Shown in pieces: positions 1 through 64,000 of a stretch of DNA of 64,000 nucleotides. Location of the stretch: assembly GCA_963402885.1 (NCBI GenBank), contig OY727099.1:26617001-26681000 (forward strand). The letters are read 5' to 3'. The notes below the pieces were generated by a model. The model was not told the DNA's origin and did not search any database. It was given only the letters and a program-made list of their open reading frames with translations. This stretch comes from Antedon bifida. Lineage: Eukaryota; Echinodermata; Crinoidea; Comatulida; Antedonidae. Each line of letters starts with the position of its first letter. The stretch's first letter is position 1. The translations under genes were made by a program, and so were the position numbers.

Positions 1-1198
1 AAAAAAGAATGAATAAAATCAAAACGGTACTGGGTATGACCTAGTGGGTGGGGCAGGGGAAATTATTCCAAATGGGGGTGGGGCTTTATTGAAATATACA
101 CAATAGGCCTATTGGTACATCCGGGTCTTAACGGGATACAGATATCGCGCTATAAGACCTGCCAGCTAACTCAACAAATCGGCTATCTGGGTTTCACCCG
201 ATTTCAAAAAAAGGTCTTATCATCAGTTCTCCCGAATACCAATTATTATATACTGATTTTACAATTTTTCTGGAATATATTTATGAATATTTAATTTGAT
301 CTTTATTATTTTACAGTGGTCTGAAAATAAACAAAAAAGCAAAAATGAACATTGCCACCAACGGAGTTTGATAAAATAAAATTTTGTTAGGATAGAATTG
401 TATGATGTATACATTTATTTAAAATTTCTGACGTTATGGTTAGATAACTATTTTTATATAAATGATGAGATATAATTAAATTGATCATTACAAATTCACC
501 GTACTAAATATTATTGATAATATTTGTTAGTATTAACTTTATAATGAGAGTAAAAGATATGGGAGAAAAGCAAAGAGATAATATAATGGAGCGGTTGTTT
601 CAGAATATACAATAACAACAAGTATTATTAAGTTGAAATATTTTAGGCGATCTTATCAAATCAAAGGTCAAGTGCTTTCAGCCTGCCATGTTTTGATATT
701 CCAACCACAATTTGCTTTATTTTAACTGAAGTATATTCAATATTGACCTACAACTTTTTAATTGTTGTTGTTTACTGTACAGTATCATGTTTTTGCATAT
801 TTTGTTGTTATTTCTTTTGAAGGCACCTTCCACTTGGTCGAGTGCCACTGTTGTAAAAGTGTAAACTCCAAATAAATTATTATTATCTTTGCTTTAGCCA
901 ATCAACAGCTAAAGAATATTTTGGAAAGTCCAACTAATTATTTTTAGAATTTAGAAAATTCTTTTCTGGTTTTCTGTGCACAGATTATAGTAGCTCAAAT
1001 TTTACAATATTACTGTAACATCTAGTTGCTTTTGTCACTTTTGATTCATATTTCTGTTACTTATTTTATCGTAGTAAGTATTATAATATGGTTTTGTTTT
1101 GTACTTATTATAATGTCATTCACCTTTGCACTGTAATAATTCAGATAGGTATACAATTCAGATTATTTACACACTTATAGTTGTTTCATTTTTCACAG
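1..1198. other. Upstream region of the first TRIM-NHL gene, no gene seen
   Basis: AT-rich sequence with no convincing exon. It must hold the 5' non-coding exon and promoter of the TRIM gene that follows, because that gene's ATG directly follows a splice acceptor. A donor-like 'gtaagta' lies near 1074 and could end such an exon, but this is weak. Confidence 0.4.
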
Positions 1199-3343
1199 AT
1201 GTCGGAACAAAAAGCCTTACAATTCTTAGACAAGAATGATCTTGAATGTGCAATCTGTCTAGAAAGACTGACAGAACCAAAAACACTTGAGTGTCTCCAT
1301 AGTTACTGCTTTCATTGCCTGCAGAGTTTGATTAAAACAAGCGGCAAATTAAAGTGTCCAAAATGTTGCAAGATGTACGATGACCTAAATCAAGTTGATT
1401 TAAACAATTTTACTCCCAATGAAATGTTAAGTTATCAAGTTAAATATGTTAAGAAGATTGAAACTGAAAAACCATCAGAATGCCCAAGCTGTGACAATCA
1501 ACCTGAATACTACTGTCCTGAATGTCAAATCTATCAATGTGGACAATGTATCAAAGTACATACAATAATTCCTTCATTGAAAGACCATTCATTGTACACT
1601 TTGGATAAAAGTGATCTGCCAAATAAATGTAAAATTCATGGAGCTTGCATGCTTGAATTTTATTGCAGAAGTTGCTCTAAAAGTGGATGCAAAAAATGTG
1701 AACATGTTCTTAGTTGTTATAAAAATGAACATAATGTGATTCCATTTACGATTGCTGTAGATGAATTTAATCGAAATGCTACAAAAGTTATGAAATGTGC
1801 CAAAGAAATTAAAGATAAACTAGAAGGAACACGTGACACCATCCTTAAAGAAAAATCAGACATGGAATCTGAATTTAAATTATGCAGAAAAGCGATTGAA
1901 TTACAAGAAGAAAACATTATTAAAAAGGTTCAGGAGAAAACTAGAGCTCTAATCACAGATCTTGAAAAGATCTACAAAGAAAACAAAGAGGTTGTTGATG
2001 ATCGAGTTAGAAATATTGAATTAAAGTTGATGAAAGTTAATGAGATGTTGCCATTAATTAACACAATGATGAACCAACCAGAAGAAAGAGAAACACTTAA
2101 ATCCCACGAGGCAAATGTCAATGTTGTTAAAGATGAAGTTTTGAAACCAAATTTTCATGAATCAATTTTTAAGAGAATTCTGATACATAGTTTCATTCCA
2201 TTTAGAAACTTGGATGACATGATAAATTTAGAAGGAATTGGAAAAATTGGTGAATGTTTGTATGAGGTTGCTAAAGGTGACAGACTTTTTACACTCCCAA
2301 GGGGACAGAAATTTGCAGTGAAAGTGTCGTCAAGTTCAGTAGGAAGTGAAACTTCTCTATTGTCTGCCACTTTAATTAATGAATCGGGTGAAGAATTCGC
2401 AACTGAGGTAAAATACCAGGGAAGTGGAGAGTATAAAATAACAGGAAGACCCAATAATGGAGGAGACTGGAAGGTGGAGATCACTTGTAGAGCAGAAGAA
2501 ATCAAAGGATCACCAGTGAATATAAAGGTGGAAGCAACAGGACTTGTACACATCATTGACAACATACAGCTTCAACAAGTAGATAAGAACAAAGTACTAG
2601 ATGTAATATCAGATAAAGATGGATTTTTAATTGTATCTAGTGTTAGCAAACATGTATTGAAGCTAAATCAAGACTATTTATTCATCGGTAACATGAAGGT
2701 ACCAAACAATGTACATGTTTTTTGTATGCATCAAATGGGTGATGGCCACATTGTGCATAGTGACTTCTTAAAAAAAACTGTTGTCATGTGTGATGATCAA
2801 TTTCAACAAATCAGTACATTTGGTAAAGGAACATTAAAACAGCCATGTGGCTTAACAGTGAATAAGGAAACTAGAACCCTGTATGTTGCAGATTGCACCT
2901 GTCATTGTGTGTTTAAGTTCAATGTTGATAATGGTGAACTTCTTGGTCAAATAGGTTCACCGGGCAGCAAAGGCAGCCAAATGAATCAACCATATGGTGT
3001 TACAGTGACAAAGGAAGGAAATCTGATTGTAGCAGACTGTGGAAATCACAGAATACAAATGTTTGATGCAAATGATAAGTTTATGAGGATTCTTGTAGGT
3101 AGGGGTATGAACGATGGTTATGTTGATAGTCCCCATCATATTGTTATAGATTCTGAGGAAAATATGCTGGTATCAAGTAATAACAAATTACAGCTATTTG
3201 ATAAAACTGGATTTTTTATCAAGAGGATAGACTGTAATGGTAGATTAAGCGCTCCCCTCGGAATTACAATAGTCTCTAACCAGCCAAGACGAGTAGCTGT
3301 AGCAAACTATGCGGCAAACAATGTAGCAATATACAATTATTAA
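1199..3343 (+). CDS. TRIM-NHL E3 ubiquitin ligase-like protein, copy 1 (TRIM2/3/71-type architecture)
   Basis: Predicted 714-residue protein. Seen: a RING finger with all eight ligands (C17, C20, C32, H34, C37, C40, C53, C56), B-box 1 (C95 to about H130), B-box 2 (from C144), a charged coiled coil (about 195-300), a filamin/ABP280 domain (about 365-455, with the 'GSPVNIKV' end) and NHL beta-propeller repeats to the C-terminus. Known of the family: RING ubiquitin ligases whose NHL propeller binds protein or RNA. The whole CDS is one exon. The ATG at 1199 was chosen because it sits directly after a 'tttcacag' acceptor and aligns with 'MSxQKAFQF' in the three paralogues. The filamin start differs from the others ('LPRGQ' instead of 'VTKGQ'). 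A role in innate immunity or lineage-specific regulation is inference. Confidence 0.9.
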   Translation: MSEQKALQFLDKNDLECAICLERLTEPKTLECLHSYCFHCLQSLIKTSGKLKCPKCCKMYDDLNQVDLNNFTPNEMLSYQVKYVKKIETEKPSECPSCDNQPEYYCPECQIYQCGQCIKVHTIIPSLKDHSLYTLDKSDLPNKCKIHGACMLEFYCRSCSKSGCKKCEHVLSCYKNEHNVIPFTIAVDEFNRNATKVMKCAKEIKDKLEGTRDTILKEKSDMESEFKLCRKAIELQEENIIKKVQEKTRALITDLEKIYKENKEVVDDRVRNIELKLMKVNEMLPLINTMMNQPEERETLKSHEANVNVVKDEVLKPNFHESIFKRILIHSFIPFRNLDDMINLEGIGKIGECLYEVAKGDRLFTLPRGQKFAVKVSSSSVGSETSLLSATLINESGEEFATEVKYQGSGEYKITGRPNNGGDWKVEITCRAEEIKGSPVNIKVEATGLVHIIDNIQLQQVDKNKVLDVISDKDGFLIVSSVSKHVLKLNQDYLFIGNMKVPNNVHVFCMHQMGDGHIVHSDFLKKTVVMCDDQFQQISTFGKGTLKQPCGLTVNKETRTLYVADCTCHCVFKFNVDNGELLGQIGSPGSKGSQMNQPYGVTVTKEGNLIVADCGNHRIQMFDANDKFMRILVGRGMNDGYVDSPHHIVIDSEENMLVSSNNKLQLFDKTGFFIKRIDCNGRLSAPLGITIVSNQPRRVAVANYAANNVAIYNY

Positions 3344-3461
3344 AAACCAATGCATTCTAACCATGTTAAACTTTAGGAAAGTGACAAATTCAACTTAAAT
3401 TAATTACTAATTTTTACAAATAATGTCAATAGTATTATTCTCAACTTAATAAATAAATAAC

Positions 3462-3467
3462 AATAAA
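3462..3467 (+). terminator. Poly(A) signal AATAAA of TRIM copy 1
   Basis: AATAAA lies about 120 bp after the stop codon. The 3' UTR before it closely matches the one after TRIM copy 2, including the AATAAA, which supports copies 1 and 2 being a duplicated pair. Confidence 0.6.
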
Positions 3468-3530
3468 GCTGTTAGATACTTTAAACATTCATACTGTATA
3501 TGTATTATCAATTTTCTAATCAATGATGTA

Positions 3531-3774
3531 AAGAATTCTTGTAGGCAGGGGTTGTGCAGATGGTTATGTTGTCATCATTATGTAGTCATCGACTCTGATG
3601 AAAAAATATTGGTATCGAGTAATCACAAACTACAATTATTTGATTTTTTTTATGAAGCGAATAGATGATGGTGGGTTAAACACTCCTCTTGGAATTGCTG
3701 TCATCTCTAACCAACCAAGAAGGGTAGCTGTAGCAAACTGGGAGACCAACAATGTAAAAATATACAATTATTAA
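3531..3774 (+). pseudogene. TRIM-NHL 3'-end fragment
   Basis: Decayed copy of the last NHL repeats. It starts at the 'ILVGRG' equivalent and ends in the family's 'KIYNY-stop' terminus. It has an internal stop and a frameshift near 3640-3650. The end ('VANWETNNVKIYNY') is closest to TRIM copy 3, so it is the remnant of a lost cluster member and not a duplicate of the gene just upstream. Confidence 0.8.
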
Positions 3775-3867
3775 AACCCTGTGCCAGTATATTCAATGTA
3801 ACTTTCAATATAAACTATAAACATCATTTTTATAAGGAGGACTAATGAAGATGTTTTAAATGTCAAA

Positions 3868-3904
3868 CAGTGGTGCAAACAATGTAACAATATATAATTA
3901 TTAA
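3868..3904 (+). pseudogene. Minute TRIM-NHL C-terminal remnant
   Basis: About 37 bp matching the very end of the TRIM coding region ('GANNVTIYNY-stop'). It is the second remnant in tandem after copy 1. Confidence 0.55.
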
Positions 3905-3983
3905 AGATCATTTCACATTTTAAACTTTGGGCAAGTATATTCAATTTCAATATTTACTCAACTTTTTTTTTTATTTTCCCAGT

Positions 3984-4196
3984 AGTGGAGCTGTAGCTTG
4001 GTGGTTAACGTGCTTGCCGTCCAATCCCAAGGTCCGCGATCCTTGACCTTGTACTAGGGTTGTAACTCGCGACTCTTTCAACTCAACTCCCTAAGCCTCA
4101 ATTGAGACTTAGTCTATAAGCACGATTATCCATCCTGTAATTGGCGAGTTACTCGTTTATTGGATGAGTATGAAATAATAATTAAAAAAAAAAAAA
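3984..4196 (+). mobile_element. tRNA-derived SINE, family 1
   Basis: The head resembles a tRNA gene with an A-box-like stretch ('TAGCTTGGTGGTTAACG') and a B-box-like stretch ('GGTCCGCGATCC'). An unrelated body with 'taattggcgagttactcg' follows and the element ends in an A-rich tail. Related copies lie in reverse orientation near 27.6-27.9 kb and 36.5 kb. Confidence 0.7.
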
Positions 4197-5320
4197 TTTC
4201 AGATGCCAACATTTTAAAGGACTAAAATTGAAGTTGTAAATGTAAAATAATGTTACAATACACTGTCTGTCAAACCTGTCCAAGAAAAATCCATATTATT
4301 ATGCGTCACTGGACACAACTTTACTGCATGAAAGTGATACACCAGAGAGGTACCAGTTGTGTTTTGATACAAATTATATTGCATCATATAGTACATTTTC
4401 TCTTGTAATAAACTTAAAATTTAAAATTTTGTAAATGTTACATGCACAGAAGGTGACCAAGAAGGCGAGCTCTGTTCATCTGGCCTATCTAATTAGTGTA
4501 TTTTAATTGTAAATTGTTTTTAGAATACAAACATCCTCACAACTGTGTTGATTTGTTAACATCGCTGGAAAGAGTTAAATCTGTTCATACACTTCTGAGT
4601 AATATTTCTATCAGCTACTGTATTAAATCATAATAGGGAACTACTTTAGGAATCCTATTGTGTTGACAAGTAGAATTACTTTGTTACTGGGTTATCATAG
4701 CAACATCTGTTTGGGCAGCCATACTGTATGTAGACTGTAATGTATAGAAAAAACAATAGAAGCAAACAGCATTACTAATTCACAAATAACTACAGTATAT
4801 GGAAATTCCGTTCAACACCAAAATCAATAATACTAATATAGTAACATACCCTCTTCACTGTAGCATTTTTCAACAATTTGTGTACACAACAGTCAGGAAA
4901 AAAATGGCAAAAGGTTTCCTACTTTCTAGGATTTTTATCAGATAATCTATATTGTAATATGACGACAGTCCTGATTTTGCCATTGTTCCTTTAACTGACA
5001 ATACAGTATAGGCCATCAGCTGTAGCCTGTATTGTTTCATCCCGTTCCAGTGGAAGTGGCACTACATAATTTCACTTGAAACATATTGTAAATAAAATAG
5101 TTAAATAAAATATAAAAGTTCTTTTTACGATATTCTGTAGTTTTTGCGTAATTTTAATATAAAATTCGGACTATTTTTTTCAAAACACATTAACAAATTT
5201 TCATACGCCGACGTGGTTTTTAGGTCACGTGATTGCATTCAACCAATAACAATTAAGATTGTCCGTCACGCTTCATCTACTTTAACCATAACACACACTA
5301 GCTGTCAACATGGACGAAGC
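4197..5320. other. Intergenic region, no gene; contains a diverged duplication
   Basis: No exon recognised. About 4520-4640 matches 15064-15180 ('atacaaacatcctcac', 'cttctgagtaat', 'atcagcta'), so it belongs to the segment duplicated together with the TRIM genes. Confidence 0.5.
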
Positions 5321-5530
5321 ATGCGAGCAGACAAAGAAAAAAAACGCAAACATTCGACAGAATTTAAGTGTATTATACATTTAGAATCCGTTGTATCAGA
5401 AAAGGTAAGCCCGTTTACAAATGTACGGTGGAAAAGGGTAACAGAATGTGCCAGTAAATGGCAAAAATTGGATGGTTATGACCGTATCCTAGCCGAAGCC
5501 TCACGTCATCTATTTGAAGGTAGTTTTGAA

Positions 5531-6473
5531 GGGTCCTCCTAAATACCAAGACCTACCAAGACCTACCAAGAACTACCAAGACCTACCAAGAACTACCAAG
5601 ACCTGTCAATTTAAAGTGTTAATTTAACGAAATATGATATATATAGACTTCTAATAGCATTTCCAACAATAAAACCTTAATTTTAGCGCGATATAGACAC
5701 CAAAAATGTTAAATAATCGACAAGCTTCGCGTTCGCGAAACGAACTGAGTTGATGCATACATTGCGTCACAAATGTCCGTATTGCGTCAACTAGTATGAC
5801 CTACCAAGAACTACCAAGACCTGTCAATTTAAAGTGTTATTTTAACGAAATATAATATATATAGACTTCTAATAGCATTTCCAACAATTAAACCTCAATT
5901 TCAGCGCGATATAGACACCAAAAATGTTACGAAAATGTTAAATAATCGACAAGCTTCGTGAAATGAACTGAGTTGTTGATGCATACATTGCGTCACAAAT
6001 GTCCGTATTGCGTCAACTAGTATGGCTCACTGACACTCGACGCAGTTCTCCTGTCATAGGCCTACTGGGTCGTAGGCCTACATTTAACATTTTTGGTGTC
6101 TATATCGCGCTACAATTGAGGTTTTATTGTTTGAAAAGCTATTAGAAGTCTATATATATTATATTTCGTTAAAATAACACTTTAAATTGACAGGTCTTGG
6201 TAGTTCTTGGTAGGTCATACTAGTTGACGCAATACGGACATTTGTGACGCAATGTATGCATCAACTCAGTTCGTTTCGCGAACGCGAAGCTTGTCGATTA
6301 TTTAACATTTTTGGTGTCTATATAGCGCTAAAATTGAGGTTTTATTGTTGGAAATGCTATTAGAAGTCTATATATATCATATTTCGTTAAATTAACACTT
6401 TAAATTGACAGGTCTTGGTAGGTCTTGGTAGTTCTTGGTAGGTCTTGGTAGGTCTTGGTATTTAGGAGGACCC
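5531..6473. mobile_element. Foldback DNA transposon (943 bp) with 8-bp target duplication
   Basis: Both ends are inverted copies beginning GGGTCCTCCTAAATACC. The flanks are a direct 8-bp repeat, GTTTTGAA (5523-5530 and 6474-6481). Each arm starts with a 10-bp minisatellite (taccaagacc, about six copies) and holds a block of about 230 bp with the word 'tagcgcgatatagacacc'. The left arm carries two successive copies of the block, and the right arm is almost their reverse complement around a centre near 6010-6080. There is no coding capacity, so it is non-autonomous. An 8-bp duplication with ends starting GG is reminiscent of Merlin, but hAT and P-type elements also make 8-bp duplications. Confidence 0.9.
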
Positions 6474-7364
6474 GTTTTGAAGGCCTACATAATGAAGGGT
6501 TTCACCCAACATGCTACCGACGGTTTATTGACAAGACACGAATTGTTAAAGCTGTTAAAAGATGTGAAAATAAGATTTCTAGTTCTAGTAGTGAAAGTAG
6601 TAAAGGTAGTAGTGATGAAGGCTTGTATCCAACAACAACGAAAAAACTACGATCATCTTCGGTACTGGCCTCGTCCATCACCAGCAGGGTGCCTTATCCA
6701 AGGTCGTCATCATCTAGGCCTAGTCGCTCAGTCTTACCAGCTGTTTGCATAATTTGCAACAAGGTTGATTGCTACATAACAGTCTATCATAAACGCAAGA
6801 AGGACAAACTGTGTCAAGCAGAAACTAAAGATGGAGGTATGTGACACCATTGATTGATTGTTTTTAGGTGACCTCGATACATAATAGCATTACAGTATTT
6901 TGCATTACAGTAATAAAAATCCTACAAATATTTCTACTGTTGTGAATTCCCAGTTTGGGATAATACAGTTTTTAGAATAAAATTTGAATAAATAATGATA
7001 AAATGATGACAGAATTGTTATGCATTAAGTAATTCTTATTTTACTTTATTTGTCTTTATTTGTATCTTAAGGACTTTTACGCCAAGCTGCAGAAGCTAAA
7101 ACTGATGAAAATGTGTTGATACACATACGGGACAAGGACTGTGTAGCATTAGAAGTTCGCTACCATCGTTCTTGCTACAGGCATTATACTAGATTTCTGT
7201 CAAGGAGGACAGGTAGTCATAAGTAAGTACTGTACATTATTACCATAGTTGTGCTATACATAGTATTAAATAAACACCCCAAGTGGACAGCAACCTTATG
7301 ATCAAGAGACTGTCTCACTACACGACTATTGCATTTTCAAAGTGTATTATCTATCTTTTTTTAG

Positions 7365-9615
7365 AACGGATGCTTCACTAAAACCAGAGTATGATGCATC
7401 ATATCAAGTTTTCAAGCAAACAGTCATTCAGGAGCGTCTCATAAAAAATCAAGACATTTTAAGGATGCGGAAATTGGTACAATTGTTTACAAAGATTGTT
7501 AAACAGCATGAAGGGCTTGAAATGATTAATGAATGGACAGTGCAGCGGCAAGATCGACACCCATTTGCTTCCATTGCATGTGACCAAACAATTGAACAAA
7601 CCTGTAACCGCGATTCAAAAACGAGAGGTGGAATAAGCACTTACACACTCAATCGTGGTGCTGTTCACAGGTGGATCCTGTCACAACCGCAGCGAGCCGC
7701 TATTACAAGACAGTGTGAAGATATGGTAGGACTGCATGCTGTTGACAGAACTCCAAAAGAGTTAGATGAATCAAAGACAAAGAGAGATAACAAAACTGTG
7801 ATGGCAATCATGAGTACCCTTGACAGCATGGTCAATCCATTTGATTGTTGCTCAAATGAAGAGTTAGTCTGCATAAGTTCAGGAGTTGTGGCCACTGATA
7901 CAGTGAGGAATGATCTTAGCAGTGCCCTAGATCAAGGCGAAAAGGCAGCTGATACCTATTTTAGTCAACGACTGATTGACAATGAAGTTGATATACACTC
8001 ACCCATTAAAAGTTTAAAACTGAAGACGTTTACAGAGAATGCAAACGTTAAAACAAATAAAAGTGGAAAAGAAAGCTCTCAAAATGCCAGAAAATTATTT
8101 GCTCGCCTATTAATTGCTGGACAAACGCGGAACATCGACCTTCCTGAGATTTTGAAATACTCCTTGGGTAACGTATCATTTCCTTTGGCTAATCTTAATG
8201 GAACACTAGCTAAAACAAACAAAGCTGCACTTATGCATGCAATTGAAACAAAATCCGATAAATGTCTAGTTGAACAACCTCCAGAAAATAGTGCAATGAT
8301 GATAGATGGGATGGCGTTAATTCAATCTCTATCCATGGTTCCCAGTACATTTGGAGAACTAGCTGATAGTATTTTATCGCAAGTTATTCTTCTTGGTGTT
8401 AAACACAAGTGTACGCGTGTTGACTTTGTGACAGATAGATATCCTTCTGTAAGCATCAAGAATGTCGAGCGCTTACGTAGAGCCGAGAGTGGATCGCAAG
8501 TGGTTCAGATTCACCACAAGGACCAAAAAACTCCAAAGCAATGGAAAAAGTTTTTGTCAGATGGAAGCAACAAAGAATCTCTTGTTGAATTTTTATTTTT
8601 GATGTGGAAAGAGATGTTTTGCAAGACCAATACTGACATTACATTATACATTACCCATGGAGACAAATGTCATTTATTTTATTTTGAAGACGGTTCCTGT
8701 ACAATAACGCAATGTGAGGAGCTAACATGCGACCATGAAGAGGCAGATACCCGTTTATTTCTTCATGCTAAACATGCTGCTAAAAGCCACATCAACATAG
8801 TTATAAGAAGCCCAGACACAGATGTCAACATCATAGCACTTTCTCTAATGGATAGTTTACCTGCTCACCTTTATTTTATGACAGGTACCGGAAAGAACTC
8901 TCGGATTATAGATTTAGAGGAAATTGGATCTATATTCAATCCAAGCATTTGCGAAGCGTTAATTGGCCTGCATGTGTTTACTGGCTCTGACACTACAAGT
9001 GCCTTTTATGGCAAAGGGAAAAAAAAAGCACTGGCACTTGCTTTAGAAAATGAAGAATATATAGAAGCCTTTAGAGACATTGGCAGAGAATTTACTCTCA
9101 AGCAGGAGATTATCGACACACTTGAGTCGTTTGTGTGTATGCTCTATGGACAAGCTTCTACGAGTGTTAATGACACAAGATACAAAGTTTTCTGTCTGTC
9201 ATCCTCAGCTACAGAACAAAGTCTACCACCAACAAGGGACGCTCTCATCCAGCATTGTAAACGCTGTAATTATCAGGCTGCAATCCATAGGCGATCATTC
9301 CAACAATGTATCCATGCCCCGTCTCCAGTTGGACATGGATGGCAAATGAAGGACAAACAGCTTGCAATCACATGGATAACAAATCCACCAGCTCCTAAGG
9401 TCCTATTACAGTCAATTCACTGCAGCTGTAAAGTGGGAAATTGTGAAAAAGGAAGATGTTCCTGTTTGAAATCTGGATTACCATGTACAGACTTATGTAA
9501 ATGTAAAAACTGCCAAAACATAAAAACACCCCCTACCGATTCAATGAATGATAATGAAGATTATAATATTAGTGATGACGAGTCGGATGATGATCTAGAA
9601 TATTATGATCTATGA
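7365..9615 (+). CDS. Main exon: FEN1/PIN-superfamily-like domain plus CXC (tesmin/TSO1-like) cysteine cluster
   Basis: About 750 residues in one exon. Motifs in the order of a FEN1/XPG/PIN nuclease: an acidic first strand ('MMIDGMAL', near 8300), 'HEEADTRL' (near 8735), 'RSPDTDV' (near 8810) and 'FTGSDTTSAFYGKGKKKAL' (8978-9035), which resembles the FEN1 G-S-D acidic site followed by the helix-turn-helix 'GIGPKRAL' region. The order and spacing of the acidic residues are what I see; assignment to the fold is inference. The C-terminus has a cysteine cluster (CSCKVGNCEKGRCSCLKSG, then CTDLCKCKNC; 9418-9520) like one CXC repeat of tesmin/TSO1 proteins, often DNA-binding, followed by a very acidic tail. 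The exon is intact even though exon 1 is interrupted. Confidence 0.7.
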
Positions 9616-10740
9616 AGAAAAACAGTTACATTATAAATATTATAAGTTTTACATCCGGGTATGAAGCGTCTCACATACACACAGAGCCAAGATATAAGGA
9701 GCTTGGACTTGCACAGTGTATGGACTCTAACCTTACGGTTTTCATTAAATAGATCATTCCATGCTATCCATTCTAAATATCTTATTTTTCAAACTCTTGC
9801 ATTCTTCTTACTCATCTCATTCATTTTTGTCTTGGTGAAAAGGGAGGGTATTTTATATTCCTCCCCTGAGTTTATAGCCTCTCTACCCGAACATGAACAC
9901 AAAAAACGAGCTTTATAGAATAATGAAAACTGTCAAAAGTACGTTTTTAATCAATTTTTATCGTCTTTATATTGCCATTTTGTTACTTCTTTATATATTT
10001 AAATTACTTTTTTAAAATGTAAAACAACGAATGCAAATATGGTTTTAACAACAACAAAATCAATCATTTTATGTATTTATAGGAAATGTTTTTATTACAA
10101 CTACTTTCAACGTCTGTTACTCTGTATAACATAACTGTATAATGAGAACTTAAAAGTTTTGTAGGAAAATGTCAATAGAGGGCGTCATCAAATGTATGGA
10201 AGGCCACTGCAACCGACCAAAAAAAAATCACAATTTTCTTTGTTTCTTATTATTTTTCATTTTTTAAAACCAAACCAACTGTTTATATTTAGTACATAAC
10301 AATATGTTTATAATGTATATACAATTAACCGATTCGTTCGTTTTTTTTATTGCTGTATTCTAGTAATAAGCCAACGGCGGCAGCACCGTATCATACAATT
10401 TGCATCGCGACGCCATTTACTCGATGTAAACATTCACGGCAGAAGGTCTAACAACTCGCACTTTTTCAGTTACTGTTATTTTAAGGATTTTTACATTTGA
10501 AATTTAACATTTTGGATTTGTGATATAAACTGTGTTTGGAATACGTGTTAAAAATTTCAAATGCTAAAGGTATTTATAAATAAAGTTACAGCTACCCAAA
10601 CATGGGCTCAGACCTCAAAATAGGCCTTTTTTATGGTACCATCACGAGTTTAAATCACTCCTGACAAAAAACAGCAGCATGTTTTTTAAAGAAACTTTAA
10701 CATAACATGTATAAAGGGTTAAATTATCAGTATTTGCTTT
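9616..10740. other. Intergenic region, no gene supported
   Basis: 3' flank of the nuclease-like gene and upstream region of TRIM copy 2. An open frame at 9661-9918 has no recognisable domain and unconvincing composition. The short CG-richer stretch at 10365-10450 could be promoter sequence. Confidence 0.4.
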
Positions 10741-10744
10741 CAAA

Positions 10745-10829
10745 AAGTAGTGCCGCCGTTACTGGAACGAAAGTCATTTTCTAGCCACTTTTTGAGTTAC
10801 AGCTGATGGCCTAGTACTGCCAAGATAAA
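10745..10829 (+). other. Probable 5' non-coding exon of TRIM copy 2
   Basis: Ends at a strong donor (caagataaa|gtaagtac) that is conserved at the matching place upstream of TRIM copy 3. The exon start is a guess. The implied intron is 10830-11532 (703 bp), ending at the acceptor that abuts the ATG. Confidence 0.4.
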
Positions 10830-11532
10830 GTAAGTACAGTAGTCAGTATTCATACAATTACCAATCAATAAAGATATTCAAGACCTTGTCAATAGGCATT
10901 ACCTATTGTTATATTATGTAGCCTAGTATATGTTCTGTACTGTATGATGTACAGTATGGATATGTCTTGCTGGCTAAGTATATGTACAGAAATGACATGT
11001 GTTGGCTAAGTGAATAAACATAGTGTACAAATAATCCTAAGATAACTTCATCAATGTACACTGCACATTGAACTGACTAATACGGAGTAGACTTTGACTT
11101 ATTTGGACACCGACATTGTTTATGAAAGCATATTGAGAATTGAAGAAACAAAAAGGCAACAGTATAACGATTTCCTGACACCCTGGACCCTCTCCACTTT
11201 TTTTTTAAGGTAATAAATGTTGTCTATCAATACCAATGGTGTACCTTTCTCCATATAATACAGTTAACTTTGCACCCATCCAAATTAAATCATGCATACA
11301 ACTTAGTTATTAAGGTTAAAATGATTCTGCACAATCTTAGTGACCTTTGCTTAGGAGCTGTCTATGTTTTTCTTCAAACATTTATAAACGTTACTAGTTA
11401 AGATGATAATAAAGACAATTTCAGGAAAAAAGATTTTGTAGTAAACTTGTCTGATTAAAGTTAACAAATTCAGTTGAAAAATTCTTAAAGAGTTTACCAA
11501 CAAATATTTAATCATTTTCATTTTTTTTACAG

Positions 11533-13677
11533 ATGTCTGACCAAAAAGCATTTCAATTTTTAGACAAAAAGGATCTTGAATGTGCTATCTGTTTGGAAAG
11601 ATTCACAGAACCAAAGACACTTGAATGTCTCCATAGTTACTGTTTTCATTGCCTGCAAAGGTTGATGAAAAAAAGCGGCAAAATAAAATGTCCAAAATGC
11701 TGTACACAGTATGATGGCATAAGTCAACAAGATTTGAACAATTTTACTATCAATGGAATGTTAAGTGATCAAGTTAAACATGTTGAGAAGATTGAAACTG
11801 AAAAGCCAGCAGAATGTTCAAGCTGTGAAAACCAACCTGAATACTACTGCCCTGAATGTCAAATTTATCAATGTGGACAATGCATCAAATTACATAAAAT
11901 AATCCAGGTATTGAGAGACCATTCATTGTACACTTTAGATAAAAATTATCTGCCAAATAAATGTAAAATTCATGGAGCCTACATGCTTAAGTATTATTGT
12001 ATAATTTGTTCTAAAAGTGGATGTAAGAAATGTGAACATGTTCTTAGTTGTTATGAAAATAAACATGACGTCATTCCTTTTAAGACCGCTGTAGATGAGT
12101 TTAATCAAAATGCTACAGAAGTTATAAAGAGTGCTGTTGAAATAAAGACAAATATAAAAAGAACGCTTCATAAAATCACTAAAGAAAGATCAGACATGGA
12201 ATCTGAATTTAAATTATCCAGAACAGCAATTGAATTACAAGAAGAAAACATTATCAAAAAGGTTCAGGAGAAAACCAGAGCTCTGATGACAGATCTTGAA
12301 AAGATTTACAAAGAAAACAAAGAAGTTGTTGATGATCGAGTTAGAAATATTGAATCAAAGTTGATGAAAGTTAATGAGATGTCACCATTCATTAACACAA
12401 TGATGAACAAACCAGACGAAAGAGAAACACTTAAATCTTACGAGGCAAATGCACATGTTATTAAAGATGAAGTCTTGGAACCGAATTTTGATGAATCAAT
12501 TTTCAAGAGAATGATGATACCTATTTTCATTCCATTTAGAAATTTGGATAATGTGATCAATTTAGAAGGAATTGGTAAAATTGGCAAATGTGTGTATGAG
12601 GTTGCTGAAGGTGACAGACTTATTACAGTTACAAAAGGACAGCTGTTTGAAGTTAATGTTTTGTCAAATTTAGTAGGAAGTGAAACTTCTCTATTGTGTG
12701 CCACTTTATTTAATGAATCGGGTGAAGAATCGACCACGGAAGTAAAATACCAGGAAAGTGGAGACTACAAAATAACAGGAAGGTGCTCTAAAGAAGAAGG
12801 ATGGAAGATGAAGATCACTGCTAGAGGAGAAGAAATCAAAGGATCGCCAGTCAATATCAAAGTTGAAGATCTAGGATTTGTACATACCGTGTTTAACATA
12901 GAAACGCTTAAAGTAGATAAGAACAAAGTAGTAGACATAATATCAGATAAAGATAGATCTTTGATTGTATCTAGTTGTAGTAAATATTTACTGAAATTCA
13001 ACCAAGAATATTCTTTCATTAATAAGATTGAAGTACCAGACAATGTACATGTATTTTGTATGCATCAAATGGGTGGTGGCCACATTGTGTATAGTGACTT
13101 CTTAAACAAAACTGTTGTCATGTGTGATGATCAATTTAAACAGATCAGTACATTTGGTAAAGGTACTCTAAAAAGTCCCTGTGGACTGACAGTGAATAAG
13201 GAAACTAGAACCATGTATGTTGCAGATAGGGAAAATCATTGTGTGTTTAAATTCAATGTTGATAATGGTGAACTTCTTGGTAAAATAGGTTCACATGGTA
13301 TCAAAGAAGGCCAAATGAATCAACCATATGATGTTACACTAACAAAAGAGGGGAACTTAATTGTAGCAGACTGTGACAACCACAGAATACAAATGTTTGA
13401 TGCAAATGATAAGTTTATGAGAATTCTTGTAAGCAGTGGTAAGAAAGATGGTCATGTTCATCATCCTCATCATGTAATCACAGATTATGAGGAAAACATA
13501 CTGGTAACAAGTAATAACAAACTTCAATTATTTGATAGAAACGGGGTTTTTATCAAAAGAATAGATGGTAGTGGTGGCCTAACTACTCCTCTCGGAATTG
13601 CAGTAATCTCTCATCAACCAAGACGAGTAGCTGTAGCAAACTATGATGCAAACAATGTAACAATATACAATTATTAA
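11533..13677 (+). CDS. TRIM-NHL E3 ubiquitin ligase-like protein, copy 2
   Basis: 714 residues, the same order as copy 1: RING (C17 to C56, C3HC4 complete), two B-boxes, coiled coil, filamin domain, NHL repeats, single coding exon. The ATG directly follows 'tttttttttacag', so a 5' non-coding exon is implied. The coiled coil and 3' UTR are closest to copy 1, while the N-terminal 'DKKDLECAICLERFTEP' matches copy 3. In the B-box 1/2 linker it has 'KYYCIICSKSG' where the others have 'EF(Y/F)C..CSKSG'. Two NHL repeats keep the 'RTMYVAD...HCVFKF' and 'NLIVADCDNHRIQMFD' patterns. E3 activity follows from the family; substrate unknown. Confidence 0.9.
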   Translation: MSDQKAFQFLDKKDLECAICLERFTEPKTLECLHSYCFHCLQRLMKKSGKIKCPKCCTQYDGISQQDLNNFTINGMLSDQVKHVEKIETEKPAECSSCENQPEYYCPECQIYQCGQCIKLHKIIQVLRDHSLYTLDKNYLPNKCKIHGAYMLKYYCIICSKSGCKKCEHVLSCYENKHDVIPFKTAVDEFNQNATEVIKSAVEIKTNIKRTLHKITKERSDMESEFKLSRTAIELQEENIIKKVQEKTRALMTDLEKIYKENKEVVDDRVRNIESKLMKVNEMSPFINTMMNKPDERETLKSYEANAHVIKDEVLEPNFDESIFKRMMIPIFIPFRNLDNVINLEGIGKIGKCVYEVAEGDRLITVTKGQLFEVNVLSNLVGSETSLLCATLFNESGEESTTEVKYQESGDYKITGRCSKEEGWKMKITARGEEIKGSPVNIKVEDLGFVHTVFNIETLKVDKNKVVDIISDKDRSLIVSSCSKYLLKFNQEYSFINKIEVPDNVHVFCMHQMGGGHIVYSDFLNKTVVMCDDQFKQISTFGKGTLKSPCGLTVNKETRTMYVADRENHCVFKFNVDNGELLGKIGSHGIKEGQMNQPYDVTLTKEGNLIVADCDNHRIQMFDANDKFMRILVSSGKKDGHVHHPHHVITDYEENILVTSNNKLQLFDRNGVFIKRIDGSGGLTTPLGIAVISHQPRRVAVANYDANNVTIYNY

Positions 13678-13792
13678 AACCAATGCATTCTAACCATGTT
13701 AAACTTTAGGAAAGTGAAAAATTCAACTTAAATTTTAACTAATTTTTAAAAATAATGTCAATACTATTATTCTCAAATTAATATTAAATAAC

Positions 13793-13798
13793 AATAAA
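13793..13798 (+). terminator. Poly(A) signal AATAAA of TRIM copy 2
   Basis: AATAAA about 115 bp after the stop, in a 3' UTR homologous to that of copy 1. Confidence 0.6.
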
Positions 13799-14860
13799 GC
13801 TTTGACCTCACTTTGAGAAAGCCAACTGATAGTTGTCAGGTAAATAAAATAATCGTTATTTACTATTACTATTACGGTTGAGATATAATTAACTATTATA
13901 TTTTAACAATAAAGCTGTTATATTTTTTAAACATTCATAAATTCATTATCAATTTTCTAATTAATGATGTAAAGTTTTTGTATGTGTAATTGTTAGTATA
14001 GATGGCGACTTAATATTGGGAAAAAGATAAATATTTTGGCACATATGGCGTTTCATACGTTTTGAGCTACAATTGGAAAAAATTTGTGATGGCAGCTGAT
14101 GTTATAATAAAACATAAAAAGCTGCTAGAGAATTGGGGCAAGTCTAATGTATTTGTATAATGTGTAACATGTATGTTTATACACAATACTGATTTATTTG
14201 CAGATTCTGACTTGAATCTGAGAAACCTTGTGGGACCCAATAAAGCAAAAGGTGGGGGAAATGGTCATAGACACATCTGGGAGTATATGACACTTACCAG
14301 TGCCTAGCCCAAAGTTAAGGTTTTCATCTCCTTCTGATTGGTTACTAGGTAAGCATGTATATTTTTATTTCTCTTAATTTTAGTATTGTTTGCTTTTAAT
14401 AAACATGTTAATGGCTTTTTCTATATAGTAGTTATTAGTTAGTTGATAGTTGTTTGTTGATTGTTATATTGTTACTAGCTACAATAAAAGAATTTAACTT
14501 TTCCAACCCAAGAACTGTCTTTGTGGATGATTTTATTGTGTTTGTGGCAGTGCTGCAGCGCCGGAAAATACTACGCGATACAGCTATGACACTAGTAGTA
14601 CCTTTTACAATGGAAAAATATCTTGCTTAGCAGCCACTGGCATCTGCTAGAAATGTATTTGTATGTGTTTTGTTATAATAATCAGCAGGTGGTTCTAATT
14701 ATGTATTTCACATGAAAGTAATGAATCAACTTGGTGGACACTTGTTGTTTGATGCAAAGTAGACTACAAAAAATCCCTCACTTATAACATTTGGACTGAA
14801 ACGAGCATAATATAGAAACGTAAGTACTGTAATAATACTAAAAATATACCTTTGCATGTG
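13799..14860. other. Intergenic region between TRIM copies 2 and 3, no gene seen
   Basis: No exon recognised. About 14680-14760 is nearly repeated at 20695-20765 ('aatcagcaggtggttctaat' start), which marks a duplicated flank shared with TRIM copy 4. Confidence 0.45.
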
Positions 14861-14861
14861 A

Positions 14862-15060
14862 TAGTGCCCATATATGGACATGATGATGTCATATCACTAC
14901 CATATTTGACCATATCACTACCATATTTGCTCTTTTTTGGTCATCCTTCCATTTTTGCATATATTCATTACACTTGTTTATATTGGAAAATAAAAACTGA
15001 AACTGAAAAACTGAAACATGAGACTTTTTTGTCACATAAAGCTTGATAGTGTCTAGACAA
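14862..15060. mobile_element. MITE of the 'GTCTACACTATCAAACT' family, diverged copy
   Basis: Contains the family core (gtgcccatatatggac, tcactaccatatttg) and ends with 'cataaagcttgatagtgtct'. Better-preserved copies lie near 33.3, 35.9 and 57.1 kb. This copy carries about 60 bp of extra sequence. Confidence 0.5.
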
Positions 15061-15694
15061 TTCTTTAGAATACAAACATCCTCACTACTGTGTTGATTTA
15101 TTAATGTCACTGTAAAAGGGTAAAATCCGTACAACGCTTCTGAGTAATCGTTCCATCAGCTATTGGATCATAATTGAGTTCAATATCCTCATGGATCAGG
15201 GGGTAGAGTAGTAACCTATATACGTAATGATCATAAGATGATGTGTAATGACAATTAAATTACAACCAATCATAAGCAGTAAACATAGATTTGTAAAAAA
15301 TAAATGAAGCTGTTATTGATATAATATATTGATTAAATTCAACTGTGTTTTACAAGGGTACTGAAACTCTAACAGATGTACTACATGGCTGAGAGGCCCT
15401 CTTAAAAACAATGAAAAACAACATTCAAACTTAAAGATACAGAAGAGGATATTCAAAAAAATTAAAATTCATTCAATTTATAAAAATGTTAAAATTCATT
15501 AAATTTAATAAAAAATATAACATTTTTTCACATGACATTAGTACCAACATACTGTATTGCTTATTTGATGTACATAATATACTTAGTTCTCTGTATTTCA
15601 TTTTAAAGTTTACTTTTTTAGTAATAAACAGGATGGATGCCTGCAGGCATAGAAATATCAAAGCTGTACACTCAATTTATCTAGTGATTTTAGG

Positions 15695-15990
15695 AAACCA
15701 AATTGACACGTTTCAGTACATTTTCAAAAAACAAGTTTTTGTAAATAGCTTAAAACATTTGTGTGGGTGTTGTTTGAAGGTTGCAATGCATAGGAATAAC
15801 AAGAGATGCAAACTGCATTACTAATTCCTGGTGTGACACATCAAATCATGCACATTATTAACCAATAAAAAGCTCAATGTCTTGGAAAATCCCAAAGTAA
15901 ACAAATCAAGTTAGTATTAACTTCCTTCCCATTTCCTTTATGATCAAGTACATAAGTACACACTTTAGTACAGTGCACTCTCAAGATAAA
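15695..15990 (+). promoter_or_regulatory. Promoter and 5' non-coding exon region of TRIM copy 3
   Basis: Closely matches 21060-21359 upstream of TRIM copy 4 while surrounding sequence does not, so it was duplicated with the gene. Contains 'aaccaataaaaag' (CCAAT and TATA-like) and 'ggaaaatccc' at 15884-15893, which fits the NF-kappaB consensus GGRNNNYYCC. It ends in a donor (caagataaa|gtaagtac at 15990/15991). The implied intron is 15991-16220. Confidence 0.5.
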
Positions 15991-16220
15991 GTAAGTACTT
16001 CTAACCTTCACTTTTGTTAAATACAGTATTAATTATTTTTCAAATTTGCAGTTTTTATAAAACAGTTACTGTATTTTTTTTTAATGATTATTTTATAGTA
16101 GATATAGTAGAGAACTGTAAAACATTTTGTTGTAAATATGCCATCGATAAATTCTTATGATAAAACTAAAAAAAAGTTAAATCTTTAGTAAACTACAATT
16201 TTTTCTTTCAATTTTAACAG

Positions 16221-18362
16221 ATGTCGGGACAAAAAGCATTTCAATTTTTAGACAAAAAGGATCTTGAATGTGCAATCTGTCTAGAAAGATTCACAGAACC
16301 AAAAACACTTGAATGTCTCCATAGTTTCTGTTTTCATTGCCTGAAGAGTTTGATTAAAACAAGCGGCAAAATAAAGTGTCCAAAATGCTGCACACAGTAT
16401 GATGACATAAGTCAACAAGATTTGAACAATTTTACTATCAATGAAATGTTAAGTGATCAAGTTAAAAAGGTTGAGAAAATTGAATCTGGAAAACCAGCAG
16501 AATGCTCAAGCTGTGATAACCAACCTGAATACTACTGTCATGAATGTCAAATTTATCAATGTGGACAATGCATCCAGCAGCATAAAATCATCAGTTTGTT
16601 GAAAGACCATTCATTGTACACTTTGGATAAAAATAATCTGCCGAATAAATGTAAAATTCATGGAGCCTGCATGCTTGAATTTTTTTGTAAAACTTGTTCT
16701 AAAAGTGGATGTAAGAAATGTGAACATGTTCTTCGTTGTTATCAAAATAGCCATAATGTGATTCCATTCAAGACTGCTGTAGATGAGTTTAATCAAAATG
16801 CTACAAAAGTTAAGAAATGTGCTGAAGAAATAAAAGAAAAACTAAAAGGAACACGAGATACAATCACTAGAGAAAGATCAGACATGGAAGCTGAATTAAA
16901 ATTATGCAGAAAAGCGATTGAATCACAAGAAAAAAGCATAATCAAAAAGGTTCAGGAGAAAACTAGAGCACTGATCACAGATCTTGAAAAGATTTACAAA
17001 GAAAATATGGAGGTGGTTGATGAACGAGTTAAAAGAATGGACTCAAAGTTGATGAAAGTTAATGAGATGTCACCATTAATTAACACAATGATGAACAAAC
17101 CAGAAGAAAGAGAAACACTTAGATCTCACGAGGCAAATGTCAATGCCGTTAAAGATGATGTTTTGGAACCAAACTTTGATGAATCAATATTCAAGAGGAT
17201 TGTCACGCCTAATTTTACTCCATCTAAAAACTTGGATAACATGATAAACTTAGAAGGAATTGGTAAAATTGGTGAATGTTTGTATGAGGTTGCTGGAGGT
17301 GACAGACGTATTACAGTCACAAAGGGACAGCTGTTTGAAGTGAAAGTTTCAAGTGCAGAAGGAAGTAAGACATCACTATTGGCTGCAACTTTAATTGACA
17401 TTGACAAATCAGGTGAAGAATCAGCCACAGAAGTGAAACACCTGGGAAGTGGAGTGTATAAAATAACAGGAAGATGCCCTAAAGAAGGAGATTGGACGAT
17501 GAAGATCACTGCTAGAGGAAAACCAGTAAAAGGATCACCAGTGAATATCAAGGTGAACGCACAACTTGTACATACCATTGATAAAAAACAGCTTAAAGTA
17601 CTTAATAAAGAAAAAAAAGTAAAAGATGTACTACTAGATAAAGATGGGTGTATATTAATATCAAGTTGTAGTCAAGATTTGCTAAGGTTTAACACAGCTT
17701 ACTCTTTTGTTGGTAGGGTATCAGTAAATCATCGTGTGAATGTTGCATTTATGCATCAAATGGCCGATGGCCATATAGTTCATAGTGACACCTATGGAAA
17801 AACTGTTGTCATGTGTGATGCTAAACTGAAGAAAATTCATACGTTTGGTAAAGGATTATTCAAAAATCCATGTGCTATGACAGTAAATAAGGAAACTAGA
17901 ACCATGTATGTTGCAGATAGTGAAAATCATTGTGTGTTTAAATTTAATGTTGATAATGGTAAACTTCTTGGTGAAATTGGTACATATGGTAGTGAGGGTC
18001 AAATGAATAGACCATATAGTGTTGCACTAACAAAAGAAGGAAACGTAATTGTTGCAGACTGTGGAAATGACAGAATACAAATGTTTGATGCAAATGATAA
18101 GTTTATGAGAATTCTTGTAGACAGTGGTAAGGAAGATGGCCATGTTGTTCGTCCTCATTATGTAGCCATAGATTCTGAGGAAAACATCTTGGTATCAAGT
18201 ATTCACAAACTACAGTTATTTGATAAAAATGGGGTTTTCATCAAACGAATAGATGATGGTGGGTTAGACAATCCCCTTGGATTTGCAATAATCTCTAACC
18301 AACCAAGAAGGGTTGCTGTAGCAAACTGGGGGACAAACAATGTAAAAATATATAATTATTAA
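16221..18362 (+). CDS. TRIM-NHL E3 ubiquitin ligase-like protein, copy 3
   Basis: 713 residues in one exon. RING C17-C56 complete, B-boxes complete, long charged coiled coil, filamin domain, NHL repeats. The start follows the acceptor 'ttttaacag' exactly. Specific to this copy: 'CHSFCFHC' in the RING, a two-residue insertion in the filamin domain ('LIDIDKSGEES') and the C-terminus 'VANWGTNNVKIYNY', shared with the pseudogene fragment at 3531-3774. It shares its upstream region with copy 4. Function as for the family. Confidence 0.9.
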   Translation: MSGQKAFQFLDKKDLECAICLERFTEPKTLECLHSFCFHCLKSLIKTSGKIKCPKCCTQYDDISQQDLNNFTINEMLSDQVKKVEKIESGKPAECSSCDNQPEYYCHECQIYQCGQCIQQHKIISLLKDHSLYTLDKNNLPNKCKIHGACMLEFFCKTCSKSGCKKCEHVLRCYQNSHNVIPFKTAVDEFNQNATKVKKCAEEIKEKLKGTRDTITRERSDMEAELKLCRKAIESQEKSIIKKVQEKTRALITDLEKIYKENMEVVDERVKRMDSKLMKVNEMSPLINTMMNKPEERETLRSHEANVNAVKDDVLEPNFDESIFKRIVTPNFTPSKNLDNMINLEGIGKIGECLYEVAGGDRRITVTKGQLFEVKVSSAEGSKTSLLAATLIDIDKSGEESATEVKHLGSGVYKITGRCPKEGDWTMKITARGKPVKGSPVNIKVNAQLVHTIDKKQLKVLNKEKKVKDVLLDKDGCILISSCSQDLLRFNTAYSFVGRVSVNHRVNVAFMHQMADGHIVHSDTYGKTVVMCDAKLKKIHTFGKGLFKNPCAMTVNKETRTMYVADSENHCVFKFNVDNGKLLGEIGTYGSEGQMNRPYSVALTKEGNVIVADCGNDRIQMFDANDKFMRILVDSGKEDGHVVRPHYVAIDSEENILVSSIHKLQLFDKNGVFIKRIDDGGLDNPLGFAIISNQPRRVAVANWGTNNVKIYNY

Positions 18363-19769
18363 TTAACAATCTATACTGTAAGTAATACAGCAATAATATT
18401 AATAAAAAACAACTGTGTACAAACTAACATAATTTGCTAATGAATAAATACTGTACTATACAGTAAATGATATCAAATATCAAAAATTGTTTCAAGAATA
18501 AATCTGTCAGTATAAAATAAGTGTAGTGTTTGGTACAACTGTCAGTTGGTTTCAATCTCAACAAATCAGAACATGGCTGGACTTACCCTGCTGATAAATT
18601 AGTAACAACAATACTCAAACTTTGTCTTTGGAAAATAAATAAAAGATTAAAACTTGTACTTGTAAATAACTAATACATTAAAAAAATGTATATAGTGCAC
18701 ATATCCACTAAAAGTTCTCCAATTAGTAGTTTAATAGTACACTGTAATTAGATTTAGAAAATCCTTATTGAGCATATAATATCATAGACTTTTAAAGGTA
18801 TAATGTTAACTGGATTATACTTAATTATGTTGTACTATAAATAGGAGAGTCTGTTTACAGGGATATTTTTATTGCTTTTTGACAATCCGCCAGAATGGTG
18901 TCCTGGGAATTTGTATTGTTATTCATCATGTATAATTGGGTTTTTTTGAGTGTGTTAATTATGATTTACTGAGCATTTTAGTTAATTATAAAAATTGTTA
19001 GTTATATAGTTTTTAAAATGTTAAAATTATTTAAAGTTTTGCTGGAGAAAATAAACTTTTTAGTTCAGACTTCCTTTTTATTTTGTTTTTATACAGAGTA
19101 GATATAATATATATATTATAATATTAGGAACAATCAAACCCATGTTTCTCTCCTTTAAAAAATAAATTATCCCAGAGTTCAAGGTAGCCTTTTGACCCAC
19201 AAACACTTTTATGACATCATTCACTATTGACAATGACTCCAAACATTATTCCTTCACTCATGTGATTTTTATATTGATCTGTTTCTACTACTATACATAC
19301 GAACAAATAACAAATACAAAAACTAAATTGCTAAATGCTACAATGCAAAAATAACAGTATATGATTGACCTTTGGGTACATACTGTAGGTATATATAGGT
19401 TGTTGGGTTCACTTTGTCGCATACTGCCAGTTGTTTTGGGAGCAAACATGCAGCAGAAACATTGTCGTTGGTTTTGTATAAAAATAATTCAACCTAAAAT
19501 AAACTGGTTATTTGGAGTTATTCAGCAAAAAAGCCCTTTGAACTACTTGGACTACTGTAAAATCAAATTTAAATAAAATATAAAAAAATAACAAATAATG
19601 AAGTGTGGATATAGTATTTTCCATATTATATTATATGGTTACAAATGGTTACTACAAATTTACTACAAACTACTTTTTTATCGCACAGAATTAAAACTAC
19701 TACTGTAAAAGAAAAATGATCGTATTAAAATAAAAGAAATGTAAGAAAATTTCCAAAAAAAGAAGTTGT
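18363..19769. other. Intergenic region, no gene seen
   Basis: AT-rich flank of TRIM copy 3. The open frame at 19361-19576 shows no domain and no splice context. Nothing else supported. Confidence 0.4.
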
Positions 19770-20605
19770 TAAACATATTGACCAAAACAATGGTGAACAA
19801 ACCAGAAGAAAGAGAAACACTTATATCTCATCAGTCAAATATAAATGTTGTTAAAGATGAGGTTTTGGAACCAAACTCAGTAGAGTAGAATCAGTAGAGG
19901 ATTATAACACCTAGTTTCCTTCAGTCTAAAGACTTGGATAGGGTGATGAACTTGGCAGAAGGTATTGGCAAAGTCTCAAATCATGAATGTGGTATGAGGT
20001 TACAGTTACAAAGGGACAGCTGTTTACAGTTAATGTTTTATCAAGTTCATCAGGAAGTGAAATATCTCTATTGTCTGCCACTTTATTTAATGAATCAGGT
20101 GAAGAATCAGCCACTGAAGTGACATACCAGTAAAGTGGAGATTACAAAGTAACAGAAAGATGCCACAAAGAAGGAGATTTGAATATGATGATCACTACTA
20201 GAAGAAAACAAATAAAAGAATCACCAGTGAAAATATCAAAATTGAAAATCTGGGACTTTTTTTGTACATACCATTACTAATAGAACATATTAAAGTAAAA
20301 GATGTACAATTTCTTACAGTAAGCAATGTGAACTTCGTAAAAAAAATATTTTATATTTTTACCAGCATGTATGAACTTTCATTGGAATGTTCTTCGTTAA
20401 TATGAAAATGAACATAAGTGATTCCATTCCAAGACTGCTGTAGATGCATTTATTCAAAATGCTACCAAAATATTGAAAAATGGTAATGAAATTAAAGACA
20501 AACTGAAACATGTCACAACAGACATAAAAAAAGATCAGACATAGAATCTGAATTTAAATTATGCAGAACAGCAATTGAATTAGAAAAAGGCATACAGTAA
20601 TTGTA
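19770..20605 (+). pseudogene. Rearranged TRIM-NHL pseudogene
   Basis: Two blocks in swapped order. 19770-20285 corresponds to the end of the coiled coil through the filamin domain ('MVNKPEERETL', 'GEESATEV'). 20365-20605 corresponds to the end of B-box 2 and the first part of the coiled coil, which should lie before it. Both carry frameshifts and stops (for example after 'ATEVTYQ'). No RING and no NHL part is left. Confidence 0.8.
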
Positions 20606-21059
20606 TATGGAAAAATGTGTTATTCAGTACACTGGCAGACTGATAAAAATGTAATTGTATGTGTTTTATTGTTGAATAAATATAGTGTACAAATAATCAG
20701 CAGGTGGTTCTAATTATGTATTTCACATGAAAGTAATGAATCAACTTGGTGGCCTGGACACTTGATGTCTGATACAAATACAAACTAGACTTTACACTAC
20801 AAACAATCGCCCACTATACACAATACAGAAATGTAATTATGAGTAATAACACTAAAAAAGCAACCACTTTAAATAAAAATTTGTATTTAACAATTTCCTT
20901 TTACTTTGTTAATACTGAAAACAGCTTGGATGTTGCAGGGAGATATGTTGTATCTGTTTTTATTTTGATTATGGAATAAAAATGTCGATGATTGATTGAT
21001 GTTATCATGCATAGAAATATCACCCTCCACTTATACACTTACTTACAGTATATAGTGCT

Positions 21060-21359
21060 TAGGAAACCAAATTGACAAGTTTTAGTACATTTTCAAAACA
21101 AGTTTTTGTAAATAGCTTAAAACATTTGTGTGGGTGTTGTTTGAAAGTTGCAATGCATAGGAATAACACAAGAATGATGCAAACTGCATTTCCTAATATC
21201 TAGTGTCACAATGACATACACAATTATCAACCAATAAAAAGTTCAATTGTCTTGGAAAATCCCAAAATAAACAATTCAAGTTAGTAACTTCCTTCCCATT
21301 TCATTTATGATAAAGAACAAACATACACTTTGTACAGTGCAATCTCACGATACAGTAAT
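21060..21359 (+). promoter_or_regulatory. Promoter and 5' non-coding exon region of TRIM copy 4
   Basis: Homologous to the region before TRIM copy 3, with the same 'aaccaataaaaag' and the same kappaB-like 'ggaaaatccc' at 21254-21263. The donor has shifted to 'caataat|gtaagtaa'-like sequence at 21359/21360. The implied intron is 21360-21597. Confidence 0.45.
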
Positions 21360-21597
21360 GTAAGTAATTTTAACCCTCACTTTTGTTAAACATTAATATA
21401 TTTCAATATTACAGTTTAATATAAAACATTTATTTTTTAAATGATTCTTTTATAGTAGATATAGTAGAGAAAGTTCTGTAAACCAGGTTTGAAAACATTT
21501 TGTTGTAAATATGCCATGGAGAAATTCTCCACGATAATATTAATTAAGTAAAGTTAAATCTAAAGTAAAATACAATTTTTTCTTTGAATTTTAACAG

Positions 21598-23730
21598 ATG
21601 TCGGGACAAAAAGCATTTCAATTTTTAGACAAAAATGATCTTGAGTGTGCAATCTGTCTGAAAAGATTTACAGAACCAAAAACACTTGAGTGTCTCCATA
21701 GTTACTGTCTTCATTGCCTACAGAGTTTGCTTGAAACAAGCGGCAAAATAAAATGTCCAAAATGCTGTACACAATATGATGACATAAGTCAACAAGATTT
21801 GAGCAATTTTACTATAAATGAAATGTTAAGTGATCAAGTTAAAAATGTTGAGAAGATTGAAACTGAAAAAACAGCAGAATGTTCAAGCTGTGATAACCAA
21901 CCTGAATACTACTGCTCTGAATGTCAAATTTATCAATGTGGACAATGCATCCAACAGCATAAAATAATCCCTGTATTGAAAGACCATTCATTGTATACTT
22001 TGGATAAAAATTATCTGCCAAATAAATGTAAAATTCATGGATCCTGCATGCTTGAATTTTTTTGTGAAACTTGTTCTAAAAGTGGATGTAAAAAATGTGA
22101 ACTTGTTCTCCGTTGTTATCAAAATAAACATAATGTGATTCCATTCAAGATTGCTGTAGATGAGTTTAATCAAGATGTTACAAAAGTTATGAAAAGTGCT
22201 GAGGAAATTAAAGACAAACTAGAAGGAACACGTGATACTCTAACTAAACAAAGATCAGACATGGAATCTGAATTAAAATTATGCAGAACAGCGATTGAAT
22301 CACAAGAAAAAAACATTATTAAAAAGGCTCAGGAGAAAACAAGAGCAATGTTGATGGACCTTGACAAGATTGAAAAAGAAAATAAAGAACTTATTGATGA
22401 CAGAGTTAAAAATATTGACTCAAAATTGACGAACTTTAAAGAGATGTTGCCATTAATTAATACAATGATGAACAAACCAGAAGAAAGAGAAACACTTAAA
22501 TCTCATGAGGCAAATGTTAATGTTGTCAAAAAAGAAGTTGTGAAACCACAATTTGATGAATCAGTATTGATTGACCTACCTAGTTTCATCCCTTCTAAAA
22601 ACTTGGATAATGTGATAAACTTAGAAGGAATTGGTAAAATTGGTGAATGTGTGTATGAGGTTGCTAAAGATAACAGACGTATTACAGTCACAAAGGGACA
22701 GCTGTTTACAGTTAATATTTCGAGTGCAGAAGGAAGCGAGACTTCTCTGTTGTCTGCCACTTTGATTAACAAATCAGGTGAAGAATCGGCTGTTGAAGTA
22801 AAATACATGGGAAGTGGAGAGTACAAAGTAACAGGAAGACCCTACAAAGAAGGAAACTGGAAGATGAAGATCACTGCTAAAGCAAAAGAAATCAAAGGAT
22901 CACCAGTGAACATAAAGGTGGAAGGCCTAGGACTTGTACATACCATTGGTAACATTAAAAAGCTTCAAGTACACAAGCAATTTGTACAAGATGTATTACT
23001 AGATCGAGATGGGTGTATATTAGTATCAAACTGCAGCCAAGGCTTGTTAAAGTTTAAAAAAGAATACACTTTTACTTGTAGGATTTTATTACAACGCCCT
23101 GTAAATATTTCCTATATGCATCAAATGGGTGATGGTCACATTGTGTATAGTGAAACCTTAAACAAAACTGTCGTCATGTGTGATGATCAATTTAAACAAA
23201 TTCGTACATTTGGTTTTGGAACACTAAAAAACCCACGTGGATTGACAGTAAATAAGGAAACTAGAACCATGTATGTTGCCGATGATGAATGTCATTGTGT
23301 GTTTAAATTCAATGTTGATAATGGTGAACTTCTTGGTAAAATAGGTTCACAAGGCAGTGAAGAAGGTCAAATGATTTGGCCTGAAGGCATTACTGTTACA
23401 AACACGGGAAATCTAATTGTTGCAGACAATGGAAATCACAGAATACAAATGTTTGATGCAAATGATAAGTTCATGAGAATTCTTGTACGCAGTGGTAGGA
23501 AAGATGGTCATATTCGCAATCCTCATTACGTAATCACAGATTCTGAGGAAAACATACTGGTATCTAGTAATAACAAACTTCAATTATTTGATAAAACTGG
23601 GGTTTTCATCAAACGAATAGATAATAGTGAACTAAACACTCCCCTTGGAATTGCAATAATCTCTCATCAACCAAGAAGGGTAGCTGTAGCAAACTGTGGA
23701 TCTAACAATGTAAGAATATACAATTATTAA
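21598..23730 (+). CDS. TRIM-NHL E3 ubiquitin ligase-like protein, copy 4
   Basis: 710 residues, one coding exon, ATG directly after 'ttttaacag'. All RING ligands are kept, but the loop between them differs (CLKRF; 'CLHC' in place of 'CFHC'). Filamin domain and NHL repeats are intact; one NHL repeat reads 'MIWPEGITVTNTGNLIVADNGNHRIQMFD' in overlapping parts, a typical NHL signature. It is the last gene of the cluster, 560 bp from the last visible CDC5L exon on the opposite strand. Confidence 0.9.
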   Translation: MSGQKAFQFLDKNDLECAICLKRFTEPKTLECLHSYCLHCLQSLLETSGKIKCPKCCTQYDDISQQDLSNFTINEMLSDQVKNVEKIETEKTAECSSCDNQPEYYCSECQIYQCGQCIQQHKIIPVLKDHSLYTLDKNYLPNKCKIHGSCMLEFFCETCSKSGCKKCELVLRCYQNKHNVIPFKIAVDEFNQDVTKVMKSAEEIKDKLEGTRDTLTKQRSDMESELKLCRTAIESQEKNIIKKAQEKTRAMLMDLDKIEKENKELIDDRVKNIDSKLTNFKEMLPLINTMMNKPEERETLKSHEANVNVVKKEVVKPQFDESVLIDLPSFIPSKNLDNVINLEGIGKIGECVYEVAKDNRRITVTKGQLFTVNISSAEGSETSLLSATLINKSGEESAVEVKYMGSGEYKVTGRPYKEGNWKMKITAKAKEIKGSPVNIKVEGLGLVHTIGNIKKLQVHKQFVQDVLLDRDGCILVSNCSQGLLKFKKEYTFTCRILLQRPVNISYMHQMGDGHIVYSETLNKTVVMCDDQFKQIRTFGFGTLKNPRGLTVNKETRTMYVADDECHCVFKFNVDNGELLGKIGSQGSEEGQMIWPEGITVTNTGNLIVADNGNHRIQMFDANDKFMRILVRSGRKDGHIRNPHYVITDSEENILVSSNNKLQLFDKTGVFIKRIDNSELNTPLGIAIISHQPRRVAVANCGSNNVRIYNY

Positions 23731-29372
<5,642 letters not shown>

Positions 29373-29821
29373 AGTGGCATTAAATACTCAAGAAATGTAG
29401 TGAAATTATCAGTTTTCTGCCGGGGCTGGAAACACTTCGGCCGTGTGTGTGTGGTGGTGGCGTCGTTCGCGTGGATTAGACTTCAATCAGCCGTTCGCTT
29501 ATATTTCAGTAAACAAAATACATGCAAAACAACGTAAGAAATGGCAATAAAAGATAGTCTAACTAACTGGTGGTGACCCTAAAATATTATACGGTACGTA
29601 ACTATCTATACAGAATTAATTAACACATTTAAGAACGTGACTTTAGGTTACTTATTTGAGATTTAAGTGTTATATACCTGTTTATTGGGCTGATCATCAT
29701 GCCTTGTGATTGGCTGGATCTTTTCTGATACGCATGAGTGCACATCACATGTGTGAGATGCATGGAGGGTATGTTTTTATTTTGTCAGAAAACTTAGAAA
29801 TCACTACTTCGGTGGAAGAAG
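29373..29821. promoter_or_regulatory. Divergent promoter region of CDC5L and QRSL1
   Basis: 449 bp separate the two start codons, which point away from each other. Holds an inverted CCAAT box ('gtgattggct', about 29706-29715). No TATA box is obvious on either side, in line with a shared housekeeping promoter. Co-regulation is inference. Confidence 0.6.
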
Positions 29822-32800
29822 ATGTCTAAATACAAGATCAAAGAAGTAAGTTTGTCACTACGTCTATTCTAAGCTGGTGGTCTTATTGTGAACTATAGAG
29901 TAGGCTAGCTAGGCCTTACTACTAACTAGAAAAAGAAAAGGGAGCCTAGGCTAGGCTAGGCCTACAACTCTGGAGTCTTAGTTAGGAAAACTACTACTAC
30001 TACTACTAGGCCTAGTAGTACTAATACTATCTACTGGCTAGGAGGAGTGTACAAACTAGACGGATCCCCTACTAGTTATCCAAGGTAGGCAACAGTACAC
30101 TACTTATACTAGTCTATGGCCTCACGGCTAGCTAGAAGTAGGTCATCACCACGCATGTAAATAAGCTTGTGTTGTGAGGTGTGTCATTGTGATTGGCCCA
30201 AAGTTACACATACATTTGAAGTTAGTATTTCTTTTCAAATTCCAGATCATAAGGCAGTTAAAAGAAGGCAAATTATCAGCTAATGAACTTTACTCTCGCT
30301 GTCGAAAACGAGCACAAGTTTTCAGTGAATTGAATTTTTTTGTCACAACAACGTTTGATTCAGCCAAATACAACGTAGAAGAAACGGATCAACGCATTTC
30401 AAAAGGTTAACTAGTTTGTTTTAAATGTTCACTTTGAATACTTTTTCTGCTTGAATATCATCAATATCATATGATATAATATAACTCTCAACATACTAAC
30501 TAACTCAACATTTTGTTACTTCAGAAGATGGTTGTTCTAGACAGACAAACAAACAATCTCAATTATCTCTTATTACTATTTTCTATTTCAGGAAACACAT
30601 GATGTACCCACAAACATCTCTTTACATGTTCCTTAACCAGTCTTTTGAGGTGTAATCACTCGCCTAACACGCTCTTAAAATACCCCCAAAGAAGGCACAC
30701 CTACAAGAACCCTGAATGTGTGAGGAGTGCAATTCTCAAAAGACAAGGCCTGCTTAACCATCACAAGTTTATTTATTTTTGTTTTTTAGGTGAACTTTTA
30801 AAATTACTTGATGGAATTCCTGTTGCTGTGAAAGACAACTTCTCCACTAAAGATGTTACAACAACATGTGCTTCTAAAAGTCTTACTGGTATGACATCAT
30901 CATTCCATTATACTGTAGGTTTATATAATTGTAAAGCTAACGTAATACCAATATAACAAGAAGTAGTGGAGGTTGCAGAAATCATCTAGATTTTCTACTG
31001 AATGATCAAGACAAAAATAAATACACAAAAGGATACACTTAAACAAAGGAGCATTAGAAGGAATTCCAATCAAGATTCCTAAAATTGCTTAGTTTATTAA
31101 TTATATTTATTAATTTATTCTGTATATTTTTTTTTATATTGTGTGAAACAATAAACTTGAAACTAGTCCCCATTTAGATTAGTTACTTCAAATGTGAGTG
31201 AGTATGCTTTAAATGCCTAATATAGTTTGATTGTTTCTAGTAATGCTAATAGACTTCTATATTAAGGCTATTCTTTATGATGCATTTAAAATAATTATTT
31301 TATAGATAAAGTTAATGGTTTTTTTCTACAGGTTACAAACCACCATACACTGCGACTGTTGTTAAACGAATGTTGAATGAGGGCGCTATCAGCATGGGAA
31401 AACTCAACCTGGATGAATTTGCAATGGGGTAAGTTTCAATAACAATTCATATGTCACATTTCAGCAAAAGTCCTATTTTAACTAGAAATTATGATTTATG
31501 ACTTTGATTTCACTCAAACTTCAATTCTAACATAACTTTAAAGCCCCCTTCCCTACGTTTTTTAGATCTAATTTAAGATCACAAATTATATTTAATGTAA
31601 AAATAATACTATGTGGTCCTATTGCGATAACTTTTTTCGTCTTTAAACGGTTAAAAATGTGAAAAATAAGTCGATTCTAATAATTATAGCGGCCCGCTAT
31701 AAATCCCAAAATGCATTGCGCGCGGATTGATATTTTTGTTTTTCACCTGTAATTCGCCCACTTTTCGATCGATCGTGAGGCCAAAACAAATGGAAGACTC
31801 CTAACTTTTCAGCGAAAATACCGGGTTTTCCCCAATTTGTATCAACGGAGTCTGGCAAAAATAGAAAGACAATTAATGCAGCAACTATACAACGTCAGGC
31901 TAGGTATATAGCTAGCGTACGATGTTCGTACGTTACCGATGTTTACCAGCTAGGCCTACAAAACTAAGCCTAGCTAGGCTAGGCCTAAGACCGTCCACGA
32001 GAGGTCAATCGCCGCGAGCTACTTAGGTAGTGCATTGTTTCTCACTTTTTATCATAATTTACCATAAAACGTACATTTAAGACAAGGAATGACATGGTTT
32101 AATGTTTTTAAAGTGATATATATGTATTATTTTCCAAAAAACGTCCAAAATTGCAGGGAAGGGGTCTTTAAAAATACCTAAATTATACTTTAAATATTTA
32201 ATTATTCATAAATGTATAATCTTTACTAGCTTGCAGTTAATGTACTGTGGCGCCCTCTACATTAATTGCTTGTAAAATAAGGAATACTTTAATAAAGAGT
32301 TGTATCACAATACAAACTGTTTTTATGCTACAATTTTTGTTTTGTTTGACATTTTATTTAAGGAGTTATTCAAACACCGGTGTTCATGGTGCAGTTAGAA
32401 ACCCTTGGCGATATCCATTTGAACGTTCAGAAAAAATAAATACTCAATCTGAGGCAGGTCATGAGACCAGTATCAGGGATTCTGATTGGTTTACGACTGG
32501 TGGTAGTTCCGGTGGTAGCGCTGTGGCTGTTGCTGTTGGTGCTTGTTTTGCGTAAGTTAATTTTCATCTCATTTTTAGATTTGTTAATTTTTCTGCTAAA
32601 TTTGCCAAATAAGTGATGATGCTTGTATTTTTATGACATTGCTGAATAAAGAAACTCCTAAAAAGTTTAATATGTTTTTTTGAGTATTAAACGTCTCTTT
32701 TAAATAATCTGTGGTTTTTCAATGTTTTCAGTGCCTTAGGTTCAGACACTGCAGGCTCTGGCCGAGTACCTGCTGCTTTGTGTGGAGTAGTCGGCTACAA

Positions 32801-35598
32801 ACCAACATATGGACTTTTGTCAAGATATGGTCTCATCCCATTAGTTCACTCCCTTGACTGTCCTGGTATATTAACAAGATATATAGATGATGCTGCTCTA
32901 GTTTTAAGTAAATATCATTTTAACATTTATAATTGGTACAGTAATATGAATTAGCTATTGTGGGTTAATGCAAAATATATAATATTAATACTGTAATATT
33001 TGTCTTTTGTATAGCGCTTTTAAGCGCTATACAAAAGACAAATATTACAGTTAAAACCAATCAATTTTCCCACAAGGCTCGAAACAAGGTGGAAATTACA
33101 TCATTTCATATGCTATATACTGTAGTTGTGAAATATACTGTAGGCTCAGCTGTTAATCATGTGTACATCAAGCTGTAAAATACATTCTTAGTATGGCAAC
33201 ATACCTCCCTGATACCACATTGTTCCTGTGTGTGTAAACCATTAGGGAGTAATGCGTTTGAGAACAATTCGTTGTAATGGGTACTATCCTGTGCACCAAA
33301 GTAAAACACCCTTAAGCTCTGTCTACACTATCAAACTAGTTTAACAAAAAGAGTGTGATGTACCCAAATATGGTAGTGATGTGCCCAAATATGGTAGTGA
33401 TATGACATCATCGTGTCTATGTATGAGCACATTACATCTTTCTGTGACATAAAGTTTGATAGTGCAGACAGACCTTTAAATTTTAAACTGTAACTTAAAT
33501 ATTTATTGATTGAGTTACAGAGTATGTTTTACGGAATAGACATCTTACTGTAACTTATTTTTAATAGCATTAATTAAACTTAAATTTAAGGAAATTCCTA
33601 TTTAAAAGCCAACCAGAAAACAGCAAGGTATTTGTCATTTTACTTTCTTCTTTCAGATGCCATTGGAGGACATGATCCGCTTGACTCAACATCTGATGCA
33701 AGACCATTTCCACAAATTTCCCTACCTGAAGATATTTCTGTTCAGAAATTGCACATTGGAATCCCAAAGGTATTACAGTATATGTGATATACCTGTTATC
33801 TACAGTATAAGTTTGGAGTTCATTTCTTACTTAACTTTTTGGTTAGCCAAACTAAGTTTTCTGAAGTTGTCATAAAAATGTTGTTATATAAATAAATTAA
33901 AAACCTAAATATTCCAGTTCTTATTAGACAATTTATATATTTTTATTTGATATACAGTAAATAAATTATTAAAATGTTTTAATATTTATTAGGAATTCCG
34001 TTCGCCCTACACAACAGATAAAGTTTTAGAGGCGTGGTCAAGGTGTATTGACATGTTTGAGGCGGGCGGGGCACGTGTGTCGCAAGTCTCACTACCCAAT
34101 CACCAATATGGGTTGTCATGTTACAATATCTTAAACAACGTAGAAGTGGCCTCAAATATGTCTATATATGATGGTGTAGAATTTGGTAAGTACAAGGTAC
34201 CCTCTAACATACTGTTATTTGATTTAATTTTCATTGACATAAAACTTGGTTCCCAGGATGCAACACAAAGATGTAAGCTCAACATAAGTAACTTGACCAA
34301 TCACAAGCAATGGACTGTCCCACTTGTCGCTTGTGGTTCGTCAAATTGTTTGCATTTTACTTACATCCTTGCGTTGCGTACAAAAATTAAGATTTAAATA
34401 ATTGAGTATAAGTTTTGAACATTAAGTAACTTAACAACAATAAAATAATTATTACCTTTTCCAAATGAAGAATGTGGTGAACTTAAGAATTTAGTTTTTA
34501 CTTGTTGCACTAATGTTATGTGACAGTGTATTGGATTTATATACACCCATCACTCACTGAATATTCTTAATTTTATTATTTTTTACTGTGATAAATGACT
34601 ATAGGTCATCGTAGCGAAAAAGGTGAATCCGTAGATGACCTTTATGCCGAGACGAGACACGAAGGCTTCAATGATATTGTCAGAGGGCGCATTCTGACTG
34701 GGAACTACTTTCTATTAAAAGAGTAAGGCTTTTATATTGTATACATGCATGTATGGTTATGAAAACAGTTTTAGTTTTTGATGCAAGGTTCAACATGTAA
34801 CCTTCACGGAGTATAATGTTGACTTGTGTGACAACTATGCAAAATGTATGATTACATTTCTTTATTTACAAAAGTTTTTTATTATTTACTTGTTTTCTTA
34901 TTTTTAATTTTATACAGCAAGTATGATCAATATTTTGAGCAAGCAATGAAGGTTAGAAAATTAATTTGTAAAGACTTTGAAAATGTTTTTGCAAGTGGAG
35001 TCGACGTTCTTCTGACACCCATAGTTGATTACCCAGGCTTAACTCAAGCTGAAGTTACTTCAAATGAGGACAGATATGCAATGGTGGACTGTGCTGCTAC
35101 AACAGTTAATCTAGCAGGTAATATTGCTTAAACAGCAATATGCTCTTCCATTTTCTTTACCTGCCACCATTATTTCTGTTGACACATTTTCTACACTCTT
35201 ACATGTGACTAAGTTAGAATGTTTATTTTTTATGTAATTTCAAATTTCAGTATACTTCATTTCTGGGAATTAGTAATTTACTAAAATAAATAAATAAAAT
35301 AAGAAAAAAAAAATTCACAAAAACATTTATTATGCAAAAACAATGTATAGCTGTCCTATCTGCTATAATGTTATAGCAATGTATTGTCTTTTATTTTGTA
35401 GGGCTTCCTTCAGTATCTATACCAGTGTGTGTGTCATCTGATGGCCTACCGATTAGTCTGCAACTTATTGCATCACGTTTCTCGGATAAGAGTCTATTAA
35501 GAACAGCAAAGTGGATTGAAAGTCAGTGTCTGTTTCCCTATCACATTCTTGATGAGAAATTAATGAGATATGAGAACATGCTTATCTCAGATACATGA
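29822..35598 (+). CDS. QRSL1: QRSL1, mitochondrial glutamyl-tRNA(Gln) amidotransferase subunit A (GatA)
   Basis: Catalytic subunit of GatCAB, which converts Glu-tRNA(Gln) to Gln-tRNA(Gln) in mitochondria. Eleven exons: 29822-29845, 30246-30405, 30790-30888, 31332-31428, 32363-32551, 32732-32907, 33657-33769, 33993-34185, 34605-34722, 34918-35117, 35402-35598; all GT-AG and in phase. Amidase-signature triad: Lys in '[12 protein letters not shown]', cis-Ser in '[10 protein letters not shown]' and nucleophile Ser in '[13 protein letters not shown]'. The last differs from the usual GatA 'GSDTGGSxRxPA'. Other family blocks: '[11 protein letters not shown]', '[11 protein letters not shown]', '[11 protein letters not shown]', 'SGVDVLLTP', '[11 protein letters not shown]'. 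About 520 residues, close to human. The first coding exon gives only 'MSKYKIKE', and no clear targeting presequence is visible. Confidence 0.92.
31540..32168. mobile_element. Non-autonomous DNA element in QRSL1 intron 4
   Basis: Inverted ends: 'aaagcccccttccctac' at the left and 'gcagggaaggggtcttt' at the right, about 630 bp apart. The interior is CG-richer than the intron and has no long open frame. Confidence 0.65.
32991..33050. repeat. Perfect 29-bp-arm palindrome in QRSL1 intron 6
   Basis: The left arm 32991-33019 is the exact reverse complement of 33022-33050, with two bases between. The arm contains 'tgtcttttgtatagcgctt'. It could extrude as a cruciform. Confidence 0.95.
33313..33479. 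mobile_element. MITE, 'GTCTACACTATCAAACT' family
   Basis: Ends 'tctgtctacactatcaaac' and 'gtttgatagtgcagacaga' are inverted. The core has two 'cccaaatatggtagtgat' copies. Near-full copies lie at 35937-36096 (reverse) and 57087-57250. Confidence 0.8.
34244..34383. mobile_element. MITE-like element with 'gaccaatcacaag' core
   Basis: Inverted halves 'gatgcaacacaaagatgtaa' and 'ttacatccttgcgttgcg' surround 'ttgaccaatcacaagcaatgg' and 'cgcttgtgg'. Relatives lie near 38755, 56478 and 60280. It sits directly after the QRSL1 exon 8 donor. Confidence 0.55.
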
Positions 35599-35936
35599 TG
35601 GTATCAAACCACTTTTAAATTGAATAATTTTTTTAATGACTAAATCTTGATTTGCAGTACACAGCAGAACAAATGATTGGGGTACAATGTCCCTTGAACA
35701 TTAATGTTAGTTCAAATGTATGAGGCTTTACATAACTAATGTGTTCTATCCTAATAACGTTGAGTCGCTGAAGGAGTAAGGTGTTACTACAGTGTGTACA
35801 TGTTCATCTCAATCTCTGGCATTGTAAATGGAAAAATATGCATCATTTGGTGGCAGTTTGACACAAAGACAACTTAAGGAGAGATGAATGTTTCTGTATT
35901 GTAACTAGGCCACTGCGTTTTGAGATGCATGTAGCA

Positions 35937-36096
35937 GCTTAACACAAACTATCAAACTTTATGTGACAAAAAAATGTGCCCATATATGGACATGATGACA
36001 TCATATCACTCACTACCATATTTGAATATATCACTACCATATTTGGGCACATCACACTTTTTTGGCAAACTATTTTAATAATAGACAGAGTTTAAG
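35937..36096. mobile_element. MITE, 'GTCTACACTATCAAACT' family, reverse copy
   Basis: Reverse complement of the 33.3-kb copy ('aactatcaaactttatgtga' to 'ataatagacagag'). The right end is diverged. About 340 bp after the QRSL1 stop. Confidence 0.75.
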
Positions 36097-37702
36097 AATC
36101 TAGTCCATTGTGCTTCGAGACAATTGTTCTATAAAAGTGCATTACAAATACATCCATTATTGCGTGTGTTATTTCTGCAATATTGAAACAATAATTATAT
36201 TAGCAGATAATAGGCCTATTAAAACAAACCATTTGAAATTACAAGGAAAACATGTGATGACCTTTGACCGAATGAGTCGTTTGAACAATACAATGAAAGC
36301 ATCTTGCGAAATGTAACAATTAGAATACAATAGCAATTCTGATTATACATTAATACTATATTTTATTAAAGGAGTCAATAGGAGAAACCTTTTACCATCC
36401 ACAAATATCCACAAAGTATATTTAATGAGGGTGATCAGAGGTTCACAAGACAAACATAATATATACAAGATGCTCTACATAAACAAAGTCTTAAGTCTTT
36501 GGGAGTGGAGTTGTAATTTTGTCCTTAGAAAGGACATGTGATGGGACTTGAACCCAGGACCCTTGGAGTGGTAGCCAAGCATCATAACCACCAAGCCACA
36601 ACTCCACTCTAACCATATTTGATAGGCCTACTCATTAATAGCTGTTTGCAAGAAACGTTCAATGCTAAAAACCCATGTAAAATATAAAATATATTTATAT
36701 AATCTACATTCGTTCATTTTCCTGGGGTTTTTTTTGCTGTTGCTTATTTGTTATTCGTATTAAAAAACTAACAATAAAAAAGTGTAGTGACGTCATCATT
36801 GACTGTTTTGATAAATGACTACCACGCTTAAAACGTTCACGAAAAGATTGTTAAAATGGCATTAACCTGCAGTATTGTTATTGTAAATCATAAATCGATT
36901 TTACTATCTTTATTTTGGCTTGTTTACTTCAACAAAGTCAATAGTATATTTATTTATACGTCAAGTAATATGATATTGGTATTATGTCGAAATCAAAACA
37001 GCAACCAATGCTATTATAGTATTGAGTAGCTATTAAAATGAGATTTCGTAAATCGATTAAAGCATTTATACTTGAAACAACAAAAACTTCAGCTGACTAA
37101 ATGATTGTGATCAACTTTTTAAAGATGATAAGATATCCATTAAATAGATTCCTGTCATTTGATTGGACGATTGTGAGTCACATGCCGTGCAATAGTACCT
37201 ACTATTTATTGAAGAAGCAAATTCTAATCATCTCTCTTGGTTGATCTTATTCACGGCTCGTAGATTTTCTCATCATTTTTTCGATTTTATTATATTGTCA
37301 TTATGTTGATTGCAAAGTCTATACAACCGTATTGATTCTAGACAGGTAATAACAAACTAAAGACACATATTAAGTTTTACAAAAAAACACTTTTATTCGA
37401 AAAATGCGAATTGTGATGAAAAATGTATTGTACGAAGTGCATAACAGATAATGACGGCTACTTAACACGATATCATTGTCAGAGTCCTCATTTAGTATTC
37501 TAGTTATTAGCATAATATCAGACTCTTATATCGAATTCAACCTTTGTAGTAATTGAATGTTGATATGTACTTTGCATCGTGTTGTTCCTGGGCTTGCAAT
37601 ATTAGTATACCTGCGCATGTATCAGTGGTATACCTGGGCAGCATTACGTCAATATGGTTGATCGCAAATAGCTTGAATTCGCGAGGAACGTCATTTTACA
37701 AT
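36097..37702. other. Intergenic region, no gene seen
   Basis: AT-rich. The only clear element is a SINE copy at 36491-36606. No exon with domain similarity or good splice context was recognised. Confidence 0.4.
36491..36606 (-). mobile_element. SINE family 1, head fragment
   Basis: Reverse tRNA-like head: 'gggacttgaacccaggaccc' (B-box side) and 'ataaccaccaagccacaact' (A-box side). The 3' body is missing. Confidence 0.6.
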
Positions 37703-37804
37703 GCATGATGGGAAGGGTTTGGCAGCAAACGTCACGACGCGTACGTACAAACAACAACGTACGTACGCGTCGTGACGTTTGCTCCTAAACCCTTCCCATC
37801 ATGC
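37703..37804. repeat. 46-bp inverted repeat with 10-bp loop
   Basis: Arms 37703-37748 and 37759-37804 match except for two positions. Both carry 'gcatgatgggaagggttt' and the CpG-rich 'cgtcacgacgcgtacgtac'. Confidence 0.95.
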
Positions 37805-38587
37805 GTCGCGCACGCTATATGCGATAAACTTTATGACATAATAGCCATTTTTTTTACTTTGATCAACAATAATTAGACAACAGGAAATGTCTTTGATGCA
37901 TACTATTCATTTAAAACTAATGAGGATGGTAATAAGTGAGAATGTAAGCCAGCATATCGATTTTGTGGCTAAATATGAATGATAAAAATGAAATTTAATA
38001 ACATCAATAATAATAATAATTTTGTCTAATTACAAATTTTATGTGTTTTTTTATGTAACACAGTTTATAGTTATTATAGTTGAGATGGAATAATTTCTAT
38101 CTTGGTCTTCACGGCGAAAATTTTGTGACAACAATTTTACATTATTGTCAAAATCATATACTGTACATTGTTTGCTGTTTTCAGTTAATCCGACACAATA
38201 TGCCATTCATGATACAAAAGGGACAATCATGTGTCAACTATTCAACTATTTTGTTAAAACGGATTCATATATAAAAATCTACGGAAAACGCATAATTTCA
38301 AGACATCCATGTATCACAACAAGTAGGCCTTGCTTCTTCTTAAAATAATGTTGTCCTCTTCTTCTAAAAACTGTTTATGGCTAATTCTACCAAATTTCCT
38401 ATGCTAACATTAATTGTGAGTAGGAGTTATACCAGTTAACAAAGTGTATGTTTAATGTGTATACATAAAATTTTAATTGATAATATAAAACCTTGTTGGT
38501 TCTATCTCTATGAAGAATTGAATTAAAACATTAAATAAATCTAATGAGATGTGGCTATTGTTAGTAGCCTATATTCAGTGTTGAAAC
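37805..38587. other. 3' flank of the minus-strand microexon gene
   Basis: AT-rich, no coding exon seen. Expected to contain the 3' UTR and poly(A) site of the gene whose last coding exon is 38588-38680. Confidence 0.4.
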
Positions 38588-38680
38588 TCAAAGCGTCTTG
38601 ACTAGAAGTGTATTTAAAATGCATCCAGTGATGAAGAATAGACTACCAGAATATGATACAGAACCGCTTGCTGTGGTCAT
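38588..38680 (-). CDS. Microexon gene, last coding exon (hydrophobic C-terminus)
   Basis: Acceptor 'aactgtttcag' then 30 codons and TGA. Small residues (SGSVSYSG) before 18 mostly hydrophobic residues ending in VKTL fit a GPI-anchor signal or a membrane segment. Confidence 0.7.
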   Translation of the reverse strand: MTTASGSVSYSGSLFFITGCILNTLLVKTL

Positions 38681-41600
38681 CTGAAACAGTTAAAAGAAGT
38701 TAATTCGTTGTTGTATATCTAGCATGGATTAATGAATATTCAGTATTGAATGGACGCAACGCAAAGATATACGCACAACGCAGGTAACTTAATGACCAAT
38801 CACAAGTGATGGATTATCCGACGAACTATCGCTTGTGCTGGTGGTAAACTCACTTGTGTTGCGCTTACGTCCTTGCGTTCGTGTTAAGCGTTGTTCCCAC
38901 TCGCGCAACGCAATGCAATGCAGCGACGTATTGACGAAAAGTGCTTTAATTGCATGGGAACCGACGACGCAACGGTGCTGCAAACATCGCAGGTTTGATT
39001 TCACGCAGATGGGGTCAAACACAATTATTGGAAGGGCATTTTCTTACGTTGCGTAGGTTGGTGGGTTGCGTCGCTAGTGGGAACCAAGCTTTTTTGATTG
39101 ATTGATTGAGTATTCTTTATTTTTCACACAAAATTCATAACAATATAAATCAAAAGAAATAAAACCACAAGCAAAGCTTTTGATCTGTGGCACCCTTAAC
39201 TTTAAATATAAATATACAAATAAATTACAAAAATTTTTTATTTAGGATTCGGGACTTCTTGAACTTTCTTGAATGCTATATACGGTATAAGTTCATGCTT
39301 TTTGCCCTTATGCGATCCCCTGCTAAATATATACAAGATCGGTTGAATTTATTGAAAATTTTATAGACATGTTGACGTCGCTTACCTCCGGTTCACTCTA
39401 AAAAAAAACAAATAACACGTTATATAGTATGTTGTTTTCATAAATCGATTCGAAAATAACAGGTTATATAAGTTGAAAAATTAAAGGAGTGAAGATGCAT
39501 TCTATTGTGATATTATTAATTGGTATTTATTTCAACAGCTAACTGTTGTTATCATTGTTAATGTTCTCTACTTATACTGAACCAATCAATGCTGAAAGTG
39601 TCATTTAGTATAAAGATATAAACTAAATGATGGAATATGAATAGCACGTGATTATAATGGCCGGCAACAATAACTGGTGATGAATTGTTGATGTTGATGG
39701 CGATATTTATGATGATTACGCAATGACTGGTTTGAGCTTGATACTAACGCTTTTAAAACGTATAGGTTCTTCTCACGACTTAACCCAACAAGGACGTAAT
39801 TTTACTCCACTAAAGCGTGGTTCCCACTAGAACGCAACGCAACGTAACGCAGCGACGTATCGACGCAAAGTGCTGTATTGCGTAATCACAAGTGGGAACC
39901 GACGATGCAACAGTGCTTCAAACATCGCAGGTTTGATTTCACGTAGGCGGGGGAAAACACAATTATTGGAAGGGCATTTCTTTACGTTGCGTATAGGTTG
40001 CGTTACGTTGTGTCGCTAGTGGGAACCAAGCTTAAACGTTGGGCTTACGTAGTTACGTTACGTCCAAGTGGAATCCAAGCTTTAAAGATAGCACTGTTAA
40101 TAGTCTATAACGATTGCCAGTAGATTTTCTATGAGAGAGAGTAGGCTTAAGTACGAGCAAATACAAAATGATTAGATATACTTACTGTAACGGTAGCTTC
40201 TGGCTCAGCCTGAAAAAATAACGATAATGATACTATTAGGCTTCGGTTCCACGTTATTTACATAAAATCAATACACCAAGTAAATTAATGTAGATGACAG
40301 ACGGGAAGTGTAGATGAAGAAAGTACGGTTATGAATAAATGATACAATTACAAGTACAACTAGAATTTAATTCGTCACTTTGACGAATTATAGGTGATCA
40401 TGTTTATCATTTTATTGACATTTAATTAATTAATTAATTATTGATATTAATTAATTACTGAAATTAATTTCTTTTAAACATGCACGTACGTTAACATACG
40501 ATCGAAAAATGATGATGTATTCCATCCTATTATACGCTTATTGAGTTGTGCCTATTATATGCCATATACAATAATTATGTACAGTATATACAGTATATAT
40601 CTATATACACTGTATATATCTATATACAGTGTAGAATGGGTGAAATTACGGGGCACACATCATGTTCTAATTTTTTGGTATGATGGAATTATCAAAATAA
40701 ACTCGAAGATGACAATTTCAAAGGATAATGAATTGAGCAAATAAATATAAGAATTGGAAGAGAATTTGACACGTAGAAGCGCAAAGCGCGCTCTTTGAAA
40801 TTTGTATAACTTTGACTAAAGAAATTTAAAAACTATTTTTAACTTCAACTGGCCATATGATAACATCACAACATCCGATCAGCTTAATTTTTATATGAAT
40901 TCATATCTACATTTCACCAGCTCTCATAATAAGTTATAAACATCAAGGTCAACTTTAATTCAGAAGAGCTGTAAGGTATTCAAATATACATTGTAGGTGA
41001 AATTACATAACCACCGTTATTCAAATTTTAAGACGTGATGACGTCATCAAAATGAAAATATTGCCAACTCATGAGTAACATACTTGGTTGAGGTAGAATA
41101 TATAGAAAATTAAAAGAAATTTGATCACAAATAAGCGAGTTGCGCTCTGTAGAATAGGGTGGTCTAAGACAAAAGAGTAAAAAACCCTATTTTAAAAGTT
41201 CATGTGGCCAAATGATGACGTCATACCATTTTGTACGTCTAATGTGTATATACATTTATATCTACAACTCATTGGCTACCATAATAAGTTAAAAAAATTG
41301 TGGGTCACCTTTCATTCAGAAGAGTTATATTCATTTTAAAAAGGCCTTATTTTTTACCATTTTTAGCACTTTTGTACAATTAATGTGCGCATTTTGTCAT
41401 TTTCAACGTGATCGTATAGCACTATTTTAAGTCGAAATGGCCTCGAATTTGGTGAATGTACTATGGAAGATGAGTAGAATGCAATTTGTACAAAAAATTG
41501 TTATTTTTTACGCTTTCTATGTACGCACGCGCAAAAACATGTTTTTGCGCAGTAATTTTTTATAACACGCAAATGGCCTAATTCATACTCTAAATTGATC

Positions 41601-44600
41601 AAAACGTAATTTTGAGCTTTTTAAATTTTTAATGCGCGATTTCACGTGCATGACCCTACGTGCGCGTGCGTTTTTATTTGCTAATATTTTTACCCTTGAT
41701 CTGAAGTTTACGTGTAGTGAATTTCATTAATTTGTGATAATTAATTATGGAGATATGATTGATAATTTGATTTCACAAAATGGCGTATAAATGACGTCAC
41801 GGATGAGTGATCACGCTAAAAAGCTTATTAGGACTAAGTTAAAATATTTGAAAGACATTCTGAAATTTTGGTAATCATTGACATTAAACTTTTTGAGATA
41901 TTTGTTACACAAAATCTGTACAGAAAGAAATTGCGAAGAAATATTTTTTTTTATATAAAAACAATTTCTCACTAGAATTTAATTCGTCACTTTGACGAAT
42001 TATAGGTGATCATTTTTATCATTTTACTGAAATTAATTTTTTTTAAACATGCACGTACGTTAACATACGATCGGAAAATGTTGATGTATGCCATCCTATC
42101 ATATGCTTATAGTGCTGAGTTGTGCCTATATGCCATATACAATATGTACAGTATATACTGTATATCTATATACAGTGTAGCATAGGTGAAATTACGGGAC
42201 ACACATGTTCTAATTTTTTGGCATGATGACGTTATCAAACTAAACTTTAAGATGAAAATTTCGAAAGATAATTAATTGAGCAAAAAAATATAAGATTTGC
42301 AAAAAAATTTGGCACGTAGAAGCGCTGTGCGCGCTCTTTGAATTGTGTATAACTTTGACAAAAAATATGAAAAACTACTTTTTCACTTCAACTGGCCATA
42401 TGTTAACGTCACAACATCCGATAGGCTTAATTTTTATATGAATTAATATCTACATTTCATCAGCTTTCATAATAAATTATAATCATCAAGGTAACCTTCA
42501 ATTCTGAAGAGCTGTAAGATATTCAAATTTACTGCGAAGGTGAAATTACACGGCCTACGTTATTCAAGTTTTTACGCGTGATGACGTCATTAAAATGAAG
42601 ATAGTGTCAACTCATGATAAAGATAATTAATTAAGCAAGCACATACTGAAAGTTGTGCGAAATTCGAGCACACATAACCAAGATGCGCTCTGTTGAATGT
42701 GATAATCTACAGAAAAAGATAACAAATCCTAATTTTTAAATTCAAGTGGCCATTTGATGACGTCAAAACATTTTGTACGTAAAATGTGTACATGAATTCA
42801 TATCTACAACTCAATGGCTTCCAGAATAAGTTAAAAAAATCGGGGGTCATCTTGCATTCTGAAGAATTATTTTCATTTTAAAAAAGACCTATTTTTCACT
42901 ATTTTCAGAACTTTTGTAAAATTAATGTGCGCATTTTGTCATTTTTAACGTGCTCGTATAGCGTTATTTTAAGTCGGAACTGACTCAAATTTGGTGAATG
43001 TACTAAGGATGGTGAGTAGAATGAGATTTGTAAAAAAAATTCATATTTTTTACGCTTTTTAAGTATCGCGCGCGCAAAAACGCATTTTTGCGCAGTAATT
43101 TATTGAAACACGCAAATGGCCTAATTCATGCTCTAAATTGATCAAAACTTAATTTTGAGCGTTTTAAATTTTTAACGCGCGATATCACGCGCATGAACCT
43201 ACGTGCGCGTGCGTTTTTATTTGCTAATATTTTTACCCTTGATCTGAAGTTTACGTGTAGTGAATTTCATTAATATGTGATAATGAATTATGGAGATATG
43301 ATTGATAATGTGATTTCGCAAAATGGCGTATAAATGTCGTCACGGATGAGTGATCACGCTGGAAAGCTTATTAGGATTAAGTTATATTATTTGAAAGATA
43401 TTCTGAAATTTTTGTAATCATTGACATTAAACTTTTTGAGATAATTGTTACACAAAATAGTGTACAGAAACAATAAAAAGAAAAAAAAAAAGAAAAATAA
43501 TAATAAAGATTTTATACAATAACAATAGGTGATCATTTTATTCTAAATGATCACCTAACTAGAATTTAATTCGTCACTTTGACGAATTATAGGTGATCAT
43601 TTTTATAAATTTATTGACATTAATATTTTTTAAACATGCACGTGTGTTAACATACGATCGGAAAATGTTGATGTATGCCATCCTATTACAGTATACGCTT
43701 ATAGTGCTTAGTTGTGCCTATTATATGTCATATCACATTATGTACAGTATACTGTATATCTATATACAGTGTAGCATTGGTGAAATTACGGACACACATC
43801 ATGTTCTAAGTTTTTTGCACTGATGACATTATCAAAATAAACTTTTGGATACCAATATCGAAAGATAATGAATTGAGCAATAAAATATAACACTTAGAAG
43901 AAAATTTGGCACGTAGAAGCGCGGTGCGCCCTCTTCAAAATGTGTATAACTTTGACGAAAGAGATGATAAAACTACTTTTTAACTTCAACTGGCCATGTG
44001 GTAACTTCATAACATTCGATAGGCTTAATTTTTATATGCATTCATATCTACATTTCACCAGCTCTCATAATAAGTTATAAACATCAAGGTCAACTTTAAT
44101 TCAGAAGAGCTGTAAGGTATTCAACTATACGTTGTAGGTGAAATTACGTAACCACCGTTATTCAAATTTTAAGATGTGATGATGTCATCGAAATGAAAAT
44201 ATTGGCAACTCATGAGTAACATAATTGGTTGAGGTAGAATATATTAAAAATTTTAAAAAATTCGAGCACAGATAAGCGAGTTACGCTCTGTTGAATATGG
44301 TGGTCTATGACAAAATGGGAAAAAACCCTATTTTAAAAATTCATGTGGCCAAATGATGACGTCATACCATTTTGTACGTCTAATGGGTATATACATTTAT
44401 ATCTACAACTCATTAACTTCTATAATAAGTTAAAAAAAATGGGGGTCATCTTCCATTCTGAAGAGTTATATTCATTTTAAAAACGCCTTATTTGTTACCA
44501 TTTTTAGCACTTTTGTACAATTAATGTGCGCATTTTGTCATTTTTAATGTGCTCGTTTAGCGTTATTTTAAGTCGGAATGGACTCAAATTTAGTGAATGT

Positions 44601-47600
44601 ACTAAGGAAGATGAGTAGAATGCAATTTGTACAAAACAATTTTGTTTTTTACGCTTCCTATGTACGCACGCGCAAAAACGTGTTTTTGCGCAGTAATTTT
44701 TTGAAACACGCAAATGGCCTAATTCATGCTCTAAATTGATCAAAACTTAATTTTGAGCGTTTTAAATTTTTAACGCGCGATTTCACGCGCATGACCCTAC
44801 GTGCGCGTGTGTATTTATTTGCTAATATTTTTACCCTTGACCTGAAGTTTACGTTTAGTGAATTTCATTAATATGTGATGATGAATTATGGAGATATGAT
44901 TGATAATGTGATTTCGCAAAATGGCGTATAAATGACGTCACGGATGAGTGATCACGCTGAAAAGCTTATTATGGCTAAGTTAAAGTATTTAAAAGACATT
45001 GTGAAATTTTGGTAATCATTGGCATTAAACTTTTTGAGATATTTGTTACACAAAAAGTGTACAGAAAGAATAAAAAGAAAAAAAATAAACTAGATCTTAA
45101 ACTCGTCACTTGAGGACGAGTTTGGTTATCCGCCCGCAACAAAACGTATCTTGCGTATTAAAGTACTTCTCAGTTATGACTTTTCCAAAAAAGTAGCCTA
45201 TTCAAAATTAAAACTGCCCTTTAAGTGTAATAACCAAATAATTCCTTTTTTGATTGTTTTCCCGTGATGGGATTCGAACCCGGTACCTGTGATACCAAAG
45301 TCGGTTGCACTACACATCGAGCCATATCAGCACCTGGTGAAGAAAATCCGAAGAAAGAATCCTCGTTCATTCGGTATGTCGTGAACCCCCTCGATGCAAG
45401 TTGATTATTACATATCGAACTTAAATCATAATGTTTACTATGATGAAATCTTCACACATTTTAAACAGTGACATATTATGAAAGTGCATACTTTCAAGTT
45501 TAATATATTAACATGTAAAGAAAAAAGATAAACGTTATGTTTATTGTTTTACTCTTTGAATATGTTTATGTTTGTTTGATGATAAATATTTCAAAAATTA
45601 CATTTAATATGCAAATAATGTAGCCATCAAACACTTTTTAACATTCAAGACTATTATAAATTAGACCTATGATTCATACTCTGCAAGAAAATAAAATAAA
45701 AAAATGGGGTGACCTTGCATTCTGATGAACTGTTTCATTTTTAAAAGTAGACATATTTTGGAACATTTTCACAATTTGTTGACGTTTTCGTGCGCAACCT
45801 GTCATGTTTAACGTGCTCGTAGAACGCCATTTCAAGTTGAAAAGTGAATAAAATAACGTAAAATTGTTAACCGAAGATTTAAAAACACAAATCGTGTAAA
45901 AGAAATGCTCATACGTGTTCCCTGCGCCGTGCGCGCGTAAAAATGTGCGCAACAGTGGCAATTTTTTAAACGCTTAAAATGACCTGAATCGTGCTCTAAT
46001 TTAATCAGAAATTGATTTGGAGCATTTTAAAATTTCAAACGCCATTTACGCGCGCACTTTCTAACGTTACAAATTGCGGTAGCGTTAAAAAAGTTAACTA
46101 TTGATGTGAAGCAAACGTGGCTGAAAATGACGTTAAAAAATATTCGTTTGTTTCGAAGTTATAACCAATTTAAGATTTTCAGAAAATCACGCGTAACTTA
46201 CGCTACGCGGCTCTGACATCGTCAAAAAGCTTGTCTGGACAACTTCAGTAAAATGTCTAAATGCTGAACAAGTTACAACATATTATGTTTACACGTTGAA
46301 GAGAAACAGCGTGCACAAAATAAGAAGAGTAAAATATTTCAAACGCAATTTACGCGAAAACTTTCTAGTCTCCAAAAATTTGTTAAACATTCCAAAAGTT
46401 AGCCATTGATGTGAAGAAAACGTGGCTGAAAATTTCGTTAAAAAATATTTATCGGTTTCGAAGTTATGACCGATTTAAGATTTTCAGAAAATCGCGCGTG
46501 ACTTACGCTACGCGGATCTGACAGCGTCCAAAAGCTTGGCTGAACATCTTCAGTTAAATGTCTAAATGTTGACCAAGTTACAACATGTTATGTTAACACG
46601 TTGAAGAGAAAACGCGTGCACAAAATCTGAGAAAGAAAGAAGAATAATAAAAAAAAAAAGAAACACGTACAATAACAAAGGTTATCCGCTTGTGGCGGAT
46701 AACCAATAAAGATTTTATACAATAACAATAGGTGATCATTTTATTCTAAATGATCACCTAACTAGAATTTAATTCGTCACTTTGACGAATTATAGGTGAT
46801 CATTTTTATCATTTTACTGAAATAAATTTTTTTTAAACATGCACGTACGTTAACATACGATCGGAAAATGTTGATGTATGCCATCCTATTATATGCTTAT
46901 AGTGCTGAGTTGTGCCTATATGCCATATACAATATGTACAGTATATACTGTATATCTATATACAGTGTAGCATAGGTGAAATTACGGGACACGCATGTTC
47001 TAATTTTTTGGCATGATGACGTTATCAAACTAAACTTTAAGATGACAATTTCGAAAGATAATTAATTGAGCAAAAAAATATAAGATTTGGAAAAAAATTT
47101 GGCACGTAGAAGCGCTGTGCGCGCTCTTTGAATTGTGTATAACTTTGACGAAAAATATGAAAAAACTACTTTTTCACTTCAACTGGCCATATGTTAACGT
47201 CACAACATCCGATAGGCTTAATTTTTATATGAATTAATATCTAAATTTCATCAGCTTTCATAATAAATTATAATCATCAAGGTAACCTTCAATTCTGAAG
47301 AGCTGTAAGATATTCAAATTTACTGCGAAGGTGAAATTACACGGCCTACGTTATTCAAGTTTTTACGCGTGATGACGTCATTAAAATGAAGATAGTGTCA
47401 ACTCATGATAAAGATAATTAATTAAGCAAGCACATACTGAAAGTTGTGCGAAATTCGAGCACACATAACCAAGATGCGCTCTGTTGAATGTGATAATCTA
47501 CACAAAAAGATAACAAATCCTAATTTTTAAATTCAAGTGGCCATTTGATGACGTCAAAACATTTTGTACGTAAAATGTGTACATGAATTCATACCTACAA

Positions 47601-50600
47601 CTCAATGGCTTCCAGAATAAGTTAAAAAAATCGGGGGTCATCTTGCATTCTGAAGAATTATTTTCATTTTAAAAAAGACCTATTTTTCACCATTTTCAGA
47701 ACTTTTGTAAAATTAATGTGCGCACTTTGTCATTTTTAACGTGCTCGTATAGCGTTATTTTAAGTCGGAACTGACTCAAATTTGGTGAATGTACTAAGGA
47801 TGGTGAGTAGAATGAGATTTGTAAAAAAAATTCATGTTTTTTACGCTTTTTAAGTATCGCGCGCGCAAAAACGCATTTTTGCGCAGTAATTTTTTGAAAC
47901 ACGCAAATGGCCTAATTCATGCTCTAAATTGATCAAAACTTAATTTTGAGCGTTTTAAATTTTTAACGCGCGATATCACGCGCATGAACCTACGTGCGCG
48001 TGCGTTTTTATTTGCTAATATTTTTACCCTTGATCTGAAGTTTACGTGTAGTGAATTTCATTAATATGTGATAATGAATTATGGAGATATGATTGATAAT
48101 GTGATTTCGCAAAATGGCGTATAAATGTCGTCACGGATGAGTGATCACGCTGGAAAGCTTATTAGGATTAAGTTATATTATTTGAAAGATATTCTGAAAT
48201 TTTTGTAATCATTGACATTAAACTTTTTGAGATAATTGTTACACAAAATAGTGTACAGAAACAATAAAAAGAAAAAAAAAAACTAGATCTTAACTCGTCA
48301 CTTGAGGACGAGTTTGGTTATCCGCCCGCAACAAACGTATCTTGCGCATTCAAGTACTTTTCAATCATGACTTTTCCAAAAAGTAGCCTATTCGAAAATA
48401 AAACTCCCTTTCAGTGTAATAAGCAAATAAATCCTTTTATTTAATTATTTTCCCGTGACGGGATTCGATCCCGGTACCTCTGATACCAAAGTCGGTTGCA
48501 CTACACATCGAGCCATATGAGCACCTGCTGAAGAAAATCCGAAGAACAATTACTCGTTCATTCGGTATGTCGTGAACCCCTCGATGCAAGTTGATTATTA
48601 CCTATCAAACTAAATCATAATTTTTACTATAATGAAATATTCACACATTTTAAACAGTAACATATTATGAAAGTTCATACTTTCAAGTTTTATATATTAA
48701 AATGTGAAGTAAAAAGATAAACGTTATGTTTATTGTTTTGCTCTTTGAAAATGTTAGTGTTTGTTTGATGATCAAAATTTCAAAAATTATATTTAATATG
48801 CACATAATGTAGCCATCAAACACGTTTTAGCATTCAAGACTATAATAAATCAGACCTATGATTCATACACTGCAAGAAAATAAAATAAAAAATGGGGGTA
48901 ACCTTGCATTCTGATGAACTGTATCGTTTTTAAAAGTAGACATATTTTGCAACATTTTCACAATTATTAGACATTTTACGTGCGCAACCAGTCATGTTTA
49001 ACGTGCTCGTGTAACGCCATTTCCAGTTGAATAGTGAATAAAATAACGCAAAATTGTTAACTGAAGTTTGAAAAACACAGTCTAGGCAAAATAAAGGCTC
49101 ATACGCGTTCCCTGCGCCGTGCGCGCGTGAAAATGTGCGCATCTGGTGGGAAATTTTTAAACGCTTAAAATGACCTGAAACGTGCGCTAATTTAATCAGA
49201 AAATGATTTGAAGCATTTTAAAATTTCAAACGCCGTTTACGCGCGCACTTTCTAATGTTACAAAATTCGGTAGCGATAAAACAGTTTACAATTGATGTGA
49301 AGCAACCGTGGCTGAAAATTTCGTTAAAAAATATTTATTTGTTTCAAAGTTATGATCAATTTAAGAATTTCAGAAATTCGCGCGTAACTTACGCTACGTG
49401 GCTCTGACAGCGTCCAAAAGCTTCGCAGTACAACTTCAGATAAATGTCTAAATGTTTAGAAAGTTACAAAATGTTATGTTAACACGTTGCAGAGAAACAG
49501 CGTGCACAAAATCTGAGAAAGAAAGAAGAATAATAAAAAAAAGTAACACTACAATTCCAAGGGCTTATCCGCTTGAGGCGGATAACCAATAATAATAAAG
49601 ATTTTATACAATAACAATAGGTGATCATTTTATTCTAAATGATCACCTAACTAGAATTTAATTCGTCACTTTGACGAATTATAGGTGATCATTTTTATCA
49701 TTTTACTGAAATTAATTTTTTTTAAACATGCACGTACGTTAACATACGATCGGAAAATGTTGATGTATGCCATCCTATTATATGCTTATAGTGCTGAGTT
49801 GTGCCTATATGCCATATACAATATGTACAGTATATACTGTATATCTATATACAGTGTAGCATAGGTGAAATTACGGGACACACATGTTCTAATTTTTTGG
49901 CATGATGACGTTATCAAACTAAACTTTAAGATGACAATTTCGAAAGATAATTAATTGAGCAAAAAAATATAAGATTTGGAAAAAAATTTGGCACGTAGAA
50001 GCGCTGTGCGCGCTCTTTGAATTGTGTATAACTTTGACGAAAAATATGAAAAAACTACTTTTTCACTTCAACTGGCCATATGTTAACGTCACAACATCCG
50101 ATAGGCTTAATTTTTATATGAATTAATATCTACATTTCATCAGCTTTCATAATAAATTATAATCATCAAGGTAACCTTCAATTCTGAAGAGCTGTAAGAT
50201 ATTCAAATTTACTGTGAAGGTGAAATTACACGGCCTACGTTATTCAAGTTTTTACGCGTGATGACGTCATTAAAATGAAGATAGTGTCAACTCATGATAA
50301 AGATAATTAATTAAGCAAGCACATACTGAAAGTTGTGCGAAATTCGAGCACACATAACCAAGATGCGCTCTGTTGAATGTGATAATCTACACAAAAAGAT
50401 AACAAATCCTAATTTTTAAATTCAAGTGGCCATTTGATGACGTCAAAACATTTTGTACGTAAAATGTGTACATGAATTCATATCTACAACTCAATGGCTT
50501 CCAGAATAAGTTAAAAAAATCGGGGGTCATCTTGCATTCTGAAGAATTATTTTCATTTAAAAAAAGACCTATTTTTCACCATTTTCAGAACTTTTGTAAA

Positions 50601-53600
50601 ATTAATGTGCGCATTTTGTCATTTTTAACGTGCTCGTATAGCGTTATTTTAAGTCGGAACTGACTCAAATTTGGTGAATGTACTAAGGATGGTGAGTAGA
50701 ATGAGATTTGTAAAAAAAATTCATGTTTTTTACGCTTTTTAAGTATCGCGCGCGCAAAAACGCATTTTTGCGCAGTAATTTTTTGAAACACGCAAATGGC
50801 CTAATTCATGCTCTAAATTGATCAAAACTTAATTTTGAGCGTTTTAAATTTTTAACGCGCGATATCACGCGCATGAACCTACGTGCGCGTGCGTTTTTAT
50901 TTGCTAATATTTTTACCCTTGATCTGAAGTTTACGTGTAGTGAATTTCATTAATATGTGATAATGAATTATGGAGATATGATTGATAATGTGATTTCGCA
51001 AAATGGCGTATAAATGTCGTCACGGATGAGTGATCACGCTGGAAAGCTTATTAGGATTAAGTTATATTATTTGAAAGATATTCTGAAATTTTTGTAATCA
51101 TTGACATTAAACTTTTTGAGATAATTGTTACACAAAATAGTGTACAGAAACAATAAAAAGAAAAAAAAAAATAATAATAAAGATTTTATACAATAACAAT
51201 AGGTGATCATTTTATTCTAAATGATCACCTAACTAGAATTTAATTCGTCACTTTGACGAATTATAGGTGATCATTTTTATCATTTTACTGAAATTATTTT
51301 TTTTTAAACATGCACGTACGTTAACATACGATCGGAAAATGTTGATGTATGCCATCCTATTATATGCTTATAGTGCTGAGTTGTGCCTATATGCCATATA
51401 CAATATGTACAGTATATACTGTATATCTATATACAGTGTAGCATAGGTGAAATTACGGGACACATGTTCTAATTTTTTGGCATGATGACGTTATCAAACT
51501 AAACTTTAAGATAACAATTTCGAAAGATAATTAATTGAGCAAAAAAATATAAGATTTGGAAAAAAATTTGGCACATAGAAGCGCTGTGCGCGCTCTTTGA
51601 ATTGTGTATAACTTTGACGAAAAATATGAAAAAACTACTTTTTCACTTCAACTGGCCATATGTTAACGTCACAACATCCGATAGGCTTAATTTTTATATG
51701 AATAAATATCTACATTTCATCAGATTTCATAATAAATTATAATCATCAAGGTAACCTTCAATTCTGAAGAGCTGTAAGATATTCAAATTTACTGCGAAGG
51801 TGAAATTACACGGCCTACGTTATTCAAGTTTTTACGCGTGATGACGTCATTAAAATGAAGAGTGTCAACTCATGATAAAGATAATTAATTAAGCAAGCAC
51901 ATACTGAAAGTTGTGCGAAATTCGAGCACACATAACCAAGATGCGCTCTGTTGAATGTGATAATCTACACAAAAAGATAACAAATCCTAATTTTTAAATT
52001 CAAGTGGCCATTTGATGACGTCAAAACATTTTGTACGTAAAATGTGTACATGAATTCATATCCACAACTCAATGGCTTCCAGAATAAGTTAAAAAAATCG
52101 GGGGTCATCTTGCATTCTGAAGAATTATTTTCATTTTAAAAAAAACCTATTTTTCACCATTTTCAGAACTTTTGTAAAATAAATGTGCGCATTTTGTCAT
52201 TTTTAACGTGCTCGTATAGCGTTATTTTAATTCGGAACTGACTCAAATTTGGTGAATGTACTAAGGATGGTGAGTAGAATGAGATTTGTAAAAAAAATTC
52301 ATATTTTTTACGCTTTTTAAGTATCGCGCGCGCAAAAACGCATTTTTGCGCAGTAATTTTTTGAAACACGCAAATGGCCTAATTCATGCTCTAAATTGAT
52401 CAAAACTTCATTTTGAGCGTTTTAAATTTTTAACGCGCGATATCACGCGCATGAACCTACGTGCGCGTGCGTTTTTATTTGCTAATATTTTTACCCTTGA
52501 TCTGAAGTTTACGTGTAGTGAATTTCATTAATATGTGATAATGAATTATGGAGATATGATTGATAATGTGATTTCGTAAAATGGCGTATAAATGTCGTCA
52601 CGGGTGAGTGATCACGCTGGAAAGCTTATTAGGATTAAGTTGTATTATTTGAAAGATATTCTGAAATTTTTGTAATCATTGACATTAAACTTTTTGAGAT
52701 AATTGTTACACAAAATAGTGTACAGAAACAATAAAAAGAAAAAAAATAATAAACTAGAATTTAATTCGTCACTTTGACGAATTATAGGTGATCATTTTTA
52801 TCATTTTACTGAAATTAATTTTTTTAAACATGCACGTACGTTAACATACGATTGGAAAATGTTGATGTATGCCATCCTATTATATGCTTATAGTGCTGAG
52901 TTGTGCCTATATGCCATATACAATATGTACACTATATACAGTGTAGCATAGGTGAAATTACGGGACACACATGTTCTAATTTTTTGGCATGATGACGTTA
53001 TCAAACTAAACTTTAAGATGACAATTTCGAAAGATAATTAATTGAGCAAAAAAATGTAAGATTTGGAAAAAAATTTGGCACGTAGAAGCGCTGTGCGCGC
53101 TCTTTGAATTGTGTATAACTTTGACGAAAAATATGAAAAAACTACTTTTTCACTTCAACTGGCCATATGTTAACGTCACAACATCCGATAGGCTTAATTT
53201 TTATATGAATTAATATCTACATTTCATCAGCTTTCATAATAAATTATAATCATCAAGGTAACCTTCAATTCTGAAGAGCTGTAAGATATTCAAATTTACT
53301 GCGAAGGTGAAATTACACGGCCTACGTTATTCAAGTTTTTACGCGTGATGACGTCATTAAAATGAAGATAGTGTCAACTCATGATAAAGATAATTAATTA
53401 AGCAAGCACATACTGAAAGTTGTGCGAAATTCGAGCACACATAACCAAGATGCGCTCTGTTGAATGTGATAATCTACACAAAAAGATAACAAATCCTAAT
53501 TTTTAAATTCAAGTGGCCATTTGATGACGTCAAAACATTTTGTACGTAAAATGTGTACATGAATTCATATCTACAACTCAATGGCTTCCAGAATAAGTAA

Positions 53601-56600
53601 AAAAAATCGGGGGTCATCTTGCATTCTGAAGAATTATTTTCATTTTAAAAAAGACCTATTTTTCACCATTTTCAGAACTTTTGTAAAATTAATGTGCGCA
53701 TTTTGTCATTTTTAACGTGCTCGTATAGCGTTATTTTAAGTCGGAACTGACTCAAATTTGGTGAATGTACTAAGGATGGTGAGTAGAATGAGATTTGTTA
53801 AAAAAATTCATGTTTTTTACGCTTTTTAAGTATCGCGCGCGCAAAAACGCATTTTTGCGCAGTAATTTTTTGAAACACGCAAATGGCCTAATTCATGCTC
53901 TAAATTGATCAAAACTTAATTTTGAGCGTTTTAAATTTTTAACGCGCGATATCACGCGCATGAACCTACGTGCGCGTGCGTTTTTATTTGCTAATATTTT
54001 TACCCTTGATCTGAAGTTTACGTGTAGTGAATTTCATTAATATGTGATAATGAATTATGGAGATATGATTGATAATGTGATTTCGCAAAATGGCGTATAA
54101 ATGTCGTCACGGATGAGTGATCACGCTGGAAAGCTTATTAGGATTAAGTTATATTATTTGAAAGATATTCTGAAATTTTTGTAATCATTGACATTAAACT
54201 TTTTGAGATAATTGTTACACAAAATAGTGTACAGAAACAATAAAAAGAAAAAAAAAAAGAAAAAAAATAATAAAGATTTTATACAATAACAATAGGTGAT
54301 CATTTAGAATTCTAAATGATCACCTAAAAAAACTAGAATTTAATTCGTCACTTTGACGAATTATAGGTGATCATTTTTATCATTTTACTGAAATTAATTT
54401 TTTTTTAAACATGCACGTACGTTAACATACGATCGGAAAATGTTGATGTATGCCATCCTATTATATGCTTATAGTGCTGAGTTGTGCCTATATGCCATAT
54501 ACAATATGTACAGTATATACTGTATATCTATATACAGTGTAGCATAGGTGAAATTGCGGGACACATGTTCTAATTTTTTGGCATGATGACGTTATCAAAC
54601 TAAACTTTAAGATGACAATTTCGAAAGATAATTAATTGAGCAAAAAAATATAAGATTTGGAAAACAATTTGGCACGTAGAAGCGCTGTGCGCGCTCTTTG
54701 AATTGTGTATAACTTTGACGAAAAATATGAAAAAACTACTTTTTCACTTCAACTGGCCATATGTTAACGTCACAACATCCGATAGGCTTAATTTTTATAT
54801 GAATAAATATCTACATTTCATCAGCTTTCATAATAAATTATAATCATCAAGGTAACCTTCAATTCTGAAGAGCTGTAAGATATTCAAATTTACTGCGAAG
54901 GTGAAATTACACGGCCTACGTTATTCAAGTTTTTACGCATGATGACGTCATTAAAATGAAGATAGTGTCAACTCATGATAAAGATAATTAATTAAGCAAG
55001 CACATACTGAAAGTTGTGCGAAATTCGAGCACACATAACCAAGATGCGCTCTGTTGAATGTGATAATCTACACAAAAAGATAACAAATCCTAATTTTTAA
55101 ATTCAAGTGGCCATTTGATGACGTCAAAACATTTTGTACGTAAAATGTGTACATGAATTCATATCTACAACTCAATGGCTTCCAGAATAAGTTAAAAAAA
55201 TCGGGGGTCATCTTGCATTCTGAAGAATTATTTTCATTTTAAAAAAGACCTATTTTTCACCATTTTCAGAACTTTTGTAAAATAAATGTGCGCATTTTGT
55301 CATTTTTAACGTGCTCGTATAGCGTTATTTTAAGTCGGAACTGACTCAAATTTGGTGAATGTACTAAGGATGGTGAGTAGAATGAGATTTGTAAAAAAAA
55401 TTCATATTTTTTACGCTTTTTAAGTATCGCGCGCGCAAAAACGCATTTTTGCGCAGTAATTTTTTGAAACACGCAAATGGCCTAATTCATGCTCTAAATT
55501 GATCAAAACTTAATTTTGAGCTTTTTAAATTTTTAACGCGCGATATCACGCGCATGAACCTACGTGCGCGTGCGTTTTTATTTGCTAATATTTTTACCCT
55601 TGATCTGAAGTTTACGTGTAGTGAATTTCATTAATATGTGATAATGAATTATGGAGATATGATTGATAATGTGATTTCGCAAAATGGCGTATAAATGTCG
55701 TCACGGATGAGTGATCACGCTGGAAAGCTTATTAGGATTAAGTTGTATTATTTGAAAGATATTCTGAAATTTTTGTAATCATTGACATTAAACTTTTTGA
55801 GATAATTGTTACACAAAATAGTGTACAGAAACAATAAAAAGAAAAAAAATAATAAAAAAAAAAATAATAATAAAGATTTTATACAATAACAATAGGTGAT
55901 CATTTTATTCTAAATGATCACCTAAAAATAATAATAAAGATTTTATACAATAACAATAGGTGATCATTTTATTCTAAATGATCACCTAAATAGAAATAGA
56001 ACTTTAGCATACACCAAAGATATGTTGATGTAAAGTTTGAGGTACACTAAAGGGTCAATCACACCTGTTCCGGCAGGGTTTCGGTCCGGCGAATCGAACA
56101 TTAATGTTTCGTTTTCACGACGCTCCACGCGGCTATGCGCCAATCGATATGCGCGTAGCCGCGTGAAAACGAAACATTGACGTTCGATTGGATTTTCTGG
56201 CGCCGGACCGGAACTGTGCCGGAACAGGTGGTGTGAAAGTGAAAGTTCTGAAAAGAACGTTTGAGTTTCTCGAAGTTGGTATCATCAATATACTTCGATC
56301 GTCCTCATGCAACACAATTTTTTTTTTAATTTTTATTGTATAGGCCTAGTCTCAATTGGGTTGTTTAAATAATTAATTTTTATTCTAAGATGAACCTCAA
56401 TTATAACTACATACGTCCTTCTACAATTTACATAAACTACATAAGATCACGATAACAACATATTGATTGTCGCCATGTGAACGCAAGGATGTACAAAACA
56501 ATTGACCAATCACAAGCTACTTAATCCGTCGCGCTTGTATAGGAAAATTGGTCAACGCGCGCGTAAGAAATATGTTAATTGTTATCATCGTTTATACGCG

Positions 56601-58406
56601 CCAAAAACTTGTTTTGTATTGGTAAAATTACATTGCGTGTACACCATTGCGTTGATATGGGAGATCACTACACAATGAATCAAGATGTATTAGGAAGACA
56701 CGCAATTAATACTTAAATATTGTGTAACGACCTCGCGTTTCACACGAATATTGTACATGTGTGTAAATGACTGTAACTTATTAAATTATTACATACCTAA
56801 CTAGTAGTAGCATTAGTAACATTACAATACATTAAACATATGATAAAGTTTGGTTTGTGGTATAACATCATGTGTTCCCAAAAGGAAATACATGGTTGAG
56901 AATGTCTCGTGACGTGTTGTTGTTGTGCTATATTTGAACCGCCGTCATGGCCTAAAATGTCGAGACCGTATTTCCTTTTGGAAAAACGTCGTACCGCAAA
57001 CATTACTTTACTGGTAGAATAGAATTCATAACCATAGTACTTCATCCGTTAGAATTGCATGAGTACGTTTGTGCTGATTTGGGTATTAAGCTCTGTCTAC
57101 ACTATCAAACTAGTTTGACAAAGAAAGTGTACCAAAATATGGCGGTGAATGCCTAAATATGGTAGCGCTATTTGACATCATCATGTCTATATAATTATGG
57201 GCACATCACATTTTTTGTCACATAAAGTTTGATAGTGTAGACAAGGCTTAACGACATGCAAAAACGACTATCATCACACTCCAAGCAATGCACTAATGCA
57301 CGCCATGCCTATACTTACATTACCCTCAGGCTCTGCCTACAAAATTAGTGCGGATTGAAAAAAAAAATAACGCGCTATAAGTTTTATAACAATATTATAT
57401 TCTTTTCATATACATTCCTACTAGAAAGATTATTATTATTATGAGAAAGAGTATTATAATTTGCCCAACGCAATTCTTGGGATAACTGATCAAGTTGTAC
57501 GCGCGAACATAATACCTTGCGCGTATTATGTCATCATCATTGCGTTTCTCGCTGTGGGAACCAACCTCATGAGCATGGAATCGTCACATACAAATAGAAT
57601 AATCATAAAATAGATTATAATCGATTATATGTAATAAGAATCGTGATGGTATTTATTATTATCATGTTCGTCAACGCGCGCGTAAGAAATATGTTAATAT
57701 TATCATCGTTTGAACGCGCCAAAAACTTGTTTTGTTTTGCAATGAGAGGGCCTTCACCAACTGGCACTAACTACAGATTATGATGTGTATATATGTTGAG
57801 AATAAATAGCATTTACTTACAGTTGGAGTCGCTTCTGGTTCCGGCTAAAATTCCATAAAAAAAATTTAGAATATGAATAATAATAAATAATAATTTCTAT
57901 TACAAAAAACAATAGTAATAGTAATGGAATATCAATTTTGACTATTTTCTAAAATGCCGATAGTAATATTTGTTATCATTAATTTTTGTTATAATGTTGA
58001 ATTACATAGATTGCGCGGGGGTCACGCGTTTCTCTAATTCGGCATTCCATATCCATTTAATGATTATAAATTAGGAATGAATTTAAATGTGTATGAAATA
58101 AAATATATTTGAATATATATGGATTCGCTCCCGCCTAAATCAAAAAGGAAAGCAGGTACAACATAATAAGTATACATTATTATAATTATTAATTTTTACA
58201 TGAATCATAATATTTTTTATATAACAATGTATTCACTTTAAAATAGATTATTGCAAAAGTGTTTTCATCATAAAGACAAATCCTCAAAAAAAAACAATGG
58301 TAACATTGCAATATATGCCTACCTGCACTGTTGTCTGTGCATTGACTACGAATATAGCAAAAACTGCTAACATAAATGATAGGATGAGGACATTGCGCAT
58401 GTACAT
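38588..58406 (-). CDS. Microexon gene: 84-residue secreted or GPI-anchored Glu/Pro/Thr-rich peptide precursor
   Basis: Reconstructed from splice signals. Coding exons (minus): 58406-58323, 57844-57821, 57336-57319, 40209-40186, 39397-39386, 38680-38588. All are phase 0 with strong acceptors (T-rich, cag/tag) and donors (four gtaag, one gtagg). Exon 1 encodes a signal peptide (MYMRN, about 15 hydrophobic residues, VNA|QTT). The middle exons encode PEPEATPT, AEPEGN, AEPEATVT and SEPE. The last encodes 'MTTASGSVSYSG' and then a hydrophobic tail 'SLFFITGCILNTLLVKTL', like a GPI-attachment signal. The mature peptide would be about 40 residues, acidic and Thr/Ser-rich, probably O-glycosylated. No homologue recognised. 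The plan resembles CD52 precursors (tiny GPI glycopeptide) and schistosome micro-exon genes; both are analogies. Any middle exon could be skipped without a frameshift. Confidence 0.72.
38755..38880. mobile_element. MITE-like element with 'gaccaatcacaag' core
   Basis: 'gacgcaacgcaaagatatacg' at the left is inverted against 'cgcttacgtccttgcgttcg' at the right, around 'atgaccaatcacaagtgatgg' in overlapping parts. Lies in the last intron of the microexon gene. Confidence 0.55.
38885..39091. mobile_element. MITE 'GCTTGGTTCCCACTAG' family, copy A
   Basis: The inverted ends are imperfect at the left ('gcgttgttcccact') and good at the right ('ctagtgggaaccaagc'). The core 'gcaaacatcgcaggtttgat' is shared with copies at 39813 and 61854 (reverse). 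Confidence 0.75.
39386..39397 (-). CDS. 12-nt microexon (SEPE)
   Basis: Flanked by 'ttgttttttttag' and 'gtaagc'. Phase 0, encoding Ser-Glu-Pro-Glu, the motif found in every other middle exon. Confidence 0.65.
39813..40032. mobile_element. MITE 'GCTTGGTTCCCACTAG' family, copy B
   Basis: Ends 'aagcgtggttcccactag' and 'ctagtgggaaccaagctt' are inverted. Core 'gcttcaaacatcgcaggttt'. The right flank reads gcTTAAacg, and copies A and C have TTAA at their left, which suggests TTAA target duplications (piggyBac or Kolobok type). Confidence 0.8.
40186..40209 (-). CDS. 24-nt microexon (AEPEATVT)
   Basis: Acceptor 'cgttattttttcag', donor 'gtaagtatatc', phase 0. It lies just outside the left edge of the satellite array. 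Confidence 0.7.
40359..41970 (+). repeat. Array unit U1 (older U variant)
   Basis: Clearly more diverged than U4-U8. Contains extra 'taattaattaattaatta' after the head. Shares with U3 the variant 'catgagtaacatacttggttg'. No tail module. Confidence 0.9.
41971..43557 (+). repeat. Array unit U2 with tail hairpin
   Basis: Close to U4-U8. Ends with the tail module and its 'aggtgatcatttta/taaatgatcacct' hairpin. Confidence 0.9.
43558..45088 (+). repeat. Array unit U3 (older U variant)
   Basis: Shares diagnostic variants with U1. Ends in the A-rich run without a tail and is followed directly by X1. Confidence 0.9.
45089..46760 (+). repeat. Array unit X1 with internal duplication
   Basis: Starts with the CTCGTC/GACGAG hairpin and 'ggttatccgcccgc'. 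Its 3' half is a diverged homologue of the U 3' half. About 46043-46329 is repeated at 46331-46619, which makes it 304 bp longer than X2. Ends with a hairpin (GGTTATCCGC/GCGGATAACC) and then a U-type tail hairpin. Confidence 0.9.
45261..45336 (-). mobile_element. tRNA-like segment in X1
   Basis: On the minus strand, A-box-like 'TGGCTCGATGTGTAGTG' and a perfect B-box core 'GGTTCGAATCC' with its flanking GGG/CCC stem. The anticodon arm does not pair cleanly, so a tRNA relic or SINE head rather than a functional tRNA. Confidence 0.6.
46761..48281 (+). repeat. Array unit U4
   Basis: Nearly identical to U5-U8. No tail; followed directly by X2. Confidence 0.9.
48282..49649 (+). repeat. Array unit X2
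   Basis: Second X copy, 1368 bp, single version of the part that is doubled in X1. Ends with 'cttatccgcttgaggcggat' and then the U-type tail hairpin. Confidence 0.9.
48452..48527 (-). mobile_element. tRNA-like segment in X2
   Basis: Same position and orientation as in X1; B-box core here is 'GGATCGAATCC'. A-box-like part retained. Confidence 0.55.
49650..51231 (+). repeat. Array unit U5 with tail hairpin
   Basis: Typical U unit. Two diverged internal repeats start 'aggtgaaattac' at 49863 and 50218 (about 355 bp each). Confidence 0.9.
51232..52752 (+). repeat. Array unit U6
   Basis: Typical U unit ending in 'aaaaaataataa' without tail hairpin. Confidence 0.9.
52753..54331 (+). repeat. Array unit U7 with variant tail hairpin
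   Basis: Shortened TATA-like palindrome near 52925. The tail hairpin loop is changed to 'gaattc', giving a longer perfect palindrome (aggtgatcatttagaattc and inverse). Confidence 0.9.
54332..55989 (+). repeat. Array unit U8 with doubled tail
   Basis: Last unit. The tail module with hairpin is present twice in tandem (about 55866-55925 and 55929-55989), and the array ends there. Confidence 0.9.
56055..56236. mobile_element. Foldback MITE with 'cacacctgttccggc' ends
   Basis: Left arm (cctgttccggcagggtttcg, aacattaatgtttcg) and right arm (cgaaacattgacgttcg, gccggaacaggtgg) are imperfect inverted copies over almost the full length. CG-rich compared with its surroundings. Confidence 0.8.
56478..56575. 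mobile_element. MITE-like element with 'gaccaatcacaag' core, diverged
   Basis: Contains 'gcaaggatgtacaaaacaat' and 'ttgaccaatcacaagctact'; the right half is poorly preserved. 'gtcaacgcgcgcgtaag' recurs near 57670. Confidence 0.4.
57087..57250. mobile_element. MITE, 'GTCTACACTATCAAACT' family
   Basis: Nearly intact: 'tgtctacactatcaaactag' at the left, 'agtttgatagtgtagacaag' at the right. In the large intron just left of the AEPEGN microexon. Confidence 0.8.
57319..57336 (-). CDS. 18-nt microexon (AEPEGN)
   Basis: Acceptor 'ctaattttgtag', donor 'gtaagtatag', phase 0. Confidence 0.65.
57821..57844 (-). CDS. 24-nt microexon (PEPEATPT)
   Basis: Acceptor 'tatggaattttag', donor 'gtaagtaaatg', phase 0. 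Paralogous in sequence to the AEPEATVT exon 17.6 kb away. Confidence 0.7.
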
Positions 58407-58463
58407 GGTTGCCTTCTTCACGAGAGCTGCTACGGAATGTTGTATGTAGATGACGTAAAGAGA
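58323..58463 (-). CDS. Microexon gene, exon with start codon and signal peptide
   Basis: Acceptor 'tctattttcag' at the right edge; ATG at 58406-58404; 28 codons to a 'gtaggc' donor. Bases 58463-58407 are 5' UTR (in-frame open but without an earlier ATG). Confidence 0.72.
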
Positions 58464-58762
58464 CTGAAAATAGAAACATTATATCATCGAATAAATCTCA
58501 TTATACGTACGAATTCACCATATTTGGTGGAGTCAAAAGAAAATGCATTTGAAGGAGATGAGATAATCGCTCGTTTTAAACGCCAGTTATATAATAATAT
58601 ATATAATATAATTGTCTATTTCCCCCACTCGTCATTATTCATCTTTCGCTTCGATTAATATTTTAATCATAATCATAATAATTTTCAATTTTAAAACGGG
58701 TTATTTTTTCCTAATAATAATGATGACATTTCATAAAAATCTGATTCCCATTCCGTAAGCTG

Positions 58763-58926
58763 CATTCACACTGAGCCCGGATTCGGTCCGGTGACTAGAG
58801 ACCACCGGGCTGAATTACATTTTGTTAATCACACACAGACGTTTTAATATAAAAAAAATCGGAATAATGCGGTGTGAACGGGACCGGAGTACGGGTTGCA
58901 TTCATCCAGGTTCAGTGTGAACGTAC
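58763..58926. mobile_element. MITE with 'cgttcacactgaacc' ends
   Basis: Left 'cattcacactgagcccggat' and right 'ccaggttcagtgtgaacg' are inverted. Internal 'ttcggtccgg' and 'gggaccggag' resemble the 56.1-kb foldback. Confidence 0.6.
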
Positions 58927-59334
58927 CTTTAAAAAGTACTGTACCTTTTTTCTGGTCCCTGGACAAAATCCAGATACGTAAGAAGGTGTGATGCGGGTAT
59001 TTTACTAGATTGTCGACGCGATACTATACGTAGGCGTAATTTATTACATACAAGGCGTGGCATGATGTAGGTTGTTAAACGATTACATCAAGGCCTTAAA
59101 TATAATATAACAAATAATAAAATATTGTGTTTCTTTGAGATTTCAAGCGACAAGTTCTATCAATTCTTTTATACTGTCATATATTCCTATAAAATAAGCC
59201 CATCTCGTTTTGGGCATGAGACTAATGTTCAACATACTGATACATAATTGAATAAAGGAATACGTAAGTTTGTATCAATAGGCCTATTAATCAAGCGCTA
59301 ATTATGTATATATTAATTAAGCTTTGAAACTTAC

Positions 59335-59395
59335 CGACTTGTATTCGCTCCGAGTGATGCCTGCACAATGATTGACTTGACTTATGGAGGATACT
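59335..59395 (-). other. Probable 5' non-coding exon of the microexon gene
   Basis: Ends at donor 'aagtcg|gtaagtttc' (59335/59334). Contains no ATG on the minus strand, so the ATG at 58406 would be the first in the mRNA. The right end is estimated from the TATA box. Confidence 0.5.
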
Positions 59396-59415
59396 CTTAA
59401 ACTGCTTCGAAGCAA

Positions 59416-59424
59416 GATATATGA
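59416..59424 (-). promoter_or_regulatory. TATA box candidate of the microexon gene
   Basis: 'catatatct' on the minus strand, about 25-30 bp before the proposed transcription start. Confidence 0.4.
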
Positions 59425-59784
59425 ATATTAATGAGGTAGGTGCGCATGGATGTATCATGTGACACGCACAATTGTGAGGAAGTCAAACTGTGATCTTTCC
59501 GATATATTATAACATAATAGCTAATGATAAAATGAGTTGAATTAGCCATAGCATGTCCAATAATAATAATAATTCATTCATTCTTATATAGCGCATAAAT
59601 TATAAGCAAGTTCTCATGCTAATATGAATGTGATGGTGTTTTACGCCACAAAAGATGAAAAAAAGCTTCAATGTGCTGCACATTATTACCTGGTCATTTT
59701 GGATCAAAAACATAAACATAAGTTCAGGAATGTGATAGGCACGCCATGCAGTAAATTAAATGAGTGTGACATGTGCACATACAG

Positions 59785-59815
59785 ACATACAGACAGACAG
59801 ACAGACAGACAGACA
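59785..59815. repeat. (ACAG)n microsatellite
   Basis: About seven 'acag' units. Confidence 0.9.
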
Positions 59816-60279
59816 AACCATCCAGTAGTAGGCCTATTAGCAAGTGTCATGGTGCAGAATAGGGTCTAAAATATAAACTCTAAATCGCCTTTATATGACA
59901 TTTTAAATATGATGTTTTCGAAAGTTCATTTTCATTAAAAATATAATCAATATTTTAGAGATGGTAAATCGCAATGTACTTAAAGAGAGGCACCTGTTGT
60001 TTATCGTCTCATACGGTAGGCTAATCTAGACTAGATTAATGTTATCAGGCACCTGGAAGTTTATATTTGATTCCACAAAATCAAAACGTGTGCTGTGATC
60101 GTTATATATGTAGACAAAGAACAACTGCGGAAAATGTATTTAATCATCATCATCACAAAACAAATCATCATTACTGACTGTATAATACTATTATGATAAA
60201 ACAAGTTTTCATTCTAAATCAAGATTTTCGCCACATCTGAACATAGGCTTACGTTTAATAAAAATTACTGGGTTTGTGT

Positions 60280-60385
60280 GACCGTATGAATAGGGGCCAT
60301 CGTAAGTAATTTAACCAATCACGATGCGATGTATCGTCTGAACTGTAGCCTGTCGTCGCGTTGCGTCCACAAGTGGGGACAAAGC
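60280..60385. mobile_element. MITE-like element with 'aaccaatcac' core
   Basis: 'ttaaccaatcacgatgcgat' followed by 'tcgcgttgcgtccacaagtg'; a diverged relative of the elements at 34.2, 38.8 and 56.5 kb. Confidence 0.4.
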
Positions 60386-60582
60386 TGCTGTATGAGCAGT
60401 TTCTCTACTACTTGTTCTACTATACTATTAATTTGTAGATAACTATTTCATTAAACAATCAATATGACAGGATAGATTAACATCGCGATGAGAGAGTTAC
60501 ATCGCTAACGAGTCAATTACACAAAAGTTAATGTACTTTGAGCGGAAAATGAAGGTTAAAATTCGTTATAATTAATTTTGAT

Positions 60583-60925
60583 GATTTTGAGGAAAGCACA
60601 TATGGGATTCATGCAGTGAACAATTATATTGCTTTTAAGGAACATTAATAAATCTTTGGATATTATAAGCCTAACACTCTAGACATGGCAATATAGGTTA
60701 AAACAAACTGTTAAGATGGTTTTGAGAAAGGCACTAACGGGAGTCGTGCAGTGAACAAAGTATATTGCTTTTAACAAACATTAATAAAGATGAATCTTTG
60801 GATATTATAAGCCTAACACTCTAGAAATGGCAATATTGGTTAAAACAAACTGTTGAGATGGTTTTGAGAAAGGCACTAACAAACATTAATAAAGATGAAT
60901 TTAGGATATTCTAAGCCTAAAATTC
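60583..60925. repeat. Tandem repeat, about 2.4 copies of a 134-142-bp unit
   Basis: Units start near 60585, 60719 and 60861 ('gttttgagaaaggcactaac'); the third is truncated by an internal deletion. Confidence 0.85.
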
Positions 60926-61217
60926 TACTACGATTTTTATGTTTATATTTTTCAACATTTGTAAATGAAACTCTCAATTCAACTTTTTGGTTGCCACAAT
61001 GCCAATATTTTTATATTGTATTCTATTTTTTATGTTTTATGGAAATAAAAGATACTGATATATATTAACATCTTATATAATATTTATCTATTTATCGTCG
61101 ATCGTTATCGTCCTAGTATAAATGGGCCTTTAAACTGTGCAAACTGTAAAGGAACTGGTTCCGTCAATGAATCATTTTATGAAACTATAAAAAGGTAAAG
61201 TCGAAACCTAAGCTAAT

Positions 61218-61455
61218 GCTAACGGCCGTGGTGCCCATCTCCATTTCCTTAGCGCTTGGGCCAGACTTCACCGAGTGTGTATGTCTGTGCGGGGTACGCC
61301 ACTCCTCCCGCACAAACGGTCACCTGGGTGGGGAGGAACAATGTGGATAAAGAATCTTGCTCAAGGACTCAACACTGCAGTGACCGAGCCGGGGCTTGAA
61401 CCAACAACCTCTTGATTGCAAGTCCAATGCTCTAACCACTGCGCCACAGTGCTCC
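61218..61455 (-). mobile_element. tRNA-derived SINE, family 2
   Basis: On the minus strand: 'GTGGCGCAGTGGTTAGAGC' (A box), 'GGTTCAAGCCCC' (B box), then a body with 'ccttgagcaagattctttat'. A different family from the SINE at 3984. Confidence 0.8.
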
Positions 61456-61853
61456 ACTATTATGAAACTATAATAGTTATCTATACTTACAATATCTAAT
61501 AATTACCCTCTAAAGTTCCTTTAATAGGAAACTTCTTGTTGAGGAAATCCTGACATATTTTATTGACATTCACAGTGCTATACATGGTTACTTAAAAAAT
61601 GTACACAAACATAAGAGTATGATTAAAATAACATATATTTCCTGAAATGTGACCGCATTATCTAAATCTAGAGTTCATATATTATACAGGTCTATATAAA
61701 TCATCTTACAAGTTCAGTAATGTCAGTTTATCTTTATATAAAATAGTCAGCTTGGACGGTATTGATAAAGACAGCTAATGCACTTGAGCAGAATTTAATT
61801 TAGTTTAATTAGGACATTATTAACTGCCTTTTATATCATCATAATTTTCTGTT

Positions 61854-62065
61854 AAGCTTGGTTCCCACTAGCGACGCCACGTAACACAACCTACGCAACG
61901 TAAGAAAATGCCCTTCCGATAATTGTGTTTTCCCCTGCCTGCGTGAAAACAAACCTGCGACTTTGCAGCACTATTTCGTCGTCGGTTCCCACTTGTGATT
62001 ACGCAATACAGCACCTTGCGTCGATACGTCGCTGCGTTACGTTGCGTTCTAGTGTTAACCACGTT
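61854..62065. mobile_element. MITE 'GCTTGGTTCCCACTAG' family, copy C (reverse)
   Basis: Begins gTTAA|gcttggttcccactagc. The right end is decayed ('ctagtgttaaccacg'). Core is the reverse complement of copies A and B. Confidence 0.8.
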
Positions 62066-62510
62066 TTTGTGTTACAGAGTACTGTACAATTATGGACTGT
62101 ATTTTCCACTACTAACTGATTGCTATTTTGCATAATACAAGTGTTTGTGTTGTTTCCCTTAGTTAAGTTTATAATAGGGATCTTTCGATTTGCAGGGACC
62201 AATCACCTGATCGGTACTGTATCTAGATTTCTCAGTATCATAGGAAAATTCCATAACACAGCATAACATGTTTCCCACATTGTATCTCTTACTATCATAG
62301 ACAATAACCTAATACATAACCTAATTACATGATACAGGCACACATGTAATACACATGTTACGCTGTATTATGGAATTTTCCTACGATACTGGGGAAATAT
62401 TGTTTTATGTGAAGGTGCAGCACTGAGAATCGAGTAGATTAATGATATAGGATAACATCATCCAAATGTAAAGTCGTTTCAACAGAGTTTAGTTTTGAGA
62501 ATGCTTAGTT
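62066..62510. other. 3' flank of the UBX-domain gene
   Basis: No exon seen. Includes a diverged inverted pair 'aggaaaattccataacacag' (about 62243) and 'gtattatggaattttcct' (about 62365), possibly another MITE. Confidence 0.4.
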
Positions 62511-62643
62511 TCATAGTTTCTTTGTTCTTAGTATAACTGTAGCATTTGGTGTCAGACCACATTGTTCAAGAGTAGCTAGTGGATCTGAGTATGTTCTTCT
62601 TGGAAATGTAGTGAGGATCTCATATTCTATGTTGCCCATACAC
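62511..62643 (-). CDS. Last exon of a UBX-domain protein gene (partial)
   Basis: Acceptor 'cattttttacag' at 62644; the exon enters with one base completing a codon, then 44 codons to TGA at 62513-62511. The peptide contains 'YEILTTFPRRTYSDP' and 'TLEQCGLTPNATVIL', the typical C-terminal strands of a UBX domain including the FPR loop that contacts p97/VCP. Known: UBX proteins are adaptors of the AAA ATPase p97. The rest of the gene is to the right, beyond the minisatellite. Which UBXN member it is cannot be decided from this exon. Confidence 0.75.
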
Positions 62644-62679
62644 CTGTAAAAAATGAAAAAACACATTTAAGTAATAAAT

Positions 62680-64000
62680 ACAACACTGTTCTCGACACTG
62701 CCCACACAATACAATTGACACTGACTCATACAACGTAGATTGATACACACCGATACAAGACTGTAGATTGACACTGTCTCACACAACACTGTAGATTGAC
62801 ACTGACCAATACAACACTGTAGATTGACACTGACCCACACAACACTGTAGATTGACACTGACTCACACAACACTGTAGATTGACACTGTCTCATACAACA
62901 CTGTAGATTGACACTGTCTCATACAACACTGTAGATTGACACTGTCTCATACAACACTGTCTCATACAACACTGTAGATTGACACTGACTCACACAACAC
63001 TTTAGATTGACACTGACCCACACAACACTGTAGATTGATACTGACCCATACAACACTGTAGATTGACACTGTCTCATACAACACTGTAGATTGACACTGT
63101 CTCATACAACACTGCAGATTGACACTGACCCACACAACACTGTAGATTGACACTGTCTTATACAACACTGTATAATTGACACTGTCTAACACAACACTGT
63201 AGATTGACACTGTCTCATACAACACTGTAGAATGACACTGACCCACACAACATTGTAGATTGACACACACCGATACAACACTGTAGATTGACACTGACCT
63301 ATACAACACTGTAGATTGACACTGACTGATACAACACTGTAGATTGACACTGACTCATACAACACTGTATATTGACACTGTCTCAAACAGCACTGTAGAT
63401 TAATACACACCGATACAACACTGTAGATTGACACTGACTCATACAACACTGTATATTGATACTGTCTCAAACAGCACTGTAGATTGATACACACCGATAC
63501 AACACTGTAGATTGACACTGACTCATACAACACTGTATATTGACACTGTCTCAAACAGCACTGTAGATTGATACACACCGATACAACACTGTATATTGAC
63601 ACTGTTTCATACAACACTGTATATTGACACTGACCCACACAACACTGTAGATTAACACACACCGATACAACACTGTAGATTGAAACACACCGATACAACA
63701 CTGTAGATTGAAACTGCTCATACAACACTGTATATTGACACTGACCCACACAACACTGTAGATTGACACACACCGATACAACACTGTAGATTGACACACA
63801 CCGATACAACACTGTAGATTGAAACACATCGATACAACACTGTAGATTGACACACACCGATATAACACTGTAGATTGAAACACATCGATACAACACTGTA
63901 GATTGACACACACCGATACAACACTGTAGATTGAAACACATCGATACAACACTGTAGATTGACACTGACTCATACAACACTATAGACTGACCCACACCGA
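62680..64000. repeat. 28-bp minisatellite, about 47 units, continues past the window
   Basis: Unit 'acaacactgtagattgacac' plus eight variable bases (tgactcat, acaccgat, tgtctcat and others). 63346-63597 shows three copies of an 84-bp higher-order unit made of three variants. It lies in the last intron of the UBX gene. Confidence 0.95.

Follow-up and report, generated by a model that had tools for sequence, protein, structure and literature searches.

A predicted gene of short exons on the minus strand of the window (the whole stretch of Antedon bifida DNA analysed, 64,000 nt, positions 26,617,001-26,681,000 of its contig) encodes an 84-residue precursor in which four x-E-P-E units, each on its own exon of 12–24 nt, lie between a predicted signal peptide and a hydrophobic tail. 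Judged from sequence, this appears to be a single-copy crinoid gene whose product is rather probably a tiny, GPI-anchored, O-glycosylated acidic glycopeptide of the cell surface. Confidence differs between the parts of this reading: exons 2 to 6 almost certainly belong to a real gene, the last exon is very probably correctly placed, and GPI anchoring is probable.

A chain of six minus-strand coding exons, all in phase 0 and together specifying 84 residues, had been proposed in a first-pass annotation. The exons (e2–e7; 84, 24, 18, 24, 12 and 93 coding nt, the last including the stop codon) were located and joined by script, and the chain was confirmed, with consensus splice signals. Every coding length is a multiple of three, and start, frame and stop are intact in the joined product. 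Exon e2 (58323..58463) combines 5'UTR, an ATG at 58406 with A at position -3, and the signal peptide MYMRNVLILSFMLAVFAIFVVNA followed by QTTVQ; it is bordered by the acceptor tttctattttcag and the donor CAG/gtaggc. The four micro-exons follow: e3 (57821..57844, 24 nt, PEPEATPT, between attttag and gtaagt), e4 (57319..57336, 18 nt, AEPEGN, between attttgtag and gtaagt), e5 (40186..40209, 24 nt, AEPEATVT, between attttttcag and gtaagt) and e6 (39386..39397, 12 nt, SEPE, between tttttttttag and gtaagc). Exon e7 (38588..38680 including TGA) is entered through the acceptor ttttaactgtttcag and encodes MTTASGSVSYSGSLFFITGCILNTLLVKTL, a Ser/Gly spacer with a hydrophobic tail that is a probable GPI signal. 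Acceptors throughout the chain are T-rich and end in YAG, and the introns, in gene order from e1, measure 871, 478, 484, 17109, 788 and 705 nt. If the e4 donor is read through (57274-57336, minus strand), the frame yields AEPEGNVSIGMACISALLGV and then stops, which might provide an alternative hydrophobic end.

The ends of the transcript are less sharply defined. A putative non-coding 5'UTR exon, e1 (approximately 59335..59395, minus strand; ...TACAAGTCG/gtaagt, with the donor GT after 59335), is a plausible though weak candidate whose start is a guess; no ATG occurs from 59395 to the donor, and an AT-rich TATATC lies about 26 bases upstream of 59395. On the 3' side, ATTAAA at 38451..38456 (minus strand), about 130 nt past the stop, is a weak candidate poly(A) signal, this motif being common in AT-rich DNA, and a second ATTAAA is found at 38477. 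The weakest element of the gene model is e7.

The precursor begins with MYMRN, a 16-residue hydrophobic core and VNA, giving a 14-residue hydrophobic mean of 3.02 and a V-N-A/Q cleavage context under a hand rule; QTTVQ, the units of e3 to e6 in order, and MTTASGSVSYSGSLFFITGCILNTLLVKTL follow. The 38 residues from Gln24 to Ser61 contain eight Glu, eight Thr, six Pro, five Ala and three Ser, with no Lys or Arg. Acidity in this part comes from Glu only, spaced by Pro and Ala, with no Asp, and the precursor contains neither an N-x-S/T sequon nor a dibasic processing site. At the C-terminus, small omega-type residues and the Ser/Gly spacer are followed by about 14 hydrophobic residues running to near the end; this tail is moderately hydrophobic (best 14-residue mean 2.23) and holds an Asn and a Lys. 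The signal-peptide and GPI calls both rest on hand-made rules. A rule for signal-peptide first exons matched once in 264 kb on both strands, at e2, whereas a bare hydrophobic-tail rule was satisfied 88 times in the same 264 kb, such that e7 is not special by hydrophobicity alone. Under a stricter GPI-like last-exon rule, e7 was one of 3 terminal frames that passed out of 1060 in 264 kb.

These counts bear on the strongest competing reading, in which the same gene ends in a short transmembrane or stop-transfer segment, or in some other last exon, and the product is secreted or membrane-spanning rather than GPI-anchored. The abundance of tail-like frames, the position of Lys82 close to the tail end and the short hydrophobic stretch that also closes the e4 read-through all speak for it, but about 14 residues is little for a membrane-spanning run, the tail comes after small omega-type residues and a Ser/Gly spacer, and e7 passes the stricter rule. 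We regard this alternative as unlikely, while giving it appreciable weight. Less probable still is a reading that keeps the gene and departs from the GPI-anchored glycopeptide in function only: a Glu-rich peptide that binds mineral or Ca2+ in the skeleton, or that carries glycosaminoglycan through Ser-Gly. Crinoids have calcite skeletons, and a stretch of eight Glu and no basic residue just past the signal peptide, followed by two Ser-Gly dipeptides, would suit such a role; against it, the acidic residues number only eight, are spaced by Pro and Ala and include no Asp, and no Pfam family scored above its cut-off. A signal peptide followed by repeated short units also has the general look of a peptide precursor, yet a small secreted regulatory peptide is very improbable given that dibasic sites are lacking and that hormone precursors would not be expected to end in a hydrophobic tail. 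These alternatives overlap in part with the GPI-anchored glycopeptide reading.

The possibility that the exons are fortuitous was addressed with a strict micro-exon grammar, consisting of YAG with at least nine pyrimidines in 15, 12–36 nt open in phase 0, and a GTAAG donor. All scan rules and thresholds were written after the gene had been seen, and the resulting figures serve as guides and not as unbiased tests. The 264 kb scanned, on both strands, contained 17 candidates; the four that contain EPE are exactly e3–e6, collinear and on one strand, whereas the other 13 lack it, one of them (TSFLTMSEPRS, 46234) lying inside the repeat array of the large intron. Across all six frames of 264 kb (527,996 codon positions), EPE occurs 12 times, e3–e6 included, and because it is so rare the number of EPE micro-exons expected by chance in 264 kb is, by arithmetic, far below one. 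Markov-3 simulated sequence (10 Mb) yielded 267 candidates, none with EPE, and a relaxed scan of the minus strand from 38.5 to 59.5 kb (phase-0 exons of 9–60 nt with at least 40% E/D/P/T) returned the same four only. The earlier claim that four xEPE segments would very rarely arise by chance is thus borne out, and in our judgement the clustering is far beyond any plausible adjustment for post hoc rules. That splice-like motifs fell into line by chance, or that the gene is dead, is accordingly very improbable: such a reading could draw on the choice of thresholds after the data were seen, but four EPE micro-exons stand against an expectation far below one, all phases agree with start, frame and stop intact, and directly 5' of the micro-exons is the one signal-peptide exon that 264 kb yielded. 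Taken together, the exon chain, the chance scans, the signal-peptide rule and the GPI-like rule strongly support, at the level of sequence, the small secreted or GPI-anchored xEPE peptide that was first proposed.

Comparison of the micro-exons with one another is consistent with constraint at the protein level. Compared in pairs, the EPE cores differ in 0 of 18 cases at first codon positions, 0 of 18 at second and 13 of 18 at third, a third-position divergence that is largely ascertained in that the exons were recognised by spelling EPE. Over all 24 nt, e3 and e5 differ at 2, 1 and 6 of 8 sites at the three codon positions. The intron flanks of the micro-exons are mutually unrelated (24-38% identity over 80 nt on each side, ungapped), and the codon-position pattern with unrelated flanks is what would be expected if exons had duplicated long ago and protein-level selection had since maintained them. 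Splicing of 12-nt exons is difficult, and the motif associated with SRRM4-type splicing is TGC; none of the four micro-exons has such a TGC within the preceding 20 nt. A TGCATG 59 nt downstream of e4 was considered as a regulated-splicing motif and rejected as within chance, TGCATG having 38 copies in the window (both strands).

Searches of the genome (315.6 Mb in 27 contigs) uncovered no paralogue family when the 84-residue product was used as a six-frame whole-genome query; of four rows returned, two were the gene's own e7 and e2 and two were at chance level (E 3.5 and 6.7). At the DNA level, 201 bases around e3, 221 around e5 and 201 around e6 each matched the genome at their own locus alone, although the search skips very common words and a lone match does not prove rarity. 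The DNA test of single copy thus covers e3, e5 and e6, and e2 and e7 are single-copy as protein. Because flanks of about 200 bases match only themselves, the three exons tested do not belong to an ordinary repeat, and a transposon origin for them was rejected.

In a collection of 5.8 billion proteins that includes those of Antedon and Anneissia, no significant homologue was found either with the single sequence (one candidate, no match) or with an alignment of six forms, namely the complete chain plus five hypothetical forms with exons skipped; the search tool is weak on short diverged peptides. With the same reservation, this outcome is consistent with the first-pass view of the gene as undescribed, which it apparently is. 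No echinoderm gene of this kind, and no paper on this genome, was present among the literature matches listed, which were a part of all matches. Among 8000 scored candidates, which had been pre-picked for shared words, the six-form alignment gave a single look-alike, P0067, a protein of 97 aa encoded on a 1490-base ENA contig; the match is not significant (E 0.81, 30% identity). P0067 has a signal-peptide-like start, EPTAEPEPEPTAEPEMTSEPEMTTP and a hydrophobic tail, and shares SEPEMTT with the crinoid product; we treat the likeness as convergence or chance.

The 17,109-nt intron between e4 and e5 (40210..57318, minus strand) is mostly filler. About 15.6 kb of it (about 40363-56013) consists of Helitron-like elements on the minus strand, whose 3' ends show a hairpin with a 10-bp stem followed by AATT-CTAG/T; a hairpin and CTAG/T at the 3' end are the Helitron signature. 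Eight such ends were located, at 54336, 52757, 51236, 49654, 46765, 43562, 41975 and 40363, and a second kind of element end occurs at 48286 and 45093. All ten lie in one orientation and are mostly about 1.5-1.6 kb apart across 40363-56013. A 601-base piece of the filler drew 2264 first-look candidates from the whole genome; the 40 copies scored were all listed at 100% identity over the full length, so that the burst appears very recent. Removal of the filler would leave an intron of about 1.5 kb; apparently, recent Helitron-like elements have swollen it some twelve-fold and left the flanking micro-exons intact. Short inverted-repeat elements, MITE-like by eye, are also present at 38.8-39.1, 39.8-40.1, 57.07-57.25 and 61.9-62.1 kb; they are of two kinds (GGTTCCCACTAGCGAC... 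and GTCTACACTATCAAACT...) and lie in introns of the micro-exon gene and nearby.

On one side, the gene is neighboured by a CDC5L homologue (minus strand) and a GatA-type amidase (plus strand), which we take to be QRSL1; on the other, the sequence outside the window includes a frame with an immunoglobulin domain (L013:5741-7498). The window gave no hit in Rfam or tRNA scans. Elsewhere in the window, positions 1181-23730 (plus strand) hold tandem long single frames, four of 711-721 codons together with shorter pieces near 3.5 and 20 kb. The four were read as TRIM-NHL genes, the first by domain scan, the second by protein search and the other two by eye; the second has its best relatives, TRIM2/TRIM71-like, in Antedon mediterranea and Anneissia japonica, at no more than 68% identity, which marks the DNA as that of a crinoid, apparently one other than A. 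mediterranea. An inverted repeat at 5544-6460 (376-nt arms, 97% complementary, 155 nt apart) is bordered on both outer sides by a 10-bp tandem repeat (TACCAAGACC); the 781-codon frame just after it (7270-9615) matched tesmin/TSO1 CXC marginally, at 24 bits against 23.5. A 28-bp tandem array of about 45 copies occupies 62714-63991, and its minus strand contains long open frames.

For the GPI-anchored glycopeptide, the following course of events may be envisaged. The precursor would enter the ER, where signal peptidase would cut after VNA-23 and GPI transamidase would remove the tail near Ser59-Ser65 (the hand rule picks Ser63), leaving about 36-42 residues tethered, with eight Glu and no Lys or Arg. 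The many Thr and Ser near Pro and Ala would suit mucin-type O-glycosylation. The Pro/Glu units may keep the chain extended and strongly negative, and the tethered peptide would therefore form a short charged brush, possibly an anti-adhesive or protease-resistant glycocalyx; such a surface-coat role is conceivable, and we put it forward with some reserve. Because each unit is its own symmetric cassette, as are all the coding exons, in-frame skipping is possible and could alter length, charge and glycan number without a break in the frame. That skipping is in fact regulated is a still more tentative suggestion.

In plan the gene resembles the CD52 and procyclin coats and the schistosome micro-exon genes (MEGs), and it lacks defining features of each. 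Procyclins are Glu-Pro-rich, GPI-anchored proteins with EP repeats that make up the surface coat of insect-stage trypanosomes. At E up to 1, a Pfam scan of the product turned up four families; CD52 was not among them, and each scored below its cut-off. The best was procyclin (PF05887), below threshold at E 7e-4 and 20 bits against a cut-off of 100. The two share Glu-Pro richness and, probably, a GPI anchor, a resemblance that is compositional and far below the family cut-off. Here, however, the xEPE units are on separate exons of an animal gene, whereas procyclin has one tandem EP run and belongs to a kinetoplastid.

CD52 and CD24 are made as tiny precursors in which a signal peptide is followed by a short mature peptide rich in Ser and Thr, a Ser/Gly spacer and a hydrophobic GPI signal; the CD52 gene has two exons. 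By hand rules the crinoid product would fit this plan, with a very short predicted mature part between a putative signal peptide and a GPI-like signal. The mature CD52 peptide is reported to be 12 residues long and heavily glycosylated (PMC11982460) and to have an N-glycosylation site at Asn3 (PMC6719568). The crinoid precursor has no counterpart to the Asn3 site, and its predicted mature part is about three times longer, with acidic xEPE repeats and a micro-exon architecture. The parallel with CD52 first drawn stands for the overall plan and does not extend to the N-glycan site.

Schistosome MEGs are described as opening with a signal-peptide exon, after which come short exons, for the most part multiples of three in length, with longer introns between them; they have 10-20 very short exons of 6-81 bp, and their secreted products, varied by skipping of central exons, carry a FL..F X6 W motif after the signal peptide (PMC10526429). 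The parallel holds for architecture, namely a signal-peptide exon by the hand rule, short multiple-of-three exons, long introns and a predicted secreted product. It fails for exon number, with four micro-exons of 12-24 nt and coding ends of 84 and 93 nt here against 10-20 short exons, and for the post-signal motif, which is absent from a product that contains no Trp. The gene described here further differs in its one repeated xEPE unit and GPI-like tail, and in being a single copy in a crinoid rather than one of 35 genes in a flatworm. That a MEG-type gene evolved outside flatworms, with interchangeable 12-24-nt xEPE cassettes, tissue-regulated skipping and up to 16 in-frame variants of a GPI-anchored coat, strikes us as somewhat unlikely in this full form. 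Homology searches have difficulty with genes built of 12-24-nt exons, and gene finders easily pass over them, so a convincing case found by splice grammar alone suggests that micro-exon genes for tiny secreted or anchored peptides may have been overlooked in echinoderms. If transcribed, this one would be an independent deuterostome instance of the MEG design and could show directly whether symmetric micro-exon cassettes serve to adjust how long, how charged and how glycosylated a cell-surface brush is.
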